A stretch of 50,031 nt of DNA from a virus: positions 1 through 50,031 of IMG/VR virus record IMGVR_UViG_3300042391_001453, one strand, 5' to 3'. The translations under genes and the position numbers were made by a program. The notes below the pieces were generated by a model. That model had not been told where the DNA came from. It saw only the letters and a program-made list of their open reading frames with translations, and ran no database searches. Shown one piece after another: positions 1 through 50,031 of this stretch (positions are counted from its first letter, which is position 1; the number at the start of each line of letters is the position of its first letter).

Positions 1-1
1 C

Positions 2-421
2 TTTAGAGGTAGCCCTCCCCCGTTGGTGTTCTTACAAGGTTATGGCGATTTTCAATTCAATCTAAACCCCTGTGTGGTACAAATGTTTGATTATAGCTTG
101 CCAGCCGATGTAGATTACATTCGTGCTGGCGCACCTAACATTGATGGTACAAATCTACTGCAACGCCGAGACCGACAGACTACTACTGTCAGTGGCGGTA
201 ATCCATCCAACAGCAGAATGTCTGCTGCAGGTTTGGCACCAGGCGGAGTACGTCCTCCCCCACCGCCGGTAAATTTAGGACGAGCGCAACCCACTTATGT
301 TCCAACTAAAATGGATATAAAAATTACACTATTGCCAATGCAGACACGTTCACAAGTTAGTCGACAGTTTAGTATGGAAAATTTTGCCAATGGTTCATTG
401 GTTCAGAGAGGTTTTTGGTAA
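2..421 (+). CDS. Baseplate tail-tube protein (gp48/gp54-like), C-terminal fragment
   Basis: The reading frame is open to the left edge of the window, so this is the end of a longer gene rather than a 132-residue protein starting at the TTG at 23. The C-terminus contains a segment (ITLLPMQTRSQVSRQFSM) followed by FANGSLVQRGFW. This kind of ending is known from the tail-tube cap and initiator proteins of T4-like phages, which sit on the baseplate and nucleate the tail tube. A proline-rich stretch (RPPPPP) lies mid-fragment. The gene is followed immediately by a gp53-like gene, as expected for a baseplate cluster. It could be gp48 or gp54; the fragment is too short to decide. Confidence 0.6.
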   Translation, partial: FRGSPPPLVFLQGYGDFQFNLNPCVVQMFDYSLPADVDYIRAGAPNIDGTNLLQRRDRQTTTVSGGNPSNSRMSAAGLAPGGVRPPPPPVNLGRAQPTYVPTKMDIKITLLPMQTRSQVSRQFSMENFANGSLVQRGFW

Positions 422-721
422 ATGGCCACTTACAACACAACTAGTCCGTATTTCTTAACAAACTACGTGCAGTTTTACTTGGATGTCATGACTGATCGTC
501 CTCTACCCAAGGAGCAAGATGATACATTGTTTGAAATAACACAAACTTATCAATATAGACCTGATCTACTGGCCTATGACTTGTATAAAGAATCCGGTTT
601 ATGGTGGGTATTTTATCAGCGTAATCCCAATACCTTAACTGCTCCTCCCTGGGACTTTGAAGCAGGACGTTCGATTTATCTTCCAAAAATAACAACCCTA
701 CAAACAATACTAGGATTCTAG
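422..721 (+). CDS. 53: Baseplate wedge protein gp53-like
   Basis: This 99-residue protein has the compact gp53-type core: YRPDLLAYDLYKESGLWWVF followed by QRNPN and a terminal SIYLPK segment. In T4, gp53 is a baseplate wedge subunit that joins neighbouring wedges. The protein is much shorter than T4 gp53 and consists almost only of the conserved domain, as is usual in marine T4-like phages. It starts directly after the stop codon of the upstream tail-tube gene and is followed four bases later by the putative hub gene, indicating a single transcript. Confidence 0.8.
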   Translation: MATYNTTSPYFLTNYVQFYLDVMTDRPLPKEQDDTLFEITQTYQYRPDLLAYDLYKESGLWWVFYQRNPNTLTAPPWDFEAGRSIYLPKITTLQTILGF

Positions 722-725
722 CACA

Positions 726-3503
726 ATGGCTAATTCCCTACCAGTACCGTTTGTGCCCAATATTAACGTAGGCACCAACGCAGCAACAAGAAATCCTGCT
801 AATTCAGCCAAAGACGACAACACTGTTCAGTCCCAGGTATCTCGCGCGGTTCGCGACAGCAACTTAGAAAGAATCATTCCACAAGACAACATTTTATCTC
901 AGTATGCATCTTATACCTATAACATCAGCATTTACATAATGTCTCCTGATGATTATAATCAAATAGTACGTACCAAGAAATTCAAAATTCCCGGGTCTCA
1001 ATTATTGATCAGCAGCGGCGGAGCACCTAATACTTCTCCAGATGGTACCGGTCCTGCAGGAGGAAATGTTGGAGTTACCGGAGTGACTTCGCAGACGCAG
1101 GCTGATGCTTCCGCCGGACGTAACCAATTTTTTCCATTGGATTTTTATATTAACGACGTAAAATTAACAACCATGCAACCCGGTAAAGGGACTAGAAGTC
1201 CGCATTCCAACACAACACTTAATTTTAAAATTATTGAACCCAATGGGATTACGTTTTTAGATAACTTGTATGCTGCAACACAGGCTTACATAGGAAAAAA
1301 ACAAAACTACGCTTCGCAAAATTTTTTGATGTTGATTAAATTTTACGGTTACGACGAAACTGGTAAAATGGTACTGGCACAAGGACTTGAAACCGCTGCT
1401 GGAAGCAGCGCCACGGTCGAACGGTGGATTCCTTTTCAGTTTACTGGAATAAAGTTTCGTATTGCCAATAAATTAACCGAATACGAATGTTCTGCACAGT
1501 GCGTAGCTAATACTATTGCAACCGGCCAGATGCGCGGAATTATTCCCTACAACCTGGAAGTAAATGCACCAACTTTGCGAGACGTTCTGCGCGGCGATGC
1601 CGGTTATAAAACCGAAGCTCCGGTAGCTGGCCCAGCAACACCAAAAGCACCACCCAAAGCCACAACAGCACCGCAGCCAACTATTGTGTCGGGATTGGTC
1701 CAGGCCTTAAATCAGTACCAAGAAAAATTAATAGGTGCATCTTCTGATGCTGTTGGAGAACCCCCGTTTACTGTAGCCGATGTTTACGATATTATATTTA
1801 CAGATTCTGCAATCGAAAATGCTTCCCTCTTGCCGCCAGGCGGTGCTCCGCAATCTCAAGGCGCAACCTTGCAACCAACAACAGCCAATCAACAGGTTAA
1901 CGGTGCAGTACAAACTGGTGCTGCTAATTCCAAGACTGTTAGTGCCACAGCTGGTACTAGTATAATTCAATTCTTAGATCAGACTATACGCAACAGCAAG
2001 TACATATATGATCAGCAGCTAAAACTTGTCACTGTCGACGGCACCGAAGTCGAAACAGACGTAGTAGATACTGGACAAGGTATAAACTGGTATCGAATTG
2101 GCCTTAAAACAGAACCTATAAAATACGATCCCAAGCGAAGAGATTATGCTTATAAGATCACTTACATTGTGAGTCCTTATCAAGTGAACGAAGTTAAAGG
2201 TCCTTATTTTCCTACTACAAAGTTTAAAGGAACACATAAAAAATATCTGTACTGGTACACAGGTCTCAATTCTGAAGTGCTAAGTTATGAACAAGATTTT
2301 AATTATCTTTATTACCTTGTAATTAACAGCGGCCAGTCGCTGCCGTCGTTGTCACTGGATTTTCGTGAGGACGCCAAACGTGCTTATCAAACTACCAGTA
2401 ACGAAAGCAGCCAAGGTCTGCCAGGAAAAACCAATGATGCTGGTGCCAATGCAGCAGATCAATTGTATAGCCCTAGTGACTTGGCTAGAGCCAAGTTATC
2501 AATATTGGGTGACCCAGCATGGATACACCAAAATGAACTGTGGTTTGGTGCCACCGATGTAGCAGATGCGCAAGCTCCTTTTTTCCCCGACGGAACTATC
2601 AATACCGAAATACAAGAACCATTGTTTGAAATAGGTTTCAACAAGCCAGTGGATTATAATTTACAATCTGGGCGCATGGAAGTCAGCAGTGCTTATCTTG
2701 GAGCCAACAGATATGTCACTGGGGATGGCGGTAACGGGCTGGCAAGTCAAAGCTACATTTATCGTGCAATCAGTGTGGTCAGTACATTTGCCAACGGTAG
2801 ATTTACACAGGATCTCGAAGGAGTACTAGTAACTTTCCCCCGCAGTGCAATCAAAGCCAACGATGATGTTGATGCACAATATGTTGAAACTGAAAAAGAA
2901 ACTGAAAGATTATTGGCAAATCTCGACAAAGCCAATGCTGCTCGAGGCCCTGCAAATATATTAACACAATCTACATCTGCACCAGGACAACCGTCATCTA
3001 CTACTACACCTCCGGCTGGACAAAATCCAGCTGCTCCGGCCCCTGTAGCTCCAGCCGGAGCTCCTACCAGCAGTGGACAGCCAGTGGGTACAGCAGCAGC
3101 CGCTAACAATACTAATGCTCAGTCTGGTGGAACTCGGGTAACGACTAACCTAACAGCACAGTTTAGCGAAGCAACATTTCGTGAACGAGATCCTGCAGGA
3201 GCCGCTGCATTCCGTCAAGCACAACAAGCCAGGGAACAAGAACTTGTTGTGTCTGAAACAGCTAAACTAACAGCACAAGCTAATCAAAATAACAATGGCT
3301 CAATATCACCACGCCAGCGAGAGTTGATAGCACAACAAGCACTGACTACAGCTCAACAGCAAAGTCGCATTGAAACTATACAACAATTTGCTCCGCAGAT
3401 TGAAGCAGCCGGCGCTGGCTCTGTTGTCAGCACTACAAGTCCAGCAGCACAACAAGGCGCCGCAGTACCTCGGGCACCACAAATTGTTAGTAGGGAACCA
3501 TAA
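726..3503 (+). CDS. Putative baseplate hub protein (gp27 position), large
   Basis: This 925-residue protein lies between gp53-like and gp5-like genes, where a hub component is expected. No catalytic motif is visible. Residues about 55-290 form a beta-rich region with hydrophobic strand patterns (YTYNISIYIM, FPLDFYINDVKL). Residues about 410-560 form a second region with the aromatic stretch KKYLYWYTGLNSEVLSYEQ. Residues about 745-925 are low complexity, rich in Ala, Gln, Pro, Thr and Ser, and probably flexible or coiled. T4 gp27 has 391 residues, so this is far larger. The hub assignment rests on position and on resemblance to virion proteins of other marine T4-like phages, not on a clear motif. 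Its last base overlaps the first base of the next gene. Confidence 0.5.
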   Translation: MANSLPVPFVPNINVGTNAATRNPANSAKDDNTVQSQVSRAVRDSNLERIIPQDNILSQYASYTYNISIYIMSPDDYNQIVRTKKFKIPGSQLLISSGGAPNTSPDGTGPAGGNVGVTGVTSQTQADASAGRNQFFPLDFYINDVKLTTMQPGKGTRSPHSNTTLNFKIIEPNGITFLDNLYAATQAYIGKKQNYASQNFLMLIKFYGYDETGKMVLAQGLETAAGSSATVERWIPFQFTGIKFRIANKLTEYECSAQCVANTIATGQMRGIIPYNLEVNAPTLRDVLRGDAGYKTEAPVAGPATPKAPPKATTAPQPTIVSGLVQALNQYQEKLIGASSDAVGEPPFTVADVYDIIFTDSAIENASLLPPGGAPQSQGATLQPTTANQQVNGAVQTGAANSKTVSATAGTSIIQFLDQTIRNSKYIYDQQLKLVTVDGTEVETDVVDTGQGINWYRIGLKTEPIKYDPKRRDYAYKITYIVSPYQVNEVKGPYFPTTKFKGTHKKYLYWYTGLNSEVLSYEQDFNYLYYLVINSGQSLPSLSLDFREDAKRAYQTTSNESSQGLPGKTNDAGANAADQLYSPSDLARAKLSILGDPAWIHQNELWFGATDVADAQAPFFPDGTINTEIQEPLFEIGFNKPVDYNLQSGRMEVSSAYLGANRYVTGDGGNGLASQSYIYRAISVVSTFANGRFTQDLEGVLVTFPRSAIKANDDVDAQYVETEKETERLLANLDKANAARGPANILTQSTSAPGQPSSTTTPPAGQNPAAPAPVAPAGAPTSSGQPVGTAAAANNTNAQSGGTRVTTNLTAQFSEATFRERDPAGAAAFRQAQQAREQELVVSETAKLTAQANQNNNGSISPRQRELIAQQALTTAQQQSRIETIQQFAPQIEAAGAGSVVSTTSPAAQQGAAVPRAPQIVSREP

Positions 3504-5923
3504 TGGCAAATAATATTCAACGCAGTCGAGGTCGCGGCCAAGGTTATAAATTTGACCGAGGTGGCAATCCAGCAGAATTTGGTCCGTTTGTAGGGGAAGT
3601 TAAGAATAACGTTGACAGCAATAGATCTGGTAGATTGCAGGTCTATATCGAACAGTTCGGTGGCGAAGATCCCGATAATAAGAGTCTTTGGCGCACAGTC
3701 AGTTATGTACCGCCGTTTTACGGTTCTGTCATGCAGTCGGGCACAGATACCGGGACAGGTGATTATGTCGGCAATCCACAAAGCTACGGCATGTGGTTTA
3801 CTCCTCCTGACATTGGTACTTTGGTAATTTGTTTTTTTGTTGCTGGAGATCCCAACCAAGGATACTACATTGGTTGTATTCCGGATGCCAGTGTAAATCA
3901 CATGATTCCGGCTATTGGTGCCAGCAAGAATTTCGATCTCGGTGACAGCAAAGACAAAAGTTATTTTAGTAATGCCAAGCAGTTGCCGGTAACCGAAATC
4001 AATGTGGAAAACGAAGAGATTGATAAGAATCCTAGATTCTTTGATCAGAAGAAACCGGTACACTCGTATGTGGCTGGTATCATGCTGCAACAAGGCTTGA
4101 TCGACGACACTGTTCGCGGCCCAATTACCAGCAACAGTCAAAGAGAAAGCCCCAGCTCAGTGTATGGAATCAGCACGCCTGGACGCCCGGTATACCAGGC
4201 CGGATTAAATGAGAACAAAGAAAACATTGTTGACAAAACCAACAGTGATGCCAAACGTCTAGAAGATGTTAAAATCATCTCTCGTCGAGGTGGGCACAGC
4301 ATTGTCATGGACGACGGTGATCTCCAGGGCTTTGATAACTTAATTAGAATTCGTACCAGCAAAGGTCATCAGATTACCATGAGTGATGATGGCGACTGCT
4401 TTTACATTATACATGCCAACGGACAGAGTTGGATTGAACTAGGAACTGAAGGTACTGTAGATGTGTACTCTACCAATTCAGTTAACGTGAGAACCGAAGG
4501 AGAAATTAATTTACATGCCGACAAGAACATCAACATGTATGCCGGCGAAAGTATTAACATCAAGAGCAAAACAGTTAAAATCAACAGCGATAAAGACTTA
4601 GATGTTGCTGCAACTGGACAATTAAATCTTTATGGCAAGGCCGGCGCCGGCTTATCAAGCGAAGGGTCTTTAGGACTGAAAAGTGAAGGTGGCGGCTGGG
4701 ATGGTGGCGGCTCCTTGAACTTTAAAGGTGGTACTATCGATCTCAACGGCGGAAGCGGCCCAGGAAAGGTATCTAAGCCTACACTTATTGATGATTTAGA
4801 ATTACCTGATACTATATTTCAGGATCAAGTAGGATGGAAAGTAGAAGAAGGAAAATTAACCACAATCGTAACCAGAGCACCTACTCACGAACCATATCCG
4901 TATCATAACCGTGGAGTCGAAGCAAGAGTTTCACTTGACGAAGGCGGCAGCACTGTAGCCACGACCGCATCAGCAACACCTACCACTGCTGCATCAGTGG
5001 AACCGCCGTCTACTTCCACAACTGCAGTAGCAAAACTAGCAACCGAACCAGTTACTGTTCCGGTTAATCCTGCTCAGGTCTTAAAAGAAACTCCTGCTGT
5101 ATCTGGGATTGGGAATTTGTCAACTAAAGAAGTTACTGGGCTGATGAGCAGCGCAGCAGCCAGTGTGGGTCAAAGTTTTAATACATTCAGTGTGGATAAA
5201 GGTATTGGAAAATTTGGGCTAGCACCCATACAATTGGAACAACTGGGATTCCTTAAACCTGGTACAGTATCCAAGTATCTTGGCAATGCCAACAGTCTTA
5301 ATGCAGTTTTGACTAGCCCTGCAGTATGGACCGGTAAGAGCAACGTTACAAATATCAACGGTATTCTTGACAATGTTAACTTACAAGGACTCATACAACA
5401 GGATCTCATGAGACAAGGATATGTTCAATTGCAAAAAACTGGAGTACTCAAAGGACTTGAGCCAGTAAACACTGTAGCACCGTTGATTCAGTCGACGGTA
5501 AAATTTGGTCCTGGGGCAGTAACTCAGTGGGTCGGTGGTCAAGCCAATCAACAGATTGTAAATCAAATAAATGCACTGTCAAAAAATGCTCAACAGGCTA
5601 TTAGTGTGGTTACTACCAAGTTAGGACTAGGCAATTTTGGTGGAATTATTGCTGCCATTACAGGTGTTACACAAACTGTCAGCAGAAACGTAGTGAACTC
5701 TGCGGTGGTTAATGTTATTGATAATCCTAAGGTTCCTGCTCCGGAGTTTACACCCAAGGATAGAACCACAGTAATTGATATACGTGCCGAACAGCAGGAC
5801 GCAAGAGTTGCTGCGTATTTACAAGCTCGCAAAGAAGGCAAGTCAGAGGCAGAAGCACAAAATATATCAGCTGCTGTTGGCAACAATGTAGGTGCTGCTG
5901 CACTGAGTAGAGTAACAATATAA
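3503..5923 (+). CDS. 5: Baseplate hub spike protein gp5-like, no visible lysozyme domain
   Basis: The N-terminus (about residues 25-130) resembles the OB-fold of gp5/VgrG proteins, including FGPFVGEVKNNVDSNRSGRL and SLWRTVSYVPPFYG. Residues about 280-380 are a run of short beta repeats (INLHADKNINMYAGESINIK, then VKINSDKDLDVAATGQLNLY) like the triple-stranded beta-helix of the membrane-piercing spike. T4 gp5 carries a lysozyme domain between these parts; I see no lysozyme motif in the 130-280 linker. Instead there is a Thr/Ala/Pro-rich linker and a C-terminal extension of about 350 residues, including GIGKFGLAPIQLEQLGFLKP near residue 565. That extension resembles a domain seen in other marine phage tail proteins; its activity is unknown to me. 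The gene overlaps its upstream neighbour by one base. Confidence 0.8.
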   Translation: MANNIQRSRGRGQGYKFDRGGNPAEFGPFVGEVKNNVDSNRSGRLQVYIEQFGGEDPDNKSLWRTVSYVPPFYGSVMQSGTDTGTGDYVGNPQSYGMWFTPPDIGTLVICFFVAGDPNQGYYIGCIPDASVNHMIPAIGASKNFDLGDSKDKSYFSNAKQLPVTEINVENEEIDKNPRFFDQKKPVHSYVAGIMLQQGLIDDTVRGPITSNSQRESPSSVYGISTPGRPVYQAGLNENKENIVDKTNSDAKRLEDVKIISRRGGHSIVMDDGDLQGFDNLIRIRTSKGHQITMSDDGDCFYIIHANGQSWIELGTEGTVDVYSTNSVNVRTEGEINLHADKNINMYAGESINIKSKTVKINSDKDLDVAATGQLNLYGKAGAGLSSEGSLGLKSEGGGWDGGGSLNFKGGTIDLNGGSGPGKVSKPTLIDDLELPDTIFQDQVGWKVEEGKLTTIVTRAPTHEPYPYHNRGVEARVSLDEGGSTVATTASATPTTAASVEPPSTSTTAVAKLATEPVTVPVNPAQVLKETPAVSGIGNLSTKEVTGLMSSAAASVGQSFNTFSVDKGIGKFGLAPIQLEQLGFLKPGTVSKYLGNANSLNAVLTSPAVWTGKSNVTNINGILDNVNLQGLIQQDLMRQGYVQLQKTGVLKGLEPVNTVAPLIQSTVKFGPGAVTQWVGGQANQQIVNQINALSKNAQQAISVVTTKLGLGNFGGIIAAITGVTQTVSRNVVNSAVVNVIDNPKVPAPEFTPKDRTTVIDIRAEQQDARVAAYLQARKEGKSEAEAQNISAAVGNNVGAAALSRVTI

Positions 5924-5939
5924 CAAGGTTAAATATAGC

Positions 5940-6314
5940 ATGGCTACTTTCATTGGATTCAACACAATAAATCAAAATAAAAAATTCACTCTAGTGGATT
6001 TTGAATTAGTCAAACGAGATTTTCTTAACGCACTAAACATCAGACAAGGAGAAATGCCGGGATTGCCTGGGTACGGAACTACTCTCTGGAGCTTTATTTT
6101 TGAAAATCAGAGTCCAGAAATGGAAACTGCTCTTTTAAACGAAATTCAACGGGTAGCCACACAAGATCCCAGATTATATGTAGCCAATGCCGAGGTTTAT
6201 CCCCAAGACAACGGTCTACGCATAGAAATGACAATTCAAGTTGTGCCCAGCACTGAAGCACAGCGTCTTTCGTTATTTTTAGACCCTGAAACTCAAAGCG
6301 CCAACTTCATCTAA
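5940..6314 (+). CDS. 25: Baseplate wedge protein gp25-like
   Basis: This 124-residue protein matches the gp25/GPW family of baseplate wedge subunits, related to the sheath-initiator proteins of contractile injection systems. Diagnostic segments are IRQGEMPGLPGYGTTLWSFI near residues 36-55 and NEIQRVATQDPRLYVANAEV near residues 70-90. Its length is typical of the family (T4 gp25 has 132 residues). In T4 it contacts gp6 and gp53, and it lies here between gp5 and gp6 as in related phages. A modest AAGG ribosome site lies at 5925-5928, about 11 bases before the ATG. Confidence 0.9.
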   Translation: MATFIGFNTINQNKKFTLVDFELVKRDFLNALNIRQGEMPGLPGYGTTLWSFIFENQSPEMETALLNEIQRVATQDPRLYVANAEVYPQDNGLRIEMTIQVVPSTEAQRLSLFLDPETQSANFI

Positions 6315-6335
6315 AAGTACCATGATATTTCTGTC

Positions 6336-6343
6336 GATAAATA
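6336..6343 (+). promoter_or_regulatory. Late-promoter-like motif GATAAATA before gp6
   Basis: GATAAATA lies in the short gap between gp25 and gp6, ending 18 bases before the gp6 ATG. T4 late promoters use TATAAATA, and cyanophages use NATAAATA, as the only strong element. Similar octamers precede three other starts in this window. No -35 box is needed for this class of promoter. Confidence 0.5.
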
Positions 6344-6361
6344 CAAGAACAGCGAGACATT

Positions 6362-9300
6362 ATGGCCAAGACTACGAGACAAACAGCAATATTCGGAGTA
6401 GAAGACTGGAAGCGTCTATATCAGACCTATAGAGAGGCTGATTTCCAAAGTTACGACTTTGAAACCTTACGCAAGAGTTTTGTTGATTATCTACGTCTTT
6501 ACTATCCAGAAACTTTTAACGACTACATCGAAAGTTCTGAATTTATTGCTCTTCTGGATGTTATGGCATTTATGGGCCAGGCCTTGGCCTTCCGTAATGA
6601 TCTTAATGCACGTGAAAACTTCCTAGATACCGCAGAACGCCGAGACAGTGTTGTGCGCTTAGCCAACTTGGTGAGTTATACTCCCAAACGCAATCAAGCA
6701 GCGCAAGGATTTCTTAAAGTTTTTTCAGTAACAACAACCGAAGATATCACTGACTTTAACGGTATTAACTTGTCCAATGTCACGGTCAACTGGAATGATC
6801 CCACTAATCCCAACTGGCTCGAGCAATTTACTTACATTGTCAATGCAGCCATGGTCGACAGTCAAAAATTTGGTCGTCCTGGTAACAGTCAAGACATTTT
6901 AGGAGTAAGAACCGAAGAATATGCTTTAAATTTGGTACCAGGATTCCTGCCTATTGTGGGATATAACAGCATTGTTGATGGAGTCAGCATGCCTTTTGAA
7001 GCGGTCAGTAGCACCAGTCAGGGTCGTGATTATGTCTACGAACCGGCACCGCGCCCTAGTGGAATTTTTAATGTACTGTACCGCAATGATCAGTTGGGTT
7101 TCGGCAGCGACAACACTGGCTATTTCTTTTTATTCAAGCAAGGTATCTTGCAAAACCAGGACTTTAACTTAGCAGAAGCTATTCCAAATCGTACTGTCAA
7201 CATCAATATTGAAGGTGTTAACAACGAAGATTACTGGCTTTACAAATTAGACAATGTAGGCTCGATTGAAAGCGAATGGCTGTATCGTGAAAGCATCTAT
7301 GCTGCTGCAGTTGAACAGCTATCGCCAGAGCAGAGAAAAATTTATTCAATTACTAGCCGAGCCAACGATCAAATCACATTGACATTTGGCGACGGCGTAT
7401 TTGCCGAAGTACCGGTGGGAATATTTCGAAGTTATGTTCGAGCTTCTAACGGATTACAGTATATTATCAATCCTGAAGAAATGCAGAGTATTTTGATTCC
7501 AATCAGTTACATTAGTCGTGTGGGTCGATTAGAAACTATTACTTTTAACTGCGGTATTACTAACCCTGTCAGTAATGCACAGCCTCGCGAAACAATTGAA
7601 GAAATCAAGCAACGTGCGCCTGCTCGTTACTACACACAAAATAGAATGGTCAACGGCGAAGATTACAATAATTTTCCGTTCACTCAATACAACAACATTA
7701 TTAAAAGCAAAGCAGTGGCTCGCAGTGCCACAGGAACTAGTAGATACATTGATCTCAATGACGTTACTGGCAAGTATTCTTCCACTAACATTTTTAGCAG
7801 TGACGGCGTTTTATACAGAGAAAATCTCTTGCCTAGTTTTGAATTTGACTGGGTAAATCGCAATGACATTGTTGACGTCATTACTAATTCTATTGAGCCG
7901 TTGTTGAGCAGCCGCAGTATGTTGCAGTTCTATTATGCCAATTTTAACCGTCCAAGTCTGCAGATTTTAAATTTGGCATGGCAGCAGAGTACAACACTGG
8001 TCAACGAGACCACTGGATATTTTTATAATACTCTCAATCAAGCTCCGCAGCCCATTGGCGTCTATGCCAGCAACAATGCCAAGTACATCGAGCGAGGTGC
8101 ATTAATTAAATTTGTTCCGCCAGCTGGTTACTTTTTTGACGCCAACAATCGTTTGGTGGCCGGGATTCCTGTCAGAGCCGACGAAAGACTAGAACTTTGG
8201 GCAACAGTTTCGGCAGTGGTTTTAGATGGAACTAATTTGGGTGTCGGCAATCTCGATAACGGCACCGGCCCTGTAGTGCTTAATACTTTTGTCCCCACTG
8301 GAGCCCTTGCATTGCAAGTGATACCTAAGTTTGTAGATGATTTGCCATCTACACTTGAACAAAGTATGTTACAGCAGGTTGAATTGTTTAGAGATTTCGG
8401 CCTAGGGTACGACAACAACGACAGCACGTGGTATATCATAACCAGCACTAATCTTGCCAACGATGCACCGTTTAGTCTAGCAAATGCACAAAACACTCAG
8501 GGTATTAATCTTGACGCTTCCTGGTTGATACAATTTGTCACAGACGGAGAAAGTTATACTGTGGTTTCTCGGGGTCTTGATTATATTTTTGCCAGCGTTA
8601 TTGAAACTAGATTTTTCTTTGACGGGAGTGAAAAAGTTTATGACAGTCGTACTGGTAAAGTAATCAGCGACTTTGTGAGAGTATTAAAGACGAATGCTCG
8701 TCCTGACAGCAACGAACCGTTGCCGGGTGACATAACTATGGAAATTATTGCACAGCCTGTACAAAGCGACGGTTATGTTGACGATTATCAAGTGGTGGTT
8801 AGTTACAGAGATTCTGACAGTGACGGAGTTGCTGATAATCCAGATTTCTTTGACGAAATAGTTGCGCCCACAGTTAATCCTACAACAAAATATGTGTTCT
8901 TGCAATTGACAACAGATTTTGATGACACTGAAACTTATCTTCCTGTAGCAGCTGGGATAATAAATGCTTCATATCCAACTAAAGATTCTATTGAATTAGT
9001 TAAAAACGAATTTATCAACGGACAGTTGTTTTACACTTATCAGTCTCAAGAATTTTATGAGTTAGTGATATCCAATGTTAATGGATTAATACAGCGTGTG
9101 CTCAATCCAAGACTAGACTTTTTAAGTCGTGTAGGCCGACAGAGTTTATATTTTCAGTACCGACATAATAGTCCATTGACTAATGTAATTGATCCTGGCG
9201 CTACCAATATCATTGACTTGTACATAGTTAATCAAGAATACTATACTGCCTACCAGAACTATATCAAGGACTCAACTGGTACGGTGGCAGAACCTCTGCC

Positions 9301-9826
9301 ACCGTCGATCAGTCAGCTGAGTCTGGCTTATTCGGGACTCAATGATTATAAAATGATTTCTGACAATATGGTTCTCAACAGCGTGGTGTTTAAGCCTTTG
9401 TTTGGTGCCAAGGCAGCACCAGAACTGCGTGCAACTATCAAGGTAGTGCGTGCTCCAAAAACAACCGCTAGCATCAGTGAAATCAAGAGCCAGGTAATTG
9501 CCAACATCAACGACTATTTTACTATTGATAAATGGGATTTTGGTGATAATTTCTTTTTCTCAGAGCTGGCAGCATTTTTACATGAAAGACTGGGATCTAT
9601 TATCAGCAGTGTGGTACTGGTACCTCTGAACCCTTTAAAGAGTTTTGGTGATCTTTATGAAATACGTTCTGCACCTAATGAAATTTTTGTCAGTGCAGCA
9701 ACAGTTAATGATGTTGAAGTAATCGATGCTCTTACTCAAAGTGCAATACGTAGTCAGACTCCTGTATCGGGATTATATCCAGTCAGCAGTCTTGGCAGCA
9801 GTCTTAGTCAAACAGGCGAATATTAA
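6362..9826 (+). CDS. 6: Baseplate wedge protein gp6-like
   Basis: This 1154-residue protein has the conserved gp6 N-terminus: a segment reading YPETFNDYIESSEFIALLDV, then MAFMGQALAFRNDLNARENF and the NLVSYTPKRNQAA stretch, all within residues 45-115. In T4, gp6 dimers form the continuous inner ring of the baseplate wedges. A later region (about 345-470) carries the baseplate-J-like pattern TFGDGVFAEVPVG and the ETIEEIKQRAPARYYTQNR segment common in gp6/J proteins. It is nearly twice the length of T4 gp6 (660 residues), with an added region in the C-terminal half. It is followed two bases later by the giant tail gene. Confidence 0.85.
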   Translation: MAKTTRQTAIFGVEDWKRLYQTYREADFQSYDFETLRKSFVDYLRLYYPETFNDYIESSEFIALLDVMAFMGQALAFRNDLNARENFLDTAERRDSVVRLANLVSYTPKRNQAAQGFLKVFSVTTTEDITDFNGINLSNVTVNWNDPTNPNWLEQFTYIVNAAMVDSQKFGRPGNSQDILGVRTEEYALNLVPGFLPIVGYNSIVDGVSMPFEAVSSTSQGRDYVYEPAPRPSGIFNVLYRNDQLGFGSDNTGYFFLFKQGILQNQDFNLAEAIPNRTVNINIEGVNNEDYWLYKLDNVGSIESEWLYRESIYAAAVEQLSPEQRKIYSITSRANDQITLTFGDGVFAEVPVGIFRSYVRASNGLQYIINPEEMQSILIPISYISRVGRLETITFNCGITNPVSNAQPRETIEEIKQRAPARYYTQNRMVNGEDYNNFPFTQYNNIIKSKAVARSATGTSRYIDLNDVTGKYSSTNIFSSDGVLYRENLLPSFEFDWVNRNDIVDVITNSIEPLLSSRSMLQFYYANFNRPSLQILNLAWQQSTTLVNETTGYFYNTLNQAPQPIGVYASNNAKYIERGALIKFVPPAGYFFDANNRLVAGIPVRADERLELWATVSAVVLDGTNLGVGNLDNGTGPVVLNTFVPTGALALQVIPKFVDDLPSTLEQSMLQQVELFRDFGLGYDNNDSTWYIITSTNLANDAPFSLANAQNTQGINLDASWLIQFVTDGESYTVVSRGLDYIFASVIETRFFFDGSEKVYDSRTGKVISDFVRVLKTNARPDSNEPLPGDITMEIIAQPVQSDGYVDDYQVVVSYRDSDSDGVADNPDFFDEIVAPTVNPTTKYVFLQLTTDFDDTETYLPVAAGIINASYPTKDSIELVKNEFINGQLFYTYQSQEFYELVISNVNGLIQRVLNPRLDFLSRVGRQSLYFQYRHNSPLTNVIDPGATNIIDLYIVNQEYYTAYQNYIKDSTGTVAEPLPPSISQLSLAYSGLNDYKMISDNMVLNSVVFKPLFGAKAAPELRATIKVVRAPKTTASISEIKSQVIANINDYFTIDKWDFGDNFFFSELAAFLHERLGSIISSVVLVPLNPLKSFGDLYEIRSAPNEIFVSAATVNDVEVIDALTQSAIRSQTPVSGLYPVSSLGSSLSQTGEY

Positions 9827-9828
9827 TA

Positions 9829-12800
9829 ATGGCAACACGTCGTACAGTTGATTTACTACCCGAGATTTTTAGAACTGATACCAATCGCAAGTTCTTAGGA
9901 GCAACGCTTGATCAGTTGACACAAGAACCTAACTTGATACGTACTCAAGGTTATGTGGGCCGTCGTGTTGGACCCGGTGTCAATCCTGCTGATAATTACG
10001 TAGTCGAATCTACAGCCGCCCGTACTGATTATCAGCTTGAACCCGGTGTAATTTTTCTGCAGCCAGAAACTACTCGTGCCATTGACGCAATCACTTACCC
10101 TGGCATGTTAGATGCACTGAATTTACAAGGTGCAGATACTACCAGACAAGATCGACTGTTTAAAAGTCAATACTATTCTTGGGATCCGTTTTGCGATTTA
10201 GATAAGTTTGTAAACTACAATCAGTACTACTGGTTACCTGCCGGTCCGGATTCTGTAGATATTTTTGGAACCCCGATTGCCTTAACAGATTCATGGGAAA
10301 TAACACGCATTGACACCGGGTACACCTTCAGCGACATTGCCGGAGAAAACCCAGTCTTGACGCTAGTTCGCGGCGGCAATTACACGTTTGATGTTAATCA
10401 GCCTGGAAACAACTTCTGGATTCAAGCAGCACCAGGAATTAATGGTAAAATGCCTTATGCTAATAATATCAGCAGTAGGGATGTTTTAGGAGTGATAAAC
10501 AACGGCGAAGATCAAGGGTCTGTTCAATTTAATGTGCCGTTAAAATCTGCCCAAGATTTTTATTATTCTTTGTCCAGCATCGGCGAAGTTGATCTTGTTA
10601 CAGATTTAAAATTCAATCAAATCAACAATGTTTATGTAGATCAATTTTTTGCTCAGTACCCCAATGGTATTGACGGGATTTCCGACCTCAACGGTCGAAC
10701 AATAGTTTTTACAAATACTATTGCCGATGCTGAAGCCGGTGGATGGGAAGTTACTACTCAATTTGATCCATTGGTTAGAACTGCTCCGGTTGATCAGCCT
10801 GATCCATTGAATGGATTTCCTGGCAGTTATGATGTAGAGTTATTTGATCAAACAACCGCTATCACTAATCAGTCTCAGAGATATAGTGTGTGGCAGATAC
10901 AGTATGTACTTGATAACCAAGGTAATGCTTACATGCAATTGGGTAGTATTCGATTGGTTCCTAATCTTAGCAAATTTACTGTGCTATTCGGGACCGTCAA
11001 TGCCAGTACTCAATGGTACAAAAATGCTTCAGGGTTTTTTGAACAAATTCCTTTACTGACAGCAGTGCTTGATACCCTTTGGTATCAAGATGGAACCAAC
11101 CCAGAAATTTTTGGTAGAATTAAATTAGTCGACGCTGGGCAAGAATTAATTATCGATGCCAATGATATTGTTGGAGCAAAAAACTACACTAGTCCAAATG
11201 GTGTAACTCTTACCAATGGATTAAAGGTGCAGTTTCGTGGCGAAGTTGCTCCGGCGCAGTTTCAAAATTTAGAATATTATGTAGAAGGTGTTGGTACTGG
11301 ACCCGGTATTGATGTTAGAGTTGGGTTCATCGACGGCGAAGCTTATTTTGGACCGTCGCACATTTATCAAGGTCGACGCATGACCGGAAATGTGCATTCT
11401 GATTTAGTTTTCCAACAATATATCTACGACACAGTTGAAGAAAGTTTAGTTAACGTAGGATCCGGAGCACCCGAAGGAGCGCCATTGGCAACACAAGGGC
11501 AATTAGGCGCCAATATCGGCAACGGCATAAAATTACTACCTGTCACTGAATTTGTTACTCCGGAAAAGTATACTCGCAGTGCAACCATTCCTTACGACAG
11601 TACACCTTACGATGCCTCACCCTACGATGCCAGACTTAATGCACCGCAAAACTCAGATTATATTACTATTAATCGCGCCGGCCGAGACCTTAATGCCTGG
11701 ACACGCAGTAACAGATGGTTCCATATTGAGGTAATCAGAGCAACAGCAGATTATAACAATCAAACCCTGGTGTTGGATAATTCTCTCAGAGCCAAGCGTC
11801 CTATTATTGAGTTTAGAGCCGGATTGAATCTTTATAATTTTGGAACTCAAGGAAAAACTCCAGTTAACGTTGTTGATTTTACAGTTACAGATGCATTCAG
11901 CACGATCAATGGACAGTTAGGTTACAGCACCGATGGCTATACTTTTTTACAAGGTAGTCGTGTAATTTTTGCAGCTGATACTGATCCTGCGGTTAGAAAT
12001 CAAATTTGGGAAGTAACATTCATTGATCCAAACAATTCAGGTATAAAGATCATAGATCTTGTGCCTGTAGTCAACGGCCTGGCACTAAGAAATCAAACTG
12101 TGGTAGTTCTTAGCGGCAATTTACAACAGGGCAAGAGCTACTGGTTTGATGGCGCTGTATGGCAACCAGCTCAAGAAAAAACTCAGATAAATCAACCTCC
12201 ATTGTTTGATGTATTTGACAACGATGGAAACAGCTTTGGTGATTTATCAGTCTATCCCAGTTCAACGTTCAACGGAAGCCAGCTTTTTGGATATGCAATA
12301 GGCACTGGTCGTACTGACGATATACTTGGATTTCCTTTAAGATATCTAAACATCAATAACGTAGGAGATATTGTTTTTGAAAATTATCTCTACACTGATT
12401 CTTTTTTGTACGTTGAGGATAATGTCAGCGAGGAACTGGCAGTTAGCTCTGGTTTTATTCGTCAATACATTGATCGAGTAACTTTTACAGACGAAATTGG
12501 CTGGCAAACAGCCGCAGCTCCTTCACAGAGTCGACAGCTATTTAAATTTTCCTACGATGAATTGCCGCTGGAATTAGACATTGCAGTTGATACAAACACA
12601 ACATTCACACCGTTACAGATTTTTGTTGAAGGGACTTTTATTGACCCAGAGAATTATGTATACGAAACAACTGCCACAACCACTGTTATAACACTGTTGT
12701 TGGACATACCTGTTGGCACTGTTATTGAAGTACAAGCTCTCAGCAATCAGGCTAGTACTGTGGGATTCTATCAGGTTCCTGCTAACTTAGAAAATAACCC

Positions 12801-15800
12801 GTTGAACGAAAACAGCGATTCATTTACACTAGGTACTATTCGCACTCATTACGAAAGCATTGGACAAAATTTAAGAAATATCGAAGGTCCTATCAATGGA
12901 GCCAACAACAGTCGAGATCTTGGTAACATTCTCAGATACGGCGATGTTATTATACAAAATTCTTCTCCTGTGGCGTTGACCGGTGTATTTTTACGTCAAC
13001 AACAGTTTGAATTATTTTCAGCACTGGATTTTAACAATCAAGAATATGCCAAGTTTAAAAATCTTTTGTTGGATCTTACCACACGCGGAGATTTTGAAAA
13101 CTTTACTCCAACGCAGATATTGGACATTGTGTTGCAGGAAATCTCATTGGGCCGCAGTGAGTTGTCACCATTTTACTGGAGCGACATGCTGCCAGCTGGT
13201 GAAACTTTTACAGAAAATACTTACACCTATTCAGTTATTAGCACTCCGGTTTTCGACACCCTACAAACTTACGATTTTGAAAGTTCAAACTTCAAAGGTT
13301 TATTGGTCTTCCTTAACGGCAGCTTATTAACTAAAGATTATGAATATATCGTATCAGATGATTCACCAACATTAACTATTACAGCGCCATTGGCCATTGG
13401 AGACTCCATCAGAATTAGAGAATATCCAACAACTTACGGCAGTTATGTACCCAACACTCCTACAAAGATAGGATTGTATCCATCATTTAAACCTGCTATT
13501 TACATAGACGAAACTTACCTGTCTCCGCGTGCAGTGATTCGAGGACACGACGGGTCTATTACCGTAGCATTTTCAGATGTAAGAGATCAGGTTCTGTTGG
13601 AATTTGAAACTAGAATATTCAATAATTTAAAGATACAATCGACAGTGCCATTGGTTGCTGCAGATGTTACACCGGGCCAATTTAGAACAACAGATTATAC
13701 ACTAACTGAAATCAACCAGATTCTGTCTACGGATTTTTTAAGTTGGATTGGATGGAACAAGCTAGATTATACATCGCAGACGTATCTGGAAAATAATCCT
13801 TTTACCTATAACTATAGTCAGAGTGCCAATGTTTTAACAAAAGCACCATCGATTGGCGCATGGAGAGGGATTTATAACTATTTTTACGATACCTATACTC
13901 CCAACACAACACCCTGGGAAATGCTAGGACTGGCAGAAGAACCCAGTTGGTGGCAGGAAGAATACGGTCCAGGTCCTTATACCAGTGGTAACACAGTTCT
14001 TTGGGACGACCTTGCTGCCGGTATCATCCGAGATCCGCAAGGAGCATATATTGATCCTCGATACGTGCGTCCAGAATTGCTGTCGGTGTTGCCGGTAGGT
14101 TCCGAAGGAGAACTGTTGAATCCGTTGGATTGTACAGTTGGTAATTTTGATGCCACCAGCTTCCGTAGAAGTTGGGTGTTTGGCGACGACGGACCAGTTG
14201 AAAATGCCTGGCGCACTTCCAGCGCATGGCCTTTTGCTGTCATGCGATTATTGGCATTAACAAATCCTGCTAAGTTTTTTAGTTTGTTTGCCGACAGAGA
14301 TCGTTATGTTTACAATCCAGCAATTGAACAATTTCTCTGGGACGGAAGATACCGTCTTGATGCCAAAAAGCTGACACCTTTGTACGGTAATGGTGTCAGC
14401 AAAGCCAGTTATCTTGACTGGATTATCGATTACAATCGACAGTTAGGACTTAACAGTACTAACAAACTTACATTAACATTAAACAATATTGATGTCAGAT
14501 TATGCTGGAGAACCGGTTCGTTCACTGACAAACGCTACTTGAAAATTCTAACCGAACGTTCAGCCCCGGATAGTCAAAACACCAGTTTTGTGCTGCCAGA
14601 CGAAAGTTATCAGTTATTACTGTACAAAAATCAGCCGTTTGAACGTATAATTTACAGTTCGGTGGTGGTACAAAAAACTGAATCCGGTTATGTGGTCTTG
14701 GGCTATAGCAATCAAGATCCATATTTTGAAGCATTAGTGTCTCGCCCTGGTCCCAACTCAGTTGATATTGCCGCTGGTAATGTATCAGTTAGACTGTCAA
14801 CTGATTATACAGATAACACAGTGCGTATACCTTACGGATTTGAGTTTTCTAATACAACTGGTGTATGTGATTTCCTAGCCGGCTATGGACAACTGCTGGA
14901 ACAACAAGGCTTGATATTTGAAAACAGAGAAAATGGTTACACTTTAAATTGGTTGCAAATGGCCCAGGAATTTCTGTACTGGACACAGCAGGGTTGGGCA
15001 GTCGGCTCCATTTTTAATTTAAATCCTGCAGCAACTAGTATATCGATTGAAAGGCCTCAAGCTGTAGTCGATAGTATTAATACCTACACCCCTGAGAATA
15101 TTATTCTGAATCAGAATCGTCAAGCCTTGCCGGTATCTGAATTAATTGTTGATAGACTGGATAACTTATTTCGTGTAACTACTACAACTTCTAATACCAT
15201 CAATTATATACAATTAAAGTTTACTGCGTTTGAACATCTAGTTGTTATTGATAACCGCAGTATATTTGCTGACTTGATTTATCAGCCAGTGACCGGTGTA
15301 AGACAAAGTCGTGTGCTAGTGTCAGGATGGCTCAGTGGCGACTGGACCGGCAGACTTAATGCTCCTGGCTTTATTCTCAATCAAGACAACATCGTAGAAT
15401 GGGTACCAAATCGAAAATATGCCAAGGGCGAAATTGTTCTGTTTAAAAATGAATATTGGGCAGCTGGTACTATTATTCAGCCCAGCCAGCAGTTTAATTA
15501 CAACGAGTGGGTCAAGAGCGATTACGCAGATATACAGAAAGGGTTGTTGCCTAATGCCGCTAATGCCAGTGATCAATTATCCACAGCTTACAGCGTGTAC
15601 GATGCTAATCTCGAAAGCGAAGTTGACTTGTTTAGTTACGGATTAATCGGATTCCGACCAAGAGAATATATGCAGGCACTGAATCTTGACGACGTTAGTC
15701 AGGTCAATCTATATCAGCAATTCTTAAAGTCCAAAGGTACACTTCAAAGTGCTGAATTATTCAGCTTGGCTGACCTTGGCAAGGAAACCGCTGAGTATAA

Positions 15801-18800
15801 CATATATGAATATTGGGCTATTCTGCGCAGCGCATACGGAGCCACAGCCAACCGTAGTTATTTTGAACTATTACTTAATCAAGCGTTATTGCCAAGCGAT
15901 CCTAGTTTGGTGCAAGTAGTATTACCAGGACAAGAATCTCCAGCAGATCAGGCAATACTGCTGCAAAACGTCTGGAAGTCATCGACTAAGTTGACATCAC
16001 CTAACATTCTACCTACCTCAGTTCCTGCAGAGACAGACCGTAATTTACCATCGGCTGGTTATCCCAATCTTGAGGACGTTGATATCACAGCATTTGATTT
16101 AGTTGCTGTTGAAAATAGCGATGCGTTAATAGGTGACATAGGTGTTGGTACTACTATCTGGGTAGCCAAGGTCAATAATTACGATTGGAATGTGTACAGA
16201 GCTCAATTGGTAAATGCTGGAATTACACAAGTTTCTGACAATCTTGAGGGACGAGCACTGGTTGAATTTGACTCAGTTCACGGACTGACAACCGGCGATC
16301 TATTGGTCATCAAGTTTTTCAATGACGAGATTAACGGAATATATCGTGTTGGTGCAATTCCTAGCATAACAACATTGTTGATTGATTATGTATTCACCGG
16401 ATTACAAACTACCTTCACTGGAACTGGGATTGGATTTACTTTAGAAACTGCCAGAGTCTCCCAGGCTTCTGACATTGTTAATTTACCTTATGCCAAACAA
16501 TTACCGCCAGGCGTGCGTATATGGGTCGACAACAACGGGAACGGACGTTGGACAGTGATCGAAAAAACTGATCCATTTACCTCACCTTTTACAGTGGTCC
16601 CAGACGCTATAGTAGAAAATTCTAGATTCGGAGCTAGTGTTGCTCAAGGATTCCAAAATCTAAGTTCATTGGTAGGTGCTCCGGGATACAATCCTAGTGG
16701 TCTAGCAGCAGCCCCGGGTGCTGTTTATACCTATGTCAAAACTGATGCCAATACTTACAAACAAAATTCAATATTACAATTAGGTACAACAGGAACTGCC
16801 GGTTATGGTAATGCCATCGACATGGGAGATCAGCAATGGGCAATAATTGGAGCCAGTGACAGTTTAAGCGGTCAGGGCTATGCTTCGATAGTTTATAGAA
16901 ATCCTGCTTCTAATGTATTCCAGCAGTGGCAAATTTTGTCTATAGACTCTGGTAGTATAGTAACTGCTGCCGACGAGTTTGGCTACTCAGTAACTATGAG
17001 CCAAGACGAACGTTGGATTTATGTCGGTGCTCCAGCTGGTAATCGTGTATATGCATACGGCCGTGTAGATTATCAGACACAATCTGTAGAATATATTGCT
17101 GGTGCAAGTCAAAACTTGTACAACTATACAGATCATATTGTGATCGACATCGACGATCAAATTGTTGTTGCCAATGGAACAGTTTTATTGACATTGGGAA
17201 TTGATTATCTGGTATCGGGTCAGAACATAGCATTTCCTGTGCCACCCTTGGCTGGTTCTCTTATTACAATCAGTCGTAGAAACTCTGCTAGCTTCCTAGG
17301 CGACGGCAGCACAACATCATTTAATTTAGATATGTTGTATTCTGCTACTAATGATTATAGCGTGTCTGTTGAAGTAGATGGCATATTACAGCGTCCGGTA
17401 ACTGATTACTCAGTGGACGGATCAAAAAATCTTGTGTTTGTTGCTGCACCAGTTGATCAATCTGAAATTTTTGTCCGCGCTCAAACATATTTTACGCCTG
17501 TTGCAACTATCACAGCATCTGGTTTGTCGGCATCCGACAGATTTGGGCACAGCATCAGCACAACCACAGACGGACGTCATTTACTAGTAGGTGCTCCAGA
17601 TCGTACTTACACCGATCCTGTTACAAGCGAAGTCTATGTTGAAGCTGGGGCTGTTTATGTATTCGACCGATCTGCACAAAATTTTCAAGTCACAGATGCA
17701 TCTGATCAAACTTACACAACTGAGTTACCGTTGGTAACACCAACGCAAGTATTGTTAAACAATGCTGCATTAATCAACTCATCTGGATCTATCGGAGGAC
17801 AATATTCAACAGCCGGTCAGACAGTTACTGTTACAGCTAGCCTTTCTGTAGGCGATATTATTTCAGTTGAAACTAATCAGTTTAATCTTGTACAAGTAAT
17901 ACGTTCAGATCAGGTTGACGCAGGATCTAAGTTTGGTTACAAGGTTGACCAATGCGTAAATGACTGTAGTTTATACGTGGGTTCTCCGTTTGCTGATTCT
18001 GTGTTGCCCGAATCAGGCAAGGTTGAATTTAATATCAATCAATCTAGATTTTACGGAACTATAACTAGTACAATTGCTAATCCAACATTAACTACGGGAG
18101 ATTTTGTACGTATTAATAACTTCTTTGTAGAAATCACCGGTACTACTATCGAACAGCTGGTTGAAGATATCAATAATGCAGCTTTGCCTAACGTGCAAGC
18201 AAGTTCTACACCAAATCTTACATTAATTGCCAATGGAACTACTAAATCTTTTGATGTTGGGTCAATTTATTCTGCTGCTGAGTCGTACACTACAGTAGTT
18301 TATGTCAATGATGTTTTACAGACAAGCGGAGTTAACTACAACTACAGTTCTGCAACTCAACAAATTACATTTACTATAGCACCAGAATCTGGAAGCCGTA
18401 TTGTGGTTGTCAGTGGTCGAATAACTGTATCAGCCAAGAATGTTCAAGCAGCACCAGCATTATCAAAATTAATAGTTAGTCCAGGAACTGGAACTGCATT
18501 TATTGACATCGGTTGGCCGATTTATGCATGGCAACAGACTATTGTTTCTCCTGTAGAACAAGATTTTGCTCACTTCGGCGAAAGTATTTTCATCAGCGAC
18601 AACACAGTTACTTTGGTAATAGGTGCACCGAATGGAACAGCAATACAGTTCGATACATTTGATAATGATACTACAACATTTGATGCTGACAGTATCACGT
18701 TCTTTGATACAGTACCTCAGAGCGGCGTAGTGTACACATACGACTACCTGCCATCTTCGACGCAATCAGTGACTAATCCTGCACAGTTTGTTTTTGGTCA

Positions 18801-21800
18801 ACAGATTTTTGATAATAGTATTAATTCTTTAGACCAATTTGGAGCCAGCATTGATTATACCACTGGCACACTGTTGGTAGGATCACCCGGAAGCGATTTC
18901 AGCGACAGCCAAGCCAATTATGGTCGTATTGTCGAGCTAATCAATCCAGATCAGTCATCTGCTTGGGTAGTAACACGTACTCAGCAACCGGTAGTAGACA
19001 TTGATTTGCTGAACACTGTCTACATGTATGACCGCGTCAGCAACAACACCAAACAATATTTTGATTACTTTGATCCATTACAAGGCCGTTTACTGGGCGC
19101 AGTTGCACAAAACATTGACTATATAGGTGCTGTCGATCCAGCAGCTTATAACGTTGGTCCTGTTGGCAACTACGGAAGTTCGTGGACACAAGAACGTGTG
19201 GGAGAAATTTGGTGGGATATATCCACTGTTCGGTTCCTTGACACCAATCAAGATGATGTAGTTTATGCCAGCCGACGCTGGGGGCAGATATTCCCCGGTA
19301 GTGTAGTTAGAGTCAGCCAGTGGATTGCCAGTTCGGTACCACCAACAGAATATACTGGCCCAGGGGTTCCTGTAAACTTGTTTAGCTACGTAATTTCAAC
19401 GTCGTTAAATGAACAAGGTATTTTTGGAACCACATATTATTTCTGGGTTACCGGTATCAGTACTGTCAATCGAGCTGCCAAGAAAACACTCAGTATTGAA
19501 ACTATAACTCAATATATTAATAGTCCTAAAAGCAGCGGAATTTCTTACATTGCTCCTATCAATGCCAGTACCGTGGCAATTTATAACGGACTTTCGTATA
19601 TTTCTGCTGAAGATACAGTGCTACACATCGAATACGATCAACAGATCAATGACGATGCAGTACACGTTGAGTACCAGTTGGTACCTCAAGACCGAGAAGA
19701 CGGCTTTTTAAGTGATAGCCTGTATTTAAAAATGCAAGACAGTTTATGCGGAGTTGATACTCAAGGAAACTTAGTTCCAGATCCCTTTCTCAGCATCAGT
19801 GAGCAATACGGCGTCCAGGCCCGGCCGCGACAAAGCATGTTTGTTAATAGATTTGCTGCACTAAGAAATTATCTTGGTCGCTCTAATACAGTACTAAAGC
19901 AGTTTCCTATTGCCGAAACTCGTAGATTTAATCTACTCAATAGTCAAGAACCAGAACCTAGTAGTTTTTCCGGAGCTTGGGATTTCCGTGTAGCTAACTA
20001 TGAAGAACTAACTTATCAAAACTTATCAGAAGTTCCGTTTGGGTACAGATACTTGGTAGCAAACGACTCCACTAATCGAGGACTTTGGACCATCTATCAA
20101 ACTGTCCCTGGCGTAATTCCGGGATCCAAGGAATTGACGTTAGTGCGTGTGCAAAACTATGATACCAAACAATTTTGGAGTTATATTGATTGGTACTTGC
20201 CTGGGTACAATCCCTTAACACGTATTTTAATCGAAGTTCCTACTTATTCTGCACTAGACACTATCTCCGTTCCTAACGGTAGCAGCGTTAAGGTAACTGC
20301 AAATGCACAAGGTAAATTCGAGATTTATCAGTATCTCAATAACGAATGGGTTCGTGTAGCATTACAGGATGGAACAATTGAGTTTTCGTCAACATTATGG
20401 AATTATATCGAAGGTCGATTTGGGTTCGATACTGAGGTATTTGACGCACAGTTTTTCGATCAAGAACCGGTAATTGAAACTCGTAAGATTATACAAGCTA
20501 TTAATCAAGAATTGTTTATCGGAGAATTATTGATTGAAAGAAACCGATTGTTGATCCTGATGTTCAATTATATTTTGAGCGAACAGCAGGCCCCGACGTG
20601 GCTGACAAAAACCAGTTTGATCGACGTCGATCATACAATTCGCGACCTAGTCCCTTTTCAGAATTATAGAAGAGACAATCAAGATTTTGTAGTTGATTAT
20701 ATTAAAGAAGTCAAACCATATCACGTACAGATTCGAGAATTCAACTTGATTTATAAAGGATTCGATCAATACAATGGTACAGTAAACGATTTTGACTTGC
20801 CGGCATTCTGGGATCCTGCACAAAACTTGTTTATTAGTCCGGTTTTAGATAATGTAGGCAATTTAAGCACCACCAGCAGTTTTGCTGCTACTGATCCAAT
20901 CTGGACTACATTTCCCTGGAATCAATGGTATCAAAACTATCTGTTGAGCATTGAGTCAGTTAGTGTTGTCAACGGCGGTAGTGGATACACAGTGCCACCG
21001 GTTGTAATTGTAGTAGGCGAAGCAGAAGTAACTGCTGAAATGACAGCTAGAATAAACAGTGCTGGCAGTGTGATTTCGATAGATGTTGTCAATCCAGGAT
21101 CTGGTTATAGTACCACTGCGGAAATTATTCTCGAAGGCGGTAACGGAACCGGGGCACAAGCAGTTGCAGTCATGGGCAATCCATTGGTTAGAGATATTGT
21201 CACCACAATCAAATATGATCGTTATCAATATCAAACTGACATTGTAACATGGCAATCCGGAGTTAGTTACGACAACGGAACACTGGTTCGATTTGATAAC
21301 CGAGTTTGGAGTGCTAGTTCTGATGATAGTTCGGCAGTTAGCGGCGATTCATTTGATCCACAGCAATGGACTTTAGTTCCTGCTGGTAACTTAACTGGTG
21401 TTGATCGTACTATGGGCTACTACGTGCCAACAGTCAATCAGCCAGGCCTTGATTTGGCACTGTTAATATCAGGAGTTGATTATCCAGGCGTACAAGTAGC
21501 AGGTCCAAACTTTAGTCAGAACACAGGCTTTGACGTCGGAAACTTTGATATAAATCCCTTCGACAATATTGCTTTTGGACCAGAAGGATTGCCCACTTAC
21601 GATCCAGCTATTTTGGATGCTATTTACGAAAGCGAATTCACTGATCCTTACTTAGGTATTGGACCCACTGCTATTAACATTGATGGCGGAGAATTTGTAG
21701 ACACTTATTCTAGTCATGCACCTGAAGAATTAGTTCCGGGTGCAATATTTGATACCCTGGATATTCGTGTATTCACTACTCCTGGCTCTGATTGGGTTGG

Positions 21801-23760
21801 TGACGGTCATGGATTCCCTACTGCTGCTTTGAGATTCACATATCTTCCAGCTACATTGTCATACAGTTTTGACGGCTTGTTGGAAAATACAGTATCCATT
21901 AGAGTATGGAATCAGACTTTGGGGTTTGAATTAAATCCTGTTACTAATTATTCTATTAATTGGAATAATCTCAGTATCTCTATTAATTCAGGTGTGTCCA
22001 ACGGACAAATTATTGTTGTAACTGCTTATGGATTGGGCGGTGGCAATCAGTTGTATAACAATTCTTACAACGGAGTTGAGGTTGGAAATTCTCTGATACT
22101 GCCAGTGGCTACCAGTTTGATTAATGAAATGGTGATATTTGTAAACGGTCAGCTGATAACAAGCTACACCTACTCTGTCTATGAAACTTATGAAACAAGA
22201 GTTGAGTTCAGTAATACATATACCGCCAGCGACTATGTGGTTGTTTCAGTGTTGGGAGTTTCGACACCGATTGCTGGACGATCATGGAGTACACCGCAGA
22301 CTCAATATTTCTTATCTGCAGGAGAATTGGCCTATACTTTGTCAAATAGTTTATCTGGCACAAACCCAGCTAATCTTATTGTAGAGAAAAACGGTATCAG
22401 AGCCCGACCTGCTGAAAGTGTTGAGTATATCGATGACGGCTCTAGCCTGCAATTCTATCTACCGACCAGAGGTGGATATAGTCAAGGCTTGGTATCTGAC
22501 AACGATGTAACAGTCTATATCGATAATACTCCCTTAACATTAGGCACAGAGTTTGTAGTAGATCCGTGGGACGGTGTTACTCCGCGTACAGTTACACTAA
22601 CTGCACCTCCTCCGGCTGGATCAATTGTGCTAATTTCTGTGCGAACTGCTGCTCAATATTATCTGTCAGGAAATACCTTAATTTGGAAAAATTCTGGATC
22701 ACTTATTCCAGTAGCAGGAGATATTATTTCTGTTACAACATGGAATGATACTTCAGAGCAAGGCATATTAACGCAGGTGTTTGCCGGGCCCACTTCAGAA
22801 GGCGTACAAATAACACAACCGTACGATACAACAGACTTTGACCTTGCTACAGTCACAGGTGATCCAGGATCATTTGATTATAGCGAAGGTACTATTACGC
22901 AAACTAATTCGTTTGATACTGGTAGAGAAATATTAAATTCGTCTCGGTTAGAAGTTTCGTTAGATGGCATCTATCTATTTGAAGGTATAGGATATTCAGT
23001 CAACGGTTCTATAGTAAACATTGCTGGCGCACCAATCAGTGCTGCTCAAATTGTTGCTATCACCAGTTTTACCCAAACTGTGGTACCTGGAGAAATTGGA
23101 TTTAGAATTTTCCAAGACATGAGAGGACTGCAATCTACCTATAGAATTAATGAACTAGCCACAACAGAATTAGCACAGCCTCTTTCTGCTACTGATGAAA
23201 TAATCTATGTAGTTAATGCTGAGGCTTTGGCCGAGCCTAACTTAGAACTAGGTTTATTTGGATTAATAACAATCAATGGCGAACGTATATCATATCGTAC
23301 ACGAAATTTGGCAAACAACACCTTAAGCGGATTGCGTCGAGGTACTGCCGGAACTGCTGCCGACAGTCATATTTCAGGTGCCGAGGTATACGATATCGGA
23401 CGAGGAGAATTGTTGCCTAGAGAAGATCAAGATTATATACAATCACAAGATTATCTAGCCAACGGAACTACTACAGTTTTTGTAACTGATGATATTGTGT
23501 TAACTGGGCTTACGGTGGCGCAACAAAATCGTGCTGTAGAAGTCTATGTTGGTGGATTGTTGCAATCGGGCGGATACCAGGTAACTAGTGTTGCTCCAGT
23601 TGCAGTTGCATTTAATACTGCTCCTACTGCCAACTATCAAGTAACACTATTAGTGCGCCGCGGAGTCAGTTGGTATACTCCGGGTCCAGGTACTGCTAGC
23701 GATGGTGTTCCCTTACAAGAACAGCAGACTACAGCCGCAAGGTTTATCCGTGGTGATTAA
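9829..23760 (+). CDS. Giant baseplate/tail structural protein with FG-GAP-like propeller
   Basis: One uninterrupted frame encodes 4643 residues, over a quarter of the window. The start ATG lies two bases after the gp6 stop, so it belongs to the baseplate transcript. The N-terminus (TVDLLPEIFRTDTNRKFLGA, then FVNYNQYYWLPAGPDSVDI near 125-145) resembles long uncharacterised virion proteins of marine T4-like phages. Residues about 2265-3040 contain seven FG-GAP-like segments, each with an FG(x)S core followed by a VGAP, IGAP, VGSP or similar strand, at about 2265, 2325, 2382, 2570, 2700, 2915 and 3002. The spacing suggests an integrin-alpha-like seven-bladed propeller with inserted domains. Inserted beta-sandwich units of the type GDGSTTSF...DYSV recur through the C-terminal half. 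The position fits a gp7/gp10-like peripheral baseplate role or a receptor-binding adhesin. No enzymatic motif was recognised. Confidence 0.75.
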   Translation: MATRRTVDLLPEIFRTDTNRKFLGATLDQLTQEPNLIRTQGYVGRRVGPGVNPADNYVVESTAARTDYQLEPGVIFLQPETTRAIDAITYPGMLDALNLQGADTTRQDRLFKSQYYSWDPFCDLDKFVNYNQYYWLPAGPDSVDIFGTPIALTDSWEITRIDTGYTFSDIAGENPVLTLVRGGNYTFDVNQPGNNFWIQAAPGINGKMPYANNISSRDVLGVINNGEDQGSVQFNVPLKSAQDFYYSLSSIGEVDLVTDLKFNQINNVYVDQFFAQYPNGIDGISDLNGRTIVFTNTIADAEAGGWEVTTQFDPLVRTAPVDQPDPLNGFPGSYDVELFDQTTAITNQSQRYSVWQIQYVLDNQGNAYMQLGSIRLVPNLSKFTVLFGTVNASTQWYKNASGFFEQIPLLTAVLDTLWYQDGTNPEIFGRIKLVDAGQELIIDANDIVGAKNYTSPNGVTLTNGLKVQFRGEVAPAQFQNLEYYVEGVGTGPGIDVRVGFIDGEAYFGPSHIYQGRRMTGNVHSDLVFQQYIYDTVEESLVNVGSGAPEGAPLATQGQLGANIGNGIKLLPVTEFVTPEKYTRSATIPYDSTPYDASPYDARLNAPQNSDYITINRAGRDLNAWTRSNRWFHIEVIRATADYNNQTLVLDNSLRAKRPIIEFRAGLNLYNFGTQGKTPVNVVDFTVTDAFSTINGQLGYSTDGYTFLQGSRVIFAADTDPAVRNQIWEVTFIDPNNSGIKIIDLVPVVNGLALRNQTVVVLSGNLQQGKSYWFDGAVWQPAQEKTQINQPPLFDVFDNDGNSFGDLSVYPSSTFNGSQLFGYAIGTGRTDDILGFPLRYLNINNVGDIVFENYLYTDSFLYVEDNVSEELAVSSGFIRQYIDRVTFTDEIGWQTAAAPSQSRQLFKFSYDELPLELDIAVDTNTTFTPLQIFVEGTFIDPENYVYETTATTTVITLLLDIPVGTVIEVQALSNQASTVGFYQVPANLENNPLNENSDSFTLGTIRTHYESIGQNLRNIEGPINGANNSRDLGNILRYGDVIIQNSSPVALTGVFLRQQQFELFSALDFNNQEYAKFKNLLLDLTTRGDFENFTPTQILDIVLQEISLGRSELSPFYWSDMLPAGETFTENTYTYSVISTPVFDTLQTYDFESSNFKGLLVFLNGSLLTKDYEYIVSDDSPTLTITAPLAIGDSIRIREYPTTYGSYVPNTPTKIGLYPSFKPAIYIDETYLSPRAVIRGHDGSITVAFSDVRDQVLLEFETRIFNNLKIQSTVPLVAADVTPGQFRTTDYTLTEINQILSTDFLSWIGWNKLDYTSQTYLENNPFTYNYSQSANVLTKAPSIGAWRGIYNYFYDTYTPNTTPWEMLGLAEEPSWWQEEYGPGPYTSGNTVLWDDLAAGIIRDPQGAYIDPRYVRPELLSVLPVGSEGELLNPLDCTVGNFDATSFRRSWVFGDDGPVENAWRTSSAWPFAVMRLLALTNPAKFFSLFADRDRYVYNPAIEQFLWDGRYRLDAKKLTPLYGNGVSKASYLDWIIDYNRQLGLNSTNKLTLTLNNIDVRLCWRTGSFTDKRYLKILTERSAPDSQNTSFVLPDESYQLLLYKNQPFERIIYSSVVVQKTESGYVVLGYSNQDPYFEALVSRPGPNSVDIAAGNVSVRLSTDYTDNTVRIPYGFEFSNTTGVCDFLAGYGQLLEQQGLIFENRENGYTLNWLQMAQEFLYWTQQGWAVGSIFNLNPAATSISIERPQAVVDSINTYTPENIILNQNRQALPVSELIVDRLDNLFRVTTTTSNTINYIQLKFTAFEHLVVIDNRSIFADLIYQPVTGVRQSRVLVSGWLSGDWTGRLNAPGFILNQDNIVEWVPNRKYAKGEIVLFKNEYWAAGTIIQPSQQFNYNEWVKSDYADIQKGLLPNAANASDQLSTAYSVYDANLESEVDLFSYGLIGFRPREYMQALNLDDVSQVNLYQQFLKSKGTLQSAELFSLADLGKETAEYNIYEYWAILRSAYGATANRSYFELLLNQALLPSDPSLVQVVLPGQESPADQAILLQNVWKSSTKLTSPNILPTSVPAETDRNLPSAGYPNLEDVDITAFDLVAVENSDALIGDIGVGTTIWVAKVNNYDWNVYRAQLVNAGITQVSDNLEGRALVEFDSVHGLTTGDLLVIKFFNDEINGIYRVGAIPSITTLLIDYVFTGLQTTFTGTGIGFTLETARVSQASDIVNLPYAKQLPPGVRIWVDNNGNGRWTVIEKTDPFTSPFTVVPDAIVENSRFGASVAQGFQNLSSLVGAPGYNPSGLAAAPGAVYTYVKTDANTYKQNSILQLGTTGTAGYGNAIDMGDQQWAIIGASDSLSGQGYASIVYRNPASNVFQQWQILSIDSGSIVTAADEFGYSVTMSQDERWIYVGAPAGNRVYAYGRVDYQTQSVEYIAGASQNLYNYTDHIVIDIDDQIVVANGTVLLTLGIDYLVSGQNIAFPVPPLAGSLITISRRNSASFLGDGSTTSFNLDMLYSATNDYSVSVEVDGILQRPVTDYSVDGSKNLVFVAAPVDQSEIFVRAQTYFTPVATITASGLSASDRFGHSISTTTDGRHLLVGAPDRTYTDPVTSEVYVEAGAVYVFDRSAQNFQVTDASDQTYTTELPLVTPTQVLLNNAALINSSGSIGGQYSTAGQTVTVTASLSVGDIISVETNQFNLVQVIRSDQVDAGSKFGYKVDQCVNDCSLYVGSPFADSVLPESGKVEFNINQSRFYGTITSTIANPTLTTGDFVRINNFFVEITGTTIEQLVEDINNAALPNVQASSTPNLTLIANGTTKSFDVGSIYSAAESYTTVVYVNDVLQTSGVNYNYSSATQQITFTIAPESGSRIVVVSGRITVSAKNVQAAPALSKLIVSPGTGTAFIDIGWPIYAWQQTIVSPVEQDFAHFGESIFISDNTVTLVIGAPNGTAIQFDTFDNDTTTFDADSITFFDTVPQSGVVYTYDYLPSSTQSVTNPAQFVFGQQIFDNSINSLDQFGASIDYTTGTLLVGSPGSDFSDSQANYGRIVELINPDQSSAWVVTRTQQPVVDIDLLNTVYMYDRVSNNTKQYFDYFDPLQGRLLGAVAQNIDYIGAVDPAAYNVGPVGNYGSSWTQERVGEIWWDISTVRFLDTNQDDVVYASRRWGQIFPGSVVRVSQWIASSVPPTEYTGPGVPVNLFSYVISTSLNEQGIFGTTYYFWVTGISTVNRAAKKTLSIETITQYINSPKSSGISYIAPINASTVAIYNGLSYISAEDTVLHIEYDQQINDDAVHVEYQLVPQDREDGFLSDSLYLKMQDSLCGVDTQGNLVPDPFLSISEQYGVQARPRQSMFVNRFAALRNYLGRSNTVLKQFPIAETRRFNLLNSQEPEPSSFSGAWDFRVANYEELTYQNLSEVPFGYRYLVANDSTNRGLWTIYQTVPGVIPGSKELTLVRVQNYDTKQFWSYIDWYLPGYNPLTRILIEVPTYSALDTISVPNGSSVKVTANAQGKFEIYQYLNNEWVRVALQDGTIEFSSTLWNYIEGRFGFDTEVFDAQFFDQEPVIETRKIIQAINQELFIGELLIERNRLLILMFNYILSEQQAPTWLTKTSLIDVDHTIRDLVPFQNYRRDNQDFVVDYIKEVKPYHVQIREFNLIYKGFDQYNGTVNDFDLPAFWDPAQNLFISPVLDNVGNLSTTSSFAATDPIWTTFPWNQWYQNYLLSIESVSVVNGGSGYTVPPVVIVVGEAEVTAEMTARINSAGSVISIDVVNPGSGYSTTAEIILEGGNGTGAQAVAVMGNPLVRDIVTTIKYDRYQYQTDIVTWQSGVSYDNGTLVRFDNRVWSASSDDSSAVSGDSFDPQQWTLVPAGNLTGVDRTMGYYVPTVNQPGLDLALLISGVDYPGVQVAGPNFSQNTGFDVGNFDINPFDNIAFGPEGLPTYDPAILDAIYESEFTDPYLGIGPTAINIDGGEFVDTYSSHAPEELVPGAIFDTLDIRVFTTPGSDWVGDGHGFPTAALRFTYLPATLSYSFDGLLENTVSIRVWNQTLGFELNPVTNYSINWNNLSISINSGVSNGQIIVVTAYGLGGGNQLYNNSYNGVEVGNSLILPVATSLINEMVIFVNGQLITSYTYSVYETYETRVEFSNTYTASDYVVVSVLGVSTPIAGRSWSTPQTQYFLSAGELAYTLSNSLSGTNPANLIVEKNGIRARPAESVEYIDDGSSLQFYLPTRGGYSQGLVSDNDVTVYIDNTPLTLGTEFVVDPWDGVTPRTVTLTAPPPAGSIVLISVRTAAQYYLSGNTLIWKNSGSLIPVAGDIISVTTWNDTSEQGILTQVFAGPTSEGVQITQPYDTTDFDLATVTGDPGSFDYSEGTITQTNSFDTGREILNSSRLEVSLDGIYLFEGIGYSVNGSIVNIAGAPISAAQIVAITSFTQTVVPGEIGFRIFQDMRGLQSTYRINELATTELAQPLSATDEIIYVVNAEALAEPNLELGLFGLITINGERISYRTRNLANNTLSGLRRGTAGTAADSHISGAEVYDIGRGELLPREDQDYIQSQDYLANGTTTVFVTDDIVLTGLTVAQQNRAVEVYVGGLLQSGGYQVTSVAPVAVAFNTAPTANYQVTLLVRRGVSWYTPGPGTASDGVPLQEQQTTAARFIRGD

Positions 23761-23764
23761 ACAG

Positions 23765-23772
23765 CATAAATA
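23765..23772 (+). promoter_or_regulatory. Late-promoter-like motif CATAAATA
   Basis: CATAAATA lies just after the stop of the giant gene and ends five bases before the ATG of the 50-residue mini-gene. A transcript started here would have almost no leader for that gene, so it may mainly serve the 201-residue protein further on. Confidence 0.45.
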
Positions 23773-23777
23773 ATATC

Positions 23778-23930
23778 ATGAACGATAATAAAGATACTAA
23801 TTCTCAGCCAGCAAAACCACAAAATTCTGTGGCCACGAAGCCCAACGAAACCGGGTCGGTGTATATTGAATCCTTTATTAAGATTCATGACCCAAATACT
23901 CAAGAAGTGTTAGTGGAGAAACGAGCATGA
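23778..23930 (+). CDS. Mini-gene, 50 residues, paralogous to the N-terminus of the next protein
   Basis: A complete 50-codon frame runs from ATG to TGA in the gap after the giant gene. It encodes a polar Asn/Ser/Pro/Lys-rich first half and the second half GSVYIESFIKIHDPNTQEVL. That half closely matches the start of the following protein (GPVTIEGFLKIYDPNNGEIF), so the two look like a duplicated domain. The stop overlaps the next start (ATGA), implying translational coupling. The function is unknown; a small virion or assembly protein is possible. I judge it real because of the paralogy and the tight coupling. Confidence 0.7.
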   Translation: MNDNKDTNSQPAKPQNSVATKPNETGSVYIESFIKIHDPNTQEVLVEKRA

Positions 23931-24532
23931 TGTCTTTAGGCCCAGTGACTATAGAAGGTTTTTTAAAGATATATGACCCAAACAATGGGGAAATTTTTGT
24001 TGACAAACACAATGCAATTCATTATGAAAATATGAGTATTGCATTGGCTCAGTCCCTGGCAAATAAAAATCTAGGCTACATCTACGCCATGGCCTTTGGC
24101 AACGGCGGATCTAGTGTGGATCCCACTGGTGTTATTACCTATTTGCCGCCGAATGTAACAGGACAAAATGCCGATCTTTATAATCAAACTTTTATTAAAG
24201 TGGTAGATGATAATAGCCCAGCAAATACTGATCCTACACGCAACAATCTTTCTGTATTGCATACATCGGGGCGAGTTTATACTGATGTTTTAGTAACTTG
24301 TTTGTTAGATTATGGTGAACCCACTGGTCAACAGGCATTTGATAACAGCACCAATTTTAATGGTGAATATGTATTTGATGAACTGGGATTAAAAGCCTGG
24401 GAAGGGACTTCAAGTGAGTTGATGTTGATTACTCATGTTATTTTTCACCCGGTACAAAAGAGCCTTAATCGTCAAATACAGATCGACTATACTGTGCGTA
24501 TACAAACACTTACTAACCTAAGTGCGACATAA
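23927..24532 (+). CDS. Putative virion structural protein (201 residues)
   Basis: The first 35 residues form a short beta-type module (VTIEGFLKIYDPNNGEIFVD) shared with the mini-gene upstream. It is followed by an NAIHYENMSIALAQSLANK segment and a mixed polar body without enzymatic motifs. There is no signal peptide or membrane segment. Proteins with this KIYDPN...NAIHYENMS start are known to me as uncharacterised structural proteins of marine T4-like phages. The location between the giant baseplate gene and fibre-like genes supports a tail or fibre-attachment role, which is inference. The start follows the ATGA overlap; an immediate second ATG offers an alternative start one codon later. Confidence 0.6.
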   Translation: MMSLGPVTIEGFLKIYDPNNGEIFVDKHNAIHYENMSIALAQSLANKNLGYIYAMAFGNGGSSVDPTGVITYLPPNVTGQNADLYNQTFIKVVDDNSPANTDPTRNNLSVLHTSGRVYTDVLVTCLLDYGEPTGQQAFDNSTNFNGEYVFDELGLKAWEGTSSELMLITHVIFHPVQKSLNRQIQIDYTVRIQTLTNLSAT

Positions 24533-24535
24533 ATA
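24528..24535 (+). promoter_or_regulatory. Late-promoter-like motif CATAAATA (distal)
   Basis: This CATAAATA overlaps the stop codon of the 201-residue gene and is the first of two copies 25 bases apart before the fibre-like gene at 24583. Confidence 0.4.
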
Positions 24536-24552
24536 TGCGTATAGAAACCTAC

Positions 24553-24560
24553 CATAAATA
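24553..24560 (+). promoter_or_regulatory. Late-promoter-like motif CATAAATA (proximal)
   Basis: The second of two CATAAATA copies. It ends 22 bases before the ATG at 24583, leaving room for the strong GGACGGAG ribosome site that follows. This is the best-placed late promoter in the window. Confidence 0.55.
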
Positions 24561-24582
24561 CTGACAGGACGGAGTAAAGAAA

Positions 24583-25944
24583 ATGGCATATACAATTAAT
24601 TTAACTGATGGCACCATATTTGCTACTATTGCAGATGGTACTATCAACACCAGCTCAAGTATGATTTTAGTTGGTAAAAACTACGCTGGCTACGGTGAAT
24701 TCCTAGATGAAAACTTCATTCATCTTTTGGAAAATGGATCCAACTCCGTTCCTCCAGGTGCTCCGTTAACTGGACAACTTTGGTGGGACAAAGCCAATAG
24801 TCTGATGAAAGTCTACACTGGTACAACATTTAAAACTATCAGTGCAGCTACTGCCAGTGCTACAGCGCCAACCAACAACGTCACCGGTGATATTTGGTGG
24901 GATACTACCAATCAGCAGATGAAAGTCTGGAACGGTACTAGTTTTACTCTTGTAGGTCCTGCCAGCAGTGCTGGACAAGGAACTTCAGGTGCTATCGTAG
25001 ACACAGTGACAGACAACGTTGCAGTTGATCATGTTGTTATCAAAATGTTTGTAAACGACGTAATTGTTGCAATCATTTCAAAAGATGCTACATTCACTCC
25101 TCAAGTTGCGCTGTCGGGCTTTGCAACCATTGGGCCCGGTATGCAACTCAGTACAACTGTCAGCAATAACTTATTCCGTGGTACTGCATCTAATTCCAGT
25201 TTGTTAGACGGAGTTGCAAGAACTGCATTTTTAAGATCTGATACCAATTCTACTACCACTGGTACTCTTGGTGTACTTAACGATACCGGTTTGACTGTAG
25301 GTGCTGACCAAGATGCTAAGATTTCTGTTTCCACAGTTACTTCTGCTGTCAACATTCAGAATCAAACACAAGATGCTAACATTGCTATTCAGGTCAATGA
25401 CGGCGGTTCTACCACAACAGCATTATTAGTTAACGGTGCTACTAGCCAAGTAGGCGTATTAGGCATTACTAATCTTAACGCCAGCGGCGTAGGTAACATC
25501 GGCGCAGCAGGTGCAGCATTTAACACAGTGTTTGCTACTGCTACCACAGCTCTTTATGCTGACGTGGCAGAAAGATTTGCAGCCGACGAAGAGTATATGC
25601 CTGGAACCGTGGTTGAAATTGGTGGAGAAGCAGAAATCACCAAAGCGGTCAATGAACTGAGCGAAAATGTATTCGGGGTCATAAGTACTAGAGCTGCATA
25701 TCTCATGAACTCGGGTGCAGGAACAGATTCAACTCATCCTCCTATCGCAATGACAGGTCGCGTTCCAGTAAGAGTATCGGGTATAATTCGTAAAGGTGAT
25801 CGATTAGTTGCAGCTGGTAACGGTCTGGCAAGGTCTGCTCGTGCTAACGAAGCAACTGCGTTCAACGTAATTGGTCGTGCATTAGAAAATAAGACAACCG
25901 ACGACGAGGGCGTAATCGAAGCCATAGTTACAATTAATAATTAA
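24583..25944 (+). CDS. Putative tail fibre/virion protein with self-cleavage-like C-terminal domain
   Basis: This 453-residue protein starts with a beta-rich region carrying two short Trp repeats, GQLWWDKANSLMKVYTGTTF near residue 64 and GDIWWDTTNQQMKVWNGTSF near residue 102. The middle is Thr/Ser/Asn-rich and fibre-like. From about residue 324 the C-terminus reads ALYADVAERFAADEEYMPGT and contains GVISTRAAYLMNSGAG and IRKGDRLVAAGNG. This type of end is known in phage fibre proteins, and I find it similar to the autoproteolytic chaperone-like G2-peptidase class, though I cannot identify catalytic residues. The gene has the clearest ribosome site in the structural region and its own promoter-like motifs, suggesting high late expression. 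Confidence 0.6.
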   Translation: MAYTINLTDGTIFATIADGTINTSSSMILVGKNYAGYGEFLDENFIHLLENGSNSVPPGAPLTGQLWWDKANSLMKVYTGTTFKTISAATASATAPTNNVTGDIWWDTTNQQMKVWNGTSFTLVGPASSAGQGTSGAIVDTVTDNVAVDHVVIKMFVNDVIVAIISKDATFTPQVALSGFATIGPGMQLSTTVSNNLFRGTASNSSLLDGVARTAFLRSDTNSTTTGTLGVLNDTGLTVGADQDAKISVSTVTSAVNIQNQTQDANIAIQVNDGGSTTTALLVNGATSQVGVLGITNLNASGVGNIGAAGAAFNTVFATATTALYADVAERFAADEEYMPGTVVEIGGEAEITKAVNELSENVFGVISTRAAYLMNSGAGTDSTHPPIAMTGRVPVRVSGIIRKGDRLVAAGNGLARSARANEATAFNVIGRALENKTTDDEGVIEAIVTINN

Positions 25945-25955
25945 CGGAACAAAAC

Positions 25956-26939
25956 ATGACTTATTCATTAGGTGGATTAATCCAAGCAGCAGATTACAAT
26001 GGATTTGTGGCCAATACTGTTGGCGCTAACGTTAACGGTATATGGGGCGCAGGATCAACCGACAGTGGTTACGGACAATCTGCATTGTCTACTGTGTCTG
26101 CAGCAGGAACTATTACAGCGACTCAGTGGGCATCGTTGGTTAATACTATAAGTTCTATGGCTAGTCATCAAGGCACTACTATTACTGCAAGATCGGCACC
26201 AGTTGCTGGTAACACAATTACTATTTTGAGCAACCTCAACACCGATCTTACTAATCTCACTACTAATCGTGGTAACGCTGCAGCATCTGGATCACAGTTT
26301 ACTGGATGGACAGGTACTGCTAGCAAAACCACAGGAACTGGATCTGGTACTACTGCTTGGACAATTACTTTTACTCATACAATTACCTGGGCAAGTGCAG
26401 CAGCAGCAAGATATTTTTTCAACGCCGGCGGCAGAATCAAATGGGAAACAAGTAAAACTGCAGATGCAACAGAAGCTGATACTGAGTGGAACGATTTGGC
26501 CAATACCTTAGTAGGTGATATTTTTATCACCGGAGGAACAGGATCCCAGACCATTGCCGGAACATCGTACACAGGAACCACAAAAATAGGTGGAACAGGA
26601 TCTCCTAACATTCTGTTGACTACAACTGGTTGGTACGATCTTACAACGTCGGATACCAACATTTACAGACAGTTTGCTGATACAGCACCTTACACTGGAC
26701 AGTATATCAACATTGCGGCCAAAACAGCTGGGTCAGGAACACAATTGGTACTTACTACAACCTGGGTTGATCCCGGTGGATCAGGCGCAGGATCAACTGA
26801 CGCTATTTCTGGTGGCACTGCTACTACCGGTATCTCGTTTGGTACAGCGCCAGCTACAGTGGTAACTTATTTCCCTCCTTCGGCTACTTATCTCAGCAAC
26901 ACCTGGGGTACACCTACTGTTGCCGCTACAACTGCTTAA
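25956..26939 (+). CDS. Putative virion structural protein, Gly/Thr/Ala-rich
   Basis: This 327-residue protein starts MTYSLGGLIQAADYNGFVAN, has an Ala/Gly/Thr/Ser-rich composition typical of exposed phage fibre or decoration proteins, and shows no catalytic motif. The middle (about 140-180) contains FNAGGRIKWETSKTADATEA, a segment of a kind I associate with marine phage virion proteins. It is the last gene of the structural module, only 11 bases behind the 453-residue fibre-like protein, and a strong terminator follows it. Fibre tip, decoration or whisker roles are all possible; I cannot choose between them. Confidence 0.55.
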   Translation: MTYSLGGLIQAADYNGFVANTVGANVNGIWGAGSTDSGYGQSALSTVSAAGTITATQWASLVNTISSMASHQGTTITARSAPVAGNTITILSNLNTDLTNLTTNRGNAAASGSQFTGWTGTASKTTGTGSGTTAWTITFTHTITWASAAAARYFFNAGGRIKWETSKTADATEADTEWNDLANTLVGDIFITGGTGSQTIAGTSYTGTTKIGGTGSPNILLTTTGWYDLTTSDTNIYRQFADTAPYTGQYINIAAKTAGSGTQLVLTTTWVDPGGSGAGSTDAISGGTATTGISFGTAPATVVTYFPPSATYLSNTWGTPTVAATTA

Positions 26940-26960
26940 TTAATAAATCAAGCAATTTTG

Positions 26961-26993
26961 GTAAAGGACTTTCGATAAGTCCTTTACTTTTAT
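26961..26993 (+). terminator. Intrinsic terminator ending the structural module
   Basis: A perfect 10-bp stem (GTAAAGGACT pairing with AGTCCTTTAC) with a 7-base loop (TTCGATA) is followed by TTTTATC. It sits 21 bases after the last structural stop codon, directly between the tail module and the accessory island. Confidence 0.85.
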
Positions 26994-27003
26994 CTACATT
27001 TAC

Positions 27004-27011
27004 TGTATAAT
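27004..27011 (+). promoter_or_regulatory. Possible -10-type promoter element for the accessory island
   Basis: TGTATAAT lies between the terminator and the first accessory gene. The TATAAT hexamer is a consensus sigma-70 -10 box, but no good -35 box is seen at the right distance and only six bases separate it from the ATG at 27018. It could be a middle-type or leaderless promoter, or chance. Confidence 0.3.
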
Positions 27012-27017
27012 CAAAAG

Positions 27018-27326
27018 ATGGATAATAATGACCTTGTTAAACAGGCTCGTAGCCGTTTTGATCATGCAGCGGCCAAGCGAGTTCTTAAAGAAAAATACGA
27101 AGCCAAAATGTTGTTTGCTTACAACGGTGGCATGTGGAGAGCTGGTCCCGAACTGAACACAATGATTTTTACCTGCGGGCGTGTGGGAGAAATTGTTTTA
27201 CCAGATTTGTACGAAACTCCAATCAAAGTTGATTCCGCTGAATTAATGAAGCTGAGCCAGGAACGCTGGAATGAACAAATGAATGCCTGGTTGATCGAAC
27301 ACGAAGAATTATCTCGACTACGATGA
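27018..27326 (+). CDS. Conserved T4-like phage hypothetical protein (102 residues)
   Basis: This is a small soluble protein with a helical, charged N-terminus (about 1-35), a central MLFAYNGGMWRAGPELN segment and a helical C-terminus ending in NEQMNAWLIEHEELSRLR. I recall similar proteins in marine T4-like phages, where the function is also unknown. There is no signal peptide or membrane segment. It is the first gene after the terminator and overlaps the next gene by four bases (ATGA), so it appears to lead the accessory operon. No obvious ribosome site precedes the ATG. Confidence 0.65.
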   Translation: MDNNDLVKQARSRFDHAAAKRVLKEKYEAKMLFAYNGGMWRAGPELNTMIFTCGRVGEIVLPDLYETPIKVDSAELMKLSQERWNEQMNAWLIEHEELSRLR

Positions 27327-28126
27327 TGCGCGGCGTAGTCATATTTGCTTACAACAGTGGTGACATTGATTATCAAGCAATGGCTGCTTGGAGTGCTGGC
27401 CGCATCGCTAAACATTTAGGATTACCAACTACACTAATAACTGATATTGCTCCAACCAATTCGACTGTATTCGAAGATGTTGTTGTAACTACTGCTGAGT
27501 CGGGCGGTACCAGATACTTTGCCGATATCGGCAACAACGTAACTTGGTTCAATGGCAATCGGATGGACGTGTATAATCTGAGTCCTTATGATGAAACACT
27601 AGTGTTAGATGCGGACTATGTTGTTTGTAGTGATCAGTTAAATTTATTGTTTGATTCACCGCAAGATTTTTTAGCACCGATTACAGCATATGATATCACT
27701 GGTACACGTACATTTGATGATCTTAATTTTTTTGGCAATGTGCGTATGCCCATGGCCTGGGCCACTGTTATGAAATTTCGTCGATCCCTGTTGAGTAAAA
27801 GTGTGTTTGACATGATGTCAATGATTCGAGATCACTGGCAACACTATCGAAATTTATATGGAATTGCTAGAGCTACTTATCGCAACGACCATGCATTGAG
27901 CATAGCCCTAAACACTCTTCACGGACATCAAGGTTGCTGGCCTAGCATTCCATGGCAATTGGCCAGTCTAGTACCAGAACATCGATTAACTCAATTAGAT
28001 GATGATAAGTTTCAGATCACATACAGTACTAGCGACAACAAACAGCGTTATATTATAATTGCTGGTCAAGATTTCCACGCCATGGGTAAACAACACTTGG
28101 GAGACATCATTGCCGGTACTAGCTGA
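27323..28126 (+). CDS. Glycosyltransferase-like protein (GT-A type, DAD motif)
   Basis: This 267-residue protein begins with an N-terminal strand and helix (GVVIFAYNSGDIDYQAMAAW) followed by a second strand LPTTLITD. Near residues 94-100 it has LVLDADYVV, a DxD-type motif as used by GT-A glycosyltransferases to bind the metal and nucleotide-sugar. Later segments include YRNDHALSIALNTLHGHQG, a plausible acceptor or active-site region. No membrane segment is visible, so it should be cytosolic. The next gene encodes a protein of similar layout, and the two may act on consecutive sugars. A glycosyltransferase call fits the motif and context but was not confirmed by family search. It overlaps its upstream neighbour by ATGA. 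Confidence 0.55.
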   Translation: MMRGVVIFAYNSGDIDYQAMAAWSAGRIAKHLGLPTTLITDIAPTNSTVFEDVVVTTAESGGTRYFADIGNNVTWFNGNRMDVYNLSPYDETLVLDADYVVCSDQLNLLFDSPQDFLAPITAYDITGTRTFDDLNFFGNVRMPMAWATVMKFRRSLLSKSVFDMMSMIRDHWQHYRNLYGIARATYRNDHALSIALNTLHGHQGCWPSIPWQLASLVPEHRLTQLDDDKFQITYSTSDNKQRYIIIAGQDFHAMGKQHLGDIIAGTS

Positions 28127-28916
28127 ACGAGGATATTTGATTCCTGCTATCAATACCGAGGATGTTGATTACATTGCCTGCGCAGAACAATTGGCGCAGA
28201 GTATTAGATCTTGGCATCCAGAAGCCCGCATTTGTTTAATGACAGCTGAAACTTATCAATCCAGACAATGCGGATTGTTTGATTGGGCAGTTACTTTGCC
28301 TTACGGCGACCAATCTACAAATAAAAAATGGAAATTAAGCAATGATTGGCAAGCAGGGTTCTGCTCGCCATTTCGCCAGACCATTAAACTTGAAGCTGAC
28401 ATGCTGATTACTAGTCCTATTGATCATTGGTGGACTATGCTAGAACATCGAGACATAGTGATCTCAACAGGTGCTAGAGATTATTATGATCAGCTAGTCA
28501 CTAACAGATACTATCGTGAAACATTTGATACCAACGATTTACCTGATGTATACAATGCTGTAACTTACTGGAGGCTTAGTCAAACTGCTGTAGAATTCTG
28601 GAGATTAGTTCGTGCTATATTTAAAAATTGGGAAGAATTCAAGACTTTATTAAAGTTCCCCGACGATGATCCAACAACTGACGTGGTATACGCTATGGCA
28701 GCAAAAATTATAGGCTCAGAATTAATTACCATGCCATTTGCTAGTTATCCTCGCATTGTTCACATGAAGCGCAGATTAATTGGCACACGTACAGATAATT
28801 GGACACAAGAGCTGACTTGGGAAATTGATCAAGGACGATTAAAAATCAACACTGTTGCTCAACACGGCGCATTTCATTATCTTGTTAAAACCTGGAGACC
28901 CAATGAACAACAATGA
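28110..28916 (+). CDS. Glycosyltransferase-like protein (paralogue of the preceding gene)
   Basis: The protein opens with GYLIPAINTEDVDYIACAEQ and continues to ARICLMT, the same strand-helix-strand layout as its upstream neighbour. An EAD triplet (KLEADMLI) stands where the neighbour has DAD. There is no in-frame ATG near the conserved start. I chose the TTG at 28110 because GGGAG lies six bases upstream. A TTG at 28137, preceded by GAGG, would begin right at the conserved segment and is an equally fair choice. Either start overlaps or abuts the stop of the previous gene. The C-terminal half has the DDDPTTDVVYAMAAKI and YPRIVHMKRRLIG segments. Transferase activity is inferred from layout only. 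Confidence 0.5.
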   Translation: MPVLAERGYLIPAINTEDVDYIACAEQLAQSIRSWHPEARICLMTAETYQSRQCGLFDWAVTLPYGDQSTNKKWKLSNDWQAGFCSPFRQTIKLEADMLITSPIDHWWTMLEHRDIVISTGARDYYDQLVTNRYYRETFDTNDLPDVYNAVTYWRLSQTAVEFWRLVRAIFKNWEEFKTLLKFPDDDPTTDVVYAMAAKIIGSELITMPFASYPRIVHMKRRLIGTRTDNWTQELTWEIDQGRLKINTVAQHGAFHYLVKTWRPNEQQ

Positions 28917-29247
28917 AATTTTTGAGGAATTTTGGGCGAATTATTCATGGCCAGAATCTGTGCCTGTGTTTTATCGTTTGTACTATAATGAATTGGGAGA
29001 ACCAGTAGTTTATAGCATGGAAGACCGACCTGGTAAGTATATTGAAATCACCGCCGAACAATTTGCCGCCAGTGACCCGCATGTGCGTGTTCGAAACGGC
29101 AAACTCATTCAATTGCAATTTGCAAGAACAACTAAACTGGTACCTTCTGACACAGGTACTCCTTGCGATCCCGCTAACATAGCGATAGTAGTTGACGAAA
29201 ACCAAATTTTTCAAAGATGGAAATTAACTCATTATGAAAACAGTTGA
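28903..29247 (+). CDS. Conserved phage hypothetical protein (114 residues)
   Basis: I start this gene at the ATG at 28903 because a GGAG ribosome site lies at 28894-28897 and the upstream in-frame codons read as part of the preceding gene's shadow. The protein has the pattern FYRLYYNELGEPVVYSME followed by GKYIEITAEQFAASDPHVRV and NGKLIQL. I recall such sequences in many marine T4-like phages without a known function. It is small, soluble and without cysteine clusters. It overlaps the preceding gene by 14 bases and the following one by 14 bases. Confidence 0.65.
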   Translation: MNNNEIFEEFWANYSWPESVPVFYRLYYNELGEPVVYSMEDRPGKYIEITAEQFAASDPHVRVRNGKLIQLQFARTTKLVPSDTGTPCDPANIAIVVDENQIFQRWKLTHYENS

Positions 29248-30160
29248 CATAGCAGACTTGGATGTAATTTATCTCAGTTATGATGAACCGCAGAAAGAAG
29301 AATTTTGGGTAAAAATAAAAAATCAAATCCCATGGGCGCAACGTGTAGACGGGGTTAAAGGGTCCGATGCGGCACACAAAGCCGCCGCTGAAGTCAGCAC
29401 AACTGACCGCTTTGTTCTCATCGACGGCGACAACATGCCAGACTGGGAATTTTTTAATTTAACCTTGTCATACCCTACAGCAGAATACGAAAAGGCAGTG
29501 TACCGCTGGCGTGCTCGCAACCACATCAACGGTCTCATGTACGGCAACGGTGGCATTAGTTCTTGGACTCGAGACTTTGTGCTCAACATGAAAACTCACG
29601 AGAACACCGACGGCCGTGATGAAACTGTAGTTGAATTTTGTTTTGATCCTGCATATTGGCCCATGCACGACTGCTACTCAACCACACATCCCAACGGCAG
29701 TCCCAAGCATGCTTGGCGTGCAGGGTTTAGAGAAGGTGTTAAAATGTGTCTTGACAAGGGTCGTCGCCCAACTCTGTCTGAGTTCAAAGCCCGAGTGCAT
29801 CGTCGCAATCTTGATCATCTAACTGTTTGGCATAATGTAGGAGTAGATGTCCAGCAAGGGGGCTGGGCCATTGCGGGTGCTAGGATGGGTACTTATAAGA
29901 CCATGTTAAGTGATTGGGATTACAGGGAAGTGCAGTGGTTTGATGCCTTAGAAGCTTTATGGGAAGATACCAAGGGCAGAGATCCATTTGACATCATTAT
30001 GGCATACCAGGATCCATTACGTACCCAATTAGATCTTCCTATGTGTATTCACGGTCCTGAAATAAGCAAATTTTTTAAGCATCATTATCGCAGCAACTGG
30101 CACAATCAGGGTGTCATGGTCAGAGAAATTGATGTGATTCGGAGACAAGAAGGATGGTAA
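29234..30160 (+). CDS. GT-A-like glycosyltransferase family protein (DGD motif)
   Basis: The N-terminal domain of this 308-residue protein reads LDVIYLSYDEPQKEEFW, then RVDGVKGSDAAHKAAAEV, then FVLIDGDNMPDW, with DGD at residues 64-66. This order (strand, SYDEP turn, DGVKG loop, DxD) suits a GT-A-type nucleotidyl-sugar transferase. A further conserved block, NHINGLMYGNGGISSWTRDF, and an AWRAGFREGVKMCLDKG helix follow. The C-terminal part of the 1073-residue repeat protein at 43756 is clearly the same family. The gene lies in the operon directly before the first radical SAM gene, with which it overlaps by seven bases. The sugar and acceptor are unknown. Confidence 0.6.
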   Translation: MKTVDIADLDVIYLSYDEPQKEEFWVKIKNQIPWAQRVDGVKGSDAAHKAAAEVSTTDRFVLIDGDNMPDWEFFNLTLSYPTAEYEKAVYRWRARNHINGLMYGNGGISSWTRDFVLNMKTHENTDGRDETVVEFCFDPAYWPMHDCYSTTHPNGSPKHAWRAGFREGVKMCLDKGRRPTLSEFKARVHRRNLDHLTVWHNVGVDVQQGGWAIAGARMGTYKTMLSDWDYREVQWFDALEALWEDTKGRDPFDIIMAYQDPLRTQLDLPMCIHGPEISKFFKHHYRSNWHNQGVMVREIDVIRRQEGW

Positions 30161-31557
30161 ACAACAAAGGCGACGAATCAATTGACAACAAGAGTCGATT
30201 CATGAGCTCAGCTGAGCAAATGAAGCAAGATTTAGGTCCTGCATTATGTTTAGCCAAATGGAAACAAGTCAGTTTGCACTTGCCTACAGGACTCAATAAC
30301 TCGTGTTATCATCCGCCTTTGCATGCAATTGATGCCACACTATTGGCTGACAATCCTGGTGCATTACATAACACGCCATTCAAGAAAGAACAGCGTAAAA
30401 TCATGTTACGTCAAGAAAAGCCCGCGGAGTGTAGCTACTGTTGGAACATCGAAGCACACGACCAACTAAGTGATCGTCACTATCGATCTGGCGAGCCCTG
30501 GGCAGCTGATGCATTGAATTTTGTTAAAAACTCAACCGGAGATGAAGATGTCGTTCCTAGTTATGTGGAGGTTAATTTTAACCACGCTTGTAATCTTGCT
30601 TGTAGCTATTGCAGTCCTCAATTTAGTTCCACATGGGAGCAAGAAATTAACCGCATGGGCGGATACCCTACAAGTCGTATTCACAACGATCCTAGTCACT
30701 TCACTGGCCGTAACCGGCCTATTCCTGCTAGGGACAGCAATCCTTATGTAGAAGCATTTTGGCGATGGTGGCCAACATTGTATCCACAACTGAAACATTT
30801 TCGTATGACCGGCGGCGAGCCGCTTATGGACAAAAACACCTATCGGGTATTTGACTATGTGCTGGCCTTGCCCAATCCTGATCTGCATTTGAATGTGACC
30901 AGCAACTTTAGTGTAGACACTGGCTTGTTCGAAAAGTACATTGGTTATGTAAAACAATTGTGCAACACACAAATCGAACACTTCATGCAGTATGTCAGTC
31001 TTGATTCAGGCATAGCTCGACACGCCGAATATATCAGACACGGTATGAACCACGATCGAGTAATGTCGTATTCACATCATTTTCTAGCCGAAATTCCTTA
31101 TCGCAACAGTCTCACATTTATCATCACAATGAATAATCTCGGTGTGTTGGGTTTACGGAAACTTTTGCAAGACATATTGGACATGCGACAATCCTACAGC
31201 ACAACATATCAACGTGTATGGTTTGATACACCGTTGCTGCGACAACCAGCCTGGCAAAGCCTGCAAATTTTGCCACCATCGTACGCTGATATCTTAGATC
31301 GCACAGCTGACTGGATGGAATCAAATCTAGAAACTGCCGAAGATCCTTTTCATGGCTTCAAAGATTACGAAGTTCAACGGCTACGTAGAGACATTGCCTG
31401 GATGCGAGAAGGGACTGAAAAGACGGACGAGAAGAAAGCTGATTTTTACAGATTTTTCAACGAACACGACCGTCGGCGCGGCACTGATTTTTTGCGATCA
31501 TTTCCTGAAATGACCAATTGGTGGAAGGAGTGCGAAGCGCATGCTAGAAAATCGTAA
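30154..31557 (+). CDS. Radical SAM protein 1, N-terminal Cys-rich (twitch-like) type
   Basis: The core motif CNLACSYC (Cys 146, 150, 153) binds the SAM-coordinating 4Fe-4S cluster, and TGGEPLM is the SAM-contacting GGEP motif about 75 residues later. Before the core sit extra cysteines at 32, 51, 93 and 96, in SCYHPP and ECSYCW contexts, which could hold an auxiliary iron-sulfur cluster. An auxiliary site ahead of the core recalls the N-terminal twitch class of radical SAM proteins. The reaction is a SAM-derived radical H-abstraction on an unknown substrate. It is most like the protein from 32670 and shares with it the LHNTP segment. The post-motif SSTW is conserved between them. It overlaps both neighbours. 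Confidence 0.85.
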   Translation: MVNNKGDESIDNKSRFMSSAEQMKQDLGPALCLAKWKQVSLHLPTGLNNSCYHPPLHAIDATLLADNPGALHNTPFKKEQRKIMLRQEKPAECSYCWNIEAHDQLSDRHYRSGEPWAADALNFVKNSTGDEDVVPSYVEVNFNHACNLACSYCSPQFSSTWEQEINRMGGYPTSRIHNDPSHFTGRNRPIPARDSNPYVEAFWRWWPTLYPQLKHFRMTGGEPLMDKNTYRVFDYVLALPNPDLHLNVTSNFSVDTGLFEKYIGYVKQLCNTQIEHFMQYVSLDSGIARHAEYIRHGMNHDRVMSYSHHFLAEIPYRNSLTFIITMNNLGVLGLRKLLQDILDMRQSYSTTYQRVWFDTPLLRQPAWQSLQILPPSYADILDRTADWMESNLETAEDPFHGFKDYEVQRLRRDIAWMREGTEKTDEKKADFYRFFNEHDRRRGTDFLRSFPEMTNWWKECEAHARKS

Positions 31558-32677
31558 CCTGGTCGTTGATACTTTTAGCGAAGTATACAATTTAATGAAA
31601 CCATGGATGACGCATGATTTTTGGGATTTTGCAAATCACGAAATTATTGGCAATTCCGTTTATATCATTAGCAGAAAACAATTTTTTGAATATCCGGAAA
31701 AAATTCGAACTCTATTAGAGCGCGACGATCTTATTGTATTTTTTGATAATGCAGCAGAAGGATCTTGGACATTGATCAGTCAGCTACAAGCATTAGGGCT
31801 TAAAGAGTTAGCACTAAACAAAAAATTATTCTTAATCGGCGGCGGAGATATTGAGTCATCGTATGTGCATGTGCAATTTGAGCATTTTTTATCTAGTATT
31901 TTACGCTACGAAGAAAATAGTCAAGCAACCAAACATATTGATAATATTTTTAAAAAAACTGACAAACCTTACAAATTTTTATTTCTAAACGGTCGAGCAA
32001 GACCACATCGAAAATATCTCTTCGAACGATTCAAAGAAGAAGAATTATTAGATTGTGCAATTTGGACAATGCTAGACAGTCGTCCCAGTATTAGTCGCTC
32101 TTTTAAATTAGAAAAAGATGGCATTAATTTAATGGCCACAGTTTCTCCTCTAAAATGGTTACCTGAAGAATACGAATATCAAACATATAGAGGAAATGAA
32201 ATAGTGCCGGGTCCTCCTGAGCGTACATTTATCAAACACGAATTGTTTAAAAACGAATGGGGCGAAATCTATCTAGAACCAGCTCCTTACATCGACACTT
32301 ACTTTAGTTTAGTTACAGAAACAGTGTTTGAGTATCCGTACAGTTTTAGGACAGAAAAAATAGCTAAACCATTGGCAATAGGACATCCTTTTATTGTTGC
32401 TGCCAACACAGGATTTTATCGAGACCTGCGTAATTTGGGGTTCCGAACATTCGATAATGTCATTGACGAAAGTTTTGATACTATTGAAAATCACCAAGAC
32501 CGAATGAATCGAATCTTTGAAATTGTTAAAGATCTGTGCCGACAAGATTTGCAATCTTTCCTAGCAGAGTGTTTTAATATTTGTAAATACAATCAACAGC
32601 ATCTAATTGAACTAATCCCGCAACTTCAGCAGCAATTCCCAGAAAAATTTTTTAAGACGATAAACCAACATGGATGA
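31541..32677 (+). CDS. Putative GT-B-like transferase (TEK/GHPF family), first copy
   Basis: The N-terminal two thirds of this 378-residue protein are of unrecognised sequence. They include FLFLNGRARPHRKYLFERF near residue 150, a glycosyltransferase-like NGR-P-R turn. The C-terminal region reads FRTEKIAKPLAIGHPF (about residue 270), then LRNLGFRTFDNVIDESFD. The same block occurs in the two minus-strand genes at 41492 and 42666, so the three are one family. The TEK-K-GHPF layout resembles the donor-binding end of GT-B glycosyltransferases such as fucosyltransferase-type enzymes, but I cannot name a Pfam family. It sits between radical SAM genes 1 and 2, with a strong GGAAGGAG ribosome site. 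Base composition looks slightly richer in A/T than its neighbours. Confidence 0.5.
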   Translation: MLENRNLVVDTFSEVYNLMKPWMTHDFWDFANHEIIGNSVYIISRKQFFEYPEKIRTLLERDDLIVFFDNAAEGSWTLISQLQALGLKELALNKKLFLIGGGDIESSYVHVQFEHFLSSILRYEENSQATKHIDNIFKKTDKPYKFLFLNGRARPHRKYLFERFKEEELLDCAIWTMLDSRPSISRSFKLEKDGINLMATVSPLKWLPEEYEYQTYRGNEIVPGPPERTFIKHELFKNEWGEIYLEPAPYIDTYFSLVTETVFEYPYSFRTEKIAKPLAIGHPFIVAANTGFYRDLRNLGFRTFDNVIDESFDTIENHQDRMNRIFEIVKDLCRQDLQSFLAECFNICKYNQQHLIELIPQLQQQFPEKFFKTINQHG

Positions 32678-33998
32678 TTTAACATTCCGCAAGCAAGTAC
32701 TTGATCCGCTAAGTTCTAGTTTTTGTGGAGCCAAGTGGTACAATGCTACAATCTGGCTAGGATCCGGCATGACCACTAGTTGTCACCATCCGCCGGCGCA
32801 TAAAGTCGGTGTGGAAGCAGTGACAGCCAATCCCCGGGCTCTGCACAACACTCCTGAGAAAAAAAGAGATCGGGCGCAGATGATTGCGGGAGAACGTCCG
32901 CCTGGCTGCGAATACTGTTGGAAGATTGAAGACATCGGACGTGACAACATCAGCGACCGTGTTTATAAAAGCAAAATATATCCCATAGCAGAATTAAAAG
33001 CTGCTGCAGCAATGCCAGTGGATCAAGATGTCAATCTTAAAACGCTGGAAATTGCGTTTGATCGCACTTGTCAGTTTGCTTGTAGTTACTGTAATCCTGC
33101 ATTCAGCAGCACCTGGGTCAATGATATCAAAAAGCACGGAGCATACATCAATTTGGTAAGCGACGGTCGCAATCACTTTACTCACACGCACGAGTCTGCA
33201 CAGTTATATCGATTTGGCGAAACAAATCCTTATGTGGAAGCATTTTTTCGTTGGTGGGAAACTGACTTACATCGTACACTAGACGAGTTACGAATTACCG
33301 GCGGCGAGCCGTTGATGTCAGGATATACCTGGCGTCTAATTGATTGGTTCAAAGACAATCGCGGAGCAAGTGCAACCCGATTGGCCATCAATAGTAACCT
33401 AGGTGTTGATATTGACCTGGATAGATTTATCAACAGTGTCGACGGACTAGCAGTAGATGTGTACACCAGCAACGAGTGTTACGGCAACCATGCAGAATAT
33501 ATAAGAGACGGTCTTGATTACCCTGCCTGGTGCGACAATGTAATCAAGTTGTTAGAAAGTTCTGTTCGAGCAGTGCATGTCATGTGCACCATCAATGCTT
33601 TGTGCTTGGAAACCTTACCAGAGTTTTTATCATCTCTGGTAGCATTAAAAAATATCTATGGACGTGAACGAGTTAATTTTACCTTAAATATTTTACGATT
33701 TCCTAGCTTCCAGAGTCCCCTAATTTTGCCCGACGAAATCAAAACACGTTACCGTAAAAACCTAGAAGCATGGCTAGATTACAATGCAGACAATCCTGTC
33801 ATGCAGGAACACGAACTAAATCATTTGCAGCGTTTAATTGACTACTTAGACACAGTCAAAACACCACACAGAGAAACGTTTGATATGCCTAAGCTATTGA
33901 ATGATTTCAAACAATTTTATGCACAATACGATCAGCGTAGAAACAAAGACTTTACAACGACGTTCCCTAAACTAAAAGAATGGTACAATTCACTATGA
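32670..33998 (+). CDS. Radical SAM protein 2, paralogue of protein 1
   Basis: The core motif is CQFACSYC (Cys 134, 138, 141), followed by NPAFSSTW and, about 80 residues later, TGGEPLM. The N-terminal auxiliary cysteines are at 19, 38, 80 and 83, in SCHHPP and GCEYCW contexts, matching the layout of protein 1. The two share LHNTP, NPYVEAF(F/W)RWW and HAEYIR stretches, so they are duplicates that have diverged. Four bases of TTTPKL-like tail are not informative. The gene overlaps the transferase before it by eight bases and its own stop overlaps the next start. It likely acts on the same or a consecutive substrate as protein 1; this is inference. Confidence 0.85.
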   Translation: MDDLTFRKQVLDPLSSSFCGAKWYNATIWLGSGMTTSCHHPPAHKVGVEAVTANPRALHNTPEKKRDRAQMIAGERPPGCEYCWKIEDIGRDNISDRVYKSKIYPIAELKAAAAMPVDQDVNLKTLEIAFDRTCQFACSYCNPAFSSTWVNDIKKHGAYINLVSDGRNHFTHTHESAQLYRFGETNPYVEAFFRWWETDLHRTLDELRITGGEPLMSGYTWRLIDWFKDNRGASATRLAINSNLGVDIDLDRFINSVDGLAVDVYTSNECYGNHAEYIRDGLDYPAWCDNVIKLLESSVRAVHVMCTINALCLETLPEFLSSLVALKNIYGRERVNFTLNILRFPSFQSPLILPDEIKTRYRKNLEAWLDYNADNPVMQEHELNHLQRLIDYLDTVKTPHRETFDMPKLLNDFKQFYAQYDQRRNKDFTTTFPKLKEWYNSL

Positions 33999-35317
33999 GC
34001 AAACTTAGTAATTACAACTGGAAGGATCGCATACCTAATTATATAAAAATTGATTCACTAAATGAAGATCAACGACACAAATTAATCGATAGCGACACAT
34101 TCTGCATGCTTCCGTGGATACATTTACATGCATGGCCGGATGGGCGTGCTTATCCTTGCTGTCTGGGCCAGGCTAAACATCCAGTAGGAAATTTCAAAGA
34201 AAAAAGCATGAGAGAGATATGGAACGACGAACCCATGAAAGAAATGCGTCGCAACATGCTAGCAGATAAGCCTTGCAAACAATGCGGAGATTGTTATGAG
34301 CAAGAAGCTGCTGGATTTTCGAGTATGAGAAATAACAGTAATAAAAGCTTTGGACACTACATTGACGAAATCGATCAGACATTACCAGACGGCAGTTTAC
34401 CTGATATGAAATTGCACTATTGGGACGTGAGATTCAGCAACATTTGCAATCTTAAGTGTCGCAGTTGTGGTAGTATTTTTAGCAGCAGATGGTATGATGA
34501 TGATGTTAAACTTTGGGGCAAGCCTTTGCGTCCGCGAGTACAATTTGCAGGGCGGCACGAAGAAGATGTTTGGGAACAAATGCAAGAGCACATTCCGCAC
34601 TTAGAACAAATTTATTTTGCTGGTGGCGAACCGTTGATAATGGAAGAACATAATCGCATACTTAAACTGCTGATCGAAAAAGGCAACACACGAGTAAGAT
34701 TAATCTATAACACAAATCTTACAGAATTGAAATTCAAAAAAGAAAGCGTTTTAGAACTATGGAAACATTTTCCTTCGGTATGTGTAGCTGCTAGTCTTGA
34801 TGATATGGGCGATCGAGCTGCTGTAATCAGATCTGGTACCGACTGGACACAGGTAGAACAAAACATACGTGATCTCAAAAGAGAATGTCCACATATCGAT
34901 TTTATGATTAGTCCTACATTGAGTATGATGAACATATGGAATTTTGTCAACTTTCATCGATATATGATCGAAGGAGGGTTTATTGAACCCAAGGATTTTA
35001 ATCTAAATATTCTTCAAGGTCCCGATGACTACAGAATCGACGTATTGCCAATGGAGATAAAATTACAATTTAAGCAACAGTTTGAAGAACATATTGAATG
35101 GTTACGTCCTCAAGATCCTATAGAACGTGCAGTAGGCGGATTCGAAGGCGCAATAAAATTTATGATGGCTACTGACAACACACACCTGTTGCCTAAATTC
35201 TGGAAAACAGTTAATGACCTTGACTGGAGTCGCAGCGAAAGTTTGTTGTCGGTTGTACCAGAATTATCTGCTATAATTGAACATAGACCGATCGATACAA
35301 GGGTTCCGATAAAATGA
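33995..35317 (+). CDS. Radical SAM protein 3, N-terminal SPASM/twitch type
   Basis: I start at the ATG at 33995 because it forms an ATGA overlap with the preceding stop; an in-frame ATG at 33980 would add five residues. The N-terminus is a textbook SPASM-like unit: FCMLPWIHL (Cys 37), AYPCC (Cys 55, 56), then GNFKEKSMREIW and CKQCGDC (Cys 94, 97, 100). The radical SAM core follows as CNLKCRSC (Cys 151, 155, 158) and then AGGEPLI. SPASM regions normally follow the core; here the order is reversed, as in the N-terminal twitch class. SPASM proteins often modify peptides or proteins. The true substrate is unknown. It is closest to the two genes that follow. Confidence 0.85.
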   Translation: MSKLSNYNWKDRIPNYIKIDSLNEDQRHKLIDSDTFCMLPWIHLHAWPDGRAYPCCLGQAKHPVGNFKEKSMREIWNDEPMKEMRRNMLADKPCKQCGDCYEQEAAGFSSMRNNSNKSFGHYIDEIDQTLPDGSLPDMKLHYWDVRFSNICNLKCRSCGSIFSSRWYDDDVKLWGKPLRPRVQFAGRHEEDVWEQMQEHIPHLEQIYFAGGEPLIMEEHNRILKLLIEKGNTRVRLIYNTNLTELKFKKESVLELWKHFPSVCVAASLDDMGDRAAVIRSGTDWTQVEQNIRDLKRECPHIDFMISPTLSMMNIWNFVNFHRYMIEGGFIEPKDFNLNILQGPDDYRIDVLPMEIKLQFKQQFEEHIEWLRPQDPIERAVGGFEGAIKFMMATDNTHLLPKFWKTVNDLDWSRSESLLSVVPELSAIIEHRPIDTRVPIK

Positions 35318-36525
35318 AATTACCTACAGATAAATTCTGCGTACTACCATGGATCAGCTTAGAAGCCAGTCCGATAGGTACAGTGCGTCCTTGCTGTTTA
35401 GCCGACGACGAAATCGTTGACAATGCCGGTAACAAATTTGAATTGGCCACAGCTAATTTTATAGATATACAGAACAGTAATCACATGCGTCAATTGCGGG
35501 AACAATTTTTAGACGGACAAAAACCACAAACTTGTCGCAAGTGTTGGAATGAAGAACGATCAGGTCGTACTAGTAAACGTATGCATACACTGGATAGACT
35601 TAAACACATGTTGCCAGACCAGGATTGGACAACTGATGCCAAGTCGCTTATGTTTTTAGATTTAAAATTGGGTAACATTTGCAATTTAAAATGTCGTATC
35701 TGCGGTTCTTGGAGTAGTAGTCAATTTGCTGCTGAAGAACTAGGTCACATGAATCCAGCAGAAGATAAAAAGAAAACATTTGCTTATCAAATGCTAAAGG
35801 CAGGAGCATGGCCTAGAGAAAATCAACAGTTTTGGAATCAACTGGATTCTGTTGTTGACCAGATTCGATATATTGAATTCACTGGCGGCGAGCCATTTAT
35901 GATACAAGAACATTTTCAGTTACTGGAACGTTTAGTTGATCGCGGCATCGCTGGACAAGTTGAAATTCACTACAACACCAACGGCACACAGTTCCCAGAA
36001 CAAGCTGAAAACATTTGGCAGCATTTTAAAACAGTAGAAATCGCTTTCAGCATCGACGATCTAGGCGATAGATTTGAATATCAACGAACCAATGCTGTAT
36101 GGTCGGAAGTTGAGCACAACATTGCTAAATTCGATGCTATGCGTTTCCGTAATTCCAACATACAGTTACAGGCATGCATCACAGTCAATATATTCAACAT
36201 TTATTATATTGCCGAAGTAGCCAAGTGGGCTGCAAAACAAAATTTTAATTTCGTTTACTGGAACATGATGCATGACGCTTGGTATTTTAGCATTGCTACC
36301 TTGCCCGAATCGGCAAAATCTGCTATTACTCAACATCTCAGTCAACAAGATGTTCCAATACAATACCGAGCAGAATTTGAGAGAATTTGCGATTTTATGA
36401 ATCGAGGAGCTTCAACCGACGGATCAATACTACGAATGAAGATACGTGATCTAGATCATAAACGTAATCAAGATCTAAGACAAGTAGCAGCTGAATTTGC
36501 TGAGTTAATTGATTACAAATTATAA
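35314..36525 (+). CDS. Radical SAM protein 4, N-terminal SPASM/twitch type
   Basis: This 403-residue protein has FCVLPWISL (Cys 9), VRPCC (Cys 27, 28) and TCRKCW (Cys 74, 77) at the N-terminus, then the core CNLKCRIC (Cys 123, 127, 130) with TGGEPFM following. It shares the domain order and linker pattern of proteins 3 and 5. The stretch between the auxiliary cysteines and the core is shorter than in protein 3. An SDD-like FSIDDLGDRFEYQRTN segment matches the equivalent ASLDDMGDR region of protein 3. The start overlaps the preceding stop (ATGA). Confidence 0.85.
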   Translation: MKLPTDKFCVLPWISLEASPIGTVRPCCLADDEIVDNAGNKFELATANFIDIQNSNHMRQLREQFLDGQKPQTCRKCWNEERSGRTSKRMHTLDRLKHMLPDQDWTTDAKSLMFLDLKLGNICNLKCRICGSWSSSQFAAEELGHMNPAEDKKKTFAYQMLKAGAWPRENQQFWNQLDSVVDQIRYIEFTGGEPFMIQEHFQLLERLVDRGIAGQVEIHYNTNGTQFPEQAENIWQHFKTVEIAFSIDDLGDRFEYQRTNAVWSEVEHNIAKFDAMRFRNSNIQLQACITVNIFNIYYIAEVAKWAAKQNFNFVYWNMMHDAWYFSIATLPESAKSAITQHLSQQDVPIQYRAEFERICDFMNRGASTDGSILRMKIRDLDHKRNQDLRQVAAEFAELIDYKL

Positions 36526-36528
36526 TAC

Positions 36529-37827
36529 ATGCAAAAACCAGAAACACTATGTATGGCACCGTGGACTCATACGTATCTAAGTCCGCAAACCGAAAGACGT
36601 ATGTGCTGTGCCAGCAGAGAGCCTGCTCAAAATTTTCAACAGTACATTGATACAAGTGCAGGAACTGGACGTTATATTCCAATCACACTCGATCAGCACT
36701 GGAATAGCGAACACATGAAAAGTGTTCGTCGTAGAATGATGGCCGGAGAAATCTTGCCCGAGTGCGAAGTTTGTAACGATAAGCTGTTAAATACAGATGT
36801 CTATAGAACTTATTTTTGGCATTTGTTTAAACACAAGTATCAAGACATATGGACTTCAACTGACGACACTGGTGCAACTACAATGAAACCAGTTAGTTGG
36901 GACTATCGTTTTAGTAATTTATGCAATTTTAAATGTAGGACTTGTGGAGACATGTTGTCCAGTGCATGGGAAAGCGAGCAACGGCAAAATAATATGATCG
37001 ACTGGTCGAATCCTAAAAATAACTGGATGCTACCGGAAGTTAAACAAGAAATTACTGCTTTTCAAGATAGACAAATAGAAGCCGAATTTGCGCAAGCAGT
37101 GGCAGAACATAGAGTAGAAGAAGTTTATTGGGTCGGTGGAGAACCGCTCATGTACGAACAGCATTGGCGATACATGCGTCAGATTGTCGATCAAGGCGAC
37201 GGAGGACTTGTTTATGCTAGGTATAATACTAATCTTAGCCGCGTACAGTATCGCGGTATTGATCTTTACAGCGACATACTTGATCGTATACGTGATTGGC
37301 AAATCTGTGCCAGTATCGACGGTACAGGAGCCGTCGGAGAATACATTCGTACCGGATTATCATGGCCTGTATTTTTAGAAAATTTCAAACGAGGTGTTGA
37401 TCACATGCGTCATCCTCGTCAGATGAGATTAGATTTTACATTAACATTACCTGGATTATTTGAAGTATCTAATATGCAATCAGCTGCTGATCAATTGGGA
37501 GTAGGTATTTTGGCCAAGGTTATATTCAGCTTTAGTCCAGACATTATCATGAGTCCACTGGCATTACCTCGACACATATTAGATAGAAAAATCAATCAGC
37601 TGGTAAAACAATTGCCCGCAGGTGCCTTGCAAGATTTATTGTTACAGCTTAAATCCAGACCTACGTTCCAGGAACAGTGGCCCGATCAATGGCGCGATGG
37701 ATTGGTCAAAGGCAAACAAAGAGTATTAAAACTAGAACACATTAGAAAGGATCGTTATACGTTAGGAGATATTCTAAGTGAAGATTCCGAAATAAAACAA
37801 TGGTGGGACGATGTCAAAACAAATTAA
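36529..37827 (+). CDS. Radical SAM protein 5, N-terminal SPASM/twitch type
   Basis: This 432-residue protein has LCMAPWTHT (Cys 8), RMCC (Cys 26, 27) and ECEVC (Cys 79, 82), then the core CNFKCRTC (Cys 132, 136, 139) and VGGEPLM. The later SIDGTGAVGEYIRTGLSW segment is equivalent to the SLDDMGD segments of its neighbours and is typical of the sixth strand region of radical SAM barrels. It is the last of five radical SAM genes in a row (with one transferase between the first two). A TATAAT hexamer occurs over the preceding stop, but given the packed context I do not call it a promoter. It overlaps the following gene by 17 bases. Confidence 0.85.
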   Translation: MQKPETLCMAPWTHTYLSPQTERRMCCASREPAQNFQQYIDTSAGTGRYIPITLDQHWNSEHMKSVRRRMMAGEILPECEVCNDKLLNTDVYRTYFWHLFKHKYQDIWTSTDDTGATTMKPVSWDYRFSNLCNFKCRTCGDMLSSAWESEQRQNNMIDWSNPKNNWMLPEVKQEITAFQDRQIEAEFAQAVAEHRVEEVYWVGGEPLMYEQHWRYMRQIVDQGDGGLVYARYNTNLSRVQYRGIDLYSDILDRIRDWQICASIDGTGAVGEYIRTGLSWPVFLENFKRGVDHMRHPRQMRLDFTLTLPGLFEVSNMQSAADQLGVGILAKVIFSFSPDIIMSPLALPRHILDRKINQLVKQLPAGALQDLLLQLKSRPTFQEQWPDQWRDGLVKGKQRVLKLEHIRKDRYTLGDILSEDSEIKQWWDDVKTN

Positions 37828-38902
37828 AATGACGCTTGGGAATTATTTAACCGGAGATAAATTACCAGTTTATATCGATGTTTACCAAAATTCACTGAGT
37901 GAAAAATGGATGGCTTCGTTAAATCAATTATTGAAAAATAATTATCATCTTGAAAAAAATTATTGTTTTTTTGGATTTGTCGACAACGAACGTGACGGAC
38001 CCTATATACTAGAACAGATTAATAAATCAATAGCAGCTATTAATGCGTCTAATTTAGACTACCACATTGACGATTATTTTTCTATGTCGAACACTATAGC
38101 ACCTGGTGAAATAGGTGATGGCAAACCAGGAAGAAAAATTATTCGTGACAAGTTTAACTGGCTGCATAGATATTTTGAAGATCTTCAAGGAGTAAGTGGT
38201 AACTTATCGCCGCACTATATCAAAGCCGATGCAACAACACGATGGCATATTAGACAATTGAACTTGCTGTGCCACGAGTTTGAATCCTGGGCACTGAGCT
38301 ATCGAAAAGTTGCACACGCACCTGAATGGCAACGCATGAGTCAGTTGATGTGTTGGTTACATGCTCCGAGATTTGTGTTAGATAACGAAGATTATGACTT
38401 GTTTGGGATTGAAACAATCAATAGATCATTGGGTGGTGTATACATAGGAGTAAACAAAGCTGTAGGTAAACATCACTGGGAAGTATTTTGTGACGAAGGT
38501 AGAGATTCCAGATTAGAAGAATTAGTAACTACATCATTGAGACCTCAAACTGAAGCTGCTGGAGATTTTGATATCGAATGGTCCAACGATCCTGGAAAAT
38601 ACCACTGGCAACAAAAAATGCTAGGAGATTTTAGAACATGGTTAGTCAACAACGGATTTGATCCAGACGACAAAATGCTAACGATCGGGCACCCGAAAAT
38701 TGCACAAGTTAATTTGCAAAAATCTTTCGGCACAGAAAATTATCAACACATTTGGAATACGCTCTATAAATATCTCGACGTGTACAGCATCGAAACCGAT
38801 TCGGAATCTGCAATGTATGATTATCATTGGTCAGATTCTGATTTTGTTGAACGGCAAATAGAAATAATATTCAAAGGAAAAGCAAATGAATTGGCTGCGT
38901 AA
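37811..38902 (+). CDS. Protein of unknown function in the radical SAM operon (363 residues)
   Basis: I do not recognise this protein. It is soluble, acidic to neutral, rich in Trp and His, and has no cysteine cluster, membrane segment or signal peptide. Notable stretches are KYHWQQKMLGDFRTWLVNNG and SLGGVYIGVNKAVGKHHWEV. The C-terminal region contains KMLTIGHPKIAQVNLQKSFG, which suggests a beta-strand and loop. It is tightly coupled to radical SAM 5 (17-base overlap) and the start of the basic microprotein lies in its last codons. A role as substrate carrier, partner or accessory enzyme of the radical SAM set is possible; I see no direct support for one. Confidence 0.6.
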   Translation: MSKQIKMTLGNYLTGDKLPVYIDVYQNSLSEKWMASLNQLLKNNYHLEKNYCFFGFVDNERDGPYILEQINKSIAAINASNLDYHIDDYFSMSNTIAPGEIGDGKPGRKIIRDKFNWLHRYFEDLQGVSGNLSPHYIKADATTRWHIRQLNLLCHEFESWALSYRKVAHAPEWQRMSQLMCWLHAPRFVLDNEDYDLFGIETINRSLGGVYIGVNKAVGKHHWEVFCDEGRDSRLEELVTTSLRPQTEAAGDFDIEWSNDPGKYHWQQKMLGDFRTWLVNNGFDPDDKMLTIGHPKIAQVNLQKSFGTENYQHIWNTLYKYLDVYSIETDSESAMYDYHWSDSDFVERQIEIIFKGKANELAA

Positions 38903-38987
38903 AATCATTGACAAAATTAAATTAGAAATTCGATATAGAAAGAAACTCAAAGAACTACGCAAAAGAGATCCGTTTATCTACAAATGA
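38886..38987 (+). CDS. Basic microprotein, 33 residues
   Basis: This small frame has an AGGA ribosome site seven bases upstream, starts inside the end of the previous gene and has its stop overlapping the carbamoyltransferase start (ATGA). The product is MNWLRKIIDKIKLEIRYRKK followed by LKELRKRDPFIYK, an amphipathic basic helix with a short tail ending in DPFIYK. I recall short proteins with the same KKLKELRKRDPFIY pattern in marine T4-like phages. A role in nucleic-acid or membrane contact is possible, but unproven. Its position and coupling suggest it is real. Confidence 0.6.
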   Translation: MNWLRKIIDKIKLEIRYRKKLKELRKRDPFIYK

Positions 38988-40471
38988 AACATATCTTAGG
39001 AATCAGTGCTGGATTTCATGATGCTGCTGCTACTGTAGTTCGCAAAGACGGAGAAATAGTATTTGCCGGACACAGTGAACGATACAGCAAGAAAAAGAAT
39101 GATGCCGATATTTCGTTAGAATTATTAAACGAAATTGACATGTCTTCTATTGATACTATTGCTTATTACGAACGTCCTGCAATGAAGCAACTGCGTCAAC
39201 TCTACAGCGGTCAAGGCATTGAGTGGAATAAATTAACAGCTCGGCAAGTTCTTGAGAAGCAGCTGGGCTTTAATAGAATCAATGGTCGTCAATTACAAAC
39301 TTACAATCATCATTTAAGTCATGCAGCAGCAGGATTTCAAACCAGTCCCTTTGATCGTGCTACCGTAGTAGTTATTGATGCAATCGGTGAATGGGACACA
39401 ATTAGTATATGGGCAGCAGATTATAGTCGGATGGGTCAAGCAGTTTATAGAAAACTTTGGGGACAGCGTTATCCCCACTCAATAGGACTTTTTTATAGTG
39501 CAATTACTCAGCGAGTCGGACTACATCCATTGGACGAAGAATACATAACCATGGGTATGGCAGCATGGGGGAAATCGACACATTCTCTAGCCATGCTCGA
39601 TGATTTATTACAAGATCAATCAGCTATTCGATTCAAAGATAATTTACATACCGGAATTGATCAATCTTGGATGTCTTCTGTAAAGAACGAAGACATTGCG
39701 GCTAGTGCTCAAGAACTTGCCGAACAACTGATTTACAATGTAATGCAACGAGCTGCTGAGTTTAATTGGAGCGATAATTTAGTTTACATGGGTGGAGTGG
39801 CTTTAAATTGCTTGGCCAATAGAAATCTTGGAAATTATTTTGATAAAATTTGGATTATGCCTTGCCCTGGTGATGCTGGTAGTAGCCTCGGTGCCGCTGC
39901 CCTGGCTCATGGTCGTCGCCTTAATTGGCAACATCCCTACCTGGGTCATGTTATACCTGGCGCATACCCTGTTGCTACTGCTGTTGATTGTTTGCTTGCT
40001 GATCGCATCGTGGGAGTAGCCAGTGGCGCAGCGGAATTTGGACCACGAGCACTGGGCAACAGAAGTTTGTTGGCCGATCCACGCGGCCCTGATATCAAGG
40101 AACAAGTAAATGAAATCAAACGTAGACAACAATTTAGACCTTTTGCCCCTGTCATCTTGGAAGAATATGCTGATCAATACTTTGATCTTCCTTGCGGTTT
40201 CGATAGTAGTCCTTATATGCAATCTGTCGCCCGCTGTCTGGCTCCTGACTTATATCCTGCTATTGTTCACGTGGATGGCACTAGTAGAGTTCAAACAGTG
40301 GCTCCGGACTCGAGCTCAGGAATCAGACAACTGTTAGAAGCCTGGCATGCACGCACCGGATGTCCTATGTTGTTAAATACCAGCTTAAACATCAGAGGTG
40401 AACCCATGGTCAACAATAGAGCTGACGCTGATAGATTTGAAAAATTATATGGAGTAAAAGTAGTTTCGTAA
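38984..40471 (+). CDS. Carbamoyltransferase (NodU/CmcH/TobZ family)
   Basis: The N-terminal Kae1-like part opens with HILGISAGFHDAAATVV and contains NHHLSHAAAGF, with the His 109/His 113 metal site, plus an AIGEWDT segment. The middle carries LVYMGGVALNCLANRNLG and CPGDAGSSLGAAA. The C-terminal carbamoyltransferase domain has EFGPRALGNRSLLADPR (about residue 353), FRPFAPVIL and PMLLNTSLNIRGEP. Enzymes of this family transfer a carbamoyl group from carbamoyl phosphate, via carbamoyl-AMP, to a hydroxyl of a sugar or other metabolite, as in Nod factors or antibiotics. At 495 residues it is somewhat shorter than most members but keeps both domains. It ends the + strand accessory operon and converges with the amidinotransferase gene. 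Confidence 0.9.
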   Translation: MKHILGISAGFHDAAATVVRKDGEIVFAGHSERYSKKKNDADISLELLNEIDMSSIDTIAYYERPAMKQLRQLYSGQGIEWNKLTARQVLEKQLGFNRINGRQLQTYNHHLSHAAAGFQTSPFDRATVVVIDAIGEWDTISIWAADYSRMGQAVYRKLWGQRYPHSIGLFYSAITQRVGLHPLDEEYITMGMAAWGKSTHSLAMLDDLLQDQSAIRFKDNLHTGIDQSWMSSVKNEDIAASAQELAEQLIYNVMQRAAEFNWSDNLVYMGGVALNCLANRNLGNYFDKIWIMPCPGDAGSSLGAAALAHGRRLNWQHPYLGHVIPGAYPVATAVDCLLADRIVGVASGAAEFGPRALGNRSLLADPRGPDIKEQVNEIKRRQQFRPFAPVILEEYADQYFDLPCGFDSSPYMQSVARCLAPDLYPAIVHVDGTSRVQTVAPDSSSGIRQLLEAWHARTGCPMLLNTSLNIRGEPMVNNRADADRFEKLYGVKVVS

Positions 40472-40488
40472 CGTATCAAAGATACGTT
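40470..40488. terminator. Possible bidirectional hairpin at convergent stops
   Basis: A perfect 8-bp stem, AACGTATC pairing with GATACGTT around an AAA loop, lies exactly between the carbamoyltransferase and amidinotransferase genes and contains parts of both stop codons. The T-run on either side is weak (TTTC on the + strand), so termination efficiency is uncertain. Confidence 0.45.
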
Positions 40489-41495
40489 TCTAAACCACCG
40501 CGTCGACGCAAGTCCTGAGTACAGCAACTAATACCACCATCCCAGAAGTAACTGTGTCGCAATTCGCTAATGATCGGTTCAATTTTGTGTTTGCGACAAA
40601 AATCAAAAACTTGCTTGTTGTAAGCACTAAAGATAACATGTTGTTCATCTAATACCAAGCAGTTGACGTCGAACACAGTTTCGGCAACAAACCCCGTCCA
40701 ATTAGTAAGATATGTGTTTACGTAATTAGTAAACTCTGGAGTAGGAGTTTGTCCTTGAATGTACCATGCTCCAGGACTTTGTTCATATTTAAATTTACCA
40801 ATTTCCATAGCAGCCCAGATACTACTGTCCCAAATTTTACACACATCCCAACCAGGAAAATCTCTTGCTAGATTCAGATTAACATCGTGCTTGCTAGATA
40901 AAATAACCCCAGGTTTAAGTATAGCAAATACAGCATCACCGTGACCGTCGGTTACTGCTTCGTGAATTCTATATTCTGGCCCTAGTACATTTTCAACAAT
41001 CCATTGAGTTTGATCTGGACGAAGAAAATCGCTATTGTCAAAAAAAACGTCTCGCCCTACACGTACAATACAACTAGCACTGGCGCCGTTTAATATACAA
41101 TCCTGATCCCATGCACTTTTATGTGGATTAATTACTTGATCTGTATATTGCCCGCAAATCTCGTCTAGCTCGTGCATAGCTAATACACGTAACAATTTGT
41201 CTCCGAGAGTAATTTGCCAGTCTCTGGGAGTCAGTGGAGGTAGCGGAGCACCACCGCCTTCGGTTTGAAACCAAACAAACTGATCTTTAGGTGGTAAATC
41301 CGGCCGCAGTACACGAGCACCGTATTGTTCGATTGTTCGTTGAAGATTGTTGAGATCTTCTTCAGTTTCGGCTAGTATTTGCTGCAACTGATTGCGGACT
41401 TGAGGATTTTCAATAAAATCAAAATAATCCGGACTGTAGGCACGCCCTACAATAACTTCTTCAAGAGGTTGCCAACTGGTATAAGAATTGATCAT
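40476..41495 (-). CDS. Amidinotransferase (AGAT-like, GME superfamily)
   Basis: This 339-residue protein has the layout of glycine or inosamine amidinotransferases: MINSYTSWQPLEEVIVGRAY at the N-terminus, DGHGDAVF (His 185, Asp 187) as the catalytic His region, and WDGGISCCTQDLRRRG at the C-terminus with Cys 324 as the likely nucleophile. Family members move an amidino group from arginine to an amine, giving guanidino products (creatine precursor, streptomycin-type inosamines). The acceptor here is unknown. It could instead be a hydrolase of the same superfamily. The start overlaps the preceding stop by ATGA on the minus strand. Confidence 0.8.
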   Translation of the reverse strand: MINSYTSWQPLEEVIVGRAYSPDYFDFIENPQVRNQLQQILAETEEDLNNLQRTIEQYGARVLRPDLPPKDQFVWFQTEGGGAPLPPLTPRDWQITLGDKLLRVLAMHELDEICGQYTDQVINPHKSAWDQDCILNGASASCIVRVGRDVFFDNSDFLRPDQTQWIVENVLGPEYRIHEAVTDGHGDAVFAILKPGVILSSKHDVNLNLARDFPGWDVCKIWDSSIWAAMEIGKFKYEQSPGAWYIQGQTPTPEFTNYVNTYLTNWTGFVAETVFDVNCLVLDEQHVIFSAYNKQVFDFCRKHKIEPIISELRHSYFWDGGISCCTQDLRRRGGLETYL

Positions 41496-42682
41496 GTGTA
41501 TTGTAATTTATTAAGTAAGGTATTTAAGCGATCAAATTTACGTTGATTAAATAATTTTTGATTGTGTTCTATGTCATCTCTACAAGAATCAAACCATTTG
41601 TGCATGTCTTGTTGTTGCAGTTTAGCAATAGAATCTCGACACTTAATCCATCTTTGGGTGTTATCAGATACAGTATCGTAATTGTTGTCTATGGCATGAT
41701 CAAATGTTCGATATCCTAATTCTCTTAGTGCTTGTAAACTACCTGCACAACCTACAATAACAAAAGGATGCCCGTGTTTGATTGCCTTAAAGGTTTTTTC
41801 TGTTAGAAAAGCACCCCTGGAACTGTCGGCATCGTAATGAGTTTCTAATACTATACTGCAATAAGAGTCAGTGTAGTGATCGTAAACTGTGTTGTGATGA
41901 TCGTTGTGTTGATCTATACTCAACGAGTCGCAAGAATACGGGCAATTGGACAAAAACTTGTAAAGATTATCTCTAATATTTAATGTATCAATTTCAATGG
42001 GACAGTCAGATTCAGATTCCCCAGTTCCGAGCTCTGTTGAATAACTCCAAAAACTCTGATTTAGTAAATTTTGATTCTGCAGGTCTGTCATTACAACAGC
42101 TCGCCACCATTTATGCGTTCTTGATAACACAGTGAATTGCTGATTTCTTGAACGCTGATGTATTTCTGCTGCTGTCGAACTTTGATTTCTTTGCCAGTAC
42201 AACAGTTCGTGATCAGGAAACCAGGCAAATCCTTTCAACGACGCCGCTGCAGTATTGCCACTAACAAAGCGATAACAATTGCTGGATAATTTGTGTTGTT
42301 GACACAACTGATCCAGTCTTTGTTTTATATCAGCAGGGCTATCGCCTTCGTGATAATAAAATAAAACTGTTAATTTTTCTGCCCGAAGTGATTCTGATAC
42401 TTCAGCAGGCATAAGAGCAAAGTAATCAATTGCGAAATCAAAAAATCCCAGGCCTATGCAATAAAACGAATCAGGCGGCCATGATTCTTTGACCCAGTGA
42501 AACTCGTATGGATAATTGTGTGTACGGCAGTGCTCAAACAACTCAACTGGAACAGTGTGTGGCCAGTGCTGACCAAATTCCCGCCAGGCAGCAGTATATG
42601 GTCTGGCTTGCCATGTAGTCAATGCAGGGTATGCTTTATTTCGAACAATCCGATCAACTACAAAATTAAATTTTGAACTCAT
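41492..42682 (-). CDS. Putative GT-B-like transferase (TEK/GHPF family), second copy
   Basis: This 396-residue protein carries the family block FLTEKTFKAIKHGHPFVIV near residue 295 followed by LRELGYRTFDHAIDNNYD, which matches the genes at 31541 and 42666. The N-terminal two thirds are unlike those of the other copies and rich in Trp, His and Gln, without recognisable motifs. The LSRTHKWWRA segment near residue 190 may be the equivalent of the NGR-P-R turn in the first copy. Presumably a cytosolic transferase; the donor and acceptor are unknown. It overlaps the upstream gene by 17 bases and the amidinotransferase by four, so the three minus-strand genes form one operon. Confidence 0.45.
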   Translation of the reverse strand: MSSKFNFVVDRIVRNKAYPALTTWQARPYTAAWREFGQHWPHTVPVELFEHCRTHNYPYEFHWVKESWPPDSFYCIGLGFFDFAIDYFALMPAEVSESLRAEKLTVLFYYHEGDSPADIKQRLDQLCQQHKLSSNCYRFVSGNTAAASLKGFAWFPDHELLYWQRNQSSTAAEIHQRSRNQQFTVLSRTHKWWRAVVMTDLQNQNLLNQSFWSYSTELGTGESESDCPIEIDTLNIRDNLYKFLSNCPYSCDSLSIDQHNDHHNTVYDHYTDSYCSIVLETHYDADSSRGAFLTEKTFKAIKHGHPFVIVGCAGSLQALRELGYRTFDHAIDNNYDTVSDNTQRWIKCRDSIAKLQQQDMHKWFDSCRDDIEHNQKLFNQRKFDRLNTLLNKLQYT

Positions 42683-43757
42683 TTAACATTCCAGTTAATT
42701 CAGTCCACAAAACTTCTGTTAGCCCACCATTATAAAAATGATTGTAGTTGTGTTCTACAATTGGCAAGCATGCACGATGTATAGCTTGTCTTTCTTTAAC
42801 AGATAACGAATCCAATTGTTTAAGTAATGTAGTTACACGCTCGATGCGTTGAAAATCATCAATTTCTTCATCGTAGCTTTCGTCGAATATGCTCGAGAAA
42901 GTCTTGAATCCATAACCTCGTAGATAATCAAGACTACCAGCAGGAGCTACTAGTACAAATGGCATTTCTAATGCAATGGCTTTAAATGTTTTTTCGGTGA
43001 TGTGTAGTCTACGTCCAAAGTATACAGTTTCGGTCGGAACATAAACTAGACTATCGGCAGCTTCGTTAAAGTTAGTAAGCCAACAAGAAGTCATGTGCTG
43101 TTGTTCCTCTCCTGGAAATAACTTAGGCAATGATGCTTGATTTAATACTTGTTCAATGTCGTTATATGTGTTACAATATTTTTGTGCTATAACACTAATA
43201 TCTATATTTTCATAACTACAAACTCTCGGAGCAGAAATCCAATTATGATCCAGCTTATTCTTAAACACATTATACAAAAACAAAACTCTATGGTCACGTT
43301 TACCAGCAACTATTCTATTTGGGCTCATAAATGTGCGAGTGGGGGCACGGTCTCTGGCTCTTGGTATTAAAAAAGTTTTATCGTAACCACGAAACCAGTC
43401 CTGACAAGCCCAACCATGATAAAAGTAATAATGCGGCTGCCATCCATACTGTTTGATCAATTGTTCAACCGGTTCACCGATTTCGCTAACAACTACATGT
43501 CCTTGAGGCTTGGCCCAGATGTCTTTGTTTCTTCTGATTACATCATCAAATAAAGGTTTATGCAAATCCAAATGAATAGGTTCTTGGTCGTGAAAAAATA
43601 CATAATCGGTTTCTATGACATTGTCCTGCCCTAGGTTAAATAGACTGTCAGGATCACTGCGTCCTGGCGGATCACAAAAGAAAACTCTAGTTCCGTCTTT
43701 GTTTTGATTAATCCAAGGCCAGAACGTGTTGTTGTAAATTTCATCTATTCTAATCAT
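42666..43757 (-). CDS. Putative GT-B-like transferase (TEK/PF family), third copy
   Basis: The C-terminal block HITEKTFKAIALEMPFVLVA (near residue 250) followed by LRGYGFKTFSSIFDESYD places this 363-residue protein in the same family as 31541 and 41492, though GHPF is replaced by EMPF. The N-terminal half contains VFFHDQEPIHLDLH and HRVLFLYNVFKNKLDHNWIS, strand-like segments that could form the acceptor domain. It is the first gene of the minus-strand cassette. Its ATG shares the palindrome CATG at 43755-43758 with the ATG of the divergent 1073-residue gene, so no separate promoter region exists. I see no good ribosome site. Confidence 0.5.
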   Translation of the reverse strand: MIRIDEIYNNTFWPWINQNKDGTRVFFCDPPGRSDPDSLFNLGQDNVIETDYVFFHDQEPIHLDLHKPLFDDVIRRNKDIWAKPQGHVVVSEIGEPVEQLIKQYGWQPHYYFYHGWACQDWFRGYDKTFLIPRARDRAPTRTFMSPNRIVAGKRDHRVLFLYNVFKNKLDHNWISAPRVCSYENIDISVIAQKYCNTYNDIEQVLNQASLPKLFPGEEQQHMTSCWLTNFNEAADSLVYVPTETVYFGRRLHITEKTFKAIALEMPFVLVAPAGSLDYLRGYGFKTFSSIFDESYDEEIDDFQRIERVTTLLKQLDSLSVKERQAIHRACLPIVEHNYNHFYNGGLTEVLWTELTGMLNEFKI

Positions 43758-46700
43758 GTTTGATATTTTCTATCTAGGTAAAAAGCCCAATTTGTTTGCT
43801 CACGAAAGAGCAGTGGATAATATTGAACAAGCACAACAGCTAAGTCGCACAAGATATTTTTGGATTGTCGATTACTTATCGGATTATACAGGGTGGGATT
43901 GGCTTTGGGAACCTGTGCCGTGGCAATCCCATCAGAGACATGCATGGCCCAGTCAACACCAGCTAGATTCTGGCACTTACCTTGTACCAAAATTAGGTTA
44001 CGCAGAAACAAATTATCATACAGATCAAACTATAATACGTTTGCCGTCTTACGATAATTGGGAAATTCTAGAAAAAATAGATGACTTACAATGGGATTGG
44101 TCGTGGCATCCTAATGCGTCGGACCCTGCATACATTTACGATTTTGGTAATCAATGGAATCCTCCCGAATATAAAGCTAGTGTTCGATATCATGTTTCTG
44201 AAGCCACGGAAACAAAATACATAAGTCATATAAGAACAGTTCGTCTTCCGCAACCTGGTTTATTTAGGCACAATCTGGCTGTGAGTTCTTTTGATTATAG
44301 TTGGGAACCAAACCCGTTTGATCCGCCAATGACTTATGTTTTCGGAAATCAATGGAATCCGGCTGTATTGGAACCAACAGTGATCTACGATACACCCACA
44401 GCAACGGAAATCAAATATATAGATGATATCAGTGCTGTGGTAGCCAAGGATATGTCTCATTGGCAGATATTAGACGATATTATTGATTTTGATTACAGTT
44501 GGCGACCGAATCCCACTGATCCTCCGTACATCTATATATTTGGTAATCAATGGTTAAGTCCGGAGCAACGCCCTGCACTAAAATACGTAGTACCTGGTGC
44601 AACTGATATCAAGTACATGGATGAACCCAAGGCAGTTCGAGTTGCAGATCCAGATAAATTTGAAACACTGCATGAATGTGATTTTGATTACTCTTGGGAA
44701 CCAGATCCTGGATCACCGCCTTACGATTATGTATTTGGTAATCAGTGGTGGCCAGCCGAAATTATGCCTACTGTTAGATATAACATGCTGGGCGCAACTG
44801 ATATCAAGTACATAGATCAACCTATGGCTCGTTTGCCCGAAAGGCACGATAACCATTGGGAAACTGTAATTGATTGCGAATGGGATTATAGTTGGATTCC
44901 AGATCCTGGAGATCCGCCGTACATTTACGTATTCGGCAATCAGTGGTATTCAGCAGAAGTAATGCCCACAGTGAAATATCATGTTGCAGGAGCAACACAA
45001 GAAAAATATTTAGATTATCCTGCAGCAAAATTGTTACCATCAATTGAGTATTGGTCTATTCCTGAGGAAGTCGACCGTGTCAATATTGATTTCAGCTGGG
45101 TGCCGCACCCCAACGACGACCCTTATATACACCATTTCGGTAGCGAGTATCAAGTTAGTGTTGGTTTAACATACACTGTACCGGGTGCAACTGAATTGAA
45201 ATTCGAAGGAGAAATTCCTTTACTGTCAAAAGAGAAAAAAGCAATTGATGTAGTAGATATGTTTTTTATCGACCGAAGCAACGCTATGAGCAATACTAGA
45301 TTCCAGGACTTGCAGGAGCGATATCCTCACATTCAACGAGTACGGTATGTTAATTCTATAATGGATACAATTAACCGTTGTTTATCCAAGTCAAAGACTA
45401 ATCGTTTTTGGGTAATAGGCAGCGAAAATGTCTATGACAATTTTGATTTTGCGTGGCATGCCCAACCGTGGCAGAGCTCGATGACTCATGTTTTTGGTTC
45501 TCAATGGAACAAATGGAGCGACACATTTCTAATTAACAAATGGGAATTTGAACGTCATGCCAAATGGGCCAAGGGCATTGAACAGTTTCCCAATTTGAAT
45601 TTTGTGTCGGATCAAACAGTAACTGCACCGGCTGATGCTGCTGACATTTACGTTATTGATCACGGAAACTCGGAAAACAAACAGGTACTTGAATTCCTAC
45701 AGCAACGTTATCGTGTGGTCAAGCAAGCTCGTTACTTTGATAATTATCTCGACACATTAAAAAGACTATTACAGGATGTTTCTGCTGAACATGTATGGGT
45801 AGTTTCTAGTATTTGTGATTATAGTAGATTTGATTTTAGTTGGCAACCAGAGGCATGGCAGCGAGACATGCTGCATGTCTTTCCTAGTAAAGAACAAAAG
45901 TTTGGTGACACATTTTATGTGCCAGTGGCAGCATTGCGAAATCAGATTACAAAATTGGAATTGCTTGATTGGTTTGACACTATAAACTACTGTAACGATC
46001 AGTGTGTACCTAGGTGGGACATGCCAGTCTTTATACATCAGCAGGATTCGCATGTTGATTTTGTTAAGACAGTAAACGTTGCAGCACCCTTGGTTTTGAT
46101 CAGCAACAGAGAAATAAAACAACAGGATTTACCTACTGTTAATCTCTGGAGAGAAAAGACCAAAACAATTGTGCCACTCGATGCCGGAGGCACAGCAGTA
46201 ATTGTGCCACGCACAGCCATTGGATCAATACAACAACAATTCTACGATTATCCTTATATAGATAAGAGTTATCGGAGACTAGAAGATCACCTGCTGGATA
46301 TCGTATTTCTAAGTAACGGTGAACCCAATGCCGGTGCCAACTGGCATCACTTGCAAAACATTGCAGCAGGCCGCGGCAATCGTTGTATAAGAATCGACGG
46401 TGTCAATGGACGAAGTGCAGCATATAAAGCAGCAGCCGCGGCCAGCGAAACACCTTGGTTCTTTTCTGTGTTTGCCAAATTGGAAATTGATCCTACTTTT
46501 GATTTTACATGGCAACCAGATCGAATGCAACAGGCCAAGCATTACATCTTTAATTCCAGGAATCCAGTAAATGGATTAGAGTATGGTCACCAAGGTCTGA
46601 TTGCTTACAATAAAAAGTTGGTATTAGCAACTGAAGAAATACAGGGATTAGATTTTACCCTGAGTCAGCCGCACGGCGTAGAACCTATACTAAGCGGTGT

Positions 46701-46977
46701 AGCACATTACAACAGTGATCCTTGGAGCACATGGCGTACTGCATTTAGAGAAGTTGTTAAACTACGACACTATTACAAAACCACGCCAGATGTTGAAACA
46801 GAGTACAGACTAGATGTATGGCAAAAACGTGCAGAAGGCGATTATGCCGAATGGAGTCTACGCGGAGCGCAAGACGCTATGGATTATTATGATTCGGTGT
46901 CGGGAAATTATGACAGCTTGTTGCTGACGTTTGAATGGGCTTGGCTACGTGACTATTTCAATAATCTTACAACTTGA
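43756..46977 (+). CDS. Multi-repeat GT-like protein with ten FDYSW/VFGNQW-type modules
   Basis: This 1073-residue protein contains about ten copies of a (W/F)D(Y/F/W)xWxP core followed by an (F/W)G(N/S)QW-like strand. Cores begin near residues 47, 113, 179, 245, 310, 376 and 444 (every 65-68 residues), then more widely at 563, 692 and 915. Repeats 2-5 share DPPYIYVFGNQW followed by GATDIKY. The copies at 47, 563 and 692 lie in larger modules with an RFWVIGS or VWVVSS strand just before the core. The C-terminal part (from about 848) is clearly related to the 308-residue GT-A-like protein at 29234: DGVNGRSAAYKAAA and NPVNGLEYGHQG recur there as DGVKGSDAAHKAAA and NHINGLMYGNGG. No DxD metal motif is visible in any copy. 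This suggests decayed or non-catalytic glycosyltransferase modules, perhaps carbohydrate-binding. The stop overlaps the convergent aminotransferase gene by 25 bases. Confidence 0.65.
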   Translation: MFDIFYLGKKPNLFAHERAVDNIEQAQQLSRTRYFWIVDYLSDYTGWDWLWEPVPWQSHQRHAWPSQHQLDSGTYLVPKLGYAETNYHTDQTIIRLPSYDNWEILEKIDDLQWDWSWHPNASDPAYIYDFGNQWNPPEYKASVRYHVSEATETKYISHIRTVRLPQPGLFRHNLAVSSFDYSWEPNPFDPPMTYVFGNQWNPAVLEPTVIYDTPTATEIKYIDDISAVVAKDMSHWQILDDIIDFDYSWRPNPTDPPYIYIFGNQWLSPEQRPALKYVVPGATDIKYMDEPKAVRVADPDKFETLHECDFDYSWEPDPGSPPYDYVFGNQWWPAEIMPTVRYNMLGATDIKYIDQPMARLPERHDNHWETVIDCEWDYSWIPDPGDPPYIYVFGNQWYSAEVMPTVKYHVAGATQEKYLDYPAAKLLPSIEYWSIPEEVDRVNIDFSWVPHPNDDPYIHHFGSEYQVSVGLTYTVPGATELKFEGEIPLLSKEKKAIDVVDMFFIDRSNAMSNTRFQDLQERYPHIQRVRYVNSIMDTINRCLSKSKTNRFWVIGSENVYDNFDFAWHAQPWQSSMTHVFGSQWNKWSDTFLINKWEFERHAKWAKGIEQFPNLNFVSDQTVTAPADAADIYVIDHGNSENKQVLEFLQQRYRVVKQARYFDNYLDTLKRLLQDVSAEHVWVVSSICDYSRFDFSWQPEAWQRDMLHVFPSKEQKFGDTFYVPVAALRNQITKLELLDWFDTINYCNDQCVPRWDMPVFIHQQDSHVDFVKTVNVAAPLVLISNREIKQQDLPTVNLWREKTKTIVPLDAGGTAVIVPRTAIGSIQQQFYDYPYIDKSYRRLEDHLLDIVFLSNGEPNAGANWHHLQNIAAGRGNRCIRIDGVNGRSAAYKAAAAASETPWFFSVFAKLEIDPTFDFTWQPDRMQQAKHYIFNSRNPVNGLEYGHQGLIAYNKKLVLATEEIQGLDFTLSQPHGVEPILSGVAHYNSDPWSTWRTAFREVVKLRHYYKTTPDVETEYRLDVWQKRAEGDYAEWSLRGAQDAMDYYDSVSGNYDSLLLTFEWAWLRDYFNNLTT

Positions 46978-48038
46978 TCGGCAATGTATTCTACTTCTGT
47001 ATCGGTTAGTTCTGGATAGATCGGCAAGCTTAAAACCCTGCGACTTAATGCACTAGAGCAACTCAGCAATGAGTTTGGCCCTTGATAATAATCATACAGC
47101 GGTTCTTCGTGTAAGGGCTTGGCATAGTGTACTTTGGCTTCAATACCACGAGTGAGAAGATCTTGTTGTACCAGATCTCGATTGTCGATTTCGATAACAA
47201 ATTTATGAAAGCAGTGATGATACATCATGTCGCCTGAGATCAGGGTCTTTACTGCAGCTTCTTTGAAGCAACTATTATAATAAGCAGCAATTTGCTGACG
47301 TCGATTTTGCCAATCGTGTATATGATTGGCTTTGATCATCATTAACGCACAATCCAGCTCGCTCATCCTACTATTGGTACCTACAGTGGTACCGCTGGTC
47401 ACAGAGTTTGTTCTCCATTGACGTACAAACTCTGCTAGTTTACTGTCTCTGGTGACAACAGCGCCACCGTTACCGTAGCAGGCCAAATTCTTGGTGGGAT
47501 CAAAACTAACAGCAGTTGCTGATCCCACACGATTACCGCTATCAGCTAGCCAGTGTTGAGCACCATCTTCAATTATTATGACATCTCTATAAAGCCAATC
47601 TTGCCATTGCTTCACATAGCCCATGTGCCCCACACTAGCACCATACAAGCCCACTATGACTACAGCTTCGTAATCGATCTTTTCGGGCAAAGAATCAAAA
47701 TTCAATAGCCCGTATCGGTCGGTATCAACAAAACGTATGTTCCACCCTGCACGTATGAATGCATTGGCAGTGGCGCGATATGTAAGTGCAGGAATTAAAA
47801 CTGTAGGAGTATATGGAAACTTTTTTCTATAAAATTCAGCAGTGGCTTCTAGTGCATGTGTTCCTGAATGCACAGTTACGGCATGTTTACTGCTGTTGTA
47901 TTTTGCAAGCCACTGTTCGAATTCTTCAGTATACTGACCATTCATAAGATAGCCCGAAGCGTAAACTTGGGCCACTACAGGATCGATTTCGTCTTTTAAT
48001 GAAAGGTACTGACGATCTAACCCGTTGAACTTGATCAT
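46953..48038 (-). CDS. DegT/DnrJ/EryC1/StrS-type PLP aminotransferase
   Basis: This 361-residue protein has the usual fold-type I layout: SGTHALEA (58-65), IIEDGAQHW with Asp 158 contacting the PLP ring nitrogen, and SFDPTKNLACYGNGGAVV with Lys 183 as the PLP-binding lysine. The later GTNSRMSELDCALMM block is also typical. Members convert nucleotide-linked keto-sugars to amino-sugars. It is downstream of the epimerase gene with an ATGA overlap, so the epimerase/dehydratase probably supplies its keto-sugar substrate. The C-terminal codons overlap the convergent repeat-protein gene. EDGAQ replaces the more common EDAAQ, a mild variant. Confidence 0.9.
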   Translation of the reverse strand: MIKFNGLDRQYLSLKDEIDPVVAQVYASGYLMNGQYTEEFEQWLAKYNSSKHAVTVHSGTHALEATAEFYRKKFPYTPTVLIPALTYRATANAFIRAGWNIRFVDTDRYGLLNFDSLPEKIDYEAVVIVGLYGASVGHMGYVKQWQDWLYRDVIIIEDGAQHWLADSGNRVGSATAVSFDPTKNLACYGNGGAVVTRDSKLAEFVRQWRTNSVTSGTTVGTNSRMSELDCALMMIKANHIHDWQNRRQQIAAYYNSCFKEAAVKTLISGDMMYHHCFHKFVIEIDNRDLVQQDLLTRGIEAKVHYAKPLHEEPLYDYYQGPNSLLSCSSALSRRVLSLPIYPELTDTEVEYIADQVVRLLK

Positions 48039-49003
48039 GCTTTGAGTTTCTGTTGCCAGTAAGAAGAATTCTTAAGCCATTGGTAATAGATATCGAAACC
48101 TTCTTCCATGTCCACTCGAGGATTGTAGCCCAGGTCGGCTCTGGCAGCATCGATGTTTAAAGCACCGCGGCTAGGAAAATCCAAGTCGCGATCTCTCACA
48201 TTGATTGACCCTTTTCCGGCAATCTTGACTGCCAGTTCAGCAGCTTCTAGTAATGTCTTGCTATGGCTCTTGGTAATGTTGTAGGTTCGGTTGTTGGCAA
48301 TATCTAACGTGGTAGCAGCCGCAATGCCATCAGCGGCATCGTCAACATAGGTAAAGTCTAGTGTTTCGTTAGCACCGTTGACATTAAGTGTTTCGCCACG
48401 CATGGCTGTCAACAAGAACTTGCTGATTACGCGATCGTTTACATCTAATGGTCCGTACACAGCACTGGGACGAATGATCACATGTGCCATGCCGGTTTTT
48501 CTAGTATAGTCCTTGACCAGCCATTCTCCGGCTAACTTTAAGATACCGTATTGTCCTTGAGGACGACACGCAGCATCTTCACGTACTTGATCGGTAAAAT
48601 CGCCGTAGACCATACTGCTACTGATATAAACAAACTTCTTTACTTGATGTTGAGTAGCCAGTTCTAACAAGTTTAGCAAACCTTCACTCATGGTCTGACT
48701 ACCCAATTGTGGATTTACATTTACAACCTTTTGTCGCGGAAAGCTGGCCAAGTGAACAACAGTGTCAATCTTGTGTTGTTCGATTAGATTGCTCATGGCC
48801 TCGGCTGCAATGTCTGTGCGATAAATCTGACCAGTAGTGATTTTCTGTCGACGTTCGGCAAACAGGTAGTCCATTTCGTCTTTGGGAATAAGACCGTAGT
48901 CGGTGAAGTTGTCAGCAATGACAACTTCTTGTCCTTGTGATTCTAAACGTTGCACTACATTGTGTCCGATAAGCCCAAGCCCGCCAGTTACTAGTATTTT
49001 CAT
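48035..49003 (-). CDS. NAD-dependent epimerase/dehydratase (SDR family)
   Basis: The N-terminal Rossmann motif is KILVTGGLGLIGH (GxxGxxG at 7-13), the catalytic part is ISSSMVYG plus YGILK (Tyr 152, Lys 156), and IIRPSAVYGP follows as in nucleotide-sugar epimerases and 4,6-dehydratases. At 322 residues it is a typical extended SDR. It most likely acts on a UDP-, GDP- or dTDP-sugar and forms a pair with the DegT-type aminotransferase downstream (ATGA overlap). The exact sugar is not readable from the sequence. The upstream overlap (ATGA with the 104-residue gene) shows it belongs to the same operon. Confidence 0.9.
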   Translation of the reverse strand: MKILVTGGLGLIGHNVVQRLESQGQEVVIADNFTDYGLIPKDEMDYLFAERRQKITTGQIYRTDIAAEAMSNLIEQHKIDTVVHLASFPRQKVVNVNPQLGSQTMSEGLLNLLELATQHQVKKFVYISSSMVYGDFTDQVREDAACRPQGQYGILKLAGEWLVKDYTRKTGMAHVIIRPSAVYGPLDVNDRVISKFLLTAMRGETLNVNGANETLDFTYVDDAADGIAAATTLDIANNRTYNITKSHSKTLLEAAELAVKIAGKGSINVRDRDLDFPSRGALNIDAARADLGYNPRVDMEEGFDIYYQWLKNSSYWQQKLKA

Positions 49004-49314
49004 TTGAATTTCAATTTAAAAAATAATTCGTGTTGTTCAGTTAATCTTGCTGTAATACAGTACCGATACGAGTAGTAACCGACACAGCGACGCCATTGCG
49101 GCTGTTCTACGCTGTGTTCCATAACCCATTTACCAGCTTCGCTATGTTGCCACGCTAGCAAAGGTTCAGCAGCATAGACATCGGGATCTTCAACGTCGCC
49201 TACGGAGAATTCATGCACGACAACTGTAGATATCTTAACTGGTTTGCTGTTTACTAGTTGCCACTGCGGCTCTTCATGAACGTTGCTAACAGGAAACTGA
49301 TTAGTATAAGCCAT
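49000..49314 (-). CDS. Conserved T4-like phage hypothetical protein (104 residues)
   Basis: This small protein contains VVVHEFSVGDVEDPDVYAAE then LAWQHSEAGKWVMEHSVEQP and ends with CITARLTEQHELFFKLKF. I recall close relatives in marine T4-like phages, where the pattern DVEDPD-YAAEPL ... W..SE.GKWVMEH is conserved and unexplained. No signal peptide, membrane segment or cysteine cluster is visible. It is translated in an operon with the epimerase and aminotransferase. A CATAAAAATA stretch precedes the start on the minus strand, a degenerate late-promoter look-alike, and there is no clear ribosome site. Confidence 0.7.
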   Translation of the reverse strand: MAYTNQFPVSNVHEEPQWQLVNSKPVKISTVVVHEFSVGDVEDPDVYAAEPLLAWQHSEAGKWVMEHSVEQPQWRRCVGYYSYRYCITARLTEQHELFFKLKFK

Positions 49315-49341
49315 ATTTTTATGTTAACACATTTGGCATTC

Positions 49342-50028
49342 TTATACAACCGGTACTAGATTTTTAGCCATTGGAAAAATTTCTGCAATAACCTTTGCAC
49401 AAGCCAACGCAACCAATTGATGTTCTTTTTGTGTACCATTGGCGCTTCTTAATTCAATAAAATGAATCCAAGATCTTAAGGTGCCATTCATGTATAGTCG
49501 ACTTACGGTATTACCTTCGGGCAATACTGCACGAGCTTGCTCTTTGGCAATACCATTATGCACCGCCCAAGTGTAGGCTTCTTTGGCAGCCGCAATCACT
49601 GCCTGTTGTTTTTCTACCCATATGTTATTCAACTCACGTTGATTGGGATCAGCGAGGTCAAGATCAACTGAGTTCTGTCGATTTTTTGTATCTTGAAAAC
49701 GTGCTTCTCGAATTTCGAAATCTAGATCTTTAGTGGGATCCGCATAACGCTGACTAAACTCTTGGAAAGCAAAGCTACGATGACGTAAGATTTGTCGAGC
49801 AATATCTCGAGTAGTTGTAATTTCAACACAGGCCGAAACCATTTCCAAAGGCGACCAATGAGCATGTTTGACCAAATAATTGATCAGTTTTTCGCTTGTT
49901 TCGGTGTTGAGTTGATTTGATGGGTTACTGACCCGGGCGCAAAATGCAATAAGTTCTTGCACGTTGTCAATTCCCAAGTCAGCAAACTCCACTGTGGGAG
50001 CAGAGCTTGAGACTAGGCGTACTTGCAT
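49342..50028 (-). CDS. thyX: FAD-dependent thymidylate synthase ThyX
   Basis: The signature RHRSFAFQEFSQRY (residues 82-95) is the ThyX motif RHRxxSxxExSxRY, with the Phe/Ala variants in the middle. LPEGNTVSRLYMNGTLRSWI near residues 167-186 matches the second conserved block of the family. The 228-residue length is normal. ThyX makes dTMP from dUMP using methylene-tetrahydrofolate and FAD, supplying nucleotides for phage DNA replication. The start codon lies three bases from the window edge, so the upstream region is not visible. A 27-base gap separates it from the small hypothetical downstream. Confidence 0.95.
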   Translation of the reverse strand: MQVRLVSSSAPTVEFADLGIDNVQELIAFCARVSNPSNQLNTETSEKLINYLVKHAHWSPLEMVSACVEITTTRDIARQILRHRSFAFQEFSQRYADPTKDLDFEIREARFQDTKNRQNSVDLDLADPNQRELNNIWVEKQQAVIAAAKEAYTWAVHNGIAKEQARAVLPEGNTVSRLYMNGTLRSWIHFIELRSANGTQKEHQLVALACAKVIAEIFPMAKNLVPVV

Positions 50029-50031
50029 TAG

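What the first reader, a model, noticed from the sequence alone, without database searches (positions are those of the whole stretch)
30154..37827. Five radical SAM genes in one phage operon, all with cysteine-rich regions ahead of the core
All five carry CxxxCxxC and GGEP motifs and additional N-terminal cysteines that could hold auxiliary clusters. Tandem runs of so many radical SAM enzymes are rare in any genome and suggest a multi-step radical chemistry on one substrate, or several substrates of the same type. With transferases, a carbamoyltransferase and an amidinotransferase nearby, a phage-encoded modification pathway is a plausible hypothesis.
Basis: partly seen in the sequence, partly recalled or inferred. 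Interest (0 to 1): 0.85.

Follow-up and report, generated by a model that had tools for sequence, protein, structure and literature searches.

The report
Conserved five-enzyme radical SAM phage cassette
Many uncultured environmental phages carry, near their tail genes, the same ordered set of five distinct radical enzymes with a sugar-type carbamoyltransferase, which looks like an uncharacterised multi-step pathway (most likely for decorating a glycan) rather than a one-off oddity.

Summary
In detail: R1 30154-31557, R2 32670-33998, R3 33980-35317, R4 35314-36525 and R5 36529-37827 all exceed the cut-off of NCBIfam N_Twi_rSAM; a sixth, non-radical-SAM gene (31541-32677) lies between R1 and R2. 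The cassette is neither unique nor a recent duplication. In 100 dereplicated viral loci over 20 kb, R1-R5 occur in 91, 98, 98, 94 and 99 (all five in 86), and an unknown cyclophilin-like protein and a NovN/GdmN/TobZ-type O-carbamoyltransferase in 99 each (loci found by bait). Each of R1-R5 is its own clade. The radical-cluster and twitch cysteines are invariant in the 103-133 complete high-scoring orthologues per gene. The operon has its own terminator-promoter junction, and 15 of 16 related records over 300 kb encode IscU. Best reading: a stepwise radical pathway that oxidises, deoxygenates or epimerises sugars of a glycan linked to host recognition, then O-carbamoylates it. Protein (tail-fibre) modification is the main rival. 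Multi-radical-SAM clusters in phages are in print; the passages I read give no mechanism, and I found no description of this five-paralogue core. Substrate and reactions are untested.

The parts
26960..27011 (+). terminator-like 12-pair stem followed by a sigma70-like promoter; start of the cassette operon
   Evidence: the same junction in relatives: promoter-like in 26 of 35 gaps (shuffle mean 3.1, max 7), terminator-like in 22 of 35 (mean 2.0, max 6)
27018..27326 (+). A27.0, 102 aa, unknown, first gene of the operon
   Evidence: no Pfam or PHROGs match
27323..28126 (+). B27.3, putative GT-A type glycosyltransferase (DxD read by eye)
   Evidence: no Pfam or PHROGs match; alignment A5
28059..28916 (+). 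C28.0, putative glycosyltransferase (by eye); true start may lie downstream of the listed TTG
   Evidence: weak PHROG 1903, unknown function
28855..29247 (+). D28.8, unknown; likely starts at an internal ATG
29234..30160 (+). E29.2, 308 aa, highly conserved, glycosyltransferase-like by a DxD read by eye only
   Evidence: median pairwise identity 69%; no family match, no PDB match below E 0.9
30154..31557 (+). R1, N-terminal-twitch radical SAM enzyme
   Evidence: NF033640 291.9 bits; cluster Cys and GGE 103 of 103
31541..32677 (+). F31.5, not radical SAM; putative glycosyltransferase (by eye) in a variable slot
   Evidence: no Pfam or PHROGs match; slot analysis
32670..33998 (+). R2, N-terminal-twitch radical SAM enzyme
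   Evidence: 291.3 bits; 131 of 131
33980..35317 (+). R3, N-terminal-twitch radical SAM enzyme
   Evidence: 417.4 bits; SPASM and Radical_SAM above cut-off; 133 of 133 except C99, 49 of 133; model
35314..36525 (+). R4, N-terminal-twitch radical SAM enzyme
   Evidence: 338.5 bits; 126 of 126
36529..37827 (+). R5, N-terminal-twitch radical SAM enzyme, the most conserved of the five
   Evidence: 279.4 bits; 131 of 131; median identity 72%
37811..38902 (+). G37.8, possibly cyclophilin-like fold with a helical insert, constant neighbour of R5
   Evidence: no gap of 300 bp or more between R5 and G37.8 in 133 of 133 loci; model pLDDT 86; VIA-align Z 7.7-8.9, 37 of 50 rows named cyclophilin or PPIase
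38984..40471 (+). CARB, O-carbamoyltransferase of the NovN/GdmN/TobZ type
   Evidence: Pfam PF16861 and PF02543 over cut-off; PDB NovN 4.7e-52, GdmN, TobZ
40476..41495 (-). AMID, amidinotransferase (accessory)
   Evidence: profile hits GATM 3.9e-19, StrB1 8.8e-14, SxtG 5e-13
41492..42682 (-). H41.5, shares a C-terminal motif with F31.5 and I42.7 (by eye), putative glycosyltransferase
   Evidence: no Pfam or PHROGs match
42666..43757 (-). I42.7, as H41.5
   Evidence: no Pfam or PHROGs match
43756..46977 (+). J43.7, 1073-aa repeat protein whose C-terminal part resembles E29.2 (by eye)
   Evidence: no Pfam or PHROGs match; sequence
46953..48038 (-). DegT/DnrJ/EryC1/StrS aminotransferase
   Evidence: 219.9 bits; best PDB chain glutamine--scyllo-inositol transaminase
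48035..49003 (-). NAD-dependent epimerase/dehydratase, nucleotide-sugar type
   Evidence: 149.5 bits; PHROG 540 nucleotide-sugar epimerase

Best explanation
A phage-encoded glycan-tailoring pathway in the host-recognition (tail-fibre) part of the genome. Putative glycosyltransferases build a sugar or glycan. Five non-redundant twitch-type radical SAM enzymes act on it in turn; each cleaves SAM at its CxxxCxxC cluster, abstracts an H atom from the sugar, and uses the N-terminal auxiliary cluster as electron acceptor or substrate anchor, giving alcohol oxidation, deoxygenation or epimerisation. CARB then O-carbamoylates the product, and in some phages AMID and DegT/epimerase add guanidino and amino groups. 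G37.8 works with R5. The product decorates the virion's receptor-binding structures or the infected cell's surface. Shown: genes, fold of R3, cofactor motifs, conservation, gene order. Inferred: substrate, reactions, order of steps, purpose.
For: Linkage to CARB: of 64 CARB-anchored loci with >8 kb upstream, 63 have R5 and G37.8; dereplicated, 50 of 51. A marine single-cell virus contig has a CARB relative (49%) directly followed by an R3 relative. CARB is closest to NovN/GdmN/TobZ, which carbamoylate sugars or ansamycins (recalled). AMID and DegT match aminocyclitol-type enzymes StrB1 and scyllo-inositol transaminase. The slots R1-R2 and R4-R5 are filled by F31/H41/I42-type proteins or accessory radical SAM genes. 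Vibrio phage K566 interleaves five such radical SAM genes, two above the NF033640 cut-off, with two Pfam GT8 enzymes. Cellular homologues lie within a few genes of GT2 or polysaccharide genes in 3 of the 6 loci I listed, of 15 found. PMC7029224 section 6 describes radical SAM cassettes and glycosyltransferases in the pelagimyophage host-recognition cluster. R3's top structural match is BlsE, Z 12.7, tied with others; BtrN twitch match only E=0.099. The 159-kb record also encodes KdsA, GalE and part of a UDP-galactopyranose mutase.
Against: The window's own putative glycosyltransferases have no Pfam match; the label is by eye. Peptide-modifying enzymes (SuiB, anSME, SkfB) tie with BlsE structurally. 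G37.8, if cyclophilin-like, would suggest a peptide ligand. CARB relatives at under 60% identity occur in 134 phage records, mostly cyanophages, while R3 and R5 match 3 and 2 records, so this carbamoyltransferase family does not by itself need the cassette. KdsA-family genes occur in 1 of 12 records. AMID and DegT are found in 54 and 50 of 100 loci (flanks end early in some). PMC7029224 (passage) says the freshwater pelagimyophages it describes lack both LPS and radical SAM genes. The Paenibacillus homologue sits among genes that look like ACPs and ketosynthases. No substrate was tested.
Confidence: 0.45

Rival explanations
1. Protein maturation: the five enzymes modify side chains of a virion protein (tail fibre, baseplate or the Ser/Thr/Gly-rich protein at 25956-26939), as SPASM maturases do with peptides, with G37.8 as substrate-binding partner.
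For: Many known SPASM/twitch enzymes act on peptides (recalled); R3 model matches SuiB, anSME, SkfB at Z 12.3; G37.8 possibly cyclophilin-like; cassette beside tail genes; Aeromonas 332-Vera has 8 radical SAM genes inside its structural gene cluster (PMC12390700, passage read).
Against: No separate precursor-peptide gene: genes overlap from 27018 to 38902 and the two gaps hold stop-free stretches of at most 26 codons; ORFs inside other genes and A27.0/D28.8 are not excluded. The carbamoyl-, amidino- and aminotransferase neighbours fit sugars better. The neighbouring virion-like protein gt26 is more variable (36%, only 9 pairs) than R1, R2, R5 (67-72%).
Confidence: 0.28
2. Small-molecule product: a secreted or intracellular aminoglycoside-like compound made by the phage during infection.
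For: The toolkit (twitch radical SAM, DegT, amidinotransferase, TobZ-type carbamoyltransferase) resembles that of aminoglycoside pathways (pathway knowledge recalled); Paenibacillus homologue near a protein with a weak BtrH_N match, 18.9 bits against a cut-off of 29.7.
Against: No exporter or resistance gene recognised among the annotated window proteins (many are unknown); gain to a phage unclear; linkage to tail genes.
Confidence: 0.09
3. Nucleic-acid or nucleotide chemistry: DNA hypermodification or viperin-like antiviral nucleotides.
For: Viperin structures are among R3 matches; the 159-kb record has QueE-, QueD- and FolE-like genes; ThyX in the window.
Against: Viperin model far below cut-off (16.6-30.3 of 180 bits where listed); position beside tail genes; sugar-type partners.
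Confidence: 0.07
4. Assembly artefact or recent tandem duplication.
For: None found.
Against: Same order in other contigs; R1-R5 are separate clades with support 0.98-1.0.
Confidence: 0.01

Closest known systems
NCBIfam NF033640 N_Twi_rSAM (twitch domain-containing radical SAM protein)
   Same: All five proteins match nearly full length above cut-off.
   Different: The model's description names no function; here five orthologous subfamilies are fixed in one operon with G37.8 and CARB.
Multi-radical-SAM genes in pelagimyophage host-recognition clusters, a TARA T4-like genome and Aeromonas phage 332-Vera (PMC7029224, PMC5332604, PMC12390700)
   Same: Several radical SAM genes, in two of the three reports near tail genes; Fe-S carrier genes in T4-like genomes.
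   Different: The passages read give counts or cassettes without orthology, partners or mechanism; whether theirs contain R1-R5 was not tested.
BtrN (2-deoxy-scyllo-inosamine dehydrogenase, butirosin)
   Same: Radical SAM with one auxiliary cluster in a twitch domain; cyclitol substrate (PMC9012708, passages).
   Different: SPASM/twitch domains are C-terminal extensions in the known enzymes (PMC9012708), N-terminal here; sequence match only E=0.099.
TobZ/GdmN/NovN O-carbamoyltransferases
   Same: Both domains and strong sequence similarity.
   Different: Phage-borne and shorter (495 aa); acceptor unknown.
Vibrio phage K566 radical SAM/glycosyltransferase cluster
   Same: Five N_Twi-type genes interleaved with GT8 and GT4-like genes.
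   Different: Branches apart from R1-R5; no Vibrio phage among the CARB matches and no G37.8 match in the phages collection.

Membership tests
NF033640 N_Twi_rSAM | whole-protein score above curated cut-off 170 | tested here: met
   279-417 bits, 5 of 5
NF033640 N_Twi_rSAM | twitch/SPASM-like cysteine motif N-terminal to the radical SAM core | tested here: met
   CX(12-13)GX4C in R1-R4, R5 without the Gly; cysteines invariant. The motif formula is recalled, not from a call.
Radical SAM superfamily | CxxxCxxC, GGE motif, barrel fold | tested here: met
   (fold tested for R3 only)
Radical SAM superfamily | reductive SAM cleavage, 4Fe-4S clusters | not testable with these tools
   needs biochemistry and EPR
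BtrN-type dehydrogenase | sequence and fold relation, two-electron oxidation of a cyclitol | tested here: inconclusive
   BtrN twitch E=0.099; reaction not tested
Viperin | NF038283 cut-off 180 bits | tested here: not met
   16.6, 19.3, 30.3 and 19.7 bits for R1, R3, R4, R5; not listed for R2
RiPP maturase system | precursor peptide gene beside the maturase | tested here: inconclusive
   none in the two gaps (at most 26 stop-free codons); ORFs overlapping other genes, A27.0 and D28.8 not excluded; RRE not tested
NodU/TobZ O-carbamoyltransferase | Carbam_trans_N and Carbam_trans_C over cut-off | tested here: met
   138.6 and 170.4 bits
Amidinotransferase (GATM/StrB1) | sequence relation to solved amidinotransferases | tested here: met
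   Cys324/325 invariant in 13 of 13 aligned; activity not tested
Cyclophilin | fold | tested here: inconclusive
   Z 7.7-8.9 over 132-152 residues, little above the tool's stated background; no Foldseek match at E<=0.001
T4-like contractile phage | baseplate wedge and hub proteins | tested here: met
   PHROGs baseplate wedge and hub/lysozyme families
Pelagimyophage host-recognition cluster | location between VrlC and gp14 | not tested
   cassette is downstream of baseplate and giant fibre-like genes; the two markers were not sought

The most novel reading that the evidence does not exclude
A previously undescribed viral radical-enzyme assembly line: five ancient, non-interchangeable radical SAM paralogues, each acting once on a conserved sugar scaffold, making an aminoglycoside-like carbamoylated glycan as a virion or cell-surface coat, supported in the largest phages by phage-encoded IscU and IscA.
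Probability: 0.33. Interest if true: 0.85.

Novelty: new variant of a known kind. Interest (0 to 1): 0.64.

Why it matters
The N_Twi_rSAM model names no function, and runs of radical SAM genes in phages have been reported as an oddity or counted without a mechanism in the passages I read. The core (E29.2, R1-R5, G37.8, CARB), with invariant cluster cysteines and hundreds of copies in public viral contigs, defines a concrete, testable pathway. If it acts on glycans, phages would hold new radical sugar chemistry and a new way to alter receptor recognition or the cell surface.

Tried and rejected
Rejected: misassembly or recent duplication. Rejected: a lone rarity.

Led nowhere: T4-type late promoters. 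TATAAATA occurs once (3.57 expected) and ATAAATA 5 times (14 expected); though the 5 sites lie in the tail module or before CARB, this is no evidence for late transcription. Sigma70-like sites counted over 23.5-43.4 kb are at chance level (49 found, 52.6 expected) and so are terminators (15, 14.1); only the comparison across relatives is informative, and its shuffles kept single-base, not dinucleotide, composition. PDB profile searches for G37.8, E29.2, F31.5 and B27.3 gave nothing I could use (best CghA, E=0.061, for B27.3). In the phages collection R2, G37.8, E29.2 and gt26 have no match and R5 matches only Vibrio phages K566/K567 at 23%; R1 and R4 were not searched there. Phage C48C1 has CARB and IscU relatives; no gene annotated within 9 kb of its CARB is called radical SAM. 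Substrate guess from cellular homologues: contexts differ. Host: not settled. Sample environments: not looked up. A family absent from the VIA-align lists is not thereby excluded.

Biases: loci were found with R3, CARB or R5 as bait (only the best 80 of 456 and of 413 kept for the last two), so presence counts are conditional on a bait; the CARB-anchored count is the fairest. Presence counts depend on a score threshold: with best label above 60, 200 or 300 bits all five R genes are in 89, 86 or 85 of 100 loci, and G37.8 in 99, 99 or 76. Conservation counts used ORFs over 400 bits that do not touch a contig end: R1 103 of 125 labelled in representatives, R2 131 of 144, R3 133 of 156, R4 126 of 147, R5 131 of 139; the dropped ones are accessory copies and fragments. 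Of 1,160 radical SAM ORFs over all loci 1,135 have CxxxCxxC. Tree: 45 of 100 long loci, sampled at random.
Full report
OBSERVATION. The window is a virus record of 50,031 bp, GC 41.5%. Five proteins at the stated place are radical SAM enzymes: each carries one CxxxCxxC and one GGEP and scores 279-417 bits against NCBIfam NF033640, N_Twi_rSAM, cut-off 170. Generic Pfam Radical_SAM passes its cut-off for only two of the five. The cysteines ahead of the core fit CX(12-13)GX4C plus a CxxC in R1-R4; R5 keeps the cysteines without the glycine (that this is the SPASM/twitch formula is recalled). The run is not strictly tandem: F31.5 (31541-32677) lies between R1 and R2 and matches no radical SAM family. 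Genes from 27018 to 38902 overlap or nearly touch (spacing -68 to +3 bp), as in one operon; CARB follows after 81 bp.

STRUCTURE. R3 folded with 121 rows from the session gives pLDDT 94.9, pTM 0.92. Foldseek gives 37 PDB matches at E<=0.001, 35 of them radical SAM enzymes and 2 LeuA. VIA-align ranks BlsE (Z 12.7, 221 residues, 3.7 A), SuiB, anSME, SkfB (12.3) and MoaA (12.2) as ties, so the fold does not choose between sugar and peptide substrates. A profile of R3 orthologues touches the BtrN twitch domain only at E=0.099.

THE CASSETTE IN OTHER PHAGES. R3, CARB and R5 used as baits found 70, 456 and 413 related stretches in viral contigs (69, 80 and 80 loci kept, a few contigs shared). The 228 viral loci collapse to 142 groups. 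In the 100 representatives over 20 kb, with best label above 200 bits, R1, R2, R3, R4, R5, G37.8 and CARB occur in 91, 98, 98, 94, 99, 99 and 99; all five R genes in 86; E29.2 in 62. Misses include loci whose flank ends early; this was not separated. Judged from CARB-anchored loci with more than 8 kb upstream, 63 of 64 have R5 and G37.8, 62 R3, 61 R2 and 61 R4; dereplicated, 50, 49, 48 and 48 of 51. The usual gene order is E29.2-R1-(variable)-R2-R3-R4-(variable)-R5-G37.8-(variable)-CARB. Between R5 and G37.8 no gap reaches 300 bp in 133 of 133. The R1-R2 slot (n=111) holds an F31/H41/I42-type gene in 58 and an accessory radical SAM gene in 14 (3 hold both), other sequence in 23 and nothing in 19; the R4-R5 slot (n=125) has 32 and 8 (2 both), 12 and 75. 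Whole records carry 5-14 NF033640 matches at E<=0.001 (30 of 30 searched; not all need exceed the cut-off).

FIVE OLD PARALOGUES WITH INTACT MOTIFS. In a tree of 247 proteins from 45 loci plus the window, cellular and Vibrio phage members, each of R1-R5 is an exclusive clade (38, 49, 40, 44 and 46 members; support 0.98-1.0); R1 and R2 are sisters, and R3 groups with the cellular proteins (0.96). In complete orthologues over 400 bits every radical-cluster cysteine, the twitch cysteines and GGE are invariant: R1 103 of 103, R2 131 of 131, R3 133 of 133 (C99 excepted, 49 of 133), R4 126 of 126, R5 131 of 131 (rows dropped are told). All 56 complete accessory copies over 300 aa have CxxxCxxC and an upstream CxxC. 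Median pairwise identity is 81% for AMID where present, 72 R5, 69 E29.2, 68 R1, 67 R2, 65 CARB, 59 R4, 53 EPIM, 50 R3, 50 A27.0, 48 C28.0, 43 H41.5, 42 F31.5, 42 G37.8, 41 DEGT, 40 B27.3, 36 gt26 (9 pairs), 32 I42.7. The substrate of R1, R2, R5 and E29.2 should therefore be more constant than the putative glycosyltransferases and gt26. R3 and G37.8 do not fit this contrast.

PARTNERS. CARB has both carbamoyltransferase domains and is closest to NovN, GdmN and TobZ among solved structures. More distant CARB relatives (all under 60% identity) are in 134 phage records, 98 of them named Synechococcus, where R3 and R5 find 3 and 2 records: the family is common without this cassette. The DegT protein matches glutamine--scyllo-inositol transaminase best. 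G37.8 has no sequence relative in the PDB at E<=5 and no Foldseek match at E<=0.001. VIA-align lists 50 rows at Z 7.7-8.9 (132-152 residues, 3.4-4.0 A), 37 of them named cyclophilin or PPIase, the top one a mitoribosomal chain; that is suggestive, not proof. The glycosyltransferase label of B27.3, C28.0, E29.2, F31.5, H41.5 and I42.7 rests on motifs read by eye.

EXPRESSION AND COFACTOR SUPPLY. The 78-bp gap before the operon holds a terminator-like stem and a TATAAT element. In relatives a promoter-like element occurs in 26 of 35 such gaps (shuffles: mean 3.1, max 7) and a terminator in 22 (mean 2.0, max 6). The cassette thus seems to have its own host-type promoter, separate from the tail genes; this may mean earlier expression, which fits host-surface or precursor chemistry at least as well as late virion modification. 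None of the 24 shorter records has it; they may be fragments. IscA lies next to IscU in 4 of the first 6. Among 50,697 phage records 17 hold an IscU relative. No jumbo phage without the cassette was tested as a control, so IscU may belong to the lineage rather than to the cassette. PMC5332604 reports an A-type Fe-S carrier with 12 radical SAM genes in a T4-like genome (passage).

CONTEXT. Upstream genes are T4-like baseplate wedge and hub proteins and a 4,643-aa protein with an FG-GAP repeat and a sub-cut-off T7-tail match. Section 6 of PMC7029224 places glycosyltransferases, tail fibres and added radical SAM cassettes in the pelagimyophage host-recognition cluster; another passage of it says that the freshwater pelagimyophages lack radical SAM and LPS genes. 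PMC12390700 (passage) reports eight radical SAM genes inside the structural cluster of a giant Aeromonas phage. Vibrio phage K566 has three annotated radical SAM genes near each other plus one further on; I read a fifth (20194-21456, annotated hypothetical) from its sequence. NF033640 is the best NCBIfam match for all five, above cut-off for two. They interleave with two Pfam GT8 enzymes; two further neighbours have GT4 matches below cut-off or none. A marine single-cell virus contig has a CARB relative followed by an R3 relative. Cellular single-copy relatives lie near GT2, phosphodiesterase or polysaccharide-flippase genes in three loci (L076, L077, L078) and in other contexts in three (L075, L080, L083); the other 9 of 15 loci were not examined for context.

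WHAT IT IS. Best supported: a conserved multi-step radical pathway whose enzymes act one after another on a carbohydrate linked to host recognition, ending in O-carbamoylation (0.45). Virion-protein modification is the chief rival (0.28). Shown: identity, fold of R3, cofactor motifs, orthology, synteny, operon-like layout, Fe-S carriers in the largest records. Not shown: any reaction, substrate, order or purpose.

NOVELTY. Several radical SAM genes per phage are in print (PMC5332604, PMC7029224, PMC12390700), as are single ones or a few in jumbo phages (PMC5468394, PMC6143709). The searches and 107 of an open-licence library listed no paper that I recognised as describing the five-paralogue core or a function for it. 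I saw passages of eight papers (PMC5332604, PMC11002830, PMC7029224 with its section 6, PMC7150976, PMC12390700, PMC5468394, PMC6143709, PMC9012708) and listings of the rest; subscription papers are mostly not held.

Noticed in passing
L244 8551-9238 and L247 7383-8086: Adjacent iscU-iscA genes in >300-kb phage records carrying the cassette; L247 also has a B12-binding radical SAM gene (KedN5-like, far below cut-off) directly downstream (8087-9715).
   Followed up: partly
L256 2050-2880, 1-548, 4845-5795: The 159-kb relative of the window encodes KDO-8-phosphate synthase (KdsA, above cut-off), part of a UDP-galactopyranose mutase at a stretch end and GalE; KdsA-family genes were in 1 of 12 records.
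   Followed up: partly
L254 9973-11145 and 4960-5970: Same record: a Porin_4 outer-membrane porin and a PBP-like protein that looks like a phosphate-binding PstS; they might hint at a betaproteobacterial host (recalled, not tested).
   Followed up: partly
L255 16522-17376, L256 2884-3411, L256 3494-4225: QueE-like (below curated cut-offs), QueD-like (PTPS) and GTP cyclohydrolase I genes, possibly a 7-deazaguanine pathway.
   Followed up: no
L256 18206-20000: A second amidinotransferase-like gene (by eye; no Pfam match) next to what looks by eye like part of another radical SAM gene in the same record.
   Followed up: no
L075 6275-20239: Paenibacillus homologue of R3 inside a cluster that by eye holds carrier proteins, ketosynthases, an AMP-ligase and thioesterases; a possible tractable system for learning what N_Twi_rSAM enzymes do.
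   Followed up: partly
window 43756-46977: 1073-aa protein with about six repeats of a roughly 75-residue unit around SWxPxPxDPPYIYVFGNQW and an E29.2-like C-terminus (by eye); no family match.
   Followed up: no
window 9829-23760: 4,643-aa ORF downstream of the baseplate genes with FG-GAP and weak T7-tail and CBM matches, presumably a giant tail fibre.
   Followed up: no
G033:C1:65423-65806 and G039:C1:258224-258602: IscU genes of two >300-kb records are interrupted (one in-frame TAG; one split over two frames), by sequencing error or decay.
   Followed up: no
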